From a bacterium (GTDB lineage: Bacteria; Patescibacteriota; Saccharimonadia; Saccharimonadales; Saccharimonadaceae), in the NCBI GenBank assembly GCA_030530485.1, contig JAUMUX010000001.1, positions 1 to 64,000 on the forward strand: a DNA stretch of 64,000 nucleotides, in the 5' to 3' direction. How positions within the stretch are numbered: the stretch's first letter is position 1; every line of letters starts with the position of its first letter. This document shows positions 1-64,000 of this stretch, piece after piece. A model generated the notes under the pieces. The model was given only the letters and a program-made list of their open reading frames with translations, was not told the origin of the DNA and made no database searches. The translations under genes and the position numbers were made by a program.

Positions 1-80
1 GTTTTTATGATTTTTCAAAATTAAATCCTTCTTATTATAACAAACAACTTGAATTCTGTCAATATCTAGCTTTCTTAAAA

Positions 81-158
81 TTGCTAAAAGTAGTAAAAAA
101 TAGTATAATAAAGTTACGAACCATTTGCGGATACTGATAATTCAGTGTCCGCTTTTTT
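81..158 (+). promoter_or_regulatory. Phage promoter followed by terminator-like hairpin (element copy 1)
   Basis: A -35 box TTGCTA (81-86), a 17-bp spacer and a -10 box TATAAT (104-109) form a good promoter. The predicted transcript carries GAACCATTTGCG (118-129) and then an 11-bp stem (127-137 with 142-152, one G.U pair, loop TAAT) followed by T6 (153-158). This is a promoter with a terminator about 20 nt after its start. The same layout occurs at 6,868-6,945 and 15,564-15,642. It precedes the packaging genes, so late expression may depend on read-through or antitermination. Bases 1-80 hold nothing else I can identify. Confidence 0.8.
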
Positions 159-190
159 GGTGGTAAAAAATAAATTTAGCTGGAGATTCT

Positions 191-592
191 ATGATAAAAA
201 ATATCCCAATAACAGAACTAGAAAACATCGCAACAACAAGAATATTAAGCACGAGAGCGATTGGAGCTGAAATTTTTGAGCGAGAAAAACTTATTAAACA
301 AGCGCTATTTGCAGTAAATGATATTTTAAAGGAATGTGGATTAAACTCTGAGCTTTGGTTTCGTGAGCGGAGGAATAAGGTTTTTCTATTTAATGAAGCG
401 AACCGCCGGATTTTAGCTGAACTTCAAATTGATGGTGAATATTCCTCGAAGAACAGTATAATTCGGAAGCCGAAAATTATTCTTCTTGGAAGTCGAGGTT
501 TTTTGAAAGAAAAAACGGTCGGCGATTTAATTGCTAACAATCTTCATTACGAACGTTCAACCAATAGAAGTAGGAGAAAAATCGAAAAATAA
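191..592 (+). CDS. Hypothetical phage protein upstream of terminase
   Basis: A 133-residue basic protein that I do not recognise. It is the first gene after the promoter-hairpin element and lies 17 nt before the small-terminase candidate, so it belongs to the packaging operon. The N-terminal half looks helical and the C-terminus is rich in Arg and Lys (RSRRKIEK), which would suit a DNA- or RNA-binding protein. HNH nucleases often sit in this position in siphophages, but no HNH motif is visible. Function unknown. Confidence 0.7.
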   Translation: MIKNIPITELENIATTRILSTRAIGAEIFEREKLIKQALFAVNDILKECGLNSELWFRERRNKVFLFNEANRRILAELQIDGEYSSKNSIIRKPKIILLGSRGFLKEKTVGDLIANNLHYERSTNRSRRKIEK

Positions 593-609
593 TTAGAAGG
601 AGGAAATAC

Positions 610-1077
610 GTGGCAACAACCAAAAAGAAAACTGAGCTAAAAAAAGACTATGTTGTTGGTAGAGGAAAACCGCCACTAAACCGCAGATTCGGACAGCCAG
701 AAGGAAATATTCCGAATAATCGTGGAAGGTGGAAACCAGAAGATAGCATTTCTTACCAATATCACTATTTTTTGAGCTTAACCGTGAAGGAATTTAAACA
801 ATGGGAAGAAGACCACCCGGACGACCAACGAACCATGGCTCAAGAAGTAGCATTTAGACGAGTCTATGATGCAAGAAATAGCGAAAAGGCTGGACTCTAT
901 AACACAATTGAAATTACAGACCGAACCGAAGGAAAGGCAAAACAAGGAATTCAAATGGAAGTGGAACAAAAAACAAATCCGCGACCATTCGAAGGTTTAA
1001 CTGCAGCAGAAATTCGAAAGGCGTTAAAAAATGAACAAAGCACTACTCGAAAATCCAGAAGTTCAAAGAGAGCTTAA
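610..1077 (+). CDS. terS: Putative small terminase subunit (DUF5681-like)
   Basis: The GTG start at 610 is preceded by a strong ribosome-binding site (AGAAGGAGG). The 155-residue product begins with a basic segment (RGKPPLNRRFGQPEGNIPNN), like the DUF5681/KGG-type proteins found beside large terminases, and contains the recurring phrase ITDRTEGKAKQ. Its end overlaps the large terminase start by 47 nt in another frame, suggesting translational coupling. By position and style it should recognise the packaging site on phage DNA. The family match is from memory and is moderate. Confidence 0.6.
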   Translation: MATTKKKTELKKDYVVGRGKPPLNRRFGQPEGNIPNNRGRWKPEDSISYQYHYFLSLTVKEFKQWEEDHPDDQRTMAQEVAFRRVYDARNSEKAGLYNTIEITDRTEGKAKQGIQMEVEQKTNPRPFEGLTAAEIRKALKNEQSTTRKSRSSKRA

Positions 1078-2464
1078 GCTTGAACTTGCGAGAATTGATT
1101 TATTCGAATTTTGCAAGTTAATGCACCCAAATTTTTACAAGGAAGAACGCAAATATTTAAAAGACTTTTGCAAGCAGATTCAAGATTTTATTGAGAGCGA
1201 TGAGCAAACGCTTGTGATTAACGCACCACCACGACATGGGAAATCATTAACTGCTCAAAACTTAACTGCTTGGTTATTCGGAAAGAATCCAAAAGCGAAA
1301 GTTATGACAGGATCATATAACGATACTGTTTCTGGAATTTTTGCAAGAAATGTTCGAAATATGATTCAAACCGAAAAAGCTGGTTCGAATATCATTTATT
1401 CTGATATCTTCCCAGAAACTCGCGTAAAGTATGGCGAGGCGGCCGCTTCAATGTGGAGTTTGGAAGGTTCGAGCGAGCCAAACTATCTCGCTACCAGCCC
1501 AAAAGGAACGGCAACAGGATTTGGTGCGAATTTTCTCATCATCGATGACGTTATCAAGAGTTCGCAGGAAGCCTACAACGAACGCGTGCTCGATGAACAC
1601 TGGGATTGGTTCAATAATACGATGTTCTCGCGTGTTGAGGGTAACGATTGGAAGATAATCCTTGTGATGACACGCTGGGCGACTGGTGACCTTGCGGGGC
1701 GATTTATCGAAGAATTTAAACCACGAGTAATTGAATATCGCGCTGTGACAAAAACTCCAAAAGGTAAACCAAAAATGCTGTGCGATGATATTCTGAACTA
1801 TGAAACTTTTAAGAAAAAGACTCGGGCAATGAATATCGATATCGTGGAGGCGAACTACAACCAAAAGCCGATTGATGTCGCTGGGCGATTATTTAAGCCA
1901 TTTATGGAATGGGATGAACTGCCTGAAGGAATTGTCGAAAATATCACCGACACGGCCGACAAAGGTGCTGACTTCCTTGCAAGTGCGAATTACATTAAGC
2001 ACGGTCAAGATGTATTTATTACAGATATAACTTACACCGACAAGCCAATGGAATTCACCGAAAAAGCCGTTGCTGAAATGTTAGATTCTGGCGATGTGAG
2101 CGTTGCTAGGATTGAAAGCAACAATGGTGGTCGCGGGTTCGCACGCAATGTGAAGAGGATTCTTGAAGAAAATGGAAATTCGAAAGTGGTTATCAAAACA
2201 CCAACGCAAACCAAAAACAAGGAAAGCCGCATTCTGTCATCGAGTGCGTGGCTACAAAATCATTTATTTATGCCACCAAATTGGCAGAAAAAATGGCCAG
2301 AAGCCGCCAATGAAGTGCTGAGATATCAACGAAAAGGCAAAAACGCCCACGACGATATGTGTGATGTTTTGGCTGGAATCTTCGAGCAATGCACCGCCAG
2401 AGCCGAGCCGATTATTATCACAAATTCAAATCGAAATTCAGGCACAAACTCACTAATTTTCTAA
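1031..2464 (+). CDS. terL: Terminase large subunit (DNA-packaging ATPase/nuclease)
   Basis: This 477-residue protein has the hallmarks of the phage packaging motor. It has a Walker A motif NAPPRHGKS near residue 64, a Walker B LIIDD near residue 170, a coupling-type motif MTRWATGDL near residue 213, and a C-terminal RNase H-like nuclease region (DTADKGADF, then GKNAHDDMCD). Length fits the Terminase_6 type. The enzyme pumps DNA into the prohead and cuts concatemers with the small subunit. The ATG at 1,031 has a weak AAAGG upstream and lies inside the previous gene. Confidence 0.95.
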   Translation: MNKALLENPEVQRELKLELARIDLFEFCKLMHPNFYKEERKYLKDFCKQIQDFIESDEQTLVINAPPRHGKSLTAQNLTAWLFGKNPKAKVMTGSYNDTVSGIFARNVRNMIQTEKAGSNIIYSDIFPETRVKYGEAAASMWSLEGSSEPNYLATSPKGTATGFGANFLIIDDVIKSSQEAYNERVLDEHWDWFNNTMFSRVEGNDWKIILVMTRWATGDLAGRFIEEFKPRVIEYRAVTKTPKGKPKMLCDDILNYETFKKKTRAMNIDIVEANYNQKPIDVAGRLFKPFMEWDELPEGIVENITDTADKGADFLASANYIKHGQDVFITDITYTDKPMEFTEKAVAEMLDSGDVSVARIESNNGGRGFARNVKRILEENGNSKVVIKTPTQTKNKESRILSSSAWLQNHLFMPPNWQKKWPEAANEVLRYQRKGKNAHDDMCDVLAGIFEQCTARAEPIIITNSNRNSGTNSLIF

Positions 2465-2481
2465 GAGCAAAAGGAGGAAAT

Positions 2482-3843
2482 ATGGAAAAATTTTATTGCT
2501 TACCAAAAAATACCGAAATCACAGGCGAATTGGTAAAAAACTTAATCGAAAGCGACAAACGCAAGCAAGACCGAGCCAAATTCAAGATTCTTGCGGATTA
2601 TTACGCCAACAAGCCTGTAACATTACGTGAAGCGCCGAATAAACTGCTCGCAATCACTAATTTTGCGCGATATATCACTAAAATCAATGTTGGTTATTTG
2701 CTTGGTTCGCCAGTTAATTATCTTTCAAGCGAAAATATAAACATTGAAAGCTTGAATAATTCTTATCGCAAGCAGGCAATTTCGAATCTTGATGTTGAAC
2801 TTGCAACGCACGCCAGCATTTACGGCGTGGCTTATGAGCGAATTTATGCGAATGAAGATTCAGAAGTTCGAAGCGTGAAAATCGACCCACGAAATATAAT
2901 TTTAGTTCACGACACAACAGTTGAACATAAAAAGATGTTCGCTATTGTTTATGAAGAAATTATCAATTCACGCGGAAAAATCGAAAGAGATTCATATCAA
3001 ATCACAATTTTAACGCCAGAATACACGCAAGAAGGCATTTTGAAGGGCGGAACGCTTAATTTCGAAAGTGACCCAAAAACGGGCGAAGAACTTAAAACTG
3101 AACACAGTTTTGGTGAAGTGCCGATTGTTGAATATTTGAACGGCTCCGACCGAATGGGCGATTCTGAGCCAGTTTTGCCACTGATTGACGCTTATAATAT
3201 TCTTCAATCCGACCGCATAATCGACCGCGAACGCTTGGTTGACGCGTTGCTTGCATTTTATGGCACAGATTTTACGCCAGAACAGCAAGAAATGCTTAAA
3301 GATAGCCGAATGGTCGCAAACATTCCGCAAGACGCCAAAATTGAGTATATCGTGAAATCAATTGATGAAGCCGACGCTGATGTTCTTCGAAAAACCATTG
3401 CTGCCGATATTCACAAAATCTCAATGACGCCAGATATGAGCGATGAAAACTTTGCAGGAAATTCCAGCGGTGTGGCGATTCTCTATAAGCTCCTTGACTT
3501 CGAACAACATATCAAAGATAAAGAGCGATATTTCGAACGAAGCTTGCTCGAACGATTCCGAATTTATAACACTTTTCTTGAAAAAGGTTCAAAGATGGCA
3601 AAAATTTCAGTGGAAGATATTGATGTTATCTTTAAGCGAGCCTTGCCACAAAATGACCTTGAAACCAGCCAGATTATCAACAATCTCAATGGGCTTGTAG
3701 ACCGCGAAACGCTCGTTAGTCAGCTTTCGTTTGTGCGAGACGCCAAAGAAACGGTGAATCTTGCGTTAAATGAGAGAAATGGCGCGGATAACGTACTGAA
3801 TGACGCTGAAATTACAGACCAAAACGAAAAAGCGGAAGAATAG
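2482..3843 (+). CDS. Phage portal protein (SPP1 gp6-like)
   Basis: A 453-residue protein that matches the SPP1 gp6-type portal family in length, order and motifs. It has an early YYANKP segment, VGYLLGSPVNY near residue 75, a central beta-rich part and an acidic C-terminus. Twelve copies would form the ring through which DNA enters and leaves the head. The reading frame is open from 2,389, but ATG 2,482 is the likely start because AAAGGAGG lies just before it. It is followed by a perfect inverted repeat before the MuF gene. Confidence 0.9.
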   Translation: MEKFYCLPKNTEITGELVKNLIESDKRKQDRAKFKILADYYANKPVTLREAPNKLLAITNFARYITKINVGYLLGSPVNYLSSENINIESLNNSYRKQAISNLDVELATHASIYGVAYERIYANEDSEVRSVKIDPRNIILVHDTTVEHKKMFAIVYEEIINSRGKIERDSYQITILTPEYTQEGILKGGTLNFESDPKTGEELKTEHSFGEVPIVEYLNGSDRMGDSEPVLPLIDAYNILQSDRIIDRERLVDALLAFYGTDFTPEQQEMLKDSRMVANIPQDAKIEYIVKSIDEADADVLRKTIAADIHKISMTPDMSDENFAGNSSGVAILYKLLDFEQHIKDKERYFERSLLERFRIYNTFLEKGSKMAKISVEDIDVIFKRALPQNDLETSQIINNLNGLVDRETLVSQLSFVRDAKETVNLALNERNGADNVLNDAEITDQNEKAEE

Positions 3844-3854
3844 AGCGAAAAAAC

Positions 3855-3903
3855 ATATATAAAATATAGATACTTTGCATAAAACTATCTATATTTTATA
3901 TAT
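3855..3903. repeat. Perfect 18-bp AT-rich inverted repeat
   Basis: Bases 3,855-3,872 and 3,886-3,903 are perfect reverse complements separated by a 13-nt loop. The stem is almost pure A/T and there is no clean U run, so it is not a standard terminator. It lies exactly between portal and the composite MuF gene, just before the ribosome-binding site of the latter, and could limit that gene's expression or mark a past insertion. Confidence 0.85.
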
Positions 3904-3917
3904 TTCGAAAGAAGTTT

Positions 3918-6575
3918 ATGATGAAAGATAGAGAAAAACAATTAAATAATAATGAAGTCAAGCCAATAATTCCAGAATTAACAAGAGAAGGCTACAAAGC
4001 ATTTTTTGATAATTTTGACGATAGTTGGGAGTTCGAGAAGAATTATCCATTGAGTGATAATAAACTCTCTGTAATAAACGCAATACGCGGAAAATTAGGC
4101 GATAATGCCCAGATTTACGCTGTTCGCCGAGTAGAAAAACCAGATGGCGTGAAAATGCCAGATTTAATTGTGAATGGTCAAAAAGTAGAGATTAAAAAAG
4201 TCTCCTCCAAACACTCTGTTCGTGACCAAACCAAAAAAGCACTTAAGCAGGGAGTGACTGGAATTTTTTATGATGTAAAGCCGAAAGAAGGAGTTTCGGT
4301 TGATTTTCTGTTTTCAGAGATTGCAAACCAAGCCAGCCACAGAGGTCTTAAAAATTATATCGCATATAAAGAAAAAGGTATCGCCGGCTCTCGTGAAAGA
4401 ATCGACAATACCTTTTATAACTTAATTCTATCAAAAAACAGTGAAAAAGTCAAGGAGTTTGGCTTCATAAATGAAAAAGACCTAAAAGGGTCTTTTCGTC
4501 GTGCGTCTAAGAGCCAAGAGGGCTCGAAAACCAAGACTGAGAGTGAACTCTCACATATTAGAATTATATCACCAAATAGTGAAAAAATCAATAGCATTTT
4601 TAATAAACACAAAGAAAAGAACACCGCCGCCTCTTATGCAAGACACGACAGCGTTCTCTATGATTTAATATCATCACAAAACAAAGAAAAAATCAAGACC
4701 AACACAATAAATTATTGGCAAAACCGCGCCGCCGCTCGCTTCGAAAACCAAGAACAGCAAGCTTCGAGCTACATTCGCCGCATAAAAAATGCTTACACTG
4801 ACGCCGAAATTCGAACAATTCGCGAAATTAAGAAATTATACGCTAATTATTATCGCAACGACAAAACTTTCGATAAATTCGCGCTACAAGGCATTGAACC
4901 AAGCGGAAGTGCGGCAAGATTTAAAGAGGAAATGGAGCGGCTTGGTTTGAACCAATATTTGCCAGAAAATTACGATTTTCGAATGACAAGATTAGAAATG
5001 CTTAACCACCAGATTTGGGCAGAGCTGAAAAAGGCTGGGATTGAACAGAACAATCTCACGGCTAATTCGGTTATAAACACAATTAATAATTCGTATAATC
5101 AAGCTATTTTTGATACCGAAAAACAGTTTGGCTCACTTTTGACCTTTTCAAAATTAGATTCACGAACTGTGCAGGAAATTTTGAACTATAAAATTGAAGG
5201 AAAGCATTTTTCGAACCGTATCTGGACGAATACTGACATTTTAGCCGAGCAAATTAATTCAAAAATAGCTACAGCCGTAGCAATTGGGCAAAGTCCTGAG
5301 AAAACGATTCGTGAAGTTCGTGAACGCTTTGATGTTGGCCGATTTTATGCTGAACGGCTAGTTCGTACCGAGTCTGCTTTTTATCATAATTCAGCAGAGT
5401 TGCGAGCCTACCAAGAATTAGGAGTTGAAAAATACCGTATTATTGCAACACTGGACGGCCGCACTAGCGATATCTGCCAACATAAAGACCATAAAGTTTT
5501 TAAAATCAGTGAAGCTAAACAAGGCGTGAACTTTCCACCATTTCACCCGCTTTGCCGTACTACGACAGCTGCATATTTTGGTGAAGAGTTTGAACCAGAA
5601 ACCAGAACCGCCAGAAATCCAAAAACGGGCGAGAATTACGAGACACCAAATATGAGCTATGAAAAATGGGCAAAAGTTAGCGGAATCTCGAAAACTGAAC
5701 CAGTTTCAACGCCGAGTATTTCACCGGCAGATGATAAGATTGAAGTTAAAATTAAAAAACCACCGACTAAAAAAGTTAATAGCTCTGATGTTAAAAGCTT
5801 AAAACTTGAAGATTCACTTGCTCAAGCATTAAAAACTGATGATATTAGAGAAAAAGTCGTCAGAAAACTAAACGCAATGCCGGAAACTCATCGTTCTATT
5901 TGGGCTAAATTTTCGAGCGAACTATCTTTTAAAGATTCACCACTTGGGAATGATAACTTTAGCGTGCTTGGAAATAAGGTGAGTGTTCGTATAGCTGGTA
6001 TATTCGATGGTTCAACTGGAAATCGAAAAGATATAAGAAAGCCATTTGAGGTTTTTCTACACGAATATGGTCACGGTTTCGATCATCGAGCAGGGCGTGG
6101 TTCATTTTATGGAGCTACTGGTAAGTTTGAACTTTCTAATGGTAAAACTCTTGGTGAAACCGTTTTTGATGAAGCAAATAGGTATCTAAAAACTAAAGAA
6201 GGAAGAAATTTGGCCTATAGACGACATAATTTATCTGTTGAACTTAAAAACGAACTTGAAAATGGTTATTCAAAAAATGATCTAGCAAGTATTTTTGATT
6301 TATATGGTGGTGCTGCGTTTAGTAACGGGTTAAGAGTCTTCGGAATGGGTCACGAACAGAAATATTGGGATGGCAGAAAAACGATAAGAGGTGTAAAATT
6401 AAGTAAGGAGCAAATCGAAAATCATAAAAAGCGTTTTCTCGGTTCAGAAGCTTTTGCCGAAATGTTTTCAGCAACTGCTCGAGATGACAAAAAGGAAATT
6501 GAGCTTTATGAAAAATATTTGCCGGAAAGCTTTAATATGTTTAACGAATTATTAGAAAGGATTTCAAAACTATAA
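3918..6575 (+). CDS. MuF-type minor head protein with N-terminal PD-(D/E)XK toxin-like domain and C-terminal zincin domain
   Basis: The 885-residue protein has three parts. Residues 1-262 are an added module with GVKMPDLIVNGQKVEIKKV (PD at 81-82, E91-x-K93), a PD-(D/E)XK pattern resembling the CdiA_C contact-dependent toxin nucleases. Around residue 264 the usual beginning of SPP1 gp7/MuF proteins appears (NYWQNRAAARFENQEQ), and the MuF core follows (RTESAFYH; TLDGRTSDICQHKD; PPFHPLCRTTT, to about 550). Residues 630-885 carry a metallopeptidase-like HEYGHGFDH (715-723) and a downstream SEAFAEMF (E844/E848). MuF proteins are packaged in the head, and in Firmicutes prophages they often carry toxin domains. 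Residues 161-184 and 242-264 look like two copies of one short motif. TTCGAA sites occur only in the core. Confidence 0.88.
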   Translation: MMKDREKQLNNNEVKPIIPELTREGYKAFFDNFDDSWEFEKNYPLSDNKLSVINAIRGKLGDNAQIYAVRRVEKPDGVKMPDLIVNGQKVEIKKVSSKHSVRDQTKKALKQGVTGIFYDVKPKEGVSVDFLFSEIANQASHRGLKNYIAYKEKGIAGSRERIDNTFYNLILSKNSEKVKEFGFINEKDLKGSFRRASKSQEGSKTKTESELSHIRIISPNSEKINSIFNKHKEKNTAASYARHDSVLYDLISSQNKEKIKTNTINYWQNRAAARFENQEQQASSYIRRIKNAYTDAEIRTIREIKKLYANYYRNDKTFDKFALQGIEPSGSAARFKEEMERLGLNQYLPENYDFRMTRLEMLNHQIWAELKKAGIEQNNLTANSVINTINNSYNQAIFDTEKQFGSLLTFSKLDSRTVQEILNYKIEGKHFSNRIWTNTDILAEQINSKIATAVAIGQSPEKTIREVRERFDVGRFYAERLVRTESAFYHNSAELRAYQELGVEKYRIIATLDGRTSDICQHKDHKVFKISEAKQGVNFPPFHPLCRTTTAAYFGEEFEPETRTARNPKTGENYETPNMSYEKWAKVSGISKTEPVSTPSISPADDKIEVKIKKPPTKKVNSSDVKSLKLEDSLAQALKTDDIREKVVRKLNAMPETHRSIWAKFSSELSFKDSPLGNDNFSVLGNKVSVRIAGIFDGSTGNRKDIRKPFEVFLHEYGHGFDHRAGRGSFYGATGKFELSNGKTLGETVFDEANRYLKTKEGRNLAYRRHNLSVELKNELENGYSKNDLASIFDLYGGAAFSNGLRVFGMGHEQKYWDGRKTIRGVKLSKEQIENHKKRFLGSEAFAEMFSATARDDKKEIELYEKYLPESFNMFNELLERISKL
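4475..4553 (+). repeat. Three consecutive hairpins inside the MuF gene
   Basis: Three stems occur in 79 nt of the linker-coding DNA. The first is 8 bp (4,475-4,482 with 4,489-4,496) and ends in TTTT like a terminator. The second is 5 bp (4,511-4,515 with 4,521-4,525). The third is 7 bp (4,538-4,544 with 4,547-4,553). They encode a low-complexity Lys/Ser/Glu linker between the nuclease-like domain and the MuF core. Confidence 0.75.
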
Positions 6576-6862
6576 TGAAAACAAAATATGAATTTACCCA
6601 CGAAGACACAGTTGGAGTTTATGGCGTATGGTATACTGATGAAGTTTTAAAAGAATATGCGCGAAAATTTAAAATATTTGACGATTTCGGAGAGCCTGCT
6701 TTTCTAGTGATTGGCGGAGATGAGCAACATATCAAAGATTGTGTTGAAGCCGCTCAAAAATCAATCGATAACGGCAAGCCATTTTTCTATAACGCCCCAG
6801 AATATATTCAAAAACGAATGATCGAAGAGCGGGAAAATCTTGAAAACAATGTCCGTTATTAA
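6575..6862 (+). CDS. Small acidic protein coupled to the MuF toxin-like gene; candidate immunity protein
   Basis: A 95-residue acidic protein with no family that I recognise. Its ATG overlaps the stop of the MuF gene (TAATG), so the two are translationally coupled. It lies before the next promoter element, and like the terminal MuF domains it has no TTCGAA. A small gene directly behind a polymorphic toxin gene is the usual place for an immunity protein, so that role is proposed from position only. It could equally be a small virion or scaffold accessory protein. Confidence 0.65.
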   Translation: MKTKYEFTHEDTVGVYGVWYTDEVLKEYARKFKIFDDFGEPAFLVIGGDEQHIKDCVEAAQKSIDNGKPFFYNAPEYIQKRMIEERENLENNVRY

Positions 6863-6867
6863 AAATA

Positions 6868-6945
6868 TTGCATAAGAATAAACATTATGCTATAATATTA
6901 CCAGAACCATTTGCGACTTTTAGCATAAAGCTGAGAGTCGTTTTT
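6868..6945 (+). promoter_or_regulatory. Phage promoter followed by terminator-like hairpin (element copy 2)
   Basis: TTGCAT (6,868-6,873), a 17-bp spacer and TATAAT (6,891-6,896) are followed by GAACCATTTGCG (6,904-6,915). An 11-bp stem follows (6,914-6,924 with 6,930-6,940, two G.U pairs, loop ATAAA), then T5 (6,941-6,945). The stem bases differ from the other copies while pairing is kept. It sits before the scaffold-capsid-tail block. Confidence 0.85.
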
Positions 6946-7033
6946 CTTTTTGCGAAAAACACAGCAAGCCCAAGCCAAAAGTCGCGCTTGGGGCGGAATA
7001 TCAAGCTGAGAAGCGTAAAATCGAAAGGAGAAT

Positions 7034-7573
7034 ATGGAAAACAATCCTGATTCAACAAAACCTGCTGGCGAAAACGGTATGAACCAGAATCAACAGGGTG
7101 ACGAACCGAAAACTTTCACACAAGATGAAGTGAATGAAATCATGTCGAAGCGCTTGAACGAAAAAAGCGCTAAAGATGAGGCTAAATTCGAAAAGCGGCT
7201 TGCCGAAGCCCAGAAAGAATGGGAACGAAAGGCAAAACTTAGCGACGAAGAGCGTGCTGCAGAAGCTCAAAAGGCGAAAATCAGCGAGCTTGAAGAACGC
7301 GAAAGAAAAATCACAATGCGAGAACGCAAAACTGAAGCCGCCGAAAAACTTGCTGCGAAAGAAATTCCGTCAGAATTCGTGAATTATGTTGTCGATGCCG
7401 ACGCAGAAAAAATGAATTCGAACATCGAAGGACTTTCGAAAGTTTGGAATTCCGCTCTTGAAAAAGGCGTTAAAGCTAAACTTGCTGGAAAAACTCCCGA
7501 AGATGTTGGTGGAAATAATTCACAAGGAGCGACATCAAATTACACACAAAGCAATGGTGTAAGCTCGTTCTAA
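7034..7573 (+). CDS. Capsid scaffold protein (DUF4355 / gp20-like)
   Basis: A 179-residue, highly charged protein. A disordered N-terminus (about 1-30) is followed by FTQDEVNEIMSKRL, which is typical of Phage GP20/DUF4355 scaffolds, then a long Lys/Glu/Ala coiled coil (about 40-125) and a polar tail. It has a good ribosome-binding site (AAAGGAG) and stands 27 nt before the major capsid gene. It should guide capsid assembly and leave or be degraded before packaging. No protease domain is visible. Confidence 0.85.
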   Translation: MENNPDSTKPAGENGMNQNQQGDEPKTFTQDEVNEIMSKRLNEKSAKDEAKFEKRLAEAQKEWERKAKLSDEERAAEAQKAKISELEERERKITMRERKTEAAEKLAAKEIPSEFVNYVVDADAEKMNSNIEGLSKVWNSALEKGVKAKLAGKTPEDVGGNNSQGATSNYTQSNGVSSF

Positions 7574-7600
7574 TCAGACTCAAGAAAAGAAAGGGATTTT

Positions 7601-8434
7601 ATGGCAGTAGATGCACGTAATATCTATTCTGACAATGCCGAGACAAAGGCAAAATTGGCTGAAATTAAAGGCCAAATCATCGAAGCTGTTATAAAAGGAA
7701 CAGTTTCAACTAAAATTAAAAATACTTTTGGAATTGGAAACCCAAGCGCTGGATCAGTAGCTTACGACCGCTTGAAAAACGCTGTTGCGAAAAATTATGG
7801 CTCAGCACGTAAAGATAGCAAAGGTGAGCCAGTTCGCAATACTGGACGTGTTATCAACAATATTGATGACCGCCAAGAAATCGTTGAGGAATATGACAAT
7901 ACTGATATTAAACAGTTTGGTATTGCTGACCTCATCACACGTCGAAAGAACTCACAAGCAAGCTCACTAGCTCGATATCTTGATACAGCATTCTTTGCTG
8001 AAGCTGTTAAATCAGGAACAGAGATTCAGAGTTTGACTTCAGCAACACCAATCGAGGAAGTTCTCGAAAAAGTTATTCAAACAGTTGAAACTGTCAAGAA
8101 TGACTGGGTTGATGGTGTAGATCGAAGCGAAATTGTTTTGACAGTGACACCAGCAATTTATGGTAAACTCGCAAACTACCTAAACAAGGTTAAAAACGAG
8201 ATTACTGGTGAGGTTGATGTTTTGTTTAACGGTCAGGTTCGAATTTTCTCAAATCACCGCCAAACAAAAGCAATCATTGCAATGCACGAAGGAGCAATCG
8301 CTCAAGATGTAAACGTGTTTGATTTTGACCCACAAAAAGTGCCATTTTCAAACTCGGTTGAAGCTTCACTCTTCTTTACTCAAGGAACAAAAGCTGTTGA
8401 ACCAGATCTCGTGTTCTACGCTGATTTAGCTTAA
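7601..8434 (+). CDS. Major capsid protein (HK97 fold, likely)
   Basis: A 277-residue protein directly after the scaffold gene, where siphophages encode the shell protein. The N-terminal helix, the central QFGIADLITRRKNSQASSLARYLD and the C-terminal ASLFFTQGTKAVEPDLVFYAD are consistent with a short HK97-fold capsid protein without a processed delta domain. The gene has stronger codon bias than its neighbours, as expected for the most abundant virion protein. Fold assignment is by position and general pattern. Confidence 0.88.
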   Translation: MAVDARNIYSDNAETKAKLAEIKGQIIEAVIKGTVSTKIKNTFGIGNPSAGSVAYDRLKNAVAKNYGSARKDSKGEPVRNTGRVINNIDDRQEIVEEYDNTDIKQFGIADLITRRKNSQASSLARYLDTAFFAEAVKSGTEIQSLTSATPIEEVLEKVIQTVETVKNDWVDGVDRSEIVLTVTPAIYGKLANYLNKVKNEITGEVDVLFNGQVRIFSNHRQTKAIIAMHEGAIAQDVNVFDFDPQKVPFSNSVEASLFFTQGTKAVEPDLVFYADLA

Positions 8435-8458
8435 TATTAACCTAAAAAAGGAGGAAAA

Positions 8459-8653
8459 ATGAAGTATTTTCTCGTTAATTCAACAGGTCTTGTCGTTGGA
8501 GTGCCAGAATCAGTAAAAGTTGGTTCTGGCGAAGAGGCGTCAGGTATAGTTGAACAATATCAGGCTCGCCCAGAGGAATACACACCGTGCGATAAAAGCG
8601 GAAAACCTCTCGCGGTAGAAAAAGCCAAAAAGACCGAAAAAGTTGAGGAATAA
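8459..8653 (+). CDS. Small phage protein between capsid and connector genes
   Basis: A 64-residue protein with a beta-rich front half and a Lys/Glu tail (KAKKTEKVEE). Its ATG follows a strong AAAAAGGAGG. Small proteins of this type often lie between the major capsid and connector genes and may decorate the capsid or be non-structural. I do not recognise a family. Confidence 0.75.
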   Translation: MKYFLVNSTGLVVGVPESVKVGSGEEASGIVEQYQARPEEYTPCDKSGKPLAVEKAKKTEKVEE

Positions 8654-8657
8654 TAAA

Positions 8658-9041
8658 ATGCCACAGGAAGAATTCGAAATAGAAGTCATAGCTAAAGCCA
8701 AAGAAATTGCTAATTTTGAAGATGAAAAGTTGTTAAAGTTTGCCGTCGGCGAAATTTGCGACCGTGTCTCGTTATATTTGAATCTTCCGGAAAAAGCCGA
8801 TTTCGACCGCCGATTGGTTAGGATTCTCGCGAATATGACCTGTGGTAATTTTATCAAATTCGAAAGTGCTGCGAATCGAACCGCCGAACGAGCAATTTCA
8901 AGTTTGAGCGACAATGGTCAGAGTATCAGTTATCAGAATGCTACACAAAGCTATTTTGTAACGGCTAAAGATAGTGAAATTTTCGATGGCTATGTTGAGA
9001 TTCTAAAGCCGTATCGGAGGATAAATGTTGTTTCCAGATAG
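8658..9041 (+). CDS. Head-tail connector (gp6/gp15-like adaptor)
   Basis: A 127-residue, mostly helical protein. The pattern of a short acidic helix, then AVGEICDRVSLYLN and VRILANMTCGNFIK, resembles Phage_connect_1 / HK97 gp6-like adaptors that dock under the portal. ATG 8,658 is preferred over an in-frame TTG at 8,643. It overlaps the next gene by 17 nt in the normal connector order. Confidence 0.7.
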   Translation: MPQEEFEIEVIAKAKEIANFEDEKLLKFAVGEICDRVSLYLNLPEKADFDRRLVRILANMTCGNFIKFESAANRTAERAISSLSDNGQSISYQNATQSYFVTAKDSEIFDGYVEILKPYRRINVVSR

Positions 9042-9360
9042 CGCTAAAAAGGCGATCAAAAGCACATTTTACGACAAAATGGTTGAGGTTTTTGAAGTTC
9101 GTAAGGATTTTGACGAAGAAGGCGGATTGGTTGAATCTACCTCGAAAAAAGGCGAATTTAAGGCGAATGTGAATTATTCGGAGCTTGGTAAAGTTTTTGA
9201 AGAATTGGGAGCTAAATTAAACGCCAGTGTCGCAATTACGGCTGAAACTTCCGCCAAAATTGAAATTGGTGACAAAATGCGAATTGATGGTCGAGATTTT
9301 GAAACAGTTGAAGTTAAACGATTCGATTCACACGCCTTGATTTTAGGGAGAATTCTGTGA
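9025..9360 (+). CDS. Putative head-closure / stopper protein
   Basis: A 111-residue protein with alternating strands and an ending (KIEIGDKMRIDGRDFETVEVK) typical of the small beta-barrel head-completion proteins that follow the adaptor in siphophages. CGGAGG precedes its ATG. It overlaps both neighbours by a few bases. Assignment is by position and predicted fold. Confidence 0.6.
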   Translation: MLFPDSAKKAIKSTFYDKMVEVFEVRKDFDEEGGLVESTSKKGEFKANVNYSELGKVFEELGAKLNASVAITAETSAKIEIGDKMRIDGRDFETVEVKRFDSHALILGRIL

Positions 9361-9767
9361 GAGTTTCGGTTTCGACCTCAATAGTTAATAGTAGAAATCT
9401 CAATTCAATTAACGATGCTTTAATTAGTGGAGTTTCGAAAGCAGCAATGCTGGTTCAAGGTTCAGCTAAAAACAAAGCTCCTGTCGATAGTGGAACGCTT
9501 CGGCAATCAATTAGAGCTGATAAGGCTAAAATTCAAGGAGAAAATGTGACCGCTACGGTTTCTACCAATCTTGAATATGCGCCTTATGTTGAGTTTGGAA
9601 CTGGATCGAGAGGACAGTCCACAAACACTAATACGGAAGTTGAAGTTAGCTATCGGTCGGACTGGCGTGGAAATAAGGCTCAGCCGTTTCTATGGCCAGC
9701 ATTGAGGGAAAACCGAAACAATTCAATCAAAATAATCAGAGAAGAAGTTAGGAAGGCAGTGAAATGA
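9357..9767 (+). CDS. HK97 gp10-family tail-completion protein
   Basis: The GTG start at 9,357 overlaps the previous stop. The 136-residue protein has the signature of the HK97 gp10 family: GSAKNKAPVDSGTLRQSI near residues 35-52, then LEYAPYVEFGTG near 78, and a C-terminal PFLWPALRENR. Members act at the head-tail junction or tail terminus. Confidence 0.85.
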   Translation: MRVSVSTSIVNSRNLNSINDALISGVSKAAMLVQGSAKNKAPVDSGTLRQSIRADKAKIQGENVTATVSTNLEYAPYVEFGTGSRGQSTNTNTEVEVSYRSDWRGNKAQPFLWPALRENRNNSIKIIREEVRKAVK

Positions 9768-10102
9768 TGTTTCTACCAAAACAAGAAATTTTCGAAAAGC
9801 TTAAAGAAACTGGCGTTGCGGTTTCGCTAAGCGGACAAAATGTTTTCAAGAAACTTCCAGCCTTAACTTTTCGAATTGATGATAACTCGCCACAATATGG
9901 ACTGAAAGGTGAAATTTCTGCTCAAGAGATAATTGCCACAGTTGATATATGGGCGAATAGCTCTAAGGAAGCCTCAAAACTTCTTTCAGAGATTGAAAAG
10001 AAAATGCGTGAGATTGGTTATTATCTTGAATTCTCAAGTGATGTTCCAAATCCAGACTCAAGTATTTTTCATATAAATAACAGATTTAATAGTAAAAAAT
10101 AA
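9764..10102 (+). CDS. Putative tail terminator / tail-completion protein
   Basis: A 112-residue protein following the gp10-like gene with a 4-nt ATGA overlap. The pattern of KLPALTFRI, then IIATVDIWANS, then LLSEIEKKMREIGY resembles the small alpha/beta tail-completion proteins (DUF3168 / gp17-like) that sit just before the tail-tube gene. The family is inferred from order and predicted fold. Confidence 0.6.
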   Translation: MMFLPKQEIFEKLKETGVAVSLSGQNVFKKLPALTFRIDDNSPQYGLKGEISAQEIIATVDIWANSSKEASKLLSEIEKKMREIGYYLEFSSDVPNPDSSIFHINNRFNSKK

Positions 10103-10111
10103 GGAGATTAT

Positions 10112-10549
10112 ATGGCTGATAGGAAAAATGCCACTCGTTCAATTGGTGCAGAGCTTGTCGTTATGGCAAAAGCTGGTGCTACAGTAGACATTAATTTTGG
10201 TGGTTTGACAAGCATTGGCGAACTTAGCGCTGAACGTGAGAAAATCGATGTTTCAACACTTGCTGATATTTCTGGAAAACGCTATATTCCAGGAGCAGTT
10301 GAAGTTGGTGATCTCGATATTGAAGGAAATATTGAAGATTATGCTGATGTCGAGAAAGTAATGACGTTGTTTGAAGCTGGTGAAGTTCGAAAATTCGAAA
10401 TTCGCACAACCGAAGATGGCGGTGCAGTTTACAAATTCGACGCTTCTTTGACCAAATTTGCTGTTGGTGAACGAACTGTCGACGGATTTAACACATATTC
10501 TGCAACACTTTCAATTAATGGAATGTTCACTCGAGTGAAAAAATCCTAA
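10112..10549 (+). CDS. Major tail protein (tail tube)
   Basis: A 145-residue, beta-rich protein with the typical tail-tube phrase ISGKRYIPGAVEVGDLDIEGN and an ending with FNTYSATLSINGMFTRVKKS. Length and place, just before the frameshifted chaperone and tape measure, fit the tail-tube family of long flexible-tailed phages. AAGGAG precedes the ATG. A hairpin follows the stop. Confidence 0.85.
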   Translation: MADRKNATRSIGAELVVMAKAGATVDINFGGLTSIGELSAEREKIDVSTLADISGKRYIPGAVEVGDLDIEGNIEDYADVEKVMTLFEAGEVRKFEIRTTEDGGAVYKFDASLTKFAVGERTVDGFNTYSATLSINGMFTRVKKS

Positions 10550-10555
10550 ACTATA

Positions 10556-10575
10556 GGGGCGTTGAAATTCGCCCC
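10556..10575 (+). terminator. GC-rich hairpin after the tail-tube gene
   Basis: GGGGCG (10,556-10,561) pairs with CGCCCC (10,570-10,575) around an 8-nt loop. No U run follows. It may act as a weak terminator or mRNA-protecting stem that lifts tail-tube RNA over the downstream genes. Confidence 0.5.
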
Positions 10576-10609
10576 ACTTTGAAATTATTAAATTAAACAA
10601 GGAAACCCT

Positions 10610-10957
10610 ATGAATAATCTTGAATTTAAAGCGAAAAATATTCGAAAAATGGAAAGAGAAACTGGCTTGAATTTTCTGGAATCGTTGGACAATTTCGGGA
10701 GCATTTCTGGCATTATAGATATTATGATGGCTGGAGGAATGACCGAAGATGAAGCTAGTGATGCTTTAGATCAATACGGTTTTGAGGAAGTTATTTTGAA
10801 AATTATGGAAAGATTGAGCGAATGTGGTTTTTTACCGCAAGAGGCGAGAATCTCGATGAAGGAATCGTTGAAACAGATGAAGAAAGACTTCAAGAAAATC
10901 GAAGAGGAAACTTCAGCCAAAACTGGCGAAAAAACGAACCAAGAGCCTTCGAAATAG
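10610..10957 (+). CDS. Tail assembly chaperone, short form (G-like)
   Basis: A 115-residue, mainly helical acidic protein between the tail-tube and tape-measure genes, the position of phage lambda gpG. The sequence FKAKNIRKMERETGLNFLE and the Gly/Met-rich GGMTEDEASDAL are like the Phage_TAC families. It ends in a charged Lys/Glu tail. A slippery heptamer at 10,828-10,834 allows a longer product (next entries). It helps the tape-measure protein fold and recruits tube subunits. Confidence 0.8.
   Translation: MNNLEFKAKNIRKMERETGLNFLESLDNFGSISGIIDIMMAGGMTEDEASDALDQYGFEEVILKIMERLSECGFLPQEARISMKESLKQMKKDFKKIEEETSAKTGEKTNQEPSK
10828..10834 (+). promoter_or_regulatory. Programmed -1 ribosomal frameshift site (T TTT TTA)
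   Basis: Codons of the short chaperone read GGT TTT TTA across this point, so the heptamer T-TTT-TTA is in the exact X-XXY-YYZ register for a -1 shift, the same heptamer as the HIV gag-pol site. The -1 frame is open from 10,753 to 11,223. A small CGAGA/TCTCG stem begins 10 nt downstream (10,845-10,855). Confidence 0.8.
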
Positions 10958-11223
10958 GGTTAAAAATTGACGAATATTGGAATCTAAGCCCCGCCGAGTT
11001 TCGAAACTGTGTTGCGGGGTTTAACTCTAAACAAAAAGCTGAAATCGAACGAGCGGACGCGTTAAATCACATTCTTGGGCGATATATCAGTTTTGCTGTT
11101 AATGACCCAAAACATTATCCGCGTGAGCCAATTGCGGCAAAAAACGCGCATAGAACGAAAAAAATGAGGCCTGTGACGATTAAGGCGTTAGACCAAATCG
11201 CACGGCTAACTGGAGGTTTATGA
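10834..11223 (+). CDS. Tail assembly chaperone extension (T-like), made by -1 frameshift
   Basis: This -1 reading frame has no convincing start of its own (ATG 10,822 lacks a ribosome-binding site) and ends by ATGA overlap with the tape-measure gene. Slipping at 10,828-10,834 would join the first 75 residues of the short chaperone to 129 residues here, giving about 204. The C-terminal half is basic (KNAHRTKKMRPVTIKALDQI), as expected for the T domain. The G/GT arrangement is conserved in long-tailed phages. Confidence 0.78.
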   Translation, partial: TARGENLDEGIVETDEERLQENRRGNFSQNWRKNEPRAFEIGLKIDEYWNLSPAEFRNCVAGFNSKQKAEIERADALNHILGRYISFAVNDPKHYPREPIAAKNAHRTKKMRPVTIKALDQIARLTGGL

Positions 11224-14200
11224 GTAGAACCACAATTGATGAACTGCAGGTTTTGATTTCGGCCAACAGTTCGAAATTCCAAAATGAAATCGCAAAAGTG
11301 CGTGAAAATCTCGCACAAGTTAGTCAATCCGCAAGAAGATCAGGAGAATCAATCGCTGGCGGATTTTTAAAGGCACAATTAGCACTCGGAGCTTTGAAGG
11401 GTGCTTTTAATGCTGTCGTTGGAGTTGCGAAAGCGGCAACTAGCGAATTTGGTTCGTTAGAACAAAATCTTGGTGGTGCTGAGGCTGTTTTTGGACAATT
11501 TTCGGACGCTGTAAAACAGAAATCGAAAGAATCCGCTCAAACAATGGGAACCTCAATGTCGCAATATTTGGCAGCGGCAAACAAAATGGGCTCATTGTTT
11601 CAGGGTGCAGGCTATGATGTTCAAAAATCAATGGTGATGACCACAGACGCAATGCAACGAGCCGCCGATGTTGCGAGCGTGATGGGAATTAGCCAAGAAG
11701 CCGCTCTTGAAAGCGTGGCTGGAATGGCTAAAGGTAACTTCACGATGATGGATAACCTCGGCGTTGCTATGAACGATACGGCGTTATCTGCTTACATGCT
11801 TGAAAAAGGTATCCAAGGCAACATTGAGAAAATGACCACCGGCGAAAAAGTTGGTATTGCCTACCAAATGTTTATGGATAGAACAGGGAAATATGCTGGA
11901 AACTTCGCTCGAGAATCAATGACACTGGAAGGCGCGCTTGCAATTTTGCGAGCAGAACTCTCAAATGTTGCTGCGACTCTTGGTTCGGCTTTCGCGCCAG
12001 TTGTTTTGAGTGTTTCGAATTTTATTTCGAATGTTTTATTACCAGCAATCAACGCCGCAATTCCGTATATCGTTGGATTTATGAAAGTGGTTGGCACGAT
12101 GGTAAATTATGTTATCTCGGCACTTTCTTCGCTATTTGGTGCAACTAAAAAAGCAGGCGGAGCGCTTGGCTTTGGTGGAGTTTCGAAAGCAGCAGAATCT
12201 GCTTCAAAAGGAATGAGCAACCTCGGTAAATCCGCAGGCGGTTCAGGTGGAGCTGGTGGAATGAATAAAGCCGCAGGTTCAGCCAAAAAATTGAAAAAAG
12301 AATTGCTCGGACTTGCGAAATTCGACGAAATGAATGTTCTAAAAACGCCCGAAGATACGGCAGGCTCAGGCGGTGGCGGCGGTGGAGCTGGCTCTGGCGG
12401 AGGTGGTGGCGTTGATTTCGAAATGCCACAAATTCAAACTGGCGGTTTTAAAAATGCCTTTGATGAAATTGGGGCAAAAGCTGAAGAAATCGCGAATAAG
12501 ATTAAGGGCTTTTTCTCAGATATGTTTGAGTTTAAGAAAATCGGTTCGGCTTTTAAACGATTTTGGGATGATATTAAGGCAACTGCAAAACCAGTTTTTG
12601 AGGTTATTGGCGATGCTTGGGAACGATATCTAAAACCAATTATTAGCTGGGCTGGAAATGAACTTTTGCCTGCTTTTTTGAATGCTGTGGGTGGAGCGGC
12701 AAGATTTCTTGGTGAAATGTTTAAATCTGCTTATAATTTCTCGCGTCCCTTCATTGATGCTTTTATTGCGCCACTCGTTGGCTTTATCGGATCAGGAATC
12801 GTGAAATTCTTAAATGGAATTGGTGATGCTTTTCGAGCAATGTCGAAAGATAAAGGACTGGTTGATTTCCTAACTCAAATTACTATTACAATCGGTGGAA
12901 TGACTGTAGCAATTAAAGCTGCCGAAGCAATTTCAGCATTTAATGCAGGTGTCAAAACAATGCAAGCCCTAGCGCTTTCAAGCCCTCAAGCAATGGCTTC
13001 TATGGTCTCGAGCCTCGGTTCAGTAAAAAGTGCATTTGTGCTTGCTGGTGGAGGTATTGCAGGTATAAAAGCATCGGTTATTGCGCTCGGTGCAAGTATC
13101 AAAACTTCGGTAATTGGTGCTTTTAACACAGTAATGGCTCATCCATTAATTTTAGCAATAGCCGGTATTGCGGCAGGATTTGCATTCTTAGGTGGTTCGA
13201 TAAAATCAGCTTTCGAACAAGGAAACCCTGCAATGTGGGAGAGTGAAGCTCGGGCTAAAGCACTTAAAAAAGCTCAAGAAGACCTGCAAAAAGCAATTGA
13301 TGGCGTTAAAACAGCAGAAGAAAATCTTAAAAATGCAAGAAATTCTGAGACTGATGCGAATTTGCAAAGAATCGAGGCAGTAAAGGCTCAAAAGAGAGCG
13401 ATGGAAGAATTAGCGATAGCGCAGCAACAAACTGGAATAAGTTTTGAAAGTGTTAAGTCGCAAATTGAATCTGGAACACTTGCTTTCGAAAACTTAACTC
13501 CGCAGCAACAAGCGGTTTATGAAAAAGGTTTGCTGCTCGAACAAGCTAACCAAAAAGTTCAAACTTCTCAAGATAATATGAACAAGGCGATCCAAGACAC
13601 GAAATCTAAAACTGAAGAGCTTAAAAAGGCAAAAGATGAGGAATTGGCGCAAAGACTAGCTGATGCAACTTCGCAAGCAGTTATCCAAGGGAAATATAAA
13701 AATTCGAAAGATGCAATCGATGCATTAAAGAGCGGCGTTTTGCAATACAAAGATGAAAACGGCAATATGGTGAAAGTCAGTGAAGAAGATATTTCACGAC
13801 TTGAAAATACTACAAAAACAAAGTCTCAAGATATTGTAAAAATTTATCGCGATTCGAAAAGCGGCGCCGATCAAGGGTTCTTCGGGCCGATGGGAAAAAG
13901 TCTTGCGACAGCTGGTGATCAATTAGGGAAATTTGCAGGCTGGGCTGGTGAAAAATTTGGTGAATTTATCAGCTGGGCAAAAAAAGCAGGCTCGGACGCT
14001 TGGAATGGAATTACATCATTCTTTGGCGGAATCGGTCAGTGGTTTAGCGACCGCTGGGGTGATATTAAAAACGCATTTTCGAATGCTTGGCAAACTTTTT
14101 CGAATATTGGTCGCAATATTTGGGAAGGCCTAAAATCCGGAATCGGCAATATCGCCAATAATATGAGAAATATGTTTTCTGGGGCTGTGGAAGGCGTGAA

Positions 14201-14597
14201 AAAATTCCTTGGGATTCACTCGCCATCTCGCTTGTTTAAGAGTTATGGTGGATTTGTGAGCGAAGGATTCGCGCTTGGGATTCAAAGCGAAATGAGCACG
14301 GTTTCAAAAGCTTTTGCCAAGATGACCGATTTCGAAATCCCAGAATATACGGTGAAAACTAATTTTGACGCAGATATTCCAGATTATGGTGTTGATCAAA
14401 CCGTAAAAGCTCATCTTGATTACCAAAGCAAACTCGATAAAGAACGCGAGACTGCGATGGATAAGATCGAAGAAGCGATTCGCAACCAAAAACAGCAAAT
14501 CACGGTTAAGGTTGGCGAGGACACGCTGGTTAATAAAATTATTGATGGTGTCAATGCAAAAAGCTTCCTTGAAAATAGAACGGTGTTTGATATCTAA
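11220..14597 (+). CDS. Tape measure protein
   Basis: A 1,125-residue protein that sets tail length and is ejected ahead of the DNA. The N-terminal 300 residues contain the TMP family core (LEQNLGGAEAVFGQF; AADVASVMGISQEAA; MDNLGVAMNDTALSAYML). A Gly-rich linker lies near 380-400, hydrophobic helices near 560-660, a coiled coil near 680-800, and Trp-rich repeats near 905-980. The typical C-terminal FLGIHSPSRLFKSYG comes at about 1,000. GGAGG precedes the ATG. No peptidase or lysozyme insert is apparent. Confidence 0.93.
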   Translation: MSRTTIDELQVLISANSSKFQNEIAKVRENLAQVSQSARRSGESIAGGFLKAQLALGALKGAFNAVVGVAKAATSEFGSLEQNLGGAEAVFGQFSDAVKQKSKESAQTMGTSMSQYLAAANKMGSLFQGAGYDVQKSMVMTTDAMQRAADVASVMGISQEAALESVAGMAKGNFTMMDNLGVAMNDTALSAYMLEKGIQGNIEKMTTGEKVGIAYQMFMDRTGKYAGNFARESMTLEGALAILRAELSNVAATLGSAFAPVVLSVSNFISNVLLPAINAAIPYIVGFMKVVGTMVNYVISALSSLFGATKKAGGALGFGGVSKAAESASKGMSNLGKSAGGSGGAGGMNKAAGSAKKLKKELLGLAKFDEMNVLKTPEDTAGSGGGGGGAGSGGGGGVDFEMPQIQTGGFKNAFDEIGAKAEEIANKIKGFFSDMFEFKKIGSAFKRFWDDIKATAKPVFEVIGDAWERYLKPIISWAGNELLPAFLNAVGGAARFLGEMFKSAYNFSRPFIDAFIAPLVGFIGSGIVKFLNGIGDAFRAMSKDKGLVDFLTQITITIGGMTVAIKAAEAISAFNAGVKTMQALALSSPQAMASMVSSLGSVKSAFVLAGGGIAGIKASVIALGASIKTSVIGAFNTVMAHPLILAIAGIAAGFAFLGGSIKSAFEQGNPAMWESEARAKALKKAQEDLQKAIDGVKTAEENLKNARNSETDANLQRIEAVKAQKRAMEELAIAQQQTGISFESVKSQIESGTLAFENLTPQQQAVYEKGLLLEQANQKVQTSQDNMNKAIQDTKSKTEELKKAKDEELAQRLADATSQAVIQGKYKNSKDAIDALKSGVLQYKDENGNMVKVSEEDISRLENTTKTKSQDIVKIYRDSKSGADQGFFGPMGKSLATAGDQLGKFAGWAGEKFGEFISWAKKAGSDAWNGITSFFGGIGQWFSDRWGDIKNAFSNAWQTFSNIGRNIWEGLKSGIGNIANNMRNMFSGAVEGVKKFLGIHSPSRLFKSYGGFVSEGFALGIQSEMSTVSKAFAKMTDFEIPEYTVKTNFDADIPDYGVDQTVKAHLDYQSKLDKERETAMDKIEEAIRNQKQQITVKVGEDTLVNKIIDGVNAKSFLENRTVFDI

Positions 14598-14601
14598 AGA
14601 G

Positions 14602-14626
14602 AAAAAGGGGCGAATGCCTCTTTTTT
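14602..14626 (+). terminator. Terminator after the tape-measure gene
   Basis: A short stem (about 14,604-14,610 with 14,615-14,621, GAAT loop, one G.U pair) is followed by a T6 run. It separates the tail operon from the cargo gene, which has its own promoter. Confidence 0.7.
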
Positions 14627-14652
14627 GCTTGATTTTGATAGGCTTTTGGTTG

Positions 14653-14773
14653 TATAATAAAATTGTTCAGACAAAAAATACGGAAAGCTTTTAAATTGAG
14701 CTGATGTTTTTGCTTATTTTGAAGCTTTCGTATTTGTCTGAACAACAATACTACTTAAACATCGGCTCAATTT
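14653..14773 (+). promoter_or_regulatory. Promoter and long interleaved-helix leader RNA of the cargo gene
   Basis: A -10 box TATAAT (14,653-14,658) predicts a start near 14,665, exactly where the first arm of a long helix begins. Arm 1 (14,663-14,690) pairs with 14,722-14,745 over 24 bp with two bulges. Arm 2 (14,693-14,709) pairs with 14,757-14,773 over 17 bp with one G.U. The arms alternate 1-2-1'-2', so both helices together would make a pseudoknot, or they exclude each other as a switch. The second helix ends about 9 nt before the GAGG of the next gene. No good -35 box is seen. Confidence 0.75.
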
Positions 14774-14795
14774 ATTTAGTCGAGGATTGGAAAAA

Positions 14796-15545
14796 ATGAA
14801 TCACAAAGATACGAGGCCAAACTCAGGTAAAAAAGCTATATTATATACGACTATATCTGTTTTTATTTTATTTTTTCTTATTATAGTCTGGGCGAGTTTT
14901 TCGGCCAAAAAGGGAAATAAAGAGATAAGCAACGAGGTCTCAAAACAGAAAATATCTGTTAATATAGAGAAAGACCAAACTCTCGAAACTGGCAAAAATC
15001 GTTACAAGCTCAAAATCTCAGGATTTAAAAATGTTGCAAAAATGAGCGTTAGAATTAACTGTGAAAATACGGTCAGCCACAAATCTCCATTGAGTGAATG
15101 TAATAAAACTACAGAAAAAGAAACTCAAGGAAAAGAGTCGTTGGAGTATTTTATAACGTTTAACATTTCAGATTTTTCAAAACAGGAAAATAATAAAATC
15201 GAAGTATTGGTTACAAATCAAGATCGCGGCGCAGAAAGTATTGATAAAGTTATTGCGATAAATGGTGAGCCTTATTATTATGGTAAAGCTGAAATATCTT
15301 TTTCTAAGGAAGAACCTAATAATAACTTATATCTAACTAATGAAAAATACGAAAAAATAACAATTGGTGCGAATATAGACAACCTATCTAATATATATGA
15401 TATTAAGAAAGCTTGTGAAAAATATAGTGATTCTGATAGTGCTATTGGAAAAAGCCAAATCTATCGATGTAAATATGAAGGCAAGTATGCTCATTTTCAT
15501 TTTGTGAACAGGTTACTAAGTTCTAAAGATGTATTGAATTATTGA
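14796..15545 (+). CDS. Membrane-anchored phage cargo protein, function unknown
   Basis: A 249-residue protein. A short basic N-terminus is followed by one membrane helix (about residues 13-35, ILYTTISVFILFFLIIVW) and a polar, Lys/Glu/Asn-rich extracytoplasmic domain with four cysteines that might form disulfides. It interrupts the usual tape-measure to distal-tail order, carries its own terminator, promoter and leader, is AT-rich and has no TTCGAA. These are marks of a moron, a late-acquired gene expressed for the lysogen's benefit. ATG 14,796 is chosen over TTG 14,787 because of GAGG spacing. No family recognised. Confidence 0.75.
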   Translation: MNHKDTRPNSGKKAILYTTISVFILFFLIIVWASFSAKKGNKEISNEVSKQKISVNIEKDQTLETGKNRYKLKISGFKNVAKMSVRINCENTVSHKSPLSECNKTTEKETQGKESLEYFITFNISDFSKQENNKIEVLVTNQDRGAESIDKVIAINGEPYYYGKAEISFSKEEPNNNLYLTNEKYEKITIGANIDNLSNIYDIKKACEKYSDSDSAIGKSQIYRCKYEGKYAHFHFVNRLLSSKDVLNY

Positions 15546-15563
15546 TTAATTTAAACTTATTTT

Positions 15564-15642
15564 TTGCCAAAAAGACTAAAGTTTGGTATAATAAAATTAG
15601 AAGAACCATTTGCGATTCACCCCTCAGGGTGGGTCGCTTTTT
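15564..15642 (+). promoter_or_regulatory. Phage promoter followed by terminator-like hairpin (element copy 3)
   Basis: TTGCCA (15,564-15,569), a 17-bp spacer and TATAAT (15,587-15,592) are followed by GAACCATTTGCG (15,603-15,614). An 11-bp stem follows (15,612-15,622 with 15,627-15,637, two G.U pairs, loop CTCA), then T5. It restarts transcription of the distal-tail and lysis genes after the cargo gene. Confidence 0.85.
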
Positions 15643-15670
15643 ATGTCCAAACGAAAGGGGAATTTCGAAA

Positions 15671-16045
15671 ATGCAAATAAATGGTGAATTACTTAAAATC
15701 AACGGTCAGGTTTTTTCGAATTTGAAAAGTTATCAACTCCAGAGAAATAAGCTCTGGCTAAATTCAGACCGCAATATGGCCGGCGAAATTCGCGCAACAA
15801 TGATCGGAATCTTTCCAAAAATTGAAGTTGAATTTGGCGGAATTTTAACTGTGGCAGAAATTCAAAAAATTGCGCGCGTGGTTGATTTGCCATTTTTTAC
15901 AGTCGAGTATTTCGATCCAAAATACAATGCGATGAAATCTGGCCAATTTTACGCTGGCGATTATAGTGTTCAGCTCAAAGATAAGAAACGTGGAATTTTC
16001 GACCCCTTTAAAGTGAGTTTAATTCCAGTTAGAAAAGAGGCGTAA
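15671..16045 (+). CDS. Small distal tail protein (DUF6711-like)
   Basis: A 124-residue, beta-rich protein that begins with MQINGELLKINGQ and ends with KVSLIPVRKEA. In Gram-positive siphophages a protein of this size and style (DUF6711) follows the tape measure. The frame is open back to 15,542, but ATG 15,671 with AAAGGGG upstream, after the hairpin element, is the sensible start. It ends one base before the tail-hub gene. Confidence 0.65.
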   Translation: MQINGELLKINGQVFSNLKSYQLQRNKLWLNSDRNMAGEIRATMIGIFPKIEVEFGGILTVAEIQKIARVVDLPFFTVEYFDPKYNAMKSGQFYAGDYSVQLKDKKRGIFDPFKVSLIPVRKEA

Positions 16046-18037
16046 ATGCTTATTGTTAGTGAAATTTTCAAACAAGCAATCAAACAGCCAACGCGAGAAA
16101 TTCGAACTGCGTTAGTCTTGGCAAATAATACAAAAATAACCAGTAATGATGAACTCGCCAGTTTTTCGATCGAACGAACAGGAGCGCCATTTTTAAGCTC
16201 AATGAGTGGATTCTCGGCCGTAATTCTGGGTGTTTCGAAGAATCTAATTAATCAGGTCGTTCAGGTTGAAATTGAAGTTAAAACTAATTTTCAAAACAAT
16301 ACTTTTGAGAAAATAAATCTTGGCAGTTTTCGAATTTCGGAAAGCTCAGTAAATCTTGAGAAAAATACCACAACAATTAAAGGTTTTGATTTTATGGCGG
16401 GGCTTTCAACTCAAGAATATTCAGCTGGTAGTTTAACTTTTCCTGCTTCTCTCGCAGATTTGGCGGCTCAAATTGCAAATAAATTCAATCTTGAATTTAA
16501 GCGAGCGGATTTTGAAAGATTACCGAACGCGAATTTTACAATTTCAAAAGATTTGTGGGAAAAAATAAACAAGACTACTTTTCGAAGTATTCTTGACGAG
16601 GTTTGTGGAGCAACCGCAACAACTGCGATCGTTCGAAATTCTGCTTTAAGATTTGAACCAATTAAGCGTGCAAAAATTGACCGAATAACTTATTCCGAAT
16701 TAAAAAGCTTAAAATTTAAGCCAAAAAATGTGCCAATAAACACATTAACGCTTGCCAGAACACCGCAAGAAGACAATATTTTTGTGAAAGATAATGAAAA
16801 AGTTGCGCAACAGGGCGAAAGTGAATTTAAGCTCGCGAATAATGAAATTTTAGACAAAAACCGAACTGAAGTTATTTCGCCAATTTTTGAGGCGGTAAAG
16901 GGATATGAAGCTCAGCCGTTCGAGGCGGAAACAATCGGCCTATTCTGGTTCGAAGTTGGCGATCGAGTTGAAATTCAAAATGGCGATAACTTCACTGAAA
17001 GCGTGATTTCGGGCATTAAAATTGAGATTAGCGGTTCGAGTATTAAAGAATCTTTGGTTGGTAAAGAACTAGAAAAAACTAAAACAGATTATAAGCGAGC
17101 TGGCGGTATTGCTAGAACTATTTTTAATACTGAAATCGTTGTCGATAAACAAAAGCAAGAAATCGCAAGCATTATCTCGCAAAAAGAAAAGTTAGAGAGC
17201 GAAATGTTTGAGAAGTTCTCACGCCTCGATCAGACTTTAGTAGATTTTAATTATGCAATATCGAAAACAGGTGGTTTAAATTTGCTTAAAAATTCCGCCT
17301 TTTATTCATTTGATGAAAAGACTAACTCGCCTAATTTCTGGAATATTAGAACTATTCAAAATCTTACGGTTGAGAATTCTGCTGAAGCTCGCAGTAAAGG
17401 AGCTATTTCAGGGCGAAAAATCACAATTCAAAATAACATCTTAACGCAAACAGTGGTAGTCGCTTCGAATTTTACGAGTGAAAAACAAAATTTCTACAGC
17501 TTTTCTTGTCGAATTAAAAAACCGGTTATTGGTTCGGGTAAAATTGAAATTTTAGATGGCGAAACAGTCGCTCGAACCTTTGAAATTACAGAAGGAACTA
17601 GCTTTGATTGGGCAGAAGTAAAGATTGAAGGAATTCTGCCACAAAATAATGCTCTAAGTCTAAAAATCACGGCAAACACAAATTCGACAATTGCTTTTAC
17701 AGATTTAAACTTAGCAAATAATAAGACTGCCAGCGTTTGGACACAAGCTCAGGGTGAAATTTCGAATGCAAATTTACATATCGATGAACACGGTTTAATT
17801 ATTAAAAGCTCAATTAACGAAGGTGATTATACTGCAATTACGCCGTTGGAGTTTTCGGGATATTCAAAAATTGGACACAGCATTCAGCGTGTTTTTACCG
17901 TTAATAAAGATACGACCGAGGTGAAGAAGTTTAAAGCCGAAGATGAGATTGACATGTCGCCAATTAAAATTGTCGCGATTAAAGATGGAGAGAAAACGGG
18001 CTGGGCGTTTGTTGCAAATTCGAAAGGAGAAAAATAA
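16046..18037 (+). CDS. Tail hub / tail-associated protein with C-terminal binding module
   Basis: A 663-residue protein. Residues 1-330 have the beta-rich pattern of gp27/Tal-like tail hubs (IEVKTNFQNNTFEKINLGSFRI; VGDRVEIQNGDNFTESVISG). A short coiled coil (about 365-405) leads to a segment opening GGLNLLKNSAFYSF, a phrase common at the start of galactose-binding-like modules on phage tails. It probably forms the tip and helps contact the surface of the target cell. It overlaps the next gene by one base. Confidence 0.75.
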   Translation: MLIVSEIFKQAIKQPTREIRTALVLANNTKITSNDELASFSIERTGAPFLSSMSGFSAVILGVSKNLINQVVQVEIEVKTNFQNNTFEKINLGSFRISESSVNLEKNTTTIKGFDFMAGLSTQEYSAGSLTFPASLADLAAQIANKFNLEFKRADFERLPNANFTISKDLWEKINKTTFRSILDEVCGATATTAIVRNSALRFEPIKRAKIDRITYSELKSLKFKPKNVPINTLTLARTPQEDNIFVKDNEKVAQQGESEFKLANNEILDKNRTEVISPIFEAVKGYEAQPFEAETIGLFWFEVGDRVEIQNGDNFTESVISGIKIEISGSSIKESLVGKELEKTKTDYKRAGGIARTIFNTEIVVDKQKQEIASIISQKEKLESEMFEKFSRLDQTLVDFNYAISKTGGLNLLKNSAFYSFDEKTNSPNFWNIRTIQNLTVENSAEARSKGAISGRKITIQNNILTQTVVVASNFTSEKQNFYSFSCRIKKPVIGSGKIEILDGETVARTFEITEGTSFDWAEVKIEGILPQNNALSLKITANTNSTIAFTDLNLANNKTASVWTQAQGEISNANLHIDEHGLIIKSSINEGDYTAITPLEFSGYSKIGHSIQRVFTVNKDTTEVKKFKAEDEIDMSPIKIVAIKDGEKTGWAFVANSKGEK

Positions 18038-19839
18038 TGAATGAGCGTTTTCGCGCTAATGGTGTGCGAATTGGTGGCACTAATGACAATCACGCATTTG
18101 TCGATTTTCAGCTAGCGCATCAAGATATTGCAGGTAATTTCAGTTTATTAAATTGGCAATTTCACGCACATTTTAATCGATCAGATTCACAACTTGACGC
18201 CGGAATTGTTAATACGAATGTTGGACAAGTTTATAACAATGGCGGAAGAATTAAGCCGTATCAAGGAAGTTTAAGCACTCGAAACCACTTTATCGCTAGC
18301 GGAACAGTTCGCGTCAATCACCGAGATGACGGAACGGAAGAATTTCAAATTGGTATTGGATTAAGCTTTTACGGTGGTGGACGAAGCGAAGGAACTTCTC
18401 GAGTATATAATCTACCTACAATTCCACGTCAGAGCAATCCGAGTTTTTCTAAAAGTCTTTATACTTTAGGTGAATCGATCACGGTCGTAATGAATCGAAA
18501 AGCGAATTTTACACACCGTGGAACGATTCAGATTCCTGACGGAAATGAGATTAAAGCTTTCGAAAATGTTGGCCATTCCTTCGATTGGACACCTAACGAG
18601 ACAGAGATCGAAGAGATCTATAAACGAATGCCAAACACGCTTAAAACCTCACTTGGCGTTGATATTACCACTTGGAAAGGCGGCACGCAAATTGGCGGAA
18701 TTGGCTGGCAAAATGTCGAAATTCAACTTGATTCAAGCAAAATTCAACCAGATTTTAACGATTTTGATTTTGCGGATTCAAACGCCAAAATTACCGAAAT
18801 CACTGGAAATCCTAAAATATTCGTGCAGGGATTTTCGAAGCCAAAAGCGTGGGTCTTGCCGAAAAATAAAATGCGAGCGAAAAAATACGCCACGCCGAAC
18901 CGCTATATTTTTGCGTTGAATGGTGCGACGATTTCGGCGGATTATAGCGAAAATAAAGAAGTTGGGGCGACTTTCGAAAAAGCGGTGAATTCAGCTGGAA
19001 GTTTAACGATTTCGGCTTCGGCGGTAGATTCGCGTGGTGTTTCGAAAACGGTGAACAAAACGGCGGAAGTTTTGCCGTATTCCGCACCAGTTTTGAGCGT
19101 TTCAGCCAAAAGGCAAAATAATTTCGACGAAACAGTGGAAATTGATATTTCCGGAACAATCTCAACATTAAAAATTGGAAATTCGAACAAAAACCGCGTG
19201 GTTTCGCTGCAAATGCGGCACAGAGCGAGTGGTGGAAGTTGGGAAAACTGGAAAACAATTCAAGCAGTTCTTACAGAAGCGAATTTCTCAGCTCAAAGGC
19301 AATATCTAAGCTTAAATCGTGCTGGCAGCTTCGAGATTGAAGTGAAAGTGGCGGACAGATTGAGTGAAACTTCATCTGTAGCGGAATCTTCGCCAGGAAA
19401 ACCAATTTTCTTTATTTCGAGCAACCGCGAAAAAGTTGGCGTGAACAAAGTGCCTGAATTCGGCGATTTAGATGTTTTAGGCGATATTTTTTCACGAGGC
19501 AGAAAGGTTCTCACGGATAGTCAAGAAGCCACCGACTACTGGGAAATGATCGACATGGGTTGGAGAGTTAAAGGTCTTTTCTATAAGAAAAACGGATTTT
19601 GCGGGTTTCGAATGCGATTTGTGGGAACTTATGGCAACGGGCGAATGAGCGAGAAAATCCCCGAGAAATTCTGGCCGAAACACGAAACGCCGTTTGTGGG
19701 CGTGAATATCAACAGCGGCAATCATTCGGGCGGATTTGTTTTAACGCTTGGCACGAATGGCGAAATTACCAAACTCGGCACGAATAATCATCAAGAATAT
19801 CACTGCTCGGGCGTGTATTTGGCGAAAAATAATTTATAA
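18037..19839 (+). CDS. Tail tip / minor structural protein (DUF859-like)
   Basis: A 600-residue, beta-rich protein with Gly- and aromatic-rich strands. The C-terminal phrase REKVGVNKVPEFGDLDVLGDI is characteristic of DUF859-type and receptor-binding tail proteins, where a self-associating tip follows. The N-terminal domain (LAHQDIAGNFSLLNWQFHAHF) also fits DUF859. It is probably the receptor-binding or baseplate protein. Codon use is strongly host-like, with many TTCGAA sites. Confidence 0.72.
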   Translation: MNERFRANGVRIGGTNDNHAFVDFQLAHQDIAGNFSLLNWQFHAHFNRSDSQLDAGIVNTNVGQVYNNGGRIKPYQGSLSTRNHFIASGTVRVNHRDDGTEEFQIGIGLSFYGGGRSEGTSRVYNLPTIPRQSNPSFSKSLYTLGESITVVMNRKANFTHRGTIQIPDGNEIKAFENVGHSFDWTPNETEIEEIYKRMPNTLKTSLGVDITTWKGGTQIGGIGWQNVEIQLDSSKIQPDFNDFDFADSNAKITEITGNPKIFVQGFSKPKAWVLPKNKMRAKKYATPNRYIFALNGATISADYSENKEVGATFEKAVNSAGSLTISASAVDSRGVSKTVNKTAEVLPYSAPVLSVSAKRQNNFDETVEIDISGTISTLKIGNSNKNRVVSLQMRHRASGGSWENWKTIQAVLTEANFSAQRQYLSLNRAGSFEIEVKVADRLSETSSVAESSPGKPIFFISSNREKVGVNKVPEFGDLDVLGDIFSRGRKVLTDSQEATDYWEMIDMGWRVKGLFYKKNGFCGFRMRFVGTYGNGRMSEKIPEKFWPKHETPFVGVNINSGNHSGGFVLTLGTNGEITKLGTNNHQEYHCSGVYLAKNNL

Positions 19840-19853
19840 AAGGAGAATAAAAA

Positions 19854-20183
19854 ATGGCTATTGTAAAAATTATTACAGATGAACGAAATGCAATTATGAC
19901 TTGGCACGAAATCGACCACTTCGCCACAAATTTTAATGGAGCAGGAACAGTTGTAATTCGCAGTTTCGCCAACGGAAAAACTTACGCAGAAGAAACCAAA
20001 GCTCGCAAAGCAGGAGATAACACAAAAGACCTAAGCCTTAATACTTTCAGTGTTCAAATATCAGAAGGAACTGAAATTTCAAAGGAAACAATTGAGAAAG
20101 AACTTCTTAAAAATGAATACTTTAGAGAAAAAAGTTCGAGACAAATCTGGGATTTTGAAGAAAATAAAGCAAAACAGGCGTAG
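19854..20183 (+). CDS. Hypothetical protein between tail tip and lysis genes
   Basis: A 109-residue protein with a beta-rich N-terminal half and a helical, charged C-terminal half. It follows the tail-tip gene by 14 nt with AAAGGAG. Genes at this place are often small virion proteins or fiber chaperones. No family recognised. Confidence 0.75.
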   Translation: MAIVKIITDERNAIMTWHEIDHFATNFNGAGTVVIRSFANGKTYAEETKARKAGDNTKDLSLNTFSVQISEGTEISKETIEKELLKNEYFREKSSRQIWDFEENKAKQA

Positions 20184-20196
20184 AGAAAGGAGGAAT

Positions 20197-20502
20197 ATGG
20201 ATGACAAATACATAAGTAAAGAAGTCTTCGAAGCACGAATTGATGTCTTGGAGGAAAAAATCAATAGCTTGACTCAAATCGTAGAGCATACTAATGATCA
20301 GCTGGAGATCATCGCAGGGCTTTCAAAATCGGTCACTGAGCACCAAAAAGACATTGAGAGCGTGCGGCGCGAAGCTGAACGCAACAAAGAACGTCTTCGG
20401 CGGCTTGAAGAGAATCAGAGTAAAATTGTTTGGGCTGTAGGCGTGGCAATTTTAGGAGCATTAGTGCAATTCGTTCTGAACGGCGGATTGATTAAAAAGT
20501 AA
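20197..20502 (+). CDS. XhlA-like membrane-associated lysis protein
   Basis: A 101-residue protein: a long coiled coil (about residues 10-75, Glu/Lys/Arg-rich) ending in one membrane helix (IVWAVGVAILGALVQFVLNGG). This is the layout of haemolysin XhlA / phage holin-associated proteins. ATG 20,197 is chosen because AAAGGAGG lies just upstream, although the frame is open from 20,050. It lies 10 nt before the endolysin and probably works with it. Confidence 0.75.
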   Translation: MDDKYISKEVFEARIDVLEEKINSLTQIVEHTNDQLEIIAGLSKSVTEHQKDIESVRREAERNKERLRRLEENQSKIVWAVGVAILGALVQFVLNGGLIKK

Positions 20503-20512
20503 GGAGAAAATA

Positions 20513-22180
20513 ATGGCAAAATATATTCAAAAGACAAGTCCGAACCTTGATATTAGAGCAAGTCGAGGCTGGTGTTTACAGTATGCAGATGATGTAGTTA
20601 ATGCACCTGTTCGTAGAGATTCGGCAGGGCTAGAATATCTAGCTCAAAGAGCAGCAGGTAACATTCATCAAGAAGAAACCCCTCCTGTTGGACTTTGGGT
20701 TCCGGTCTTCTTCGATATCACAAGCGGAGAATATGATCCATATGAACACGTAGCATGGGCGTATAATTATGGAGATGGACGAATTGAAATCCACGACAGC
20801 GAAGTTCACAGTGGAGCGAGAGGAATTTATAATTCAATCGCCGAAATCTGTCAGTGGTTCAGCATATACGGACTTCGATATCTTGGTTGGAGCGAGCGAA
20901 TCGGTGGCGTTCAAATTGTTGAAAAGAGTGATAATGTTCGTGTAGTAAATTCGGGCGTTGGTGTAAATGTTCGATATGAGCCAACAACTCAATCTGGCGT
21001 ATTCGCAAGTTATCCAGATGGTTCAGATATTGAAATGGCTGGTTGGGTTTACGGTGAAAATGTCAATGGTGATGACCGTTGGTTCAAGTCTCAGCGTTCT
21101 GGCGTTTATCTTCATTTCTCGGCCTTCGATGAAAAAGAAGGTTCGTTGCCAAATCTGGGAGATTTTCGAAAAGCTCCACAACCTGAAAGTAAAGCAGTAG
21201 TTCCAGAAAATAAAGCTCCAGAATTTATTAACTTCGAAAAAGAGTTCGACTTTGTGGATGAAGTAGTGCCAGCTCATGTATCGAATCAGTTCTATGGTCG
21301 AAAAAATCTCAAAGATGACAATGGAAAATACTTTGGCAATATTCCAGAAGATTATGAAATTCAAAAGAAGTTTATTGATGAATTACAGCGAGATTCGCAA
21401 CCAATTCGTGAAATTACAGTTCATAACACAGCAAATAGCTCAATTGAGGCGACAACGAATGAATTTAGGCGAAAGGAAAGCTTTAAATCCGCTCATCTTG
21501 TAGTTTCAAATGAGAAAATCGTTCAGGTTGTGCCAAAGGGAAATACAGCTTTCACAAATGGTAATCATGAAAGCAATATTGAAAGCTTTACAATTGAATT
21601 TCTTGACAATGTGACTGATGAACGCTATGTTGAAGTCTTAAAGAAAGTTTCACAAGCACTTGGCGTGGATAAAATCGGAAAACACCGCGATCATTCTTCG
21701 ACAGCCTGTCCAGCGCAACTTTCGGACGAACGGTTTGACAAGATTTTAGCAAAAGTTAAGGGTGAAGATGAAATTAAGCCTGAAGCACCAAAACAGCCTG
21801 AAAACGAGCCAAAAACACCTGAAAATGAAGGTATTGCAACTCAAAATGAGGCTGAAAATAAAGTGTCGCAAAATATTAAAAATGAAGTTAAAGCCGAACG
21901 AAGAGCTTTAACAGAAAAGGAGATTGAAATGTTAGATAAAATGCAAGAAGAAGTAGCTAAAAATATCGCGAATACAGATTATGAACCAAGGATTAGCGAG
22001 AAGGCGAAGACGACGGTGTATTTCATCGCTGACTTGGGGATTTTGACTAATATGCTTATTGCCACAATTTGCGTAATTTTAATTCCAAACGCAACGAAAG
22101 AGATTTTGGCGATCAGCGGCGCGGTTGCGACTGCATTTGCAGGGCTTAAGCCGATCTTCAAACTTGGCGCAAAGAAATAG
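20513..22180 (+). CDS. Endolysin: CHAP + SH3-like + amidase_2, fused to a holin-like membrane tail
   Basis: A 555-residue lysis protein with five parts. An N-terminal CHAP peptidase has GWCLQYADD (Cys21) and EHVAWAY (His79). An SH3-like domain (about 133-205) has GVGVNVRYEPTT. An amidase_2/PGRP domain (about 290-415) has ITVHNTA (His304) and HRDHSSTACPA (His391, Cys399), matching the zinc ligands of T7 lysozyme. A Pro/Glu linker comes next. Two C-terminal membrane helices (about 501-525 and 528-547) resemble r1t-type phage holins. Two cutting activities plus a membrane domain in one chain is unusual. AAGGAG precedes the ATG. Confidence 0.85.
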   Translation: MAKYIQKTSPNLDIRASRGWCLQYADDVVNAPVRRDSAGLEYLAQRAAGNIHQEETPPVGLWVPVFFDITSGEYDPYEHVAWAYNYGDGRIEIHDSEVHSGARGIYNSIAEICQWFSIYGLRYLGWSERIGGVQIVEKSDNVRVVNSGVGVNVRYEPTTQSGVFASYPDGSDIEMAGWVYGENVNGDDRWFKSQRSGVYLHFSAFDEKEGSLPNLGDFRKAPQPESKAVVPENKAPEFINFEKEFDFVDEVVPAHVSNQFYGRKNLKDDNGKYFGNIPEDYEIQKKFIDELQRDSQPIREITVHNTANSSIEATTNEFRRKESFKSAHLVVSNEKIVQVVPKGNTAFTNGNHESNIESFTIEFLDNVTDERYVEVLKKVSQALGVDKIGKHRDHSSTACPAQLSDERFDKILAKVKGEDEIKPEAPKQPENEPKTPENEGIATQNEAENKVSQNIKNEVKAERRALTEKEIEMLDKMQEEVAKNIANTDYEPRISEKAKTTVYFIADLGILTNMLIATICVILIPNATKEILAISGAVATAFAGLKPIFKLGAKK

Positions 22181-22260
22181 CTAGAGAATTGAGAAAATAA
22201 AAAGAACCCGTTTTGGATACTATTTTGAAATCTTTATATATAAAATATATATGAAAAGTA

Positions 22261-22347
22261 TTGACTTTTATTATGTAAATTGATATAATTAAGTTACATC
22301 GCCTTAGCTTGCTCGAAAGAGCCGCTAAGGTTTTTTTGTGGTATAAT
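22261..22347 (+). promoter_or_regulatory. Promoter, GAAA-capped terminator and second promoter before the NYN gene
   Basis: TTGACT (22,261-22,266), a 17-bp spacer and TATAAT (22,284-22,289) are followed by AAGTTAC as in element copy 1, then a long stem (22,302-22,314 with 22,319-22,330, GAAA tetraloop) and T7. An extended -10 box TGGTATAAT (22,342-22,347) then stands 6 nt before the NYN ATG, so that mRNA is probably leaderless. The element lacks GAACCATTTGCG, so it is a relative rather than a copy. Confidence 0.75.
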
Positions 22348-22353
22348 ATAGTT

Positions 22354-22962
22354 ATGAAGATTTATATTGATGGACAGAATTTTTTGTATAAAGCCTCTGA
22401 TATTCTTATCGAAGCCGGTTTAATTAGTAATAAAGATGAATTAAGAAAAATAGATATCCGATGGATTATGCAAAATATCTTTATGTTAGAGGAAGACGCT
22501 GAAATATTATTTTTTGGTGCAAAGATTAAAAATAATAATAATTATGGCGAAGAAATATCCGAAAAACTTGTGCGTTTTGGGCAGGTATCGCGAGATATAC
22601 GAAATAGTCTACAATCTCAAGATATTAAATTTATTGAATCTGGACAATTACGAGTTCGTTCAAGCGATAAATGCCATAAATGCGGCAAAGAAGATTATAG
22701 GTTAACTGAGAAAGGTGTAGATATCGGTCTTGGTGTTAAAATGGTTGAAGATAAGTTGCTAAATATTGAAGACACTTTTGTTTTAATAAGCTCGGACACT
22801 GATTTATTACCCGCGATCAGGTCTGTTCGAGAGCATGGCGGTAAAGTGATATATGTTGGTTTTGAAGATAGATTAACTAAGGCTCTAACTTATAACTCTG
22901 ATAGCAGTAATATTATTAGAAAGAATGAGATCATTGAAGCCTATAAAAGAGTGAATGAATAA
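22354..22962 (+). CDS. NYN-domain protein (LabA/DUF88-type putative RNase) with zinc knuckle
   Basis: A 202-residue protein of the NYN family, relatives of PIN-fold ribonucleases. The acidic active-site set is visible: YIDGQNF at the start, EKGVDIGLGVKMVED in the middle and LISSDTDLLPAI towards the end. An inserted CHKCG may bind zinc with other residues. The gene is flanked by its own promoters and terminator beyond the lysis genes and lacks TTCGAA, so it looks like a lysogen-expressed cargo gene. Such proteins can act in RNA turnover or phage exclusion; which applies here is unknown. Confidence 0.82.
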   Translation: MKIYIDGQNFLYKASDILIEAGLISNKDELRKIDIRWIMQNIFMLEEDAEILFFGAKIKNNNNYGEEISEKLVRFGQVSRDIRNSLQSQDIKFIESGQLRVRSSDKCHKCGKEDYRLTEKGVDIGLGVKMVEDKLLNIEDTFVLISSDTDLLPAIRSVREHGGKVIYVGFEDRLTKALTYNSDSSNIIRKNEIIEAYKRVNE

Positions 22963-22979
22963 TAAGCTGATTTTAGAGA

Positions 22980-23004
22980 GTCTTAGCAGTAGCTAGGGCT
23001 TTTT
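22980..23004 (+). terminator. Terminator of the NYN gene
   Basis: An 8-bp stem (22,980-22,987 with 22,992-22,999, AGTA loop, two G.U pairs) followed by T5. Confidence 0.75.
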
Positions 23005-23019
23005 ATTTTCATCTAACTA

Positions 23020-23131
23020 AAATAACACCCGAAGGTGCTATTTCAAAAAGTAGATAGTTTATAAAAACAATATGTTCTTTATAGCCGAGCTTCAGCCAGA
23101 AAGTCGCTGAAACTGGCGCTCGGACTTTTTG
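23020..23131. terminator. Convergent terminator region with nested hairpins
   Basis: A CGAA-capped stem (23,020-23,029 with 23,034-23,043, one mismatch) comes first. Next is a compound structure: CCGAGC (23,085-23,090) pairs with GCTCGG (23,118-23,123), TTCAGC (23,091-23,096) with GCTGAA (23,106-23,111), and CAAAAAGT (23,044-23,051) can pair with ACTTTTTG (23,124-23,131). It separates the rightward NYN gene from the leftward operon and can stop transcription from both sides. The rest of the stretch holds nothing else I see. Confidence 0.7.
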
Positions 23132-23168
23132 ATTATATCAAATTTCGCAAGAAAAATAAAGCTTATCG

Positions 23169-23321
23169 TTAATTCTTATCAACTAGCGAAAACACATAAA
23201 TCACCAAAATAATTGCTAAAAAGTTCAAAACACGAAGTGCTAAATTGTCAGATAAAACCAACAACGCTAAATTTGATAGAAAACAAATCACTAAAAAGTT
23301 CTTTTTAAAATTATCACTCAT
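23169..23321 (-). CDS. Small membrane protein (50 residues)
   Basis: The reverse-strand ATG overlaps the stop of the upstream gene at 23,321 (TAATG). The product, beginning MSDNFKKNFLVICFLSNLAL, has two short hydrophobic stretches separated by a polar turn. It is the last gene of the leftward operon. Tight coupling and a clean hydrophobic pattern support it as a real gene. Function unknown. Confidence 0.65.
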   Translation of the reverse strand: MSDNFKKNFLVICFLSNLALLVLSDNLALRVLNFLAIILVIYVFSLVDKN

Positions 23322-23560
23322 TATACCCGCTCCTTTATTTCTTCTAAAATTTTTATAGATGAATCTATAACTCTTTCATGTTCTTTATCCATTACTCGTT
23401 GATCCACTTCTACTTCAAAGAAATTATCTGGTGAATCAATATTGAGTTTCTGCTTAACTTCATCACTTACAAATATTGTTTTCTTAACCATTTCTTTCTT
23501 TAAATGTGGATTCAAAAGAGATTTAATTCTTTTATCGTCATATTTTTTAGCTTTATTCAC
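23321..23560 (-). CDS. Hypothetical 79-residue early phage protein
   Basis: A charged protein with mixed acidic and basic helices (KKYDDKRIKSLLNPHLKKEM; DSSIKILEEIKERV). It follows the phosphatase gene and is coupled to the small membrane protein. No TTCGAA and AT-rich. Function not recognised. Confidence 0.65.
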   Translation of the reverse strand: MNKAKKYDDKRIKSLLNPHLKKEMVKKTIFVSDEVKQKLNIDSPDNFFEVEVDQRVMDKEHERVIDSSIKILEEIKERV

Positions 23561-23574
23561 ATTTATTCCTATTT

Positions 23575-24079
23575 TTATACGACACTCGTTATATTAGGCT
23601 TATAACATATAACCCCGTGTTTTTTATACATATCATTCACTTTATTATCATCATCAAAAAGCGAAGAGAATATTCTTAAAGCCAATATGATCTTTAATTA
23701 AATCCTCCTTAACTTGATAAGCTGGTCGTAAATCATTTTCTAGGCGCATAAAATAATTACATTGAAATCTATCAATTCTAAATCTTTTCATATTATCGGT
23801 AAGCCAATTTATAGTGGCTTTTTCACATCTTCTATTTCTACCAGTTATAAGAGCAATCCTAATTCCTTCTCCCATTGCTGACTTATTTGGCGTATTTATA
23901 TCATCTATTAAATAGAAAATAGATTTTAATAGCACAAATCCACTCGCTAATGCTATATCTTTTACTACTTCATCATAAGAATAAAAGTTCTCGTAATCCT
24001 TATCTTTACCCTGAATATATTTCAAACGATGCGAGCAATCCGCCAAAACTCCATCGATGTCAAATACTATGTATTTCAT
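23575..24079 (-). pseudogene. HAD/PNKP-type phosphatase, frameshifted near its C-terminus
   Basis: The continuous frame (23,654-24,079, 141 residues) starts with the HAD motif KYIVFDIDGVLADCSHR, has the second motif ALITGRNR, and ends with FMRLENDLRPAYQVKEDLI then NILFAF. It resembles the 3'-phosphatase domain of polynucleotide kinases. Skipping one T of a T5 run (bases 23,656-23,660) continues the protein as DDDNKVNDMYKKHGVICYKPN to a stop at 23,575, exactly the missing HAD acidic motif and C-terminus. The break is therefore a one-base frameshift: a real mutation, a sequencing error in a homopolymer, or slippage. Confidence 0.8.
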
Positions 24080-24318
24080 TATTGTTCCTGTAAAAATTTA
24101 ATCGCTTCTTCTTTAGTATCAAACCTTTTCATCTTTTTATTGCCTTTCGATTTCATTACTATGAAAGCCATATACATGAAACATAAATCAATCAACACAT
24201 TACCGCTTAGCAGATAGTGGTTGAATAATAGTAATCCAGCAATCGTTAGAAATGAAAAGATATCTGCTAATATTGATTGTATAAGTGTTTCGTGAACTAT
24301 TATTGTGTTGTTTTTCAT
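24079..24318 (-). CDS. Small two-helix membrane protein
   Basis: A 79-residue protein with two hydrophobic segments (about 15-35 and 40-57) and a basic C-terminal tail (KSKGNKKMKRFDTKEEA). Its stop overlaps the phosphatase start. AAAGGAG precedes the ATG, and a structured leader lies further upstream (24,345-24,472). Function unknown. Confidence 0.7.
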   Translation of the reverse strand: MKNNTIIVHETLIQSILADIFSFLTIAGLLLFNHYLLSGNVLIDLCFMYMAFIVMKSKGNKKMKRFDTKEEAIKFLQEQ

Positions 24319-24344
24319 TATATTTTATCTCCTTTAATATTATT

Positions 24345-24472
24345 GAGGCAGGGCAGAAACATTTGAAAATTGCCTATGATCGTGTTAAAGGTGCTTGTTT
24401 CTGTCTATCCCTCAAATCTGAACAATAACCTTTGTGTATATAGACACAGATACACAAAAACCTATTATTATA
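24345..24472 (-). promoter_or_regulatory. Leftward promoter and two-hairpin leader
   Basis: Read on the minus strand, a -10 box TATAAT (24,472 to 24,467) predicts a start near 24,460. That is the edge of a perfect 9-bp stem (24,431-24,439 with 24,450-24,458). A second, longer structure follows, pairing CAGAAACA/TGTTTCTG (24,354-24,361 with 24,397-24,404) closed by GAGG/CCTC. The leader ends at the ribosome-binding site of the membrane gene. No clear -35 box. Confidence 0.5.
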
Positions 24473-24509
24473 ATTATCACTCTATTAAATATTATTGATA
24501 ATTTTAGTT

Positions 24510-24790
24510 ATGCTCAGGTTCGAGGGGAGGAGCATAGCTCCTCCAAGGAATGATTAAATGATTAAAATAATCTGTTGTAGGACTGAGTCTTCAAGTTGGA
24601 AAGTGTTTCGGATTTCTCGACCTCTGCCTTACTCCCATTTGGAAATACGATACACTTTCAGTTGCGAACTCAACCAGTTTTATTCCAGCCCTACAAGGGA
24701 CGACCGAATTGCTTCAGTCCTCCCCCGTTATGTATAGTTCGTAGGGCTTTCGCCCCTTGTAAAGCCGGAATTGAATTGTTAAGGTTTTAT
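24510..24790 (-). ncRNA. Candidate structured RNA with GNRA-capped hairpins
   Basis: This 280-bp stretch has no plausible gene. On the minus strand it forms GGGC-GAAA-GCCC (24,755-24,744) and a 12-bp stem with one mismatch capped by GCAA (24,724-24,713 with 24,708-24,697), both stable GNRA tetraloops. GAAAGTGT/ACACTTTC (24,599-24,606 with 24,652-24,659) and a perfect 8-bp stem (24,526-24,533 with 24,537-24,544) follow. The GNRA loops exist only on the minus strand, the direction of the operon. No known RNA family is recognised. Confidence 0.5.
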
Positions 24791-24796
24791 GAGATT

Positions 24797-25180
24797 TTAC
24801 TGCTCATAAGTCAAATATGTCTTCCACTCTTCGGGGTGTTTTTTGAAGCTTTCTTTGATGTCTTTTGGGGACTGGAAATATATATTTGGAGTCTTTGCTC
24901 TATAGTCTAGACCGTGACCTGGTTCTTCAAGAATAAAATCCCAGTAGCCAAAAAATTTAGTTTCATCTCCGTTATTCCAATCAGGTTTAAATCCTTTGGC
25001 GTCTTGCTTGATAATTTCTTTGGCTTTTAAATATTTAAGATACTTTTTAGTTTTTTCTACGGTTTTAAATAGTAATCCTAAATCTTTTATATTTTTAACT
25101 TCCAAAGCACTCCAGCCAGAATAGTAATCAGTATTTATTTCTTTAAATTTTGATTTATAAATATCTATAGTGAAAAACAT
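24797..25180 (-). CDS. Hypothetical phage protein (127 residues)
   Basis: A Lys- and aromatic-rich protein (AKGFKPDWNNGDETKFFGYWDF) of a kind seen in several phage early regions, possibly nucleic-acid related, but no function is recognised. It starts behind AAAGGAG and is followed by the candidate structured RNA. It has no TTCGAA, unlike genes from 25,404 onwards. Confidence 0.7.
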   Translation of the reverse strand: MFFTIDIYKSKFKEINTDYYSGWSALEVKNIKDLGLLFKTVEKTKKYLKYLKAKEIIKQDAKGFKPDWNNGDETKFFGYWDFILEEPGHGLDYRAKTPNIYFQSPKDIKESFKKHPEEWKTYLTYEQ

Positions 25181-25194
25181 TTTTCTCCTTTAAT

Positions 25195-25380
25195 TTACTT
25201 TTGGCAATTAACTGTAGTATTTAGCTTAGCTTTAGTGCTTTTGAGTTCAGCTTCTGAGCCTATAAATAGCCCAAATGCACCCGAAAAGAGTATTAGGGCG
25301 ATTATAGCAATCGCACGCCAAGCCGACATTTTAAATTTTAGATCTTGCATGATTAAATGCTGAATATCAGGTTGTTTCAT
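25195..25380 (-). CDS. Small single-pass membrane protein
   Basis: A 61-residue protein with one membrane helix (about 22-41, AIAIIALILFSGAFGLFIG) and a short polar tail. AAAGGAT precedes its ATG. It lies 14 nt from the next gene in the operon. Small early-region membrane proteins of phages can act in exclusion or lysis timing, but nothing specific is visible. Confidence 0.65.
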   Translation of the reverse strand: MKQPDIQHLIMQDLKFKMSAWRAIAIIALILFSGAFGLFIGSEAELKSTKAKLNTTVNCQK

Positions 25381-25403
25381 AGTTATCCTTTCATTTCTAG
25401 TTA

Positions 25404-25817
25404 TTAAAATTCGACTTTCTTTGGTTTTGGTTCGCCGAGATATTGCTGAATTTCGAAAATTGCTTGATCATATCCAATCACAAATCTTGCGCGATAACCT
25501 TTATTTCTTAGCTCTTTAAGCATTTTATCTTGTTCGATTAAATGTTTATTCTGCCTAATTTCACCATTCTTCTTGAAAACAATAACATTTTCAGCTTTAA
25601 TTTCGAGAAATAGGCCGCTCGCTAAGGTATTACTTTCAGCAATGAACAGATCCGGCCAAGCTCGGGATTTCTGAAATTTCTTGTGTTTTGTTGCTTGGCC
25701 TGGGCTCATTTTCATGCCACTTGAGAAATCTGTGCGAAATAATACATCGGGGTAGTTGTTGCGGAGGTAGTCGCAAATTTTAAGGTGCAGATTTTCTTCA
25801 GTTTTTCTCATTAACAT
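25404..25817 (-). CDS. VRR-NUC domain nuclease
   Basis: A 137-residue single-domain nuclease. The VRR-NUC (PD-(D/E)XK) pattern is clear: FRTDFSSGMKMSPGQA, then RAWPDLFIAE and GLFLEIKAEN, followed by LIEQDKMLKELRNKGYRARF. Stand-alone VRR-NUC proteins are common in phage replication/recombination regions and act as structure-specific endonucleases, probably resolving branched DNA. Overlaps the 36-codon ORF upstream. Contains TTCGAA like the structural genes. Confidence 0.88.
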   Translation of the reverse strand: MLMRKTEENLHLKICDYLRNNYPDVLFRTDFSSGMKMSPGQATKHKKFQKSRAWPDLFIAESNTLASGLFLEIKAENVIVFKKNGEIRQNKHLIEQDKMLKELRNKGYRARFVIGYDQAIFEIQQYLGEPKPKKVEF

Positions 25818-25908
25818 ATCTTAGTTCCTCATATCTTTGCCACTCTGGCGAAATAATATTAACTTTAATTTTAACTACTCTAGAAATACCATTAATTAAA
25901 ATTTTCAT
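25798..25908 (-). CDS. Micro-ORF (36 codons) coupled to the VRR-NUC gene
   Basis: ATG at 25,908 (reverse) follows a ribosome-binding site AAAAGGAAG. The product begins MKILINGISRVVKIKVNIIS and ends 20 nt inside the nuclease gene in another frame. It directly follows the structured RNA at 25,929-26,051, so it could be a leader or coupling peptide for the nuclease, or a small structural protein. Confidence 0.5.
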   Translation of the reverse strand: MKILINGISRVVKIKVNIISPEWQRYEELRYVNEKN

Positions 25909-25928
25909 AATTCTTCCTTTTAGATTTC

Positions 25929-26051
25929 AGCCCTCCAACGGACACAAGGCTCATAACCACGAAATAATCGCGGCGAGCTACCAATAAGGAGGTGCTCGAC
26001 TTTTTTCTGCAGCTCTAAACCACTTGCGAAACCTGTGCCCATTGGAAGGCT
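25929..26051 (-). ncRNA. Candidate structured RNA with an anti-Shine-Dalgarno loop
   Basis: On the minus strand, 26,051-26,032 pairs with 25,949-25,929 in a 20-bp helix with three G.U pairs and one bulge. The G.U pairs would be A.C mismatches on the other strand, so the minus RNA is the folded one. Inside are two hairpins: CCGCGA/TCGTGG (25,973-25,957), and an 8-bp stem with a bulged A (25,998-25,974). The top of that stem reads CACCTCCTTA (25,994-25,985), identical to the 3' end of bacterial 16S rRNA. It fills the gap between two early genes. Confidence 0.68.
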
Positions 26052-26062
26052 AAACTTATTTT

Positions 26063-26338
26063 TTAAAATCCTACTGCTCGTCGATAATCATCAAACTGCT
26101 GTGAACGCTCTATACTATTTTCTTTACATTCTTTGAGATATTCATTATAATAATCGTTTTGCCAATCTTCGAAAGGGAAGTCTTTAATATCCATCTTTTC
26201 GGCAAGGCCATTACCAATTTCGTAATATCTGCAAAATTCGTCAAAATCCATATCTTCAAAACCATCTTCGTAAAGATTGCGATTTTCTAAAATAATATTT
26301 TCCAGAAAGTCACGGATTAATTTTTGGTCAAAATTCAT
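26063..26338 (-). CDS. Very acidic hypothetical early protein (91 residues)
   Basis: A strongly acidic, aromatic-rich protein (DGFEDMDFDEFCRYYEI; FPFEDWQNDYYNEYLKE). Its start overlaps the upstream gene by 11 nt. High negative charge and small size are features of DNA-mimic inhibitor proteins, but this is only a compositional hint. No family recognised. Confidence 0.7.
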   Translation of the reverse strand: MNFDQKLIRDFLENIILENRNLYEDGFEDMDFDEFCRYYEIGNGLAEKMDIKDFPFEDWQNDYYNEYLKECKENSIERSQQFDDYRRAVGF

Positions 26339-26540
26339 AGCTTAACTCCTTTATTAATTTTTCGCTATTCCTTCGCAAGAAATCTTCACAAATTCGCCGA
26401 TCTTCACAATCCATTACATATTGCAGCATTTCCGCTTTTAAAGGGAGAGCGAGTTTTGAACTGAAAATTTCTTTTAACTCTGTGATATCTGCAGTTGAAT
26501 ATTTATTAAAAATTTGATTAATTACTGTTCTGAAATTCAT
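26328..26540 (-). CDS. Hypothetical early protein (70 residues)
   Basis: A helical protein with two cysteines (MDCEDRRICEDFLRR). It is placed head-to-tail with its neighbours, overlapping the downstream gene by 11 nt and 2 nt from the upstream one. No family recognised. Confidence 0.65.
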   Translation of the reverse strand: MNFRTVINQIFNKYSTADITELKEIFSSKLALPLKAEMLQYVMDCEDRRICEDFLRRNSEKLIKELSYEF

Positions 26541-26542
26541 TT

Positions 26543-26845
26543 TTAATCCTTTGTAAAAAATGTTCGTTGGCGATTTTGTGTCATTCTTTGCACACGAGCT
26601 GCAATGACTTTTTTAATTTCTTGCCGTGTTTGAGACGGCATTTTTTCATAATACTTAGCCACAAATTCTCGTATTTCGTCGACTTCGAACTCTTCGAAGA
26701 CTTCTGCCACTTGACGTTCATCTTTCATCTCTATCAGCTTTGAGCGATAGGCGGCGACATAGTCCGCCCACGCTTTCGCTGAATGATTTTCTTTATAAAA
26801 TTGATACGCCAATTGTTTAACTAATAGATACTCAGGTTTTGTCAT
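26543..26845 (-). CDS. Hypothetical early protein (100 residues)
   Basis: A helical protein with a basic C-terminus (KKVIAARVQRMTQNRQRTFF). Its ATG overlaps the stop of the nuclease-FtsK gene by 4 nt, so it is translationally coupled to it and may assist it. No known domain recognised. Confidence 0.7.
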   Translation of the reverse strand: MTKPEYLLVKQLAYQFYKENHSAKAWADYVAAYRSKLIEMKDERQVAEVFEEFEVDEIREFVAKYYEKMPSQTRQEIKKVIAARVQRMTQNRQRTFFTKD

Positions 26846-28917
26846 AGGTAGAATCCTTGTAGTCGTTCTAGATGATTTGCTCGTGGATCTTGATAGAGCA
26901 TATCACCATTACCAGTGAGCATTTCTGCGCCAGTTTCGTCGAGAATAATCTTGCTGTTAATTGAGTTGGTTACACTGAAGGCAATCTTTGTCGGAATATT
27001 CGCCTTGATTAAACCTGTTACAACATCGGCAGAAGGTCGCTGAGTTGCGAGAATTAAGTGAATTCCTACCGCTCGAGCTTTTTGTGCAATTCGGATAATT
27101 GAGCTTTCTGCACTTGGTATTCCTAGATCTGAAGCTTCAAGGATTGCTTTTTCGAGCTCTTTCATTACTTTTTTCTGTTCCTTAATCGTTTCTTTTTCAA
27201 GCTCTGACATTCTTGGGTTAATTTTCAGATCTTCCAGTGATTTTACTTCTGATAAATCAAAATCTTTATTAAAATGCAGAATCGTTTCGATCATACCTTT
27301 AATATTCAATTTAAATTCTTCGCGTTTATTGCCAGATGTCATCATCAAGTCTGCAAACTCATCAATCACACAAACAATTCGTGGCATTTTGCCTTTGTAA
27401 TCTTCGATTTTTCGCACACCAGCTTTTCGCAAAGTTTTATAGCGAGATTCCATTACTTCCACTAAATCCGCAAGTGTTTCTTGTGCATGAATTGGATTAG
27501 TAACAATCGGTTTTAATAAATGTTTGCTATCTTCATAAAATCCAAGTTCAACTTGCTTTGGATCGATTAGCACGAGTTGGAGTTCGTCTGTCGAAAGTTG
27601 TTTAGTGAGCGATTCGAGAATCACGTTCAGCATAACGCTTTTACCAGAGCCAGTTTGCCCAGCGATTAGCAGATGCGGCATTTTGGTTAAATCACCGTAA
27701 TGATTTTCACCAAAAATATCTTGGCCGAGCGGAATTTCGAAAGTGCCTTTTTTAAGCAGAGAATCGTCGAAATCTAGAACTTTACGCTCAGGATTTGGAA
27801 TTTCCACACCGATTAAGTTTGTGCCGTAGATTGGCGCAAGCACGCGAACTGATTTAGCTTGAAGAGCGATTGCGAGGTCATCAGCACGTGAGCCGATATT
27901 TTTCATTGCGACACCACGATTTGGCCGGAAAGTATAGCGAATTACGCTTGCACCAGTGAAGGTTTCGCCAATTGCGCCACCGATTCCGAACTCTAAGAAT
28001 TTTTTAATAATCAAATTCTCATTAGTTTCGCCGTCAGTTTCAAGCAAATCAACAGTTGTATTCTTCTCGCTGAATTTTTCCGCAACGTTCATTTTGCGCT
28101 TAATTTTAGCTTTATCAAATCCAGTTTCGATATTCGCAAGAACTTCCATCGATTCTTGTCCGTTTAAAATATCACTCGGGTTAGGGAAGAATTTAGCATT
28201 ATCGTTGTTGACATAGTCGAATACGTTCGTGATGAGCTTTTCGGTTGTGGGCAAGAACTCAAGCAGATCATTTCGAGAATATTCGAATTCGCGAATTTGC
28301 GGCGAACCATCTCGATTCTTAGTCTTCTTGATCTCAATGAATCCAACACTTTCAATTTCTTTTTTGAGAACTTTTTCAGCCAAAACTAGATAAATTGAGC
28401 CTTGAAGTAGGTATTTATAGTTTTCTTGATACTCTGGATCAAGTGGATCGTTAGTGGCCGACGAGTAAAATGAAACTGTTTTATAATCTTTAAGCTTAAT
28501 TTTATCTCCACTCGAGCCTTTAATAATTAGGTCGATGATTCCAACCATTGGCACTTTCGAAATTTCAGCTTCGAGTCGTTTTTCAGCATCGATAACTTCG
28601 AATTTTGGTGCTTCCTCAAAATAAATATTGAGCGAATCGTTAAATTCTTTAATCATTTTTTCACGGCTGCCAGTTTTACCATAATCTATTTCGTAATCGC
28701 TAGTTGAATTTATTTCATCAAGCCCAGCAGCTGCAGCTTCGTCAAAAGTTCCGCCCTTATAGTAAATTTCAAGTGCTTTGTGGAAAGCTTTACCGACTAC
28801 CATTGATGGGCTCAAAGGATTGTCGTAAACTTTCGCAATGTAACGCTTTTGAAATTCAACCTGATTTCGTAGAAAGGTTACAAGGGCAGAGTAGCTTAAG
28901 TGATCAACTCTATTCAT
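26842..28917 (-). CDS. RecB-like PD-(D/E)XK nuclease fused to an FtsK/SpoIIIE-type DNA translocase
   Basis: A 691-residue fusion. Residues 1-250 form a RecB/Cas4-type nuclease: LSYSALVTFLR, VVGKAFHKALE (His46), MVGIIDLII (Asp129) and KLKDYKTVSF (Asp144-x-Lys146). Residues 300-691 form an FtsK motor: SRADDLAIALQAKSVR, HLLIAGQTGSGKS (Walker A near 419-427), CVIDEFADLM (Walker B) and LILATQRPSADVVTG. A charged helical insert of about 75 residues (530-605) splits the ATPase. The C-terminus stops where the ATPase ends, so the DNA-sequence-reading gamma domain of FtsK is absent. The start at 28,917 has GAGGAG upstream; the frame is open to 29,028. It overlaps recT by 8 nt. Confidence 0.88.
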   Translation of the reverse strand: MNRVDHLSYSALVTFLRNQVEFQKRYIAKVYDNPLSPSMVVGKAFHKALEIYYKGGTFDEAAAAGLDEINSTSDYEIDYGKTGSREKMIKEFNDSLNIYFEEAPKFEVIDAEKRLEAEISKVPMVGIIDLIIKGSSGDKIKLKDYKTVSFYSSATNDPLDPEYQENYKYLLQGSIYLVLAEKVLKKEIESVGFIEIKKTKNRDGSPQIREFEYSRNDLLEFLPTTEKLITNVFDYVNNDNAKFFPNPSDILNGQESMEVLANIETGFDKAKIKRKMNVAEKFSEKNTTVDLLETDGETNENLIIKKFLEFGIGGAIGETFTGASVIRYTFRPNRGVAMKNIGSRADDLAIALQAKSVRVLAPIYGTNLIGVEIPNPERKVLDFDDSLLKKGTFEIPLGQDIFGENHYGDLTKMPHLLIAGQTGSGKSVMLNVILESLTKQLSTDELQLVLIDPKQVELGFYEDSKHLLKPIVTNPIHAQETLADLVEVMESRYKTLRKAGVRKIEDYKGKMPRIVCVIDEFADLMMTSGNKREEFKLNIKGMIETILHFNKDFDLSEVKSLEDLKINPRMSELEKETIKEQKKVMKELEKAILEASDLGIPSAESSIIRIAQKARAVGIHLILATQRPSADVVTGLIKANIPTKIAFSVTNSINSKIILDETGAEMLTGNGDMLYQDPRANHLERLQGFYL

Positions 28918-29599
28918 TGATTTTCTCCTCGGTTTGGTTAATAATTTGTTCGTCTTCGCGCGAAATTTCTTCTTCAATATAAATTCCAGAAATATCGAAC
29001 GCTTGGCGAATTGCATTAGCTTCAGCACATTTTGTGAGCATTACAATTGGCATTTTTGCCCAAGTTGATTTCGGCTTACCATCCTTATTTTTCTGGACGA
29101 ATTCTTCATAAAAAGCAGTATATTTCGTGAATTCTTTCGGCTCACCGTTAACTAGTCCAAAAACCGGCACAGTTACGCTTTCGAGCTGTCCATCGGCGCT
29201 CTTAGTAATTTCAGCAGTTCCAGTGTGAGAATATTTACCGCCTCTTCGAGCGAGTTTTCGAAGACCATGAATTGATATGATCGGCGTAAGCTCTTCGCGC
29301 TCAGTGCTTTTATTCCAGATATATGTCGCATAAATCTCATTCTTGAACGGATTAACTCCGAACTGGCTCGCGATGATCATAAATCGTTTTAAATCTTCAA
29401 TCGGTCGAGCTTGTTTTGTCTTGGTTAGCCCGAGTATCGATACATGGATTGAGGCAAGCATTCGCTCTTTGGAAGCGGCGGTTAAATCTCCTTCGAAAAG
29501 ACCGTTCGCATATGGCACGACTTCACCATATAATTCACGACGCTTTTTATTCGCTAATTTCTTTGCATCTTTTTCTGTAGTAATAACTGCTTCTGACAT
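28910..29599 (-). CDS. recT: RecT-family single-strand annealing protein
   Basis: A 229-residue RecT. Family features include ERMLASIHVSILGL, RFMIIASQFGVNPFKNEIYA, ISIHGLRKLARRGGKYS and WAKMPIVMLTKCAEANAIRQAF. It anneals complementary single strands during phage recombination. Partners are normally an exonuclease that makes the single strands, and here the nuclease-FtsK fusion directly downstream is the obvious candidate. Its ATG overlaps the stop of a small membrane-protein gene. Confidence 0.93.
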   Translation of the reverse strand: MSEAVITTEKDAKKLANKKRRELYGEVVPYANGLFEGDLTAASKERMLASIHVSILGLTKTKQARPIEDLKRFMIIASQFGVNPFKNEIYATYIWNKSTEREELTPIISIHGLRKLARRGGKYSHTGTAEITKSADGQLESVTVPVFGLVNGEPKEFTKYTAFYEEFVQKNKDGKPKSTWAKMPIVMLTKCAEANAIRQAFDISGIYIEEEISREDEQIINQTEEKINE

Positions 29600-29766
29600 T
29601 ATTTACAAATCTCCATTTCATTGATCATTTGCCATTCACAGTTGTGTTCTTTTTCATAATTTCGATATTTTTGCCATCGATATTCTGAACCAAACCAAGC
29701 AAGAGCTACTAGTCCGACAATCATAAAGAATATTATTTTTTTAAATTTTGTTGTTTTTGCGTGCAT
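29599..29766 (-). CDS. Small membrane protein (55 residues) at the head of the early operon
   Basis: ATG at 29,766 (reverse) follows AAGGAG. One membrane helix (about 10-26, KIIFFMIVGLVALAWFG) precedes a polar tail with two cysteines. Its stop overlaps the recT start (TAATG), so it is the first coupled gene of the early operon. Function unknown. Confidence 0.7.
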   Translation of the reverse strand: MHAKTTKFKKIIFFMIVGLVALAWFGSEYRWQKYRNYEKEHNCEWQMINEMEICK

Positions 29767-29927
29767 TTTATCTCCTTAATTTTATTATTTTTGATTTTCG
29801 AAAATGTTATCTGTCGCCACTATTCATTACTTTCTTGGCCGTTTTCTTTTTCGAAATTCAAACCTTGATTTAACTTTGAAATTTCTGCAAAACCCCGTTC
29901 GCAAAAATCTCATTTGTAAAATCAAGA

Positions 29928-29992
29928 AGCCCCATGGATAACGCACAACCATGGGGCTAATTTTGTAAGCTTAGAAAAGATGTGCGTTTTTT
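29928..29992 (+). ncRNA. H-type pseudoknot RNA ending in U6, at the probable prophage-host edge
   Basis: AGCCCCATGG (29,928-29,937) pairs with CCATGGGGCT (29,949-29,958). The 11-nt loop contains AACGCACA (29,940-29,947), which pairs perfectly with TGTGCGTT (29,981-29,988), followed by U's to 29,992. Loop lengths of 2, 1 and 22 nt are ideal for an H-type pseudoknot. A possible -10 box TAAAAT (29,917-29,922) would start a 64-nt RNA at its 5' edge. It lies between divergent genes, where an ordinary terminator has no upstream gene to serve. The rest of 29,767-30,000 holds nothing I recognise, including no clear promoter for the leftward operon. Confidence 0.6.
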
Positions 29993-30003
29993 AGAGTTGC
30001 ATC

Positions 30004-30032
30004 TTTACGCTTATGATGATATATGATATAAT
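30004..30032 (+). promoter_or_regulatory. Promoter of the first chromosomal operon
   Basis: TTTACG (30,004-30,009), 17-bp spacer, extended -10 TGATATAAT (30,024-30,032). The gene starts about 36 nt downstream with GAGGGGG. Confidence 0.75.
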
Positions 30033-30068
30033 ATTAAACAGCTGCAGTTCATTGAGGGGGTGAAGTAT

Positions 30069-30473
30069 ATGAACAAGGAGAGCATTTTGCGAACAGCGTC
30101 GCGAAGATTCGCAGTTATCTATAATGATGACAAGATGAAGCTGATTGAATTTTATGAGCTTTTGGCGGGTCAGAATTTTGCGACTACTCTAAGAGTATAT
30201 ATGCTCGGCGGAGAAATATACTTCGACGAGCATTCGATTGAAATCGAAGAAATTAGCGAGATTTTGCTAAAAAAAGCGATTTCACTGGTGGGTAAAAGTT
30301 TCATTCAGCGCGAACTGCGCGAATTGGCTAATCTGATTAAAAAGCTAAGCGAAGTTCCGCTGGAAGATATTAAAACTTTTGATAAACTCGAAAGTCTCGC
30401 GGCGAAAAAATTTCAGAAAATTTACGAAAAGTATATCGCCGAAAAATATCTCAAGTTTTTCAAGAAAAAGTAG
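30069..30473 (+). CDS. Hypothetical protein upstream of secA
   Basis: A 134-residue helical protein rich in Lys, Glu and Ile that I do not recognise. The C-terminus (KKFQKIYEKYIAEKYLKFF) is strongly basic and aromatic. ATG 30,069 is chosen for its spacing to GAGGGGG; an in-frame GTG at 30,060 is too close. It has its own promoter and terminator, so it is a single-gene unit. Confidence 0.7.
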   Translation: MNKESILRTASRRFAVIYNDDKMKLIEFYELLAGQNFATTLRVYMLGGEIYFDEHSIEIEEISEILLKKAISLVGKSFIQRELRELANLIKKLSEVPLEDIKTFDKLESLAAKKFQKIYEKYIAEKYLKFFKKK

Positions 30474-30501
30474 AAAGTTCCGTGGTTCGGGGCTTTTTTT
30501 T
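30474..30501 (+). terminator. Terminator before secA
   Basis: A 9-bp stem (30,474-30,482 with 30,488-30,496, two G.U pairs) running into T8, just after the stop codon. Confidence 0.8.
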
Positions 30502-30559
30502 CGCTACTAATTATGATAAAATGGGAATAGATTTTATACTGTTTTAAATGGAGAGGGAA

Positions 30560-33252
<2,693 letters not shown>

Positions 33253-33253
<1 letters not shown>

Positions 33254-34542
33254 TGCGACATACTGTCGAGGAAGTGCGCCTGCAAAACGGCGCGCGTGGG
33301 CTTTTGGTGAATGTTCCAGATGCGACAGTGATGGGTTTTCAGTTTCAATTTCGGGCGGGTTCGCGTTATACTCGCTCGCCTGAAATCTATGAAACGGCGC
33401 ACATTATGGAGCATATGGCGTTTGGCGCAAACGCGCGGTTTAAAAATGAGCACGAATTTGAGGCAGAATTTACTAAAAACGGCGCTTATCACAACGCTTC
33501 AACCTCTGATATGGGAATGAGCTACGTGGCGGATTGTGCCGATTTTGAGTGGGAGCGAATTTTAGATTTGCAGCTGCTTTCGATTGGTGAGCCAAAATTC
33601 AACGCTTTCGAATTCGAAGCCGAAAAGGGCAATGTCCGCAATGAATTGACGGGTTATTTAAACAATAACGCGCGGCTACTTTGGCCAAAAATTCAGCAGG
33701 CTTTTGGTGAAAAAGTTCTAACTTACGAGCAACGGCTTAAAACGATTGAAAATATTCAACTTGAAGATATTATCGAGCACCACAAACGCACGCACACTAC
33801 CGATAATTTGCGTTTTGTAATTGCGGGAAAAATCACCGAGGCGCGCAAAAAGAAGATTTTGGCGCGGATTGAAGAATTGCCGCTTGAACGGGGCAAAAGG
33901 TTTGATTTTATCGTTGATGAGCTCGAATCGCCGCACGAGCCAATTTATATTCATCGCCCAGATTTGAAAAATATCAATTTTGGCTTTTCGATTGTGTTGC
34001 CACGCCAGCTTTCGACCACCGAAATGGACGCAATGCACGCCCTAAACCACATTTTGACGGGCACGATGCACTCGCGAATTTTTGGTCAGGCGCGCAAACG
34101 TGGCTTGGCTTACGGCATTTATAGTGGCGCTTCCAGAGGTCAGAAAGATTCTTCGTGGGATTTCGAAGGGCAAACTAATTTCGACACCGCCAAACCGCTT
34201 TTCGAATTGGTGGTTCAAGAATTGAAGCGCATTTTGAACGAAGATTTGACCGAAGAAGAATTAGATGCGATGAAATCTTACGCGCTTGGTTCATTCCAGA
34301 TAGGCGGGCAGACGGTGGCTTCAACCGCAGGGTTTTACGCTGGTCGATATTTCTGGGACGGCAATATTCGCGACCACAAAAAACAGCCAGAATTTATCAA
34401 ACAGATTTCTCGCGAGAAAATTTTTGCTTTAGCGAAAGAGTTTATCGAGGATGGCGTTTGGGTTTTGGGCGCCGTGAGTGGCGGCGAACAAGCGCAGATT
34501 TTTGAACTCGACGAAACACTGGCTGAACTTTTCGAAAAATAA
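33253..34542 (+). CDS. M16-family zinc metallopeptidase
   Basis: A 429-residue protein with the inverted zinc motif HIMEHMAFG (HxxEH) near residue 50 and the distal acidic ligand in EAEKGNVRNEL near residue 120. The second M16 half (LDAMKSYALGSFQIGGQT) is retained, so it is a complete one-chain member of the processing-peptidase/pitrilysin family. It degrades or trims peptides. Overlap with the secA stop suggests co-expression, perhaps to clear signal peptides, though that is inference. Confidence 0.88.
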
Positions 34543-34562
34543 ATTCGAAGAACGGAGGAAGA

Positions 34563-35897
34563 ATGAAAATTGCATTGATTGGTTTTGGGCTTGAGGCGAA
34601 AAGCGCCTATGATTTCTTGCGCAAAAAATTTGAACAGGCCGAATTTGAAATTTACGACCAAAATGAAACCAGCAAAGTGCCGCTACCCGAGGGAGTAAAA
34701 TTTTATGGCGGATTTAATAATTTGGCGGAAATTCAAGCCGATTTAATTGTGCGCACGCCAGCGGTTAATCCGCGGAAATTGCCAAAAAACACCAAAATCA
34801 CCTCTGTGACGAATCTTTTCTTCGAGCAATGCACCGCGCCAATTATCGGCGTGACGGGTTCGAAGGGCAAAGGCACGGTTTCGAGTTTTGTAGCGGAAAT
34901 TTTGCGCGCCAGTAGCACCAAAACGCACCTTTTAGGAAATATTGGCACGCCCGCGCTGGATGTTTTACCTGAAATTTTGCCCAGCGACGCAGTGATTTAC
35001 GAGCTCAGCAGTTTTCAGCTTTGGGATTTGGTTCGCGCGCCGCACATTGCAATTTTGAATAATATCGAGCCCGACCACCTCGACGTGCACGATAGCTTCG
35101 AAGATTACGTGCTGGCGAAGATGAACATCGCGCTGAAGCAAACCGAAGATGATTTTTTGATTTATAATTGCCAAAATTCGATTATCGAAAATTACATTTC
35201 GAAATTCGAAAAGCAAATCGCGAGCGAAAAGCAAACTTTTCCGAATTTTGATTTGGCGCATTTCGAGGCGGGGCAGTTTTTTTGGGGCGACACGCCGCTT
35301 TTTGAAACGAATATTGTGAAGTTGCCAGGTGAGCATAATTTGCAAAATGCGCTTGCCGCGATGACCGCGACTTATGATTTTTTGCGCGAAAAGGGTTTCG
35401 AAGAAGAAGAGATTTTCGAATTTTGGCGCGAAGGGCTTTCGAAATTTGAAGGTTTGCCACATCGTTTGAAGTTCGTCCGCGAGAAAAACAACGTGCGCTT
35501 TTATGACGATTCTATTGCTACGACCCCTGGCAGCGCCATCGCCGCGATGGATTCTTTTGCGCAACCAAAAGTGCTGATTTTGGGTGGCAGCGATAAAGGG
35601 GCAGATTTGACAGAACTGATTTCGAAAATCACTCACGCGCCAGAAAACCAAATTCGAAAAGTGATTTTGATTGGCTCTGAAGCCGAAAAATTAGCGGAGC
35701 AATTCCGAGAACATCATTTTGAGAATTTTGAAAACTTAGGACTTGACACAAATATGCACGAAATCGTCCGCGCAGCTTTTCGTAGCGCTCAGCCTGGCGA
35801 TGTGGTGGTGATGAGCCCAGCGCACGCCAGCTTCGATATGTTCAAGAGTTATGTCGATAGGGGTGAGCAATTTATCGAAGCGGTGCAAGAATTATAA
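34563..35897 (+). CDS. murD: UDP-N-acetylmuramoyl-L-alanine--D-glutamate ligase
   Basis: A 444-residue Mur ligase. It has an N-terminal Rossmann-like domain (IALIGFGLEAKSAYDFL), ATP-binding GVTGSKGKGTVSSFVAEIL, metal/nucleotide motifs IYELSSFQLWD and NNIEPDHLDVHDSFEDY, and C-terminal DDSIATTPGSAIAAMDSF and LGGSDKGAD, the MurD-specific endings. It adds D-Glu to the peptidoglycan precursor in the cytoplasm, evidence that this reduced-genome cell makes its own wall. AACGGAGG precedes the ATG. Confidence 0.95.
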   Translation: MKIALIGFGLEAKSAYDFLRKKFEQAEFEIYDQNETSKVPLPEGVKFYGGFNNLAEIQADLIVRTPAVNPRKLPKNTKITSVTNLFFEQCTAPIIGVTGSKGKGTVSSFVAEILRASSTKTHLLGNIGTPALDVLPEILPSDAVIYELSSFQLWDLVRAPHIAILNNIEPDHLDVHDSFEDYVLAKMNIALKQTEDDFLIYNCQNSIIENYISKFEKQIASEKQTFPNFDLAHFEAGQFFWGDTPLFETNIVKLPGEHNLQNALAAMTATYDFLREKGFEEEEIFEFWREGLSKFEGLPHRLKFVREKNNVRFYDDSIATTPGSAIAAMDSFAQPKVLILGGSDKGADLTELISKITHAPENQIRKVILIGSEAEKLAEQFREHHFENFENLGLDTNMHEIVRAAFRSAQPGDVVVMSPAHASFDMFKSYVDRGEQFIEAVQEL

Positions 35898-35900
35898 AAT

Positions 35901-35946
35901 AAAAAATCTCCGATGACTACTGTTCAGCTCGGGGATTTTTTATTTT
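35901..35946 (+). terminator. Terminator of murD
   Basis: A 12-bp stem (35,901-35,912 with 35,930-35,941, one G.U) with an A run upstream and a T run downstream, so it could act on both strands. Confidence 0.85.
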
Positions 35947-35970
35947 TGCCAAGAAAATATCAAAAAACCC

Positions 35971-35999
35971 TTGACAAATTAAGCTACCTTGTATAACAT
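35971..35999 (+). promoter_or_regulatory. Promoter of the PadR-PspC-ABC operon
   Basis: A perfect TTGACA (35,971-35,976) with TAACAT (35,994-35,999) at 17 bp, or TATAAC (35,992-35,997) at 15 bp. The start codon lies 6-8 nt after the -10 box, so the transcript is probably leaderless. PadR proteins usually repress their own promoter, so an operator is likely here. Confidence 0.75.
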
Positions 36000-36005
36000 A
36001 GAAGT

Positions 36006-36347
36006 ATGACAGAGCAAGAAAGAATCGAAAAATACGCTTCGCAGATGTCGACACAGATGCGAAAAGGCTTCATCGCCTTTTGCGTGCTAAAAGTTTGTTC
36101 GAAAAAACCTGTCTACACGAGTGATATTATTAAAGATTTGCGCGACGCGAAATTGGTCGTGGTGGAGGGCACGATTTATCCGTTGCTTTCGCGCTTACAA
36201 AAAGAAGGTTTACTCAGTCACGAGTGGCAGGAAAGCGAGCAAGGTCCGCCTCGTAAATACTATCAAATTACGGATTTCGGCAAAAAAGTTTCGAAATTGG
36301 TGGGCGAAGAAATTGCCAGCTTAAATCGAACAATCGAAAAACTTTAA
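36006..36347 (+). CDS. PadR-family transcriptional regulator
   Basis: A 113-residue winged-helix protein with the PadR signature: IAFCVLKVCSKKPVYTSDIIKDL, VEGTIYPLLSRLQKEGLL and GPPRKYYQITDFGKK. Family members repress transporter or stress genes until an antimicrobial or phenolic ligand binds. It heads an operon with a PspC protein and an ABC transporter, fitting control of an envelope-stress or peptide-export response. Confidence 0.92.
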   Translation: MTEQERIEKYASQMSTQMRKGFIAFCVLKVCSKKPVYTSDIIKDLRDAKLVVVEGTIYPLLSRLQKEGLLSHEWQESEQGPPRKYYQITDFGKKVSKLVGEEIASLNRTIEKL

Positions 36348-36355
36348 GGAGAGAT

Positions 36356-37813
36356 ATGAAAGACATTACAAGGATTCATTTGGCGAAAACCCCGTATGAA
36401 ATCGAGGTTGAGGCGAAACAGGATTTTGAAAAATATTTGAATCAACTCAAAAAATACGCTGACGAATCGATTTTTGAAGATGTGGAAATTCGAATTACAG
36501 AAATTTTGGCCGAAAATGGCGTGATGAAAAATGATGTGATTTCGAAAAATGAAGTCAAAAAAATCGAAGCTCAAATTGGCTCGCCAGAGATTTTTAAGGG
36601 CGAAGATTATGATGACGCGAAAGAACCAGAATTTGAAGCGCAGGAAAAACGCGAAGAAAGTTATTTTGCGCGAATCAATAAAAAGCGGCTTTTTCGAATT
36701 TATGAAGGTCAGATTTTAAGCGGCGTGGGCGCTGGTTTGGCGGAATTTTTCGAAATCGACGCCACTTTAATGCGCGTGATTTTGCTGGTGAGCTTTCTCG
36801 CGACCGCTGGAATTACCTTCTGGATTTATTTATTACTCGCGATAATCACGCCGTATGCTAAAAATGCCAACGACGTTTTGCGATTGCGTGGGCAGCCAAT
36901 CACGGCTGAAAAAATCCGCGAGGTAAACGAAGAGTTTGATTTCGAAAAAATAAAACGCAATAGTTCGCGAATCAAACGAGTGATTTTGGCGATAATCGGT
37001 GTTGGTGCTTCGATGGCGGCGCTGGGCGGAATTTTCGCGCTAATTTTTGGCAACAGCACGCTGTTCGAAGTTTCGAAAATGAGCAACTGGCCTTTCGACG
37101 ACCAAATGCACACCGTCGTCACCGTGCTTTGCAATTTGGCGGGTGTGGCGTTTGTGTTGTTCAACGCAGCTTTAGCGCACGCTTGCTTCACGGCGCGTTT
37201 TGTGCGCGGGCACGCGATTGCTTTGATTGCCAGCGTATTGATTGGCGCAACTAGCTTTTTTGCCGCGATTAACTTCTATTCGCGCGAATCAATGCAGAAT
37301 TTCAACGCCATTCGCGAGAATATTTCCAGCACGGTAATTTTGGGCGAAGGTAAAAAGGAAGATTCGAAAAATGGCATTAAAACTAAAGATTTGGCGAAAA
37401 TTACGCGGATTGAATCCGACGTGCGCGCTCAAATTCGCTACCACGTTAGCGAAGAAACCAAAATCGAAGTTCGCGAATATGCGGTTCGAAATGGCGAATC
37501 GAGCAACGATTTGAAATTCGAAATTCGAAACGGCGTGTTGAAGATTTCGCGCAAAAATCCAGCTGCTTTCTTTGACCAAAATGAATCAATCGACATTTAC
37601 GGCCCAGCTTTGAATAAAATTTCGGTGAATAATGCTTTCGAATATTCAACTTCGAAAGACCAAGATGCGCTGGATGTGATTTTGGAGTCGGGCTCGGCGA
37701 ATTTCGAAATGCGCGGCACGGGAATTGTGAAAGATTTGAAGGTTTTCGAACGGGATTCGAAAGGTCGATTGGTGCAAAAAAATGTCGAACAAGGAGGAGA
37801 AAATGAAAATTAA
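36356..37813 (+). CDS. PspC-domain membrane protein with DUF4097-like C-terminal domain
   Basis: A 485-residue protein. The N-terminal 75 residues resemble the DUF1700-like helical domain seen with PadR partners. A PspC domain follows (LFRIYEGQILSGVGAGLAEF, near 115-165). Three or four membrane helices come next (about 205-230, 255-280, 290-310), then a C-terminal beta-solenoid-like part (about 325-470, with LKFEIRNGVLKISRKN). The set is common in PadR-controlled envelope stress operons. Its end overlaps the ABC ATPase start. Confidence 0.8.
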   Translation: MKDITRIHLAKTPYEIEVEAKQDFEKYLNQLKKYADESIFEDVEIRITEILAENGVMKNDVISKNEVKKIEAQIGSPEIFKGEDYDDAKEPEFEAQEKREESYFARINKKRLFRIYEGQILSGVGAGLAEFFEIDATLMRVILLVSFLATAGITFWIYLLLAIITPYAKNANDVLRLRGQPITAEKIREVNEEFDFEKIKRNSSRIKRVILAIIGVGASMAALGGIFALIFGNSTLFEVSKMSNWPFDDQMHTVVTVLCNLAGVAFVLFNAALAHACFTARFVRGHAIALIASVLIGATSFFAAINFYSRESMQNFNAIRENISSTVILGEGKKEDSKNGIKTKDLAKITRIESDVRAQIRYHVSEETKIEVREYAVRNGESSNDLKFEIRNGVLKISRKNPAAFFDQNESIDIYGPALNKISVNNAFEYSTSKDQDALDVILESGSANFEMRGTGIVKDLKVFERDSKGRLVQKNVEQGGENEN

Positions 37814-38501
37814 AGTAAGTGGAATTTCGAAAAGTTTTGGCAAAAAACAGAGCCGATTCGAAGCTTTAAAGAACGTGAGTTTTGAAATTTCGAGCGGCGC
37901 GAGCGTGGCGATTGTGGGCAAATCGGGAAGTGGAAAATCAACCTTGATTCACGCGATGAGCGGGCTCGATGCGCCAGAAAAAGGGCATGTTTTTGTGGAT
38001 GGAATCGACATTCTCACGATGAAGCCGCGCCTCGTGGATAAATTCCGCGCGCAAAAAATGGGGTTCATTTTCCAGAGTTTCTTTGTGCAAAGCGCCGAAA
38101 CTTGTTTCGAAAATGTTAGCTTGCCGCTCGAAATTGCGGAAGTGCCGATTTTTCGAAGAAGTGAAAAAATCGAAAAAGCGCTAGAAAGCGTGGATTTGCT
38201 GAAGAAGAAAAAATCGAAAGCCAGCGAGCTTTCGGGCGGAGAGAAGCAACGTTTGGCGATTGCGCGGGCGATTGTGAACGAGCCAAAATTGATTTTTGCC
38301 GACGAGCCAACGGGCAATCTGGATTCAATTACCGGCGAAAAAATTGAAGATTTGCTTTTTGACTACAATCAAAATCACGGTTCAACGCTAATTATCGTGA
38401 CGCACGACGAAGATTTGGCGGCAAAATGCCAAATTCAAATTCGGGTTAAAGATGGCGAAATCGAAGAAATTACCAACGCGAAAGGAGAGCAAAATGCGTA
38501 G
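37803..38501 (+). CDS. ABC transporter ATP-binding protein (MacB/LolD type)
   Basis: A 232-residue ATPase with Walker [16 protein letters not shown], signature [16 protein letters not shown] and Walker [20 protein letters not shown] at the end of the previous gene points to ATG 37,803. It partners with the next gene to form a type VII (MacB-like) transporter that uses mechanical work at the membrane rather than simple transport. Confidence 0.93.
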
Positions 38502-39786
38502 ATTGGATATTATGCGCCGAGCGGGCAAAAATTTGAAGCGAGCAAAACTTCGCACAGCTTTGACTGCGCTGGCGATTGCGGTTGGCGCCACCACAATTTC
38601 TCTTGCTTTGGCGGCGGGTAAGGGCGGAAATGCTTACGTTGATTCGCTTGCCCAAATGATTGGCGACCAAAATTCGATTAACGTTTCGCGCAAAATTGTG
38701 GAGGAATCGCGCAATTCGCAATACGAACTGACCAAAAAGGGCGAAGAAAAATCGCGTGAAGAAGAAATCGAAGAAGCAAATTTCAAATACGCTCTATTCG
38801 AAAGCGACGTTGCGAAAATTCGCAAAATTGAAGGTGTCGAAAGTGTAAATCCGTGGTTTGCGATGTATATCGACAACGTTCGCTTGGAGGGCGGCAGTAA
38901 AATCAACGTGACAGCGGTGACTAAAAATAATTCGAAAACGGTGGAGCTATCGGCGGGTTCGCTAGTGAACAATCAAATTGAACACGGCAAAACCGTTGCG
39001 CCAAAAAGCTTTGCCAAGGCGGTTGGCTTAAGCGAGAAAGAATTGATTGGCAAAAAAGTGATTTTTGAAGCAATCAGCCCGAAAGGCAAAACTTTCGAAC
39101 GCACTTTCGAAATCGTTGCGGTGGATAAAGGCAAAACCGACACCGAATTTAGCTATCCAAACGCTTTTCAAATCAACAACGCCGACGGCTTAGAAATTTC
39201 GAAAGCGCAAAATGATTCGCAACAAATTTTCTCGGGCATTTCGGTTGGCGTGAAAAAGGGTGCGGATATTGATAAAATCGCCGATTCAATCCGTAATTTA
39301 GAAAGCGGACGTTACGCAGTTTCGAGCTTTAAAGACGATTACAAATCAGTGCAAACCGCTATCAATATTGCGGCAGCTGGACTTGCGGGCTTTGGCGCTT
39401 TGGCGATTTTGGCTTCAGTTTTTGGAATTATCAACACGCAATATATCAGCGTTTTGGAGCGAACTTCCCAGATTGGCTTGATGAAATCGCTGGGCGCAAA
39501 AAGGGGCGATATTTCGAAAATGTTCCGTTATGAAGCGGCGTGGATTGGCTTTTTGGGCGGAACCTTGGGCGTGGCGATTGCCAGCGCGATGGTTTTTGCG
39601 CTGAATCCACTCATCAATTCTTGGAGTATCAGAGCGGCCGCGACGGGTGGTGATTTGCTACAAATCGACTTCTTGGCGAATATAATTTTGATAATTAGCT
39701 TGATGTTGATTTCGGTGATTTCAGGCTATTTCCCAGCACGAAAAGCGGCACGAATGAACCCAATTTCGGCGCTTCGAACTGAATAA
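38494..39786 (+). CDS. ABC transporter permease (MacB/FtsX-like)
   Basis: A 430-residue permease with the usual MacB layout: helix 1 (about 22-42, TALTALAIAVGATTISLALA), a long extracytoplasmic domain (about 60-280), then three C-terminal helices including GALAILASVFGIINTQYISVLERTSQIGLMKSLGAKR (written here only in part as a landmark: LERTSQIGLMKSLGAKRGD). AAAGGAG precedes ATG 38,494 inside the ATPase gene. Probably exports or senses peptides under PadR control. Confidence 0.9.
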   Translation: MRRLDIMRRAGKNLKRAKLRTALTALAIAVGATTISLALAAGKGGNAYVDSLAQMIGDQNSINVSRKIVEESRNSQYELTKKGEEKSREEEIEEANFKYALFESDVAKIRKIEGVESVNPWFAMYIDNVRLEGGSKINVTAVTKNNSKTVELSAGSLVNNQIEHGKTVAPKSFAKAVGLSEKELIGKKVIFEAISPKGKTFERTFEIVAVDKGKTDTEFSYPNAFQINNADGLEISKAQNDSQQIFSGISVGVKKGADIDKIADSIRNLESGRYAVSSFKDDYKSVQTAINIAAAGLAGFGALAILASVFGIINTQYISVLERTSQIGLMKSLGAKRGDISKMFRYEAAWIGFLGGTLGVAIASAMVFALNPLINSWSIRAAATGGDLLQIDFLANIILIISLMLISVISGYFPARKAARMNPISALRTE

Positions 39787-39852
39787 ACCTTTCGAAAATA
39801 ATTTTTCGAAAATCGAAAAGGCGCGTCTTCGAAACAAGAGGGCGCGTTTTTC

Positions 39853-39881
39853 TTGAACAAAAAACTTATCCGTGCTATAAT
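39853..39881 (+). promoter_or_regulatory. Promoter of mscL-prfB, overlapping the upstream terminator
   Basis: TTGAAC (39,853-39,858), 17-bp spacer, TATAAT (39,876-39,881), with ATG 9 nt later. A GC-rich hairpin with T5 (about 39,819-39,852) ends the ABC operon immediately before the -35 box. Confidence 0.85.
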
Positions 39882-39890
39882 TTAAACACT

Positions 39891-40280
39891 ATGGCAGATA
39901 AGAAGGTAAAGACAGTTGAAAAAACTGGGGCTGTTGACAACATTAAGCAACAGCTTGAAGGATTTAAAGATTTTATTAAAGACCAAGGTTTGATTGGTAT
40001 GGCGATTGGTTTGATTTTAGGAACCGCCGCTGGAAATTTGGTAAAATCACTAATTGAAAACGTAATTATGCCGCCAATTGGCTTGATTCTTGGCTCGGCA
40101 GACGGTTTGAAAGGCTTGAGCTGGGAAATCGGACGCACGATGAATGGTCAAATCGCAGTGATGAAATACGGCGAATTTTTGAATGAGCTTTTGAATTTCC
40201 TCGTGGTGGCAGCGGTAGTTTACTTTATTGTAATGGCTGTTGCGAAATTCTTTGGCGAAGACGTAAAAGCGAAAAAATAA
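39891..40280 (+). CDS. mscL: Large-conductance mechanosensitive channel MscL
   Basis: A 129-residue MscL with an extended charged N-terminus before the conserved FKDFIKDQGLIGMAIGLILG (TM1), then VIMPPIGLILG, and TM2 (LLNFLVVAAVVYFIVMAVAKFF) with a short cytoplasmic helix. It opens under membrane tension to release solutes during osmotic shock. Its stop overlaps the prfB start (TAATG). Confidence 0.95.
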   Translation: MADKKVKTVEKTGAVDNIKQQLEGFKDFIKDQGLIGMAIGLILGTAAGNLVKSLIENVIMPPIGLILGSADGLKGLSWEIGRTMNGQIAVMKYGEFLNELLNFLVVAAVVYFIVMAVAKFFGEDVKAKK

Positions 40281-41362
40281 TGGACAAGCTGAAGGCTCGA
40301 GCGCAACAAATTCTAACAGAGGTAAAAAAGGCTGAAACCAAGCTGAATTTTGAAGATTTGTTAGAGAAGATTGCGGCGCTTGAGCTGGAAGTTTCGCAGC
40401 CTGAAATTTGGAATAATCCGCAGAACGCGCAACGCAAAATGCGCGTTCTTAATGATTTAAAAAAGACGGCTGAGCCGTGGCAAACTTTGCGCGCTCAGGC
40501 TGAAGATTTACTTGAGCTAATGGAAATTAGCGACGAGCTTGAAGAAGAATTTGCTGAGCAGATTGCGGCTTTCGAAATTGAGCTCGAAAAGCTGAAAAAA
40601 GAATTGCTTTTTGATGGCGAATACGATTCTGGCGCGGCAATTGTGCGAATTACCTCTGGAGTTGGTGGCACCGACGCGCAGGATTTTGCCGAAATGTTGG
40701 AGCGAATGTATTTGCGCTGGGCGGAAAAAAATGATTTTCAAACCACCCAAATTGAGCGCAGTGTGGGCGAAGAAGCGGGCATTAAAACCAGCGTTTTTGA
40801 GGTTGAAGGGCAAAACGCTTATGGCAAAATGCGGAGCGAAAACGGGGTGCATCGTTTGGTGCGAATCTCGCCATTTAATAGTGGCGGAAGTCGCGAAACT
40901 TCCTTCGCGCTGGTAGAAATTTTGCCCAAAATCGACGCGCCCGAGCAAGTGCAAATTAACGAAAAAGACCTGCGAATCGATATTTATCGTTCCAGCGGCA
41001 AGGGTGGTCAAGGAGTGAACACTACCGATTCCGCCGTGCGAATCACTCACTTGCCGACTGGCGTGGTGGTGGCGATTCAAAATGAGCGCTCGCAAACGCA
41101 AAATAAAGAAACCGCGATGAATATTTTGCGCGGTAAATTGGCGCAAATGCAAATTGAGCAACACGCAAAAAACTTGAGCGAACTGCAAGCCGGAAAGTCC
41201 GCCGAGTGGGGCGCGCAAATTCGAAATTATGTTTTGAACCCTTACAAATTAGTCAAAGATACGCGCACCAAACACGAAGAAAAAGATGTTGAAAAAGTTT
41301 TAAACGGCGAAATCGACGGCTTTATTTATGCTTTCTTAGAAAATTCCAGCGGCGAAGCATAA
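40280..41362 (+). CDS. prfB: Peptide chain release factor 2
   Basis: A 360-residue class I release factor. GGQ is present in SSGKGGQGVNTTDSAVRITH, and the stop-codon recognition tripeptide SPF in VRISPFNSGGSRETS marks it as RF2 (UAA and UGA). There is no in-frame UGA or frameshift near codon 26, so the autoregulation of many prfB genes is missing. Its presence, with UGA stops such as the one at 11,223, argues for the standard code rather than the UGA-Gly code of Gracilibacteria. Confidence 0.95.
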   Translation: MDKLKARAQQILTEVKKAETKLNFEDLLEKIAALELEVSQPEIWNNPQNAQRKMRVLNDLKKTAEPWQTLRAQAEDLLELMEISDELEEEFAEQIAAFEIELEKLKKELLFDGEYDSGAAIVRITSGVGGTDAQDFAEMLERMYLRWAEKNDFQTTQIERSVGEEAGIKTSVFEVEGQNAYGKMRSENGVHRLVRISPFNSGGSRETSFALVEILPKIDAPEQVQINEKDLRIDIYRSSGKGGQGVNTTDSAVRITHLPTGVVVAIQNERSQTQNKETAMNILRGKLAQMQIEQHAKNLSELQAGKSAEWGAQIRNYVLNPYKLVKDTRTKHEEKDVEKVLNGEIDGFIYAFLENSSGEA

Positions 41363-41367
41363 ACATC

Positions 41368-41396
41368 TTGACATTTTTGAATAAATGTGTTAAAAT
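41368..41396 (+). promoter_or_regulatory. Promoter of the PRTase-like gene
   Basis: TTGACA (41,368-41,373), 17-bp spacer, TAAAAT (41,391-41,396). Confidence 0.8.
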
Positions 41397-41431
41397 TCGA
41401 GTTAGATAATTGCATAAAAACAAAAAATAAA

Positions 41432-42757
41432 ATGGAAAAATTTCAGCAAAAAATAGTTTTAGAAGAGCCGATTTCTGCGAATGAACAAGCAGAAGTTTTC
41501 GAAAATGCCAATTCGAAACCGCGCCATTCTTCGAAAAAATTTGAGCGTTTCGAATATCGCAATCGCCCTGAAAGTGAAGCGGCGCGCGAGCATTTAGAAC
41601 GCGAAAAATTGCTCAAAAATCGCCGTGAAGAAGAAATCGAAAAGGGCTATTTCGACCCAAATGATGATTTTGTGGTTGATTCGAATGACTACAAAATTCT
41701 TTCGAAACAGATGAGCGATGGCGCTGGTGCGCGAATGGGGATTGATTTGGTGGCTTCGAAATATTTGAAGCACGGCATTGATTTGGCGGATAAAGTTTCG
41801 CAATACGATATGGTGATTTACCTCGATAAATCAGCGCGACCGCTTGATGCGCTGGCTCGCAAAACTTTGAAAACGGTTTTTCCAGATAGAAAACGCCCCG
41901 ATTCGCGCTTTTTGAATATCGACCGTCAGGATATTTTTTCGGAAATCGGAATTGACCTGCGCAACGGCTGGATTAACGACGGCAAAAAATCGGAATTGGC
42001 GCGCGGCACGCATTTTATCAATGAATTTATTCACCTTTCGCAGGGTGAGCAAGACCGAATTTTGGCGGCGGTGCGTTCGCAATTTTTGGATAAATCGGCG
42101 GAAATTGATTTTTCGAAAGATAATCAAGATGTTGTGCGGCAAATTCTTGATGCGAAAACGGTTGTTGAAGGCAAAAAAGTGGTTGCGGTTGATGAAACCA
42201 GCTTTTCGGGCGCTACTTTGAGCGTTTCGGGCTTCTTGCTGAAACGCGCGCTACCAGAGGCGCAAGTTGATGAAAGCGGAATTGTTTTTTGGGATAGTGA
42301 TGATAAGGTGGCGAAGGATAAACACGGGAATATCACGCACGGAACAATCCCTGTTTGGTATGATAAAGATAATGATTTTGGGCGGGGAATTGGCGACCGC
42401 AATAGTTTTTACCACAATTCGCGTTTCGAAAAATCGCCCACGCGCCAGAATTTTCTTCGAAAAATTGGCTCGGCGGTTTTGAGTGCGCCGCACGTTGATG
42501 TGGAAGGGAATTATTTGCGTGATGAAGATTTCGAAGATTTGATGTTCGATTTCGACCAGCTTTTGTTGGACTTTCGCGATAATAAGGTTTTTGTGGAGCC
42601 TCCTTTGCGCGGCGATGTGGATTTGTTTTGCGATTTGATGGAGGCGCAAGCGGCAAGTAAAGGTTTGGAATTTCAGGATATGCTCAAAATTCGCAACGCC
42701 AGAAGAGAAAATGGCGAAAAAATTGCCGTTTTCGAGACATTTGAAAAGCCCATTTAG
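41432..42757 (+). CDS. Uncharacterised protein with phosphoribosyltransferase-like core
   Basis: A 441-residue soluble protein. A charged N-terminal tail (about 1-80) precedes a conserved-looking core. Within it, KVVAVDETSFSGATLSV near residue 255 resembles the PRPP-binding loop (acidic pair then SGxT) of type I phosphoribosyltransferases, and YDMVIYLDKSARPLDAL near 130 resembles the earlier beta-strand and loop. The substrate cannot be told. ATG 41,432 lacks an obvious ribosome-binding site. Similar large PRTase-like proteins occur in Patescibacteria as far as I recall. Confidence 0.7.
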   Translation: MEKFQQKIVLEEPISANEQAEVFENANSKPRHSSKKFERFEYRNRPESEAAREHLEREKLLKNRREEEIEKGYFDPNDDFVVDSNDYKILSKQMSDGAGARMGIDLVASKYLKHGIDLADKVSQYDMVIYLDKSARPLDALARKTLKTVFPDRKRPDSRFLNIDRQDIFSEIGIDLRNGWINDGKKSELARGTHFINEFIHLSQGEQDRILAAVRSQFLDKSAEIDFSKDNQDVVRQILDAKTVVEGKKVVAVDETSFSGATLSVSGFLLKRALPEAQVDESGIVFWDSDDKVAKDKHGNITHGTIPVWYDKDNDFGRGIGDRNSFYHNSRFEKSPTRQNFLRKIGSAVLSAPHVDVEGNYLRDEDFEDLMFDFDQLLLDFRDNKVFVEPPLRGDVDLFCDLMEAQAASKGLEFQDMLKIRNARRENGEKIAVFETFEKPI

Positions 42758-42763
42758 CCCTAA

Positions 42764-42941
42764 GAAAAAACGGCTACGCAGGAAAAAGCGTAGCCGATAA
42801 GTAGAATACTTAATCTCCCCAGTGGAGATATGATTCATTCCATGAACTAGGCCAATAGTTTATGGAACTACTCAGTTAAAGAACTACTTCCGCTTCTCGG
42901 AAGGAGATTGTCATTGCTCTCACTGCATAAGCAATAACAAC
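42764..42941 (-). ncRNA. Candidate new small RNA gene (about 178 nt)
   Basis: A strong promoter and a perfect terminator on the minus strand enclose a non-coding stretch. The RNA would start near 42,941, directly at a 10-bp stem (42,940-42,931 with 42,917-42,908; all paired on the minus strand thanks to one G.U). Further hairpins are CTTCCG/CGGAAG (42,887-42,903), a 10-bp stem with one mismatch (42,840-42,866), and ATCTCC/GGAGAT (42,814-42,829). It ends at a 9-bp stem (42,796-42,788 with 42,779-42,771) followed by U6. It resembles no housekeeping RNA that I can identify. Confidence 0.75.
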
Positions 42942-42947
42942 TTCTTA

Positions 42948-42976
42948 ATTATAGCAGGGAACCTTTAATGCGTCAA
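42948..42976 (-). promoter_or_regulatory. Promoter of the candidate small RNA
   Basis: On the minus strand: TTGACG (42,976 to 42,971), 17-bp spacer, extended -10 TGCTATAAT (hexamer 42,953 to 42,948). It is among the strongest promoters in the window. Confidence 0.85.
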
Positions 42977-42983
42977 GATATAG

Positions 42984-43223
42984 TCATTTTATCTTCAATA
43001 GAGATTTCTCTGACCCATTTACGATGTTGACGCTGAAAAATCGAGGTTCTCCCCCAATTTCAATCAGTCCCTCGATTCGCGAGTATTTCTCGAATTTTTC
43101 GAGGTGGCGGATTTCCATCGGGATTTTTTCTCCCTCGGAACTCAGTTTTACTGCGCGCGGCAGTTTAATTTCTCCACTAAGAATAGGAGAGAAAATATCG
43201 GAATTTACAATCACAGAGTTCAT
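42984..43223 (-). CDS. Small hypothetical protein (79 residues)
   Basis: A beta-rich protein (IVNSDIFSPILSGEIKLPRAVKL; EKIPMEIRHLEKFEKYSRIEGLIEIGGEPRF shown only as a landmark by its ends) with no recognised family. AAAGGAG precedes the ATG and a good promoter lies upstream. It lies just upstream of the sRNA promoter in the same direction. It might bind nucleic acid, but nothing shows this. Confidence 0.7.
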   Translation of the reverse strand: MNSVIVNSDIFSPILSGEIKLPRAVKLSSEGEKIPMEIRHLEKFEKYSRIEGLIEIGGEPRFFSVNIVNGSEKSLLKIK

Positions 43224-43256
43224 AAATAGAACTCCTTTCTAATTTGATGTTTTTAT

Positions 43257-43285
43257 ATAATAACATTTTTGCACAGATAAGTCAA
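43257..43285 (-). promoter_or_regulatory. Promoter of the 79-residue protein gene
   Basis: On the minus strand: TTGACT (43,285 to 43,280), 17-bp spacer, TATTAT (43,262 to 43,257). Confidence 0.75.
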
Positions 43286-43302
43286 GATAAAGATTAAAAA
43301 GC

Positions 43303-43331
43303 TTGAACGTTTTAGCTAAAGCTGTTATAAT
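43303..43331 (+). promoter_or_regulatory. Promoter of ftsEX
   Basis: TTGAAC (43,303-43,308), 17-bp spacer, extended -10 TGTTATAAT (hexamer 43,326-43,331). The ATG is 9 nt further, so the mRNA is leaderless or nearly so. Confidence 0.82.
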
Positions 43332-43340
43332 AAAAAGGTA

Positions 43341-44024
43341 ATGATTTTATTAGACCGCGTGACTAAAACTTATGATGGGGCGAGCCATCCGTCTTTGAGC
43401 CGGATTAGTTTGCATATTAAGCCAAAAGAATTTGTGATTTTGGTGGGAACTTCGGGCGCTGGAAAGTCGACGCTCTTGAAGCTTTTGACGCGAGAAGAGA
43501 AACAATCAAGCGGCAAGATTGTGGTTGGCGGAATCGACTACGGCAAACTCAGTGATAAAGACATTCCGCTTTTGCGCCGTCGAATTGGCGTGGTTTTTCA
43601 GGATTTTAAACTTTTGCCGAATCGAACGGTTTTCGAAAACGTGGCTTTTGCGCTCGAAATCGCAGGAATGAACAACCACGAGATTAAAGCGACCGTCCCT
43701 AAGGTGATTAAGCTTGTGGGGCTTTCAGGCAAAGAAAATAATTTTCCGCGCGAGCTAAGTGGTGGTGAGCGTCAGCGAGTGGCGATTGCGCGTGCTTTGG
43801 TGCGCCAGCCAAAAATTCTGATTGCCGACGAGCCAACGGGAAATCTCGACCCAAAGCACAGTTGGGATATTATTCGATTGCTTGAAAAAATCAATGAATA
43901 TGGCACGACAGTGGTGCTAACAACCCACAATGTTGAAATTGTGAACAAATTGAAGCGCCGCGTGATTACCTTAAACCACGGCAAAGTGACGCACGACCAA
44001 TCGCAAGGGGAGTATAAACAGTAA
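43341..44024 (+). CDS. ftsE: Cell division ATP-binding protein FtsE
   Basis: A 227-residue ABC ATPase: Walker A VGTSGAGKSTLLKLL, Q-loop VVFQDFKLLPNRTVFEN, signature LSGGERQRVAIARAL and Walker [14 protein letters not shown]. The sequence KLLPNRTVFENVAFAL is diagnostic for FtsE. With FtsX it forms a membrane complex that activates peptidoglycan hydrolases at the septum. TAATG overlap joins it to ftsX. Confidence 0.95.
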   Translation: MILLDRVTKTYDGASHPSLSRISLHIKPKEFVILVGTSGAGKSTLLKLLTREEKQSSGKIVVGGIDYGKLSDKDIPLLRRRIGVVFQDFKLLPNRTVFENVAFALEIAGMNNHEIKATVPKVIKLVGLSGKENNFPRELSGGERQRVAIARALVRQPKILIADEPTGNLDPKHSWDIIRLLEKINEYGTTVVLTTHNVEIVNKLKRRVITLNHGKVTHDQSQGEYKQ

Positions 44025-45010
44025 TGGCGAAGAAAAAAATAAAGCAAAATTCTAAAGTGATGATGGAGCAAAAACGCCGTAAGCGCCGAATGCTCACTTT
44101 GTGGCGGATTGTTAAATATGGTGTTAATAGCTTCAAGCGGAATGCTTGGCTATCTGTTGCTGCCACGGCAATCATGACCGTGACTTTAGCAATTATTTTT
44201 GGCTCGGTAGTAATGCGAATGGCGATTACCAGTACCGTCGATAGCTTAACCGAGAAAATCGGGGTTTCGATTTACCTCAAGCAAGACGTTAAAGATTCTG
44301 ATGTAAAAGAAATGAGCGACAAAATCAAGGCGCTCAGCACGGTGAAAAATGTTGAATATACTTCTGCCAAAGAAGCTCGTCAGAATTATGCGCGCAAAAA
44401 TGTCAACGACCAAGCAGTGACGCAGGCTTTGATTGAAGCTTCGAATGAATTTTTCGCCAGCTTTTCGGTAACGCTCGAAGATATCGGCAATACGCAAGAG
44501 CTAAAAAATTTGGTTGATAACGACAAACTCATTCAGGCTAATCTGCACGCCAATAAAGCGCCAACTTACGACAGTAATCGCAAAGACACCATCGAGACAC
44601 TCTCGCGTTCATTTAGTGCGGTTGAAAAAGTCGGCCTGTTTGCTGCAGTGATTTTTATGGCGATTTCCAGCTTAATTATCTTCAATACAATCCGTATGAC
44701 CACCTTCAACCGCCGCGAAGAAATTTATATGATGAAGCTAATTGGCGCAAACCGCAATTTTATCCGTGGTCCATTCTTGGTTGAATCGGTTGTGGTCGGA
44801 ATTTTGGCTTCAGTTTTCGCAAGCATTATCGGTTATCTCGTGATTTATATAGGTAGTCCAAAGCTTGAAAGTTGGGGAATTTCGCTTAGTTCCATCATTA
44901 CCAACTGGACGAGCTATGTTTTTGTCATCTTCCCAATTCTGGCGTTGATTGGCTCGATTATCGGGATTACTTCAGCCTGGGTTGCCACCAGAAAATACTT
45001 GAAAATATAG
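44024..45010 (+). CDS. ftsX: Cell division protein FtsX
   Basis: A 328-residue permease-like protein with a basic N-terminus, helix 1 (about 43-65), an extracytoplasmic domain (about 70-190) that contacts the hydrolase, and three C-terminal helices with TTFNRREEIYMMKLIGANRN, the conserved FtsX signature. It transmits FtsE ATP cycles to the outside hydrolase, which is almost certainly the next gene. Confidence 0.95.
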   Translation: MAKKKIKQNSKVMMEQKRRKRRMLTLWRIVKYGVNSFKRNAWLSVAATAIMTVTLAIIFGSVVMRMAITSTVDSLTEKIGVSIYLKQDVKDSDVKEMSDKIKALSTVKNVEYTSAKEARQNYARKNVNDQAVTQALIEASNEFFASFSVTLEDIGNTQELKNLVDNDKLIQANLHANKAPTYDSNRKDTIETLSRSFSAVEKVGLFAAVIFMAISSLIIFNTIRMTTFNRREEIYMMKLIGANRNFIRGPFLVESVVVGILASVFASIIGYLVIYIGSPKLESWGISLSSIITNWTSYVFVIFPILALIGSIIGITSAWVATRKYLKI

Positions 45011-45040
45011 TTGATTAAAAAAAAGGAGGTGTGGTATAAT
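45011..45040 (+). promoter_or_regulatory. Promoter of the CHAP hydrolase gene
   Basis: TTGATT (45,011-45,016), 18-bp spacer, extended -10 TGGTATAAT (hexamer 45,035-45,040). It lies just after ftsX, so the hydrolase can be made independently. Confidence 0.75.
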
Positions 45041-45068
45041 TAATTTAGACATAAGGAAAATAAAAAAT

Positions 45069-46274
45069 ATGAAAACAAAAAAATCAGACAAGAAGAAAAT
45101 AATTTTGAATGGTGTTGCTTCGATTGCGGTAGCGGCGGCTGGTGTTGTGGCGATTATTAATTCGACAATTACCGATAAAGCCAATGCTAAAACAGCCGAG
45201 CAGCTTCAGGCTGAAATCAATGCTCTGGAAGCGCAAGAATCAGAGGCGTTAGCGCAGGCGCAGGCTCTGGGTGAGAAGGCTAAGACTCTCGAAAATGAGC
45301 TTGCCAGTATCGCGAGTCAGAAAGCGGCAATCGAAAAGCAAATCGAAATCGCCAAAGCAAAACATCAAAAGCTTCAGCTTGATATTAAGGCAACCGAAAA
45401 AGCGATTGAAGATAACCGCAAGGCGCTGGGTGTGATTTTGGCTGAAATGTCGGTTGAAGAAGAAATCACGCCAATCGAGCGTTTGGCAAGTAGCGAAAAT
45501 CTCTCGACGGCCTTAGACAATCTTGAATATCAGAGTTCGGTTAAAGATTCGCTGGTAGAAAAAGTTTCAGAAATTAAAAAGCAAAAAGAGCAACTCAAGC
45601 AACAAGAGCAAGAAGTTCAAGTTGAGATTTTGAACCAAGAAAAGGCTGAATCGGCTTTGAAAGATAAAATCAATGAGCAAAATAAATTGATTGCTGAAAC
45701 TCAGAATCAAGAGGCGGCTTATCAAGAATACGCTTCGGCTCGTAGCGCAGAGAAAGCTAAATTGCAGAAGCAACAGCAGGATATTATCGCGGCAGCTCTT
45801 GCGGCGGCAGCAGCGCGTTCTGGCGGTTCAATCACTACTATTGCGGGAGCTACAACCAGCTACCCTTGGAATGCCTCAAACTGTTATATGGACGCCAACG
45901 CCTGGAGCCACGGCGGTGCAGACGGTAACGGAACTGATGGTTTCGGCTATGGTTGCCGACAATGTGTGAGCTATACTGCATGGCGACTCTTCAAAGAAAC
46001 TGGCTACCAAGCTCGCTTCTGGGGTAACGCCAACCAATGGCCAGCTAGCGCGCGAGCAGCAGGATTCTCAACTGGAACTACACCACGACCTGGCTCTCTC
46101 GGGGTAATCTCTAGCGGTGCTTACGGACACATCGTGTGGGTTGAATCAGTTGATGGAAACTACGTCGTGATTTCTCAATATAACTACTTCAATGCTGGCG
46201 GTAGCGGCTGGGGACACTACAGTCAAATGCGCGTTCCAGCAAGCACTTACGACACTTACATCTACGTCAAATAA
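45069..46274 (+). CDS. Secreted PcsB-like peptidoglycan hydrolase (coiled coil + CHAP)
   Basis: A 401-residue protein. A membrane/signal segment (about 10-30) is followed by a long coiled coil (about 40-245), an Ala-rich hinge and a CHAP domain (about 260-400) with GCRQCVSYTAW (Cys299) and YGHIVWVE (His354). This is the layout of PcsB and related hydrolases switched on by FtsEX, and the gene sits directly after ftsX. It should cut peptidoglycan crosslinks to separate daughter cells. Confidence 0.9.
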   Translation: MKTKKSDKKKIILNGVASIAVAAAGVVAIINSTITDKANAKTAEQLQAEINALEAQESEALAQAQALGEKAKTLENELASIASQKAAIEKQIEIAKAKHQKLQLDIKATEKAIEDNRKALGVILAEMSVEEEITPIERLASSENLSTALDNLEYQSSVKDSLVEKVSEIKKQKEQLKQQEQEVQVEILNQEKAESALKDKINEQNKLIAETQNQEAAYQEYASARSAEKAKLQKQQQDIIAAALAAAAARSGGSITTIAGATTSYPWNASNCYMDANAWSHGGADGNGTDGFGYGCRQCVSYTAWRLFKETGYQARFWGNANQWPASARAAGFSTGTTPRPGSLGVISSGAYGHIVWVESVDGNYVVISQYNYFNAGGSGWGHYSQMRVPASTYDTYIYVK

Positions 46275-46278
46275 TCAG

Positions 46279-46334
46279 AAGTCGCTCGAATCATCGGGCG
46301 ACTTTTTGAATTTCGAAAACGCTTGTGATATACT
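46279..46334 (+). promoter_or_regulatory. Terminator of the CHAP gene overlapping the ctpA promoter
   Basis: A 10-bp stem (46,279-46,288 with 46,295-46,304, one G.U) runs into T5. The same T run forms the start of the -35 box TTGAAT (46,306-46,311), followed by 17 bp and extended -10 TGATATACT (hexamer 46,329-46,334), with the ATG 7 nt later. Confidence 0.82.
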
Positions 46335-46341
46335 GGAAAGT

Positions 46342-47529
46342 ATGAATAGGGAGAGTAAGAAAATCCAGCTCTCAACTGCTGTGGCGGTAGCTGGCTTGAT
46401 GATGATTATTGGTTTTATTGGCGGAACTCGGCGGGCGGAGCTTTACAATCTTGTGGCGCCAGTTTTTGGTTTAAAAAAGGAATCTTCGGAGCTTGACCTT
46501 AGCTCGGTGCAAAAAACGTATAAAACTCTTGCTGAAAAATTCGGCGGAAATTTAGATGAGGAGGCTTTGATAAGTGGCGCTTCGAAAGGCTTGGTGAGCG
46601 CGGCGGGCGACGACTACACCGAATATATGACGGCGAAAGAAGCCGAAGAATTCAATAAAAGTTTGAGCGGAAACGTTGGCGCGGGAATTGGCGTGGAGGT
46701 TGGTTTGCGCAATAACTTGCCAACCGTCGTGCGAACGCTAAAAGACAACCCGGCGGTTAAAGCGGGCGTGCAGGCAGGCGACGTGATACTGGAGGTGAAT
46801 GGCGAAGATGTTTCGAAAATGAGTATCTCTGAGGTGACGAATAAAATTAAGGGCGAAGCTGGCACGACGGTGAAAATTACGGTTTTGCACGACGGCGAGA
46901 AGAAAGATTTCAGCATCACGCGAGCGACGATTTCGAACCCGAGCGTTGAGGTAGAATATGCTGGCGAGGTGGCAATTATGCGCATTTCGCGTTTTGATAG
47001 CGAGACGGGCAGTTTGGCAAAAAAATACGCGCAAGAAATTCGAAGCAAAAATATTTCGAAAATCGTGTTAGATTTGCGCGGCAACGGCGGCGGATATGTC
47101 AGCGCGGCGCAGGCGGTGGCGAGTTTGTGGCTTAAAAAAGATGATGTTATCGTGACCGAGAAAAAAGGTTCGAAGGTCATTGATGAAATTAAAGCAACTG
47201 GCGATAATTTGTTGGCAGGAATCCAGACGATTGTTTTGGCGGATAACAGTAGCGCGAGTGCCAGCGAAATTGTGGTTGGCGCGCTCAAAGAGCACGGCGT
47301 GGCGCAGTTTTATGGCGTAAAAACTTATGGCAAAGGTAGCGTTCAAGACCCAATCAATATCAATAACGGCGCGCTTTTGAAGGTGACAATCGCCAAATGG
47401 TATACGCCGAATGGTAAAAATATCGACAAAGAAGGGATTTCGCCAGATAAAGAAGTGAAGATTTCTTCAGAGCAAATCAACAGGGGCGAAGACCCTCAGC
47501 TTGAAGCCGCCAAAGAAGCCTTAAAATAA
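46342..47529 (+). CDS. ctpA: Carboxy-terminal processing protease (S41 family, PDZ)
   Basis: A 395-residue protein with an N-terminal membrane anchor (about 10-28), a PDZ domain (about 110-200; VKAGVQAGDVILEVNGEDV) and an S41 peptidase domain. The catalytic serine lies in LADNSSASASEIVVGAL and the lysine in YGKGSVQDP. It faces the cell exterior and trims envelope proteins, often hydrolases or their activators, so its place after the CHAP gene is meaningful. The frame is open from 46,192, but the promoter and leaderless start fix ATG 46,342. Confidence 0.93.
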   Translation: MNRESKKIQLSTAVAVAGLMMIIGFIGGTRRAELYNLVAPVFGLKKESSELDLSSVQKTYKTLAEKFGGNLDEEALISGASKGLVSAAGDDYTEYMTAKEAEEFNKSLSGNVGAGIGVEVGLRNNLPTVVRTLKDNPAVKAGVQAGDVILEVNGEDVSKMSISEVTNKIKGEAGTTVKITVLHDGEKKDFSITRATISNPSVEVEYAGEVAIMRISRFDSETGSLAKKYAQEIRSKNISKIVLDLRGNGGGYVSAAQAVASLWLKKDDVIVTEKKGSKVIDEIKATGDNLLAGIQTIVLADNSSASASEIVVGALKEHGVAQFYGVKTYGKGSVQDPININNGALLKVTIAKWYTPNGKNIDKEGISPDKEVKISSEQINRGEDPQLEAAKEALK

Positions 47530-47554
47530 AGTAGCTTTTTGAAAAAGCTTATGA

Positions 47555-47560
47555 TATAAT
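47555..47560 (+). promoter_or_regulatory. Extended -10 promoter of the response regulator
   Basis: TGATATAAT with the hexamer at 47,555-47,560, 6 nt before the ATG; no convincing -35 box. Confidence 0.65.
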
Positions 47561-47566
47561 AGCGTT

Positions 47567-47950
47567 ATGGAGATAAAGAAGAAAATCTTATTGGTTGAAG
47601 ATGACGAAATGCTGGCGAGCGTTTATCGGGCGCGTTTAGAGATGGAAGGCTTCGAGGTAATCGAAGTTCACGATGGCGAAAAAGCGCTTTCGAGCGCAAT
47701 TGAACATCGCCCAGACTTAATTTTGCTCGATGCGATGATGCCAAAGATTTCAGGTTTTGATGTTTTGGATATTTTGCGCAACACGCCAGAAACAATGAGC
47801 ATTACGGTAATTATGCTCACCGCTTTGAGCCAAGAAAAGGATAAAGAGCGAGCTGAGGCGTTGGGCGTGGATGAATATTTAGTTAAATCGCAAGTGGTGA
47901 TTTCAGATGTCGTAGAGCGCGTGCGCCACCATTTAGGGCTAAGAAATTAA
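47567..47950 (+). CDS. Single-domain response regulator (CheY-like receiver)
   Basis: A 127-residue receiver with acidic pocket LLVEDDEM, phosphoacceptor aspartate in LILLDAMMPKISGFDVL (near residue 53), Thr in VIMLTALS and Lys in EYLVKSQ. There is no output domain, so it acts by protein contact, and no kinase is adjacent (one occurs at 52,390). The mRNA is probably leaderless. Confidence 0.93.
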   Translation: MEIKKKILLVEDDEMLASVYRARLEMEGFEVIEVHDGEKALSSAIEHRPDLILLDAMMPKISGFDVLDILRNTPETMSITVIMLTALSQEKDKERAEALGVDEYLVKSQVVISDVVERVRHHLGLRN

Positions 47951-47954
47951 AGTT

Positions 47955-48046
47955 AAATCTCTGTTTTCAGTTTTCGAAAATAGAGATTTTTTAATTGAGC
48001 GTTTTTCGAAAAAAATAAAATAGAGCTTTTCGAAAAGCTCTATTTT
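47955..48046. terminator. Convergent terminators between the receiver gene and rpmA
   Basis: A stem with T run (47,955-47,962 with 47,982-47,989) ends the receiver gene. A perfect 30-bp palindrome centred on TTTTCGAAAA (48,017-48,046), with flanking A and T runs, can serve rpmA on the other strand and act in both directions. Confidence 0.85.
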
Positions 48047-48050
48047 ATTA

Positions 48051-48323
48051 TTACGCAACTTCTACAACAGTGCGTCGCACAGTTTTACCTGTAAATTTGC
48101 GTTTTTGGATTTGTTTGAACTGCACAACGCCATCCTTTGCGGCATGGATTGTGAAGTTTCGGCTCATGTAAGTTCCTTCACCAGCCAATTTGGTTGCGCC
48201 AGTTTGTCGAACGAGAACTTCGCCCTCGTTCACTTTTTGACCGCCAAATCGTTTCACGCCGAGGCGCTTGCCGGCATTGTTGTGGACGTTCTTACTTGAA
48301 CCACCTGCCTTAACTTTTGACAT
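48051..48323 (-). CDS. rpmA: Ribosomal protein bL27
   Basis: A 90-residue bL27 with the conserved AGGSSKNVHNNAGKRLGVKRFGGQ N-terminus (only its beginning need be read: AGGSSKNVHNNAGKRLGVKR) that reaches the peptidyl-transferase centre, then EVLVRQTGA and AKDGVVQFKQ. It lacks the cleaved Firmicutes N-terminal extension. rplU and obg, its usual neighbours, are not here. Its start lies inside the end of the methyltransferase gene. Confidence 0.95.
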   Translation of the reverse strand: MSKVKAGGSSKNVHNNAGKRLGVKRFGGQKVNEGEVLVRQTGATKLAGEGTYMSRNFTIHAAKDGVVQFKQIQKRKFTGKTVRRTVVEVA

Positions 48324-49536
48324 TTTTACTCCTTATTAGTACTAATAATTCACGCGCCACAACTTGATTTTCGCGATAATATATTAAATCTTGTGGTTTA
48401 ACGCGCATAAATTCTTTCCTATTATACCCGAGCTCCTGCAAAAAGTCAATAAGTGGAAGATGAGAAAAATTGCCATTTTGGGTTCGCCAAGCGGGCACGG
48501 CGATGCAAATTTGCGTGCCTTCAGGGATTTGCTGCGCGAGATTTTTAAGAAAATTTGAAATAATGCGGTTGCAATTTTCGCGAACTTCTTGCATTTTTTT
48601 AGGCGAAGGTGGCGCAGAAAAGGGCTGACCGAGATAAGATTCGCAAACTACCGTGGCGAGATTTTTGGCGAAGTGCCAATTTTCGCTTGTTGCGTCCGCT
48701 GCATAGAGTTCGCCAAGTTTGCCGTGGGGCTTAAATTCGTGCAAAAACCAAGCGCTATTTTCTTGCGAAAATTCCACCATTTTTTCGCTTGAATCTGTTC
48801 CATTCGCTCGAAAACCCTTCAAAATTGCCTCTTGAAGAACCGTTCCTGTTCCGCAAAATGGGTCGAGAACTTCAGGCTTTTTGGTGGTTTTTTCGCCTTT
48901 CAAAAAGCGGATTTGAGGCTGATTCGCGCCAGCACCCAGATTGACCATCGTTTGGGCGAGCTTTGGCGGCAACATCCCGACAAAAGCGTCGCGCTTGGGG
49001 CGATTCTGGTCGCGGCGAGCGTAACTATGAATATTTTGCGCGCCGTTCGAAAGGGCGATAATGGTTTTTTTGCCGCCTCGTGCTACTAAAATTTCGATTT
49101 TTTTCGCGCTCAAGCCGAGTTTATTGTTGTGCGAAATTGCGGTCGAAAGCACCGCATCTTTCGAAGAAATCACGCGCATCGAAACGCCGCGCTTTTTCAT
49201 TTTTTGCTTAAGTAGAAAAGTAGTTTTGGCAATCTCATTTGGGCGAATTTTTAAGCCATAAGCCGAAATACCAAGCGTGATTTTACCTTCGAAATCTGCA
49301 AAATCGCGTTCGAAAACTCGCAGAATATTTTTCGAAATTTCGTGCCAGTCGGTCGAATTGATTTCGAAAACCACCTCGCCCGTTTTTAGAATTGAGCCAA
49401 AATGCGAAACGTTGATTTTTTCAGTGTCAACAAGACAGGCGTAGTTGCCCAAAACACGAATTTTTTCGCCACCAAAAATGCTTTCGAGTTCAGCGATTCC
49501 GATGGCGGGCTGGCGCCCCAAGATTGCAATTTTCAT
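48310..49536 (-). CDS. Putative THUMP/Trm11-like RNA (tRNA) methyltransferase
   Basis: A 408-residue protein. The N-terminal half has the mixed alpha/beta pattern expected for a THUMP-like RNA-binding region, and HSYARRDQNRPKRDAFVGMLPP just before the catalytic part is typical of Trm11/TrmG10-type enzymes. The SAM-binding motif is LDPFCGTGTVLQEAIL near residue 228, but the usual catalytic NPPY/DPPY appears altered (VVCESYLGQPF). It probably modifies a guanosine in tRNA, though the exact site is unknown. Confidence 0.8.
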   Translation of the reverse strand: MKIAILGRQPAIGIAELESIFGGEKIRVLGNYACLVDTEKINVSHFGSILKTGEVVFEINSTDWHEISKNILRVFERDFADFEGKITLGISAYGLKIRPNEIAKTTFLLKQKMKKRGVSMRVISSKDAVLSTAISHNNKLGLSAKKIEILVARGGKKTIIALSNGAQNIHSYARRDQNRPKRDAFVGMLPPKLAQTMVNLGAGANQPQIRFLKGEKTTKKPEVLDPFCGTGTVLQEAILKGFRANGTDSSEKMVEFSQENSAWFLHEFKPHGKLGELYAADATSENWHFAKNLATVVCESYLGQPFSAPPSPKKMQEVRENCNRIISNFLKNLAQQIPEGTQICIAVPAWRTQNGNFSHLPLIDFLQELGYNRKEFMRVKPQDLIYYRENQVVARELLVLIRSKNVKS

Positions 49537-49575
49537 TCTATAATTATAACAGATTTTGGAATTTTTAAAAACATC

Positions 49576-49604
49576 TTGACAAAAGGATTAGGGGAGGGTA
49601 GAAT
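49576..49604 (+). promoter_or_regulatory. Promoter of the pilin gene
   Basis: TTGACA (49,576-49,581), 17-bp spacer, TAGAAT (49,599-49,604), 8 nt before the ATG. Confidence 0.82.
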
Positions 49605-49612
49605 ATATTTAT

Positions 49613-50143
49613 ATGAAAACGTTTAAGGTTAATTTACAAGAAAACAAACGAGGTTTTACAATTATTGAGGTGGTTTTGGTGCTGGCGATTGCGGGGCTGA
49701 TTTTTTTGATGGTGTTTATTGCTTTACCGACGCTTCAGCGTAATCAGCGCGACACGCAGCGCAAAAGTCAGATTAGCTCTATTGCTGCACAACTGGAAAA
49801 TTCGCGGGAGAATGATCGCGGTCGAGAAGTGAGTGATTATGCGACAAATCAGCAGCTGGAAATTTTCATTGAAAATTATCTCAAGCCTCATCAAGATGAA
49901 TACAAAGACCCCGCAACGGGCAAATTTTACACTTTTTTGAAATGCGGCGGAAAGGTGAATTGCGGCACGGGAAACGGCTTAGAAAATCTGGAAATTGGCG
50001 AAATTTACTATAATTCGGGCGCATCTTGCGACGGTGAAACTTTTATCGACCAACCACGCAATGCTTCGCATTTCGTGCTAATCACCAAAATGGAAGGTGG
50101 TGGCAGATATTGCTTTTCGAATAAACCTGGCAAAAAGAATTAG
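49613..50143 (+). CDS. Type IV pilin-like protein
   Basis: A 176-residue prepilin. A short basic leader ends at KRG, followed by FTIIEVVLVLAIAGLIFLMV with Glu at mature position 5, the prepilin-peptidase site and assembly helix. The C-terminal globular part has four cysteines (KCGGKVNCG; ASCDGE; RYCF), which probably form disulfides. Type IV pili mediate host attachment, twitching or DNA uptake in Saccharibacteria. It stands alone with its own promoter, away from assembly genes. Confidence 0.9.
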   Translation: MKTFKVNLQENKRGFTIIEVVLVLAIAGLIFLMVFIALPTLQRNQRDTQRKSQISSIAAQLENSRENDRGREVSDYATNQQLEIFIENYLKPHQDEYKDPATGKFYTFLKCGGKVNCGTGNGLENLEIGEIYYNSGASCDGETFIDQPRNASHFVLITKMEGGGRYCFSNKPGKKN

Positions 50144-50184
50144 CAAATTTTGGGCTAAAAGGCGATTTTTTACCAGAAAAATGC

Positions 50185-50190
50185 TATAAT
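50185..50190 (+). promoter_or_regulatory. Extended -10 promoter of xseAB
   Basis: TGCTATAAT with hexamer at 50,185-50,190, 8 nt before the ATG; weak -35. Confidence 0.65.
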
Positions 50191-50198
50191 AAAAGCAT

Positions 50199-51401
50199 AT
50201 GAGTTTTGATTTTGACGAATTTGATGAATTGATTGCGGGCGAAATTTCTCCGTCGAAAACTAATTTTGGGCTTGCGGGCGATTTCGAAAATTTTTCGGCG
50301 CAGAATTTCGAAAATTTGCCGATTTTTAGCGTTTCGAATTTTATCGAAATTTCGAATGGCGTTTTCGAAAAAGCTTTTCCGAGCGTTTTGGTGGAAGGCG
50401 AGATTTCGAGCTTCAAAATCAACCAAAATAAGTTTGTTTTTTTCGATTTGAAAGATGAAGAATCGAGTTTGGGTTGCTTTATGACGGTTTGGCAAATGCG
50501 TTTTCCGCTTGAAGACGGAATGAAAATCATCGCCAAAGTTCAGCCAAAACTGACGAATTGGGGGAAATTTAGCCTGACAGTGGAAAAAATAATTCCGCGC
50601 GGTGAAGGCAGTTTGAAGAAATCTTTCGAAATTCTCAAGGCGAAATTGGCGCGCGAAGGGCTGTTTTCGCCCGAACGCAAGCGGGCAATTCCGTCTCGCC
50701 CGCAAAATATCGCGGTGATTTCGAGCACGCAGGCGGCAGGATACGCCGATTTTATTAAGATTTTGAACGAGCGCTGGGGCGGCGTGAAGGTGCGAGTGGC
50801 TCACACTCAAGTTCAGGGTTTGGTGGCAGCCGACCAGATTATTCGCGCGCTGGAATTTCTTAATTCGCAAGAAAATTTGCCAGAAGTGATTGTGATTTTG
50901 CGCGGTGGCGGTTCAGCGGATGATTTGGCGATTTTTAACGATGAAAAACTGGTGCGCGCGGTGGCGAATTCGCGTGTGCCGATTTTGACTGGAATTGGCC
51001 ACGAAACGGATGAAAGTTTGGTTGATTTGGCGGCCGATTTGGCGGCTTCAACGCCAAGCAACGCCGCTCAGATTTTGGTGCCAGATAAAACCACCGAAAT
51101 GCGATTTTTGCGCGCTAAAATTCTCCGCGCTAAAGAAGATATTTTGAATATTTTGCAATTGAAAAAGGAGGAAGAAAAGCGCAAAATTCACCAAGTTGGC
51201 GGTTCGATTCTGCTTCAAATCGAAAATCGAAAGGCGGAAATTAAAGCTAAAAAACGCTTGCTCGAAAATCTCAATCCGCATAAAATTTTACAGCAAGGAT
51301 ATGCGATTTTGCGCGGAAAAGTAGCGATTGGCGAACAAATCATCATCGAGACGATGGATAAAAAAATTACGGCGGAGGTAAAAAATGTCGAACAAAATTA
51401 A
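50199..51401 (+). CDS. xseA: Exodeoxyribonuclease VII large subunit
   Basis: A 400-residue XseA: OB-fold (VEGEISSFKINQNKFVFFDL; WGKFSLTVEKIIPRGEGSL), catalytic core (IAVISSTQAAGYADFIKIL; VILRGGGSADDLAIFNDE; PILTGIGHETDESLVDL) and a C-terminal coiled coil. With XseB it degrades single-stranded DNA from both ends. It has an extra 40-residue N-terminal tail and an extreme density of TTCGAA (five between 50,283 and 50,369). Its end overlaps xseB. Confidence 0.95.
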   Translation: MSFDFDEFDELIAGEISPSKTNFGLAGDFENFSAQNFENLPIFSVSNFIEISNGVFEKAFPSVLVEGEISSFKINQNKFVFFDLKDEESSLGCFMTVWQMRFPLEDGMKIIAKVQPKLTNWGKFSLTVEKIIPRGEGSLKKSFEILKAKLAREGLFSPERKRAIPSRPQNIAVISSTQAAGYADFIKILNERWGGVKVRVAHTQVQGLVAADQIIRALEFLNSQENLPEVIVILRGGGSADDLAIFNDEKLVRAVANSRVPILTGIGHETDESLVDLAADLAASTPSNAAQILVPDKTTEMRFLRAKILRAKEDILNILQLKKEEEKRKIHQVGGSILLQIENRKAEIKAKKRLLENLNPHKILQQGYAILRGKVAIGEQIIIETMDKKITAEVKNVEQN

Positions 51402-51576
51402 TCAAAAAATGGCTGAAATCGATAAAATTTTGGTCGAAATCGAAAACGGCGAAGTGCCTTTGGAAGAGGTCTCGGCGAAATATAAAAGCGCGGTCAAATT
51501 GGTAAACGAAATCGAGGAAGCGCTGGAAAATATCTCTAATGAAATCGAGATAATTAGCGAGGATTTTTCGAAATAA
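51385..51576 (+). CDS. xseB: Exodeoxyribonuclease VII small subunit
   Basis: A 63-residue helical protein with the XseB pattern KILVEIENGEVPLEEVSAKY and an acidic tail. It overlaps the end of xseA by 17 nt. AGGCGGAGG upstream gives a strong ribosome-binding site. Confidence 0.93.
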   Translation: MSNKINQKMAEIDKILVEIENGEVPLEEVSAKYKSAVKLVNEIEEALENISNEIEIISEDFSK

Positions 51577-51592
51577 ATTTTTCGAAAAGCTC

Positions 51593-51621
51593 TTGAAAAA
51601 TTCGAAAAGCATAAGTATAAT
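51593..51621 (+). promoter_or_regulatory. Promoter of the membrane-anchored protein gene
   Basis: TTGAAA (51,593-51,598), 17-bp spacer, TATAAT (51,616-51,621), 6 nt before the ATG. Confidence 0.82.
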
Positions 51622-51627
51622 ATAGAT

Positions 51628-52305
51628 ATGAAAAATTTTAAAAATGGAAAAGTTGAAGGTTCAACGATTGTAATTATTCTTTTGTCGATTGCGCTGGTTG
51701 GTTTGGGCGCTTTTGGTGTTTGGGCTTGGATGAATTATGAAAGGTCGCGCACCGATGTCGAAGGCCAGGTGAATCTTGCAGTTTCTGAGGCAAAAAAGCA
51801 AGAAGCGGAGGAGCAGGCCGAAAAATACGCTGAACGCGAGCGCGCAAATGTGATTAAATTTAACGGCCCAGCTGATTACGGTGGAATTTCTTTCTCATAT
51901 CCAAAAGCTTGGAGTTCTTATGTGGCTTCGGATGGATCAAAAAATGAAGATTATTTTGCGTATTTCCATCCAACCACTGTGCCGCCAGTGCCAACTTCGA
52001 AAAAGGAAGTGCAACGATTTGCGCTTCGAATGGCGATTTATAATTCTACAATGGATGAAGTTTTGAGCGAATATAGCAAAGCTATCTCGGCGGGCGAATT
52101 GTCTTCTTCGTCAGTGATTGCGAACGGCAAAAACGCGACCAAGCTCGAAGGTTTGTTCCCAGATACCACTAATAAAGACAACCGAATCCAAGGCGTGGCA
52201 TATTTCTTCAAAGTGAACGACAAAGTTTTGATGCTGAAAACCGACGCGCAAGACGCTTTCATTCAAGAATTTAACAGCTTAATTAATACGGTTAATTTCA
52301 AATAA
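51628..52305 (+). CDS. Membrane-anchored extracellular protein, PsbP-like
   Basis: A 225-residue protein with one N-terminal membrane helix (about 12-34), a short Glu/Lys coiled coil (about 40-72) and an outer domain (about 75-225). The outer domain opens GGISFSYPKAWSSYV and ends with VNDKVLMLKTDAQ, a pattern seen in PsbP-like and similar single-domain envelope proteins. Function unknown. Such proteins are common in Patescibacteria. Confidence 0.75.
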   Translation: MKNFKNGKVEGSTIVIILLSIALVGLGAFGVWAWMNYERSRTDVEGQVNLAVSEAKKQEAEEQAEKYAERERANVIKFNGPADYGGISFSYPKAWSSYVASDGSKNEDYFAYFHPTTVPPVPTSKKEVQRFALRMAIYNSTMDEVLSEYSKAISAGELSSSSVIANGKNATKLEGLFPDTTNKDNRIQGVAYFFKVNDKVLMLKTDAQDAFIQEFNSLINTVNFK

Positions 52306-52313
52306 ACCACGGG

Positions 52314-52383
52314 GAATCGCGTTTCGGCGCGATTTTCTTTTGCGCAAAATCCTTTGAAGTTGAGCACGCAGGTGTGCTATAAT
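52314..52383 (+). promoter_or_regulatory. Terminator and promoter before the histidine kinase
   Basis: An AATCGCG/CGCGATT stem with a T-rich tail (about 52,315-52,340) is followed by TTGAAG (52,354-52,359), an 18-bp spacer and extended -10 TGCTATAAT (hexamer 52,378-52,383). The ATG lies 6 nt later. Confidence 0.75.
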
Positions 52384-52389
52384 AGAGGC

Positions 52390-53109
52390 ATGGATGAGGC
52401 GGAATTGGTTAATTTGATTTCGAAGGATAGTAGTTTTTTGGTGGCGGCGCACGAAATGAAAGCGCCACTTTCGATAATTCGCCAGCTTTCGCTCACTTTA
52501 AACGACCCAGAATTTGAAATTTCGCAAAAAGAGCGCCAACGAATTTTGGCGCAAATTGATTTGACCAGCGAGCGAGCTTTGCGGATTGTGAGTGATTTGA
52601 CTAAGGTTGCGCGTCTGGAAGATGCGATGTTTGAACTTTCGCCAATCAATACGAAAAAAGTTTGCTCGGACATTCAGCGCGAAATGGCGCAAATTTACGC
52701 TTTGCACGGTCGCGAAATTATCTTTAAAAATTCCGCACGCGTGGCAAATTTGGCAATGGCGAATTATGATTTGCTTCGTTCGATTTTGCTCAATTTTAGC
52801 GATAATGCGCTTTATGCGGCAAGCAAAAATTCTAAAGTAGAGGTTTCGGTTAAAAATTCGGGTGAAAAAATCCGGATTTCGGTGCGCGATTTTGGCGAAG
52901 AATTGCCGCTTTCGATCTGGCGCGTGGTGAAAAAGGAGCAAAATAAGCCCGTGCGAGCCGCTTCACGACCACAAAGTTCGGGATTGGGGATTTTTATCGC
53001 ACAAAATTTTGCCCGCGCGATGGGCGCGCAAATCGGCGTAATTCGCCACCGCAACGGCAGCACTTTTTACGTTGATTTAAATCGCTCGGAGCAATTGAGT
53101 TTATTATGA
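52390..53109 (+). CDS. Soluble sensor histidine kinase
   Basis: A 239-residue kinase without membrane segments or sensor domain. The H-box is AAHEMKAPLSIIRQL (His near residue 20), the N-box is LLNFSDNALYAA, and the glycine-rich box (SSGLGIFIAQNFARAMGA) is present. It must receive its signal through a partner protein. It overlaps the receiver gene by 4 nt, forming a two-component pair; the other receiver at 47,567 may be a second target. Confidence 0.9.
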   Translation: MDEAELVNLISKDSSFLVAAHEMKAPLSIIRQLSLTLNDPEFEISQKERQRILAQIDLTSERALRIVSDLTKVARLEDAMFELSPINTKKVCSDIQREMAQIYALHGREIIFKNSARVANLAMANYDLLRSILLNFSDNALYAASKNSKVEVSVKNSGEKIRISVRDFGEELPLSIWRVVKKEQNKPVRAASRPQSSGLGIFIAQNFARAMGAQIGVIRHRNGSTFYVDLNRSEQLSLL

Positions 53110-53468
53110 AAAAAATCATAATCATCGAGGATAATCAAATTATCGCCGAAAATTTCGAAAGAATTTTGGGCGCAGATTTCGAAATTTCGAAAGCAGCCAG
53201 CGCGGGTGAGGCGATTTCGAAAATTGACCAAACTTTGCCGAATTTGATTTTGTTGGATATTTTGCTGGAAGGGCATTCGGCTTTTGCGCTGCTCAACGAG
53301 CTTCAAAGCTACAGCGATACGGCAAAAATTCCAGTGGTGGTTTGCTCGGATTTAAGCGACGAGCTGGACACGGAAGCGCTGAAAAAATACGGCGTGCGGC
53401 AGATTTTGGATAAATCAAAAATTCGCCCGCGCGAGATTTTGGAGGTTTGCCGCAATGAAGCGAACTAA
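53106..53468 (+). CDS. Single-domain response regulator paired with the kinase
   Basis: A 120-residue receiver: IIIIEDNQII, phosphoacceptor in LILLDILLEGHSAFAL (near residue 52), VVVCSDLS and lysine in QILDKSKI. No output domain. It overlaps the kinase (ATGA) and the recO gene (14 nt), so kinase, receiver and recO form one transcript. Confidence 0.9.
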   Translation: MKKIIIIEDNQIIAENFERILGADFEISKAASAGEAISKIDQTLPNLILLDILLEGHSAFALLNELQSYSDTAKIPVVVCSDLSDELDTEALKKYGVRQILDKSKIRPREILEVCRNEAN

Positions 53469-54126
53469 AACTTTAGCCTTGGTTTTGCGCCGCACCAACT
53501 TCGGTGAAGCCGACCGAATCGTCAATTTCATTACGCCAGAGGGCAGAATGGTGGGCGTGGCGCGAGGGGCTCGCAAGCAAAAATCGAAGCTGGCGGGCGG
53601 GCTGGAAGTTTTTGCGCTGAATGAAATTATTTTTGCGGAAGGCAAGAGCGAAATGCGCACGATAATTTCGGCGCGAATGAAAGAATTTTACGGCGAAATT
53701 ATCAAAGATTTAGCGCGCACTGAGTTTGGTTATTTTGCGATTCAACAGATTGCGCGGCTTTCTGATTCGATTGATTCGCAGGAATTTTTCGAAATTTTAT
53801 TGAAAACTTTTGTTAGCCTAAATGATTCGAAAATCAACATCGAGCTAATTCGAAAATGGTTTTTGCTGCGAATTGCGGAATTTTCGGGTCGCGAAATCAA
53901 TCTTCAGACAGATAAGAACGGCGAAGAATTGCGGGCTGATTCGAAATATGATTTTGATATTTTCGAAAAAGTGTTTGTGAAAAATTCGAACGGCGAATTC
54001 GATGCGAACGACATTAAATTTTTGCGCCTGATGGCTTCGAGCGAGCCACGCGTTTTGGCGAAGATTACGGGCGGCGCCCAGATTTTGCAAAAAGTGGATA
54101 AAATTATTCGCGCCGTGGAAGAATAA
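53455..54126 (+). CDS. recO: DNA repair protein RecO
   Basis: A 223-residue RecO: an N-terminal OB-fold (KTLALVLRRTNFGEADRIVNF; GVARGARKQKSKLAGGLEVF) followed by a helical domain with reduced conservation. The usual zinc-binding cysteines are missing, as in many short RecO proteins. It loads RecA on SSB-coated single strands with RecR. Located after a two-component pair by overlap. Confidence 0.88.
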   Translation: MKRTKTLALVLRRTNFGEADRIVNFITPEGRMVGVARGARKQKSKLAGGLEVFALNEIIFAEGKSEMRTIISARMKEFYGEIIKDLARTEFGYFAIQQIARLSDSIDSQEFFEILLKTFVSLNDSKINIELIRKWFLLRIAEFSGREINLQTDKNGEELRADSKYDFDIFEKVFVKNSNGEFDANDIKFLRLMASSEPRVLAKITGGAQILQKVDKIIRAVEE

Positions 54127-54205
54127 ATCGCGCTATATTTTGCGGTAAAATCTCGAATTTTTAGGGATTTTTTGGTATAATGTAAAAAGATTACACGGAG
54201 GAAAA

Positions 54206-55555
54206 ATGAAGAACGAAGATTTGATGGAGAAAATTGTCAGCCTGGCGAAGCGTCGCGGGTTTATTTGGCAGGGCAGCGAAGTTTATGGCGGAATGCGCGG
54301 AACTTGGGATTATGGTCCGCTCGGGCTTGCTTTGAAGCGCAAAATTATGAATGAATGGTGGGAATTTTTTGTGGAAAATCGCGCGGATATGTTTGGCGTG
54401 GATGCGGCGATTATTATGAACCCGAAGGTTTGGCAAGCCAGTGGGCACGCGGCGACTTTTGCCGACCCGTTGGTTGAAGATTTGAAAACGGGCGAACGCT
54501 TTCGCGCTGACCATCTTTTGAAAGATGCTGGAATCGAGGCGGAAGGGCTTTCAAACGAGCAAATTACTGAAATTATCCGTGAAAAAAACATCAAATCGCC
54601 AAAAGGTAATGATTTGAGCGAAGTTCGCAGTTTTAATATGATGTTTCAAACTAATGTTGGCGCTGTGGTGAGCGAAAACTCGACCGCTTACCTTCGCCCA
54701 GAAACTGCCCAAGGAATTTTCACCAATTATAAAAACGTGGTTGATTCGTTTTATCCGAGCTTACCGTTTGGTTTGGCGCAGCAAGGAAAAGCTTTTCGAA
54801 ATGAAATCAGCCCTCGCGATTTTGTTTTTCGAAGCCGCGAATTTGAGCAAATGGAAATCGAATACTTTGTAAATCCAGCAAATTGGGAAGTCGAATTTGA
54901 GAAATTGCTCGATTTGGTGCGTAAATTTTTGACCGAAAAAATGGGCTTGCCGCAAAGTTCGCTCTATGAGCTTGAAGTTCCCGCCGAAGACCGCGCGCAT
55001 TATTCGAAGCGCACGGTGGATTTCGAATTTAATTATCCGATTGGTAAAGAAGAGCTGATGGGAATTGCCTATCGCACTGATTTTGACTTGGCGAATATTC
55101 AGCGCGCCAGCGGAAAAAGTATGGAATACACCGACAAACAAACTCGTGAAAAATTCATTCCGCACGTGATTGAGCCAAGTTTTGGTGTGGAGCGACTTTT
55201 GATGGCGGTGCTTTCAAACGCTTATCGCGAGGTGGAAGCCGACGGCAAAATTCGCACATTTTTGGCTTTGCCTGAAAACTTGGCACCGACCCAGATTATT
55301 GTGGCGCCACTACTAAAAAATAAAGAAGCTTTAGTTGAAAAAGCGCGCGAGGTTTATCTTGAACTTCGCCAAAAATACCAAAATGTTGAGTTTGATTTGA
55401 GCGGAAAAGTGGGTAAAGTTTATGCCAAGGCGGATGAAATTGGCGTGCCAAAAGTGGTGGTGATTGATTTTGATACGATTGAGGGCGATGGTTTGGTGAG
55501 CGTGCGCAATCGCGATGATGCTTCGCAAATTCGGGTAAAATCGAGCGAGATTTAG
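54206..55555 (+). CDS. glyS: Glycyl-tRNA synthetase (dimeric class II)
   Basis: A 449-residue class II synthetase: LAKRRGFIWQGSEVYGGMRG at the start, motif 2 (FRNEISPRDFVFRSREFEQME), motif 3 (PSFGVERLLMAVL) and the C-terminal anticodon-binding domain (TQIIVAPLLKNKEALVEKA). This is the homodimeric alpha2 type. An extended -10 TGGTATAAT (54,176-54,181) and GGAGG precede the ATG, so this gene has a normal leader. Confidence 0.95.
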   Translation: MKNEDLMEKIVSLAKRRGFIWQGSEVYGGMRGTWDYGPLGLALKRKIMNEWWEFFVENRADMFGVDAAIIMNPKVWQASGHAATFADPLVEDLKTGERFRADHLLKDAGIEAEGLSNEQITEIIREKNIKSPKGNDLSEVRSFNMMFQTNVGAVVSENSTAYLRPETAQGIFTNYKNVVDSFYPSLPFGLAQQGKAFRNEISPRDFVFRSREFEQMEIEYFVNPANWEVEFEKLLDLVRKFLTEKMGLPQSSLYELEVPAEDRAHYSKRTVDFEFNYPIGKEELMGIAYRTDFDLANIQRASGKSMEYTDKQTREKFIPHVIEPSFGVERLLMAVLSNAYREVEADGKIRTFLALPENLAPTQIIVAPLLKNKEALVEKAREVYLELRQKYQNVEFDLSGKVGKVYAKADEIGVPKVVVIDFDTIEGDGLVSVRNRDDASQIRVKSSEI

Positions 55556-55564
55556 TGGGGTGAG

Positions 55565-56341
55565 ATGGAAAAAATTACTTCGGCGCAAAATCCGTTGATT
55601 AAAAAATTGGTTCGCGTCAGCTCTTCGCATAGTTTTCGCAAAAAAACTAATCTGACATTGCTTGAAGGTGTGCATTTGGCGCAAGAATTTTTGCTTAAAT
55701 TTGGTGCGCCCGAAATTTGCGTGGTCGCGGCGGATTCGAAATCGCCAGAAGTGCAAGAAATTGTTCGAAAATGTCTTTCGAAAAACATTCGCGTTGTCGA
55801 AATTACATCAAACCTTTTTTCGAAAATATCGCCCGTTGTTGACGGAATCGGGATTTTGTTTCTAACTGAAATTCCACAAAATGCAAGCTTTAACCCTTTA
55901 GCTGAGACGCTGATTTTGGATAATTTGCAAGACCCAGGAAATCTGGGCACGATTTTGCGCAGCGCGGCGGCTTTTGGAGTTGAACAAATTATTTGTTCGA
56001 AAGGAATGGTTTCGGTTTGGTCGCCAAAGGTGTTGCGGGCTGGAATGGGCGCGCATTTCGAAATTGAAATTTTCGAAAATTGTGATTTGAAAGAGCAGAT
56101 TTCGAAACTTGAAGTGCCGATTTTTGCCACCAGTCTTGAGGCTGAAAAATCGATTTTCGATGAAGATTTAAAGCCAGCCAAAGCTTGGATTTTTGGCAAT
56201 GAAGGCAAGGGCGTTTCGGAAGAACTACAAAATCTGGCGGATAAAAAGCTTAAAATTCCGCAAAATCCGCGTATCGAAAGCCTGAATGTGGCTATGGCGG
56301 CGACGGTTTGTCTGAGCGAAAGCTACCGCCAGAGGCTTTAA
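55565..56341 (+). CDS. SpoU/TrmH-family RNA 2'-O-methyltransferase
   Basis: A 258-residue protein: an N-terminal substrate-binding part (TSAQNPLIKKLVRVSSSHSF) and a SPOUT domain with the three SpoU motifs (DNLQDPGNLGTILRSAAAF; AWIFGNEGKGVSEEL; ESLNVAMAATVCLSESYR). It methylates a ribose in rRNA or tRNA; the site is not deducible. 9 nt downstream of glyS. Confidence 0.92.
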   Translation: MEKITSAQNPLIKKLVRVSSSHSFRKKTNLTLLEGVHLAQEFLLKFGAPEICVVAADSKSPEVQEIVRKCLSKNIRVVEITSNLFSKISPVVDGIGILFLTEIPQNASFNPLAETLILDNLQDPGNLGTILRSAAAFGVEQIICSKGMVSVWSPKVLRAGMGAHFEIEIFENCDLKEQISKLEVPIFATSLEAEKSIFDEDLKPAKAWIFGNEGKGVSEELQNLADKKLKIPQNPRIESLNVAMAATVCLSESYRQRL

Positions 56342-56380
56342 TTTTAATAGAAAATCGCCATAAAAGGCCGCGACGTTTTC

Positions 56381-56409
56381 TTGGACGGCTGGTCAAGGTG
56401 TGGTATAAT
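56381..56409 (+). promoter_or_regulatory. Promoter of the CYTH-kwaB-like-helicase operon
   Basis: TTGGAC (56,381-56,386), 17-bp spacer, extended -10 TGGTATAAT (hexamer 56,404-56,409), 7 nt before the ATG. Confidence 0.8.
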
Positions 56410-56416
56410 TTTAAGT

Positions 56417-56971
56417 ATGAAGAGAGTTATCGTAAAGGCAAAAGTTGAAGATAAAATTAGCTTGATAAAAAATATTCAGGCGACGGGACACGATTTTGGC
56501 AAAGTGATTTTTCAGAACGACCGTATTTTTTTGCCACGGGGCTACCAGCCAAGTCGCAATTTACCGAAGTTGATGGTGCGCACTGAAATTATCGACCCGA
56601 AGCGTAAACCTTGGTTTCAGCTAATTCAAAAGCGCCACCTTCGAGAAGAAAACGTCGATTTGGTGAACGAAACTCCAGTTTTGAATTACACTGAAACGGC
56701 GCACATCGTTCAGCAGTTGGGATTCGAATTTAAGGCTGAGGTAACTCGCAATCGCCAGAAGTTGCAAGTGGAAGATACGATTTTTTACCTCGACGATGTG
56801 GAAGGGTTGGGCACTTACATTAAGGTTGAAAAAGAGCTTTCGAAAAATGAAAATATCGAAGAAGTTCGAAATGAGCTCTGGAATATTCTCGAAGTTTTGG
56901 GAATTGACCGCTCGGCAGGCGAAGGTGACACTTACACTGCGCAGATTCTGAAAATGAAATCCGCAAAATAA
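56417..56971 (+). CDS. CYTH-domain protein (CyaB/triphosphatase family)
   Basis: A 184-residue protein of the CYTH fold, with a tunnel lined by charged residues. Visible motifs are KRVIVKAKVEDK at the start (family ExExK-like strand, here degenerate), LMVRTEIIDPKRKPWFQLIQKR, and VEDTIFYLDDVEGLGTYIKVEKEL near residue 130. Members hydrolyse or bind triphosphates such as thiamine-PP-P or tripolyphosphate. The weak first motif may mean a changed activity. The frame is open from 56,381, but the leaderless ATG 56,417 is preferred. Confidence 0.8.
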   Translation: MKRVIVKAKVEDKISLIKNIQATGHDFGKVIFQNDRIFLPRGYQPSRNLPKLMVRTEIIDPKRKPWFQLIQKRHLREENVDLVNETPVLNYTETAHIVQQLGFEFKAEVTRNRQKLQVEDTIFYLDDVEGLGTYIKVEKELSKNENIEEVRNELWNILEVLGIDRSAGEGDTYTAQILKMKSAK

Positions 56972-56993
56972 TCAAATTGGAAGAATAGGGAAT

Positions 56994-58037
56994 ATGGAAG
57001 AAAATAAAACTGAGATTTTCGAAAATCAAATTTCGAATGATAACGAAAAAATCGAAAACACAGAACCAGAGCACGTGGATATTTTTCAGTGGGCTAATCT
57101 AACCGACGGCGTGAAAAATGAAATTGACGTGGAGTTCTTTTTGTTCAATAAAAATTTTGCACCATTCACTGTGCAGTTTTCGAGCGAACTAAATTCGCAA
57201 ATTAAGCCACTTTTTTTGTTTGATATGATAAATTTTGTGAATATGGGCGCGGGAACGGGCTTGAGTGTGCGCGATTATGAAATGGATGGCGGCGCGAGCA
57301 AAGATGTGCTTTTGCGAACGGATTTGCAGAAGGTTCAACACGCTGACGCGCTGATTAACGTTATCGAAACGCAATATTCAGATATTTTGGAATTTAACGA
57401 AGGCGAGCACGAATTCAAGCGAATGAAGGGAATTTTGGCGCGCTTCACGGATAAAAATGGCAAGAAATTTTATGTTGCCAAACAGATTATGCAAGGTCAA
57501 GTTTTGCGTGGCGCCACCGCTTGGGAATTTAGAGATGGTAAATTTGGCGCTTTTGAGCCTGAATTTGGTTTAAAAATTCAGCCCGACAATCAAGTTTTGA
57601 TTATCGAAAACGATATTTTCGCCTTTAATCCTTCGAAATTCGAAAAACTCTTCAATTACGATTACAAAAAGCAAGTTTTGGCGGATAAAAAAGTGGTTGA
57701 AATTGAATCGAAATATCGGTTGAGTTTTCCTGATGGCTTAGATTTGCAAACTTTGGTTCGCGAAAAGCGCAAAGTGGCTTCGAAACTCGAAAAAATGGAA
57801 AATATTGGCGAAATTGAACAAGAAAAAGTGATAGAATATGCCGACGAAATGCAATTGGAATTAATGACCGACGACAACGGCGCGATTATCATTATGGATG
57901 GCAACGATTTGGATATGTTCGTCAATCTCATCAACGAAGATTATATTTTGAGTGAAATTACAGGTAAGCGCTACGAGATTAAAAGTAAAAAATTACTGGA
58001 CGAGCCAGACGGTGAGCCGCCAAGAATGATTGGCTAA
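56994..58037 (+). CDS. KwaB-like protein (DUF4868)
   Basis: A 347-residue protein matching the DUF4868 family of the Kiwa anti-phage system protein KwaB. It has MKGILARFTDKNGKKFYVAK near residue 145, the central DNQVLIIENDIFAFNPSKFEKLF, and the terminal VNLINEDYILSEITGKRYEI. In E. coli, KwaB works with membrane protein KwaA and inhibits phage DNA. No kwaA is adjacent, and instead a Pif1-like helicase gene follows 3 nt later. Sequence recognition is from memory; the role here is open. Confidence 0.75.
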   Translation: MEENKTEIFENQISNDNEKIENTEPEHVDIFQWANLTDGVKNEIDVEFFLFNKNFAPFTVQFSSELNSQIKPLFLFDMINFVNMGAGTGLSVRDYEMDGGASKDVLLRTDLQKVQHADALINVIETQYSDILEFNEGEHEFKRMKGILARFTDKNGKKFYVAKQIMQGQVLRGATAWEFRDGKFGAFEPEFGLKIQPDNQVLIIENDIFAFNPSKFEKLFNYDYKKQVLADKKVVEIESKYRLSFPDGLDLQTLVREKRKVASKLEKMENIGEIEQEKVIEYADEMQLELMTDDNGAIIIMDGNDLDMFVNLINEDYILSEITGKRYEIKSKKLLDEPDGEPPRMIG

Positions 58038-58040
58038 AAT

Positions 58041-59570
58041 ATGAAGCAAAATCTTGCGTTGGAGATTATGCTTTCTGGTGAGAATGTATTTTTAACTGGT
58101 GCGGCGGGAAGTGGGAAGACTTTTACGCTGAACCAGTTTATTCGCTTTGCTAAAAATGAAGGTAAAAAGGTTAGTGTGACCGCAACGACTGGGCTGGCGG
58201 CGACTCATCTTGGCGGAAATACGATTCACGCTTGGAGCGGTATCGGGATTAACGATTATTTGCCGAACAAATTTGTAGAACGTCTTAGTAAAGCGCGGGC
58301 TGAAATTATTAAATCAACCGATATTCTGATTATCGATGAGATTTCGATGTTGCATGATTTTCGGCTTGATTTGATTGACCAAATTTGTCGAACGGTGCGT
58401 CAGAATTTCGAAAAGCCTTTTGGCGGAATTCAGGTGATTTTTTCGGGCGATTTTTTTCAGCTGCCACCGATTAATCGGGCGGGCGGTCGCGAGGGCGGAT
58501 TTGCGGTTCATTCTGATGTCTGGCGCGAAATGAAGCCGATTATTTGCTATCTTGACGAAAATTATCGCCAAAACGATGACGATTTAACTGAAATCTTAAA
58601 TGCGATGCGCTCTGATGATTTGCGCCGTCGCCACGCCGAAAAATTGCTAGCGCGGATTGACGAAAAGCCTGAAAATGCCGAAAATCTAACCGAACTCCAC
58701 ACGACGAATCTCGATGTCGATTCGATCAATCTTGAAAAGCTCGAATTGCTGGAGGGAGAGGAATTTTTCTTTGCGCAAAGCACAACTGGCGCTAAAAATT
58801 ATGTTTCGACTTTACAAAAATCAGTTTTAGCACCCGAAATTTTGCGACTTAAACGAGGTGCGCTGGTGATGGCGGTCAAAAATGCTCAGAATCGCCAGTA
58901 TGTCAATGGTTCGATTGGTGAAGTTATTGATTTCGAAGGCGGCACGGAATACCCAATTGTGAAATTTCAAAACGGCAGAACAGTGGTGATGGTTCCAGAA
59001 ACTTGGGAAATGCGTGATGGCGACAAAAAACGCGCCAGCATTTCGCAAATTCCGCTACGCTTGGCCTATGCGATTACGGTGCATAAATCACAGGGAATGA
59101 CGCTGGATTCGGCGCGCATCGACCTTCGCAAGGCTTTTGCGCCAGGAATGGGTTATGTGGCGCTTTCTCGCGTGCGAAGTTTGAGTCAAATTTATCTGGC
59201 GGGCATCAATAAAACGGCGCTTCGAATGAGCGAAGAGGCGCAGAATATCGATGAATATCTTCGAAAACAGAGTTCGAAAGCCGAGCAAGACTTTAGTTTT
59301 TTGACGGATAATTTCGAAAAGCGCCAGATTTCGGCAAATCTTTCGAAAAATGAAAATGCCAAATCAAAATGGGCAGAGCGGCTCGAAAAAATGCGCGAAA
59401 ATTATCCAAATGCCTACAAGCCTTGGCGCTCGCAAGATGATGCAGATTTGAAGCAAGGTTTTTTGCAAGGCGAATCTTTAGAGGAGCTTTCACAAAAACT
59501 CGGACGGCACCAAAATTCGATTAAAATTAGGCTTAAAAAGCACTTCGGCGAAGATTTTATCGAGCTCTAA
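58041..59570 (+). CDS. Pif1-like SF1B helicase with C-terminal helix-turn-helix
   Basis: A 509-residue helicase: Walker A FLTGAAGSGKTFTL, TATTGLAATHLGGNTIHAW (Ib), Walker B LIIDEISML, GDFFQLPP (III), and C-terminal AYAITVHKSQGMTLD (V) and YVALSRVRS (VI). These are the Pif1/RecD2 signatures. The last 60 residues (SQDDADLKQGFLQGESLEEL then KLGRHQNSIKIRLKKHF) look like a small DNA-binding helix-turn-helix. It unwinds DNA 5' to 3', possibly G-quadruplex or stalled-fork DNA. It forms an operon with the KwaB-like gene. Confidence 0.93.
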   Translation: MKQNLALEIMLSGENVFLTGAAGSGKTFTLNQFIRFAKNEGKKVSVTATTGLAATHLGGNTIHAWSGIGINDYLPNKFVERLSKARAEIIKSTDILIIDEISMLHDFRLDLIDQICRTVRQNFEKPFGGIQVIFSGDFFQLPPINRAGGREGGFAVHSDVWREMKPIICYLDENYRQNDDDLTEILNAMRSDDLRRRHAEKLLARIDEKPENAENLTELHTTNLDVDSINLEKLELLEGEEFFFAQSTTGAKNYVSTLQKSVLAPEILRLKRGALVMAVKNAQNRQYVNGSIGEVIDFEGGTEYPIVKFQNGRTVVMVPETWEMRDGDKKRASISQIPLRLAYAITVHKSQGMTLDSARIDLRKAFAPGMGYVALSRVRSLSQIYLAGINKTALRMSEEAQNIDEYLRKQSSKAEQDFSFLTDNFEKRQISANLSKNENAKSKWAERLEKMRENYPNAYKPWRSQDDADLKQGFLQGESLEELSQKLGRHQNSIKIRLKKHFGEDFIEL

Positions 59571-59587
59571 AGCTAAATTCTACCACG

Positions 59588-59620
59588 ATAAACCTCCTTA
59601 TAACAGAGGAGGTTTATTTT
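59588..59620 (+). terminator. Terminator of the helicase operon
   Basis: An 11-bp perfect stem (59,588-59,598 with 59,607-59,617) with a short T run. Confidence 0.85.
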
Positions 59621-59738
59621 AATGCAATATTTTAAGCATAAAGTCAAATAATAAGAAAAAATATTTTTATGTTTTGTCAAGAGAACAGATGATTGGCGCA
59701 ATTTTTAGAAATATTTTAAAAATAGCCGACGAAATATA

Positions 59739-59767
59739 TTGACATAAGCAATATTTTGTGATATTAT
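59739..59767 (+). promoter_or_regulatory. Promoter of the 88-residue membrane protein
   Basis: TTGACA (59,739-59,744), 17-bp spacer, TATTAT (59,762-59,767). Confidence 0.8.
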
Positions 59768-59825
59768 GAAAACATACAAAACAATTAAGATTAAAAAAAT
59801 CAAATCAAAAATAAGGACGAAATAA

Positions 59826-60092
59826 ATGCCCAAAAAACAAACAGAAACTAAAAAAGAAGAAAAAGCCGTAAAAAAATCGGATATTACGAAAGCGAAAAAG
59901 CTTTTGACGAATAATGGAATTATGATTGCCGAAAATGGAGAAGTGATTGTTGACTCGACAGTTCAAGATTTCCGAAGCGCTGTATTAGTGTTATCACTTG
60001 CAATCAACTTGGTTGTATTCATCACCTGGATTGTGTTGCAATATACAACAGCGTATGACGCATCGTTGGTTCAAGCGTTCCTTATCCGCTAA
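59826..60092 (+). CDS. Small membrane protein upstream of the division cluster
   Basis: An 88-residue protein: Lys-rich N-terminus (about 1-28), a short middle (LLTNNGIMIAENGEVIVDST) and one membrane helix (about 51-75). It has a strong promoter and AAGGACG upstream. No family recognised. A conserved-looking small membrane protein in front of rsmH might act in division or envelope assembly, but that is only position. Confidence 0.75.
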   Translation: MPKKQTETKKEEKAVKKSDITKAKKLLTNNGIMIAENGEVIVDSTVQDFRSAVLVLSLAINLVVFITWIVLQYTTAYDASLVQAFLIR

Positions 60093-60124
60093 AAAAGCCA
60101 AAAAATACACAGCAGGAAAAGTTT

Positions 60125-60389
60125 TGTGGAAAAGTTTGAATAATCTGTTATTATACTTGCTTTTCCACAGCTTTTGTGGAAAAACTACATTTTATTTTAA
60201 GTATTTTTTAAGAAAAGTCAAAAATAGGTCTTGCAGAAAAATCATAAACACGTTAAAATTAAATCAGTGGAAGCAACAGCAAGCGACCTAAACAAAAAAC
60301 CACTAAATAAAAATAAAAGTACGTTAAAAAATAAATTGTAGTTTATTTTAAGATCAGATACCTGGTGATTAAACAGCTGGACAATCACC
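60125..60389. promoter_or_regulatory. Long regulatory gap before rsmH: DnaA-box-like sites, promoter, hairpin
   Basis: The 495-nt gap (60,093-60,587) has no gene. It holds three copies of TGTGGAAAA or its complement (60,125-60,133; 60,161-60,169; 60,175-60,183), each one mismatch from a DnaA box. A promoter TTGCAG-17-TAAAAT (60,231-60,259) follows, then a 7-bp hairpin (60,364-60,370 with 60,383-60,389). A repeated ATCAGATAC motif occurs near 60,354 and 60,560. The rsmH mRNA would have a leader of about 320 nt, unlike the leaderless genes around it. Confidence 0.55.
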
Positions 60390-60587
60390 GAAATTCAGTA
60401 TAAAATAATATTCGGAGCACATTCTAAAACCTCCCAAAATAAAACTCCACCTCATATATAAGTCTCTCAAACGACAATATGGTTAGCTATACGCTAAGCA
60501 AAAAGTCAACTTATATGAATTCTTAAAACAAAAACAAACAAAAACAAACAGTTTAATCATCAGATACTTGATCTTAAAGGAATTACA

Positions 60588-61475
60588 ATGGAAAAATCAG
60601 TTCACATACCAGTTTTGCTAAATGCTAGTTTAACCGTTATTCAGCCCAAAAAAGGAGAAAGATACCTCGATTTGACCGCTGGATATGGCGGACACGCTGG
60701 CGAATTTTTGCGTATAACTGAAAATTTCGAAAATGCGGTGCTTGTCGATAGGGATGAAAATGCGATTAAGACGCTCGCGAAATTCGAAGAAAAAGGAGTT
60801 CGATTGATTAATCGAGATTTTCTTTCGGCAGCGCAAGAATTAGTGGAACAGGGCGAAAAATTCGATATTATTCTGGCGGATTTGGGCGTTTCGTCGCCGC
60901 AACTTGATATTGCCGAGCGTGGATTTTCGTTTCAAAAAGACGGTCCGCTCGATATGCGGATGAATCCAAAGCAAGAAAAAAAAGCTGAAGAAATTGTAAA
61001 TGGCGCTTCGAAAAAAGAATTGCTGCGAATTTTGATGGAATTTGGCGAAGAAAAACGCGGATTTGCCGAAAGAATTGTTTCGAAAATCTTAGAAGTTCGA
61101 AAAAAAGAGAAAATTCGAACGACTAAACAGCTGGCTGATTTGATTTTAAGCGTGCATAAAGGCGGATGGCAAAAAACCCACCCCGCTACGCGCACTTTTC
61201 AGGCAATTCGAATTGCAGTAAATGAGGAGCTTTGGCAAGTTGAAGAAATGCTTAAGCTTGTTTCGAAACTGCTCAATTCGGGCGGAAGAGTAGGGATTAT
61301 TACTTTTCACAGTCTTGAAGATAAAATCGTGAAGGAATTTTTCAAAAAAGACGGTGAAAATTTACTCGAATCGAAATTCGAAATCCTTACCAAAAAGCCA
61401 ATTGATGGCGCGAAAGAAGACGTTAACAACCCGCGCGCGCGAAGTGCAAAACTTCGAGTGGGCATGAGGAAATAA
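60588..61475 (+). CDS. rsmH: 16S rRNA (cytosine(1402)-N4)-methyltransferase RsmH
   Basis: A 295-residue RsmH (MraW): HIPVLLNASLTVI, SAM motif YLDLTAGYGGHAGEFL, ILADLGVSSPQLD, KTHPATRTFQAIRIAVN and ITFHSLEDKIVKEFF. It methylates C1402 in the decoding site. It heads the division cluster as in most bacteria, although mraZ is not upstream. AAAGGAA precedes the ATG. Confidence 0.95.
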   Translation: MEKSVHIPVLLNASLTVIQPKKGERYLDLTAGYGGHAGEFLRITENFENAVLVDRDENAIKTLAKFEEKGVRLINRDFLSAAQELVEQGEKFDIILADLGVSSPQLDIAERGFSFQKDGPLDMRMNPKQEKKAEEIVNGASKKELLRILMEFGEEKRGFAERIVSKILEVRKKEKIRTTKQLADLILSVHKGGWQKTHPATRTFQAIRIAVNEELWQVEEMLKLVSKLLNSGGRVGIITFHSLEDKIVKEFFKKDGENLLESKFEILTKKPIDGAKEDVNNPRARSAKLRVGMRK

Positions 61476-61493
61476 AAATAAAAAGGAGGCGAA

Positions 61494-61559
61494 ATGCCAA
61501 AAACAATCAAGGTAAATTTTGCAAACGAACAATCACGCGTAAAAGTGAATTTTCGATAG
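61494..61559 (+). CDS. 21-codon micro-ORF with strong ribosome-binding site
   Basis: AAAAAGGAGG lies 4 nt before ATG 61,494. The product begins MPKTIKVNFANEQSRVKVNF and stops at 61,559. It is followed by a small GGCGG/CGCC stem and a perfect 10-bp hairpin (61,586-61,595 with 61,611-61,620). The strong start and following structure suggest a leader peptide that couples translation to expression of the ftsL-like gene; a decayed gene start is the alternative. Confidence 0.5.
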   Translation: MPKTIKVNFANEQSRVKVNFR

Positions 61560-61585
61560 GCGGAAATCGCCCCTTCGAGCGTAAG

Positions 61586-61620
61586 TTTTAAAGCGTCATC
61601 AAAACGTTGGCGCTTTAAAA
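61586..61620 (+). promoter_or_regulatory. Perfect 10-bp hairpin after the micro-ORF
   Basis: TTTTAAAGCG (61,586-61,595) pairs with CGCTTTAAAA (61,611-61,620) over a 15-nt loop. No U run follows, so it is more likely an mRNA control or stability element than a terminator. Confidence 0.6.
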
Positions 61621-61675
61621 TCGGCAAAATTAAATTCAAAAACTTAATATCAAACCTAAAAACATAAAACGAAAA

Positions 61676-62038
61676 ATGCGAAATACAAATACGACTTACA
61701 CCGGCCGCCGTCGCCACAACGCGCGAAATTCTCGTTCTTACGGACGAAACACCAACATTACAATTTTCGAGCCAACCAAAAAACTTGGCGTGGTTTCGCG
61801 AGTTTTAATGTTTGCAGGATTTTTTGTGCTTTTAGGTTTGTTTTATGTCGGAAATGCTACGCGCTCAACCGCTTACGGCGCCGAGATTCAAAAACAAGAT
61901 TCGGCGATTGCGGATTTAGAAGTGAAGAAAAGTGATTTAGAAGTGGAAAATGCGCGGTTAAATTCGCTCAATTCGATTTCGAATAGCGAAGTTGCCAAAA
62001 AAATGACCACGCCAAAAAGTGTTAGTTATGCAGAATAA
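61676..62038 (+). CDS. ftsL: FtsL/DivIC-like division protein
   Basis: A 120-residue protein: basic Arg/Asn-rich N-terminus, one membrane helix (about 40-60, VLMFAGFFVLLGLFYVG) and an extracytoplasmic coiled coil (KQDSAIADLEVKKSDLEVEN). Layout and place between rsmH and the PBP gene identify it as the FtsL-type subunit of the FtsQLB complex. Sequence similarity in this family is always low. Confidence 0.75.
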   Translation: MRNTNTTYTGRRRHNARNSRSYGRNTNITIFEPTKKLGVVSRVLMFAGFFVLLGLFYVGNATRSTAYGAEIQKQDSAIADLEVKKSDLEVENARLNSLNSISNSEVAKKMTTPKSVSYAE

Positions 62039-62049
62039 AATTAAAAAAG

Positions 62050-62078
62050 TTTACGCTTTTTTGAAAGTATGATAAAAT
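62050..62078 (+). promoter_or_regulatory. Internal promoter of the penicillin-binding protein gene
   Basis: TTTACG (62,050-62,055), 17-bp spacer, TAAAAT (62,073-62,078), 6 nt before the ATG. The mRNA would be leaderless. Confidence 0.75.
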
Positions 62079-62084
62079 TAAGTA

Positions 62085-63818
62085 ATGAAAAAAGTCCAAA
62101 AAAGTAGTCGAGCATCTATTTTAGCAGGAACAATTTTGTTCACTTTTGCAATAATAGTTGCTCGGCTTTTTTGGTTGCAAGTAATCGATTCGAAAAAATA
62201 CAAATTGATGGCGAACGAAGAGCAAATGAAGCAATATGAAATTGCGGCTTCGCGCGGCTTGATTTATGCGATGAACGGAAATAAGCCCACTAAACTGGTG
62301 ATGAACGAGACGGTTTATACGCTTTTTGTCGACCCGCAAGAATATAATAAAGAGAAGAAAAGTGAAATTATCGCTAGCTTGAAAGAAGTTGCGGGTGGAA
62401 ATTTGGTTTCGAATTTCGAAAAACTTTTCGAAGAGAATAATCGCTATCAGGTTTTGGCGCGCAAGCTCACACGCAAGCAAGCCGAGCTAATTAAAGAGAA
62501 AAAATACAGCGGCATTGGCTTTACGGCAGAAACGCAGCGAGTTTACCCCGAGGGTAATCTGGCGGCGCAAGTGGTGGGGTTTGTTAATTCGAATGGCGGA
62601 AATTATGGCATTGAAGCCGCTTTTAACGAAAGCTTGACGGGCAAAAATGGCTCGCTAAAAACTACCACCGACGTTTTTGGTAATTCGCTCACGATTGGCG
62701 CCAACGACATTGATATTCCTGCCCAAAACGGCAAAGATGTGGTGCTTTCGATTGACCGCAACATTCAGGTAAAAACTGAGAGTGTTTTGCAGGAAAAAAT
62801 GCAATCGCTCGGGATTCAAAACGGTGCGGTTTTGGTGATGGAGCCTTCTACGGGTAAAGTTTTAGCGATGGCAAATTACCCCACTTACGACCCAGCCGAT
62901 TATGGTAGCGTAAAAGATGCGAGCGTGTTTAATAATAACACCACCACCAAGGCTTACGAAAATGGCTCAGTGATTAAGAGTTTGACGATGGCGATGGGTA
63001 TCAATGAAGGTGTAGCAACGGCGAACGGAACTTTTTACAACACCGACCGCGTTAAGATTGGCGATTCGGTAATTTCGAATGCTTCGCTTGGGCACACGGG
63101 AACAATCACTTTTCAAACCGCGATGAATTTTTCGCTCAACACTGGAATGGTGGAAATTTCGCAACGTTTGGGCGGCGGCACTATCAATAAATCAGCTCGT
63201 CAAAAAATGTATGATTATTATTACAATCGCTTTGGGCTTGGTCAAAATACGGGAATTGAAGTTTATGAAACTCCAGGCACGGTGATTTCTCCAGATGAAG
63301 CCGAAGGAAACGCGGTGCGTTATTCGAATATGAGCTTTGGCCAGGGAATGGACACAACGATGATTCAGACGGCAACGGCTTTTAGTTCGATTGTTAATGG
63401 CGGCACACTTTATCAGCCGAGTTTGATAAATGGCGAATTAGACGAAGAAGGAAATTTGGTCAAAAGCGGTTCGAAAATTCGAAAAGAAAATGTGATTTCG
63501 AAAGAGGCGAGCGAGCAAATTCGCGAAACTTTAATTCGCGCGCGCGCTTCAACTGGCACGGCGGGCGACATTCCTGGTTATCAAGTTGGCGGCAAAACTG
63601 GAACCAGCCAGACGATTGTGAATGGGGTTTATTCTGACGACCAAACCATTGGTAGTTATTTAGGTTTTGGTGGAAATAATTCGGCGAAATATGTTATAAT
63701 GGTGGCAACTTGGGGAAAAGGCCAAAATATGCAAGGAAATCGCCATGCACAGCCAATCTTCACGGAAATCTCAAATTGGTTGTTGAATTATTTAAACGTT
63801 AATCCGGAGGGAAATTGA
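62085..63818 (+). CDS. ftsI: Class B penicillin-binding protein (FtsI/PBP2-type transpeptidase)
   Basis: A 577-residue membrane-anchored transpeptidase. Helix at about 12-33, PBP dimer domain (VYTLFVDPQEY; GIGFTAETQRVYPEGNLAAQ), then the catalytic domain with YENGSVIKSLTMAM (SxxK serine), NFSLNTGMVE (SxN) and VGGKTGTSQ (KTG). All three active-site motifs are intact. It crosslinks septal peptidoglycan. The usual EPGS before the serine is ENGS here. Confidence 0.93.
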   Translation: MKKVQKSSRASILAGTILFTFAIIVARLFWLQVIDSKKYKLMANEEQMKQYEIAASRGLIYAMNGNKPTKLVMNETVYTLFVDPQEYNKEKKSEIIASLKEVAGGNLVSNFEKLFEENNRYQVLARKLTRKQAELIKEKKYSGIGFTAETQRVYPEGNLAAQVVGFVNSNGGNYGIEAAFNESLTGKNGSLKTTTDVFGNSLTIGANDIDIPAQNGKDVVLSIDRNIQVKTESVLQEKMQSLGIQNGAVLVMEPSTGKVLAMANYPTYDPADYGSVKDASVFNNNTTTKAYENGSVIKSLTMAMGINEGVATANGTFYNTDRVKIGDSVISNASLGHTGTITFQTAMNFSLNTGMVEISQRLGGGTINKSARQKMYDYYYNRFGLGQNTGIEVYETPGTVISPDEAEGNAVRYSNMSFGQGMDTTMIQTATAFSSIVNGGTLYQPSLINGELDEEGNLVKSGSKIRKENVISKEASEQIRETLIRARASTGTAGDIPGYQVGGKTGTSQTIVNGVYSDDQTIGSYLGFGGNNSAKYVIMVATWGKGQNMQGNRHAQPIFTEISNWLLNYLNVNPEGN

Positions 63819-64000
63819 TGGAAATACTAACGCACAAATTGATTGATTCGGTAATTTTTGCTATCGCAGGATTTATTTTGGCGATGGTGCTCACGCCAGT
63901 TTATACTTTTTTTGCCTATAAATACAAATTCTGGAAAAAGCAAAAAACAGCCAGCGTGACGGGCGAAAAACTCAAAATTGTTTCTAAACTTCACGCTAAA
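63818..64000 (+). CDS. mraY: MraY-type phospho-MurNAc-pentapeptide transferase (partial, runs off the window)
   Basis: The first 61 codons of a membrane protein, TGATG-coupled to the PBP gene with GGAGGG upstream. It has a first membrane helix (VIFAIAGFILAMVLTPVYTFFAY) and then KIVSKLHAK, which matches the start of the MraY K-x-HAK(K)xGTPTMGG motif cut by the window edge. Its position after ftsI in the division cluster supports MraY, which makes lipid I. Confidence 0.75.
   Translation, partial: MEILTHKLIDSVIFAIAGFILAMVLTPVYTFFAYKYKFWKKQKTASVTGEKLKIVSKLHAK

Follow-up and report, generated by a model that had tools for sequence, protein, structure and literature searches.

The put RNAs of phage HK022 are structured elements of early transcripts which act in cis on the polymerase, and the early genes of T7 are separated by intercistronic RNase III sites formed by long hairpins. 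S. aureus RNAIII and RsaE and Listeria LhrC are CU-rich small RNAs that target Shine–Dalgarno (SD) sequences. BoxA recruits NusB/S10 to the nascent RNA and is the key NusB/E site, and a leader–trailer helix closes the pre-rRNA (PMC10250234). A regulatory boxA is also known from a 5' UTR (PMC5725501). Structured RNAs of the mraW/dcw leader have been described in Actinomycetales, where Rfam lists the mraW RNA motif RF01746 (PMC2864571), and in Rhodobacter, where UpsM, the 5' leader RNA of the dcw cluster, precedes mraZ (PMC5089854).

The DNA analysed here (the window) consists of the first 64 kb of a 656,503-base Saccharibacteria genome and contains a prophage up to about position 30,000, followed by secA and other host genes. 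The late genes of the prophage are on the plus strand and the early genes on the minus strand; besides the genes listed in Table 1, the early operon holds small ORFs. About 3.7 kb into this operon lies a structured RNA, RNA1, in the gap between the ORF 26338-26063 and a small ORF starting at the ATG 25908. The protein encoded by 26338-26063 has no relatives among 198 genomes of the family. About 160 nt ahead of its first gene, the operon leader contains a hairpin (GCCCCATGG...CCATGGGGC, 29929-29957, minus strand) that is followed by a T-rich stretch and, judged by these features, looks like a terminator or an attenuator.

Table 1. Coordinates of RNA1, its parts, the surrounding genes and the related elements.
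Feature	Position	Strand	Remarks
Prophage early operon holding the RNAs	23169..29766	-	
RecT	29599-28910	-	early operon
PD-(D/E)XK exonuclease fused to FtsK/SpoIIIE translocase (exo-FtsK)	29028-26842	-	adjoins RecT
phrog_824/Holliday-resolvase-like	25817-25404	-	early operon
PNKP-phosphatase-like (polynucleotide-kinase-phosphatase-like)	24079-23654	-	early operon
RNA1	25926..26054	-	intercistronic structured RNA, 129 nt: P1 closing helix and hairpin head; from folds and arm scan
P1 5' arm UUUAGCCUUCCAAUGGGCACAGG	26032..26054	-	
P1 3' arm GCCUUGUGUCCGUUGGAGGGCUGAA	25926..25950	-	ends 17 nt before ATG 25908
MFE hairpin GAGCACC-UCCUUAUU-GGUAGCUC	25975..25997	-	holds anti-SD-like CACCUCCUUA (25994-25985)
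Possible P2 GAGCUGC/GUAGCUC, 7 bp	25975..26015	-	27-nt loop AGAAAAAAGUCGAGCACCUCCUUAUUG; alternative fold
P3 hairpin GCCGCGAUUAUUUCGUGGU	25956..25974	-	from folds
Next ORF 3' of RNA1	ATG 25908	-	36 codons, SD AAGGAAG
RNA2	24682..24771	-	RNA1-like design, 22-pair closing helix, 4 G.U, z -7.5
RNA3, weaker fold	~24678-24580	-	z -2.4
RNA4, weaker fold	24526-24409	-	15 pairs, z -3.6
L132 intercistronic RNAs	5793-5947, 9576-9717, 9910-10040		closing helices 24, 27, 22 pairs
L040 RNAs	622-807, 4418-4549		
L048 RNAs	11833-11924, ~11930-12050		
Window rsmH (mraW) leader	60335..60589	+	host counterpart
Window leader closing helices	60335-60344/60580-60589, 60346-60357/60568-60579, 60362-60374/60551-60563	+	
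Box 1 GGAGCACAUUC	60414-60424	+	
Core AAAACCUCCCAAAAUAAAACUCCACCUCAUAUAUAAGUCUCUCAA	60426-60470	+	
rsmH ATG	60588	+	

RNA1 is a genuine structured RNA on the transcribed strand. For positions 25929-26051 of the minus strand a minimum free energy (MFE) of -59.6 kcal/mol was obtained compared with -35.5 +/- 3.5 for dinucleotide shuffles (z -6.8); the plus strand gave -39.1 (z -3.3). The larger segment 25900-26080 of the minus strand has a z of -5.7, and none of 200 shuffles was equally stable. An earlier note on this DNA, made from the sequence alone, had described a closing helix of 20 bp. All 20 pairs are present and the helix extends to 26054/25926, so that P1 comprises 23 bp in the fold. In the ungapped arm scan the arms form 27 pairs, 11 of them G-C and 7 G.U, and there is a single mismatch and no A.C. 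In 400 shuffles of two early-operon gaps a helix of at least 20 pairs was never found and one of at least 15 pairs 12 times. The head on the closing helix has two or three hairpins; two had been claimed, and the MFE structure contains a third small one. The G.U pairs are confined to the transcribed strand, as the note had said, and since P1 contains seven of them and no A.C, an RNA is indicated rather than a DNA palindrome. Selection on the fold, on the transcribed strand of the early operon, is supported.

No consensus terminator was found 3' of RNA1 on the same strand. Together with the position of RNA1 in a series of genes that all point the same way, this fits a segment of the operon transcript better than an independent small RNA. 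RNA1 is present in a single copy in its own genome and corresponds to no Rfam family at or above gathering. A DNA search of 200 relatives returned, beyond RNA1 itself, matches at chance level only, and none was found in the INPHARED phages. Inspection by eye for kissing loops of the phi29 pRNA type revealed no complementary loop pair.

Scanning for helices with 15 or more near-perfect pairs around 40-200 nt gave three matches between 22,000 and 30,300. They are RNA1, 24771-24682 (RNA2) and 24526-24409 (RNA4), and each is on the minus strand. With at least 18 pairs, the whole 64 kb contains only RNA1, RNA2 and 38997-39103, the latter inside host coding sequence. The 478-nt gap 24796-24319 has a z of -6.8 on the minus strand and holds at least one more RNA, perhaps three.

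Searching with the exo-FtsK fusion led to the phage contigs L039, L048 and L049 (about 60-64% identity) and L040 as well as to the Saccharibacteria prophages L045, L046, L047 and L132. The fusion recurs in L039, L040 and L045-L049; the early operon of L039 also contains genes for GroES- and GroEL-like proteins (7045-8918, plus strand). L132, a prophage with RecT and exo-FtsK, contains three RNAs which fold best on the coding strand and are all situated between co-directional genes. In related Saccharibacteria prophages the RNAs are likewise intercistronic and have closing helices of 20-27 bp shortly before the next gene; in RNA1, L132, L040 and L048 the long duplex ends 12-40 nt before the next start. 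The arms vary freely between the elements with the pairing kept, and the closing helices contain 7 (RNA1), 4 (RNA2), 5 (L132 5793-5947) and 4 (L132 9910-10040) G.U pairs and no A.C.

Two pairs of these RNAs can be compared closely. The sequences of L132 5793-5947 and L040 622-807 are homologous; among the 19 comparable pairs of P1 there are 5 compensatory and 1 one-sided changes and 0 broken pairs. L132 9576-9717 and L040 4418-4549 share GCACCUUGCAC(A/C)UUCU in the 30-nt loop of a 7-bp P2, which is directly followed by a 6-bp hairpin P3; compensatory changes are found both in P2 and in P3. RNA2, L132 9910-10040 and L048 11833-11924 are without a clear box, and the heads of RNA2, L132 9910-10040 and L048 have little sequence in common.

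The relation of RNA1 to these elements was assessed with three models, built from RNA1 alone (R1), from L132 5793-5947/L040 622-807 (R2) and from L132 9576-9717/L040 4418-4549 (R3). Over 240 kb comprising the window and the related loci, R1 gave one match beyond RNA1 and its reverse strand, L046 13884-14035 (E 0.0016). It lies on the coding strand, immediately 5' of the terminase region in a prophage that has RecT and exo-FtsK. RNA1 and L046 have UUUCGC...AAAAAAGU(C/U)G(A/G)GCAC in common at equal spacing. In 245 genomes R1 found two non-self matches at E <= 0.1, L046 and L053; the latter, its best match outside phages, is in a non-phage context and was judged to be due to chance. The motif TTTCGCN{15,25}AAAAAAGTYGRGC had 13 matches in IMG/VR, none of which was recovered by the RNA1 model, and was likewise rejected as chance; a scan with the pattern TTTYGCAAGT found none. 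R2 does not recover RNA1, and R3 does not list it even with filters off. Consequently, what places RNA1 in this class is its layout, the single match of R1 and the GCACCU box. The layout of the L132/L040 pair, that is P1, a 7-bp P2 with an A-run and then GCACCU in a loop of 27-30 nt and an adjacent P3, can be formed by RNA1 with a 27-nt loop at -59.6 compared with -62.9 kcal/mol for the MFE fold, a difference of 3.3 kcal/mol. By design RNA1 is likely a member of this class of phage RNAs; its descent from the same element is unproven.

The earlier note had centred on the decamer CACCTCCTTA, whose ten bases are identical to the 16S rRNA 3' end of the E. coli type. The decamer is present at 25994-25985 of the minus strand, once in the 64-kb window with 0.01 expected from shuffles. 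Its loop bases had been described as exposed; in the ensemble only UCCUUAUU is open, and CACC is paired (unpaired probability about 0.01). A rightward gene using AAGGAGGTG as its ribosome-binding site had been named as an objection; no plus-strand ORF of at least 40 codons starts there, and the frame from a GTG overlapping AAGGAGGTG stops after 8 codons. The proposal that the RNA pairs with SD sequences or mimics the rRNA tail is not supported. Following the A-run that it shares with RNA1, L046 has GCACAUUCAGG, and its loop reads GCACAUUC; in L132 9576-9717 and L040 4418-4549 the same stretch is GCACCUUGCAC. It is GCAC(C/A)U that recurs in these RNAs, and CCUCCUUA is private to RNA1. As the decamer is not kept in these relatives, a role as anti-SD silencer is disfavoured. 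The box of RNA1, GCACCUCC, is one base off GNACNUU, and through this departure it becomes an anti-SD look-alike. RNA1 shares with the CU-rich SD-targeting RNAs a hairpin loop with UCCUU able to pair with SD sequences; unlike these it has no signals of an independent transcript, and its anti-SD loop is not conserved in L046, L132 or L040.

R2 also matches several Saccharibacteria chromosomes, and the matched element is the leader of the host gene rsmH. In L135, which was inspected gene by gene (gene names being our reading of the translations), the match is situated between mraZ and rsmH (mraW), in the rsmH leader. Allowing up to 3 mismatches, the core ACACCTCCCAAAACTCCACCTC was found in 151 of the 247 genomes of the order; almost all of the listed matches were exact, and the reversed control pattern had two among those listed. 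This nearly invariant 22-nt sequence extends to about 38 nt and occurs in most sampled families of the order. In the window's own family the exact 22-mer is mostly missing; the rsmH leader of the window has a diverged copy with a 5-nt insertion, and its closing helices reach into the ribosome-binding site. At 45 loci the leader closing helix had a median of 19 pairs with its own flanks versus 13 with flanks swapped between genomes, a null value which is raised by swapped pairs that are near relatives. GNWCNTT was found at most 40 nt upstream of the core at all 45 loci. The leader comprises, in sequence, a hairpin, a boxA-like GNACNUU box and a conserved single-stranded core. The box resembles boxA of these organisms' own rrn leaders, which read GACCTTTAACAATTTAG, GTACGTTAACAATTTAG and GAACTTTGACAATTTAG. 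The core adjoins mraZ, and its reverse complement has repeated AGGTG. The rsmH leader is an uncatalogued RNA element, with no match in Rfam at E <= 1.

The phage RNA L040 622-807 contains the exact host core inside its closing helix. At least two phage RNAs, L040 622-807 and L132 5793-5947, are relatives of the host rsmH leader as well as homologues of one another. The IMG/VR contigs L182, L183 and L185, which have phage-type genes, carry the core without a closing helix. In L183 (~100-330, plus strand) a boxA-like box and the host core, a hairpin and then an intrinsic-terminator-like hairpin are found within some 150 nt, in the orientation opposite to that of the adjacent genes; by its looks this element is a small RNA of its own that contains the host core. 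Intergenic stretches of the phage contigs L185 (480-500, minus strand) and L182 (7486-7506, minus strand) contain the core, which in L185 precedes the terminator-like GGAGGG..CCCTCC-TTTAT. In L198, L199, L200 and L203 diverged core-like sequences with 2-3 mismatches are found in the interval that separates a HIT-family gene from an XRE-type regulator gene, antisense and just upstream of the regulator start. Weaker second copies (2-3 mismatches) in host genomes, several of them reversed and upstream of an XRE-type regulator gene, were set aside; other weaker copies in varied places, one of them inside a DnaK-like gene, were left out of the analysis.

RNA1 has, with P1, the long closing helix of the rsmH-leader element. 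It shows no match to the core ACACCTCCCAAAACTCCACCTC within 3 mismatches and has CACCUCC alone in common with it, and direct homology to the host leader is not proven. It is conceivable, although we rather doubt it, that an rsmH/dcw-leader control element has repeatedly been taken over by phages for operon control and that RNA1 is a strongly diverged derivative.

With its hairpin, box and core, the host rsmH leader resembles the rrn leaders and the lambda nut sites (boxB-boxA-boxC), and the box is also found in several of the phage RNAs. The host core, however, is not boxC, the box of RNA1 is one base off, and Nus binding is putative here. The long closing helix recalls the leader–trailer helices of pre-rRNA (PMC10250234), and the Saccharibacteria box departs from the gammaproteobacterial boxA consensus GYTCTTTAANA (PMC5725501). 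The mraW motif RF01746 and UpsM are similar to the host element, not to RNA1, in being structured RNAs of the mraW/dcw leader; UpsM is situated before mraZ, whereas the Saccharibacteria element lies between mraZ and rsmH. No sequence likeness was seen between RNA1 and the put RNAs, which are near the promoter, unlike RNA1 with its position deep in the operon.

The simplest common reading is a cis-acting RNA of the operon transcript, with a box for host Nus factors and a long helix for processing or insulation. RNA1 probably works within its own transcript and not by blocking ribosome-binding sites. More specifically, and short of calling it probable, we tentatively favour a cis-acting role in the polycistronic early transcript (nut/put-like and/or processed by RNase III) over that of an anti-SD silencer. 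P1 (23-27 bp) would present a small head with the A-run and the GCAC(C/A)U box. Host Nus factors (NusB/S10) would recognise the GNACNUU-like box of the nascent RNA as a boxA-type site, and the Nus-bound box might then keep the polymerase processive through the early operon by antitermination. P1 may in addition serve as a double-stranded processing or insulating helix, a substrate of RNase III, just upstream of the next ribosome-binding site. An RNase III gene is present in the host genome, and P1 offers a duplex of about 20 bp or more, as in RNase III processing sites, in the transcript of an RNase III-bearing host. Several observations speak against the cis-acting reading: R2 and R3 miss RNA1, which is without the host core, several long-helix RNAs (RNA2, L132 9910-10040, L048 11833-11924) are without a clear box, the P2 fold is less stable than the MFE fold by the difference given above, and L182, L183 and L185 have the core without the closing helix.

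The helix could also be all that matters, RNA1 being simply an RNase III processing or mRNA-stabilising helix like the T7 early sites, with a head that has no specific ligand. The RNase III of the host, the spacing of the long intercistronic duplex before the next start in RNA1, L132, L040 and L048 and the dissimilar heads of RNA2, L132 9910-10040 and L048 agree with this, and we regard it as a serious though rather unlikely alternative: the head of RNA1 is branched, the L132/L040 pairs keep head sequence and shape besides the helix, and L040 622-807 has the very 22-mer of the 151 host genomes. This exact core would on the other hand be expected if the phage RNAs were decoys imitating the rsmH leader and titrating its host factor (protein or RNA) during infection, and the L183 element, with box, core and terminator-like hairpin, resembles a short separate transcript. 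But RNA1 is without the core and most phage copies are inside operons, upstream of a gene, which makes a decoy unlikely.

The trans-acting small RNA of the earlier note, whose CU-rich loop would pair with SD sequences and silence phage or host messages, we consider improbable. CACCUCCUUA is there with UCCUUAUU unpaired, and several phage genes have AAGGAG sites, but CCUCCUUA is missing from the three related RNAs, no terminator follows RNA1, and SD pairing alone gives no choice of target. Hardly better placed is an element acting as DNA, such as a decayed MITE with terminal inverted repeats, an integron-type attC site or an operator, for example an MraZ site. The inverted repeat (more than 20 bp, enclosing about 75 bp) and the repeated AGGTG of the host core next to mraZ would suit it; the departures from complementarity, however, are G.U on the transcribed strand in all four helices counted, the arms differ freely with the pairing kept, and RNA1 is not repeated in its genome. 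Finally, an open frame of 40 codons (26042-25920, minus strand) spans RNA1. It is very unlikely to be a gene, as its ATG has no SD whereas most neighbouring genes have one, no family match was found and L046 has no corresponding frame.

RNA1 is more interesting for its relatives than for the anti-SD decamer, and an anti-SD reading that is not conserved is replaced by a cis-acting RNA class with relatives. The rsmH-leader element is the most valuable by-product of the analysis. Knowledge of how genes are controlled in the episymbiotic Saccharibacteria and in their phages is scarce. A near-invariant leader core next to a 16S rRNA methyltransferase gene, which is also found in phages, is a testable handle on the control of the division cluster, and the phage copies are a handle on the host machinery exploited by Saccharibacteria phages.
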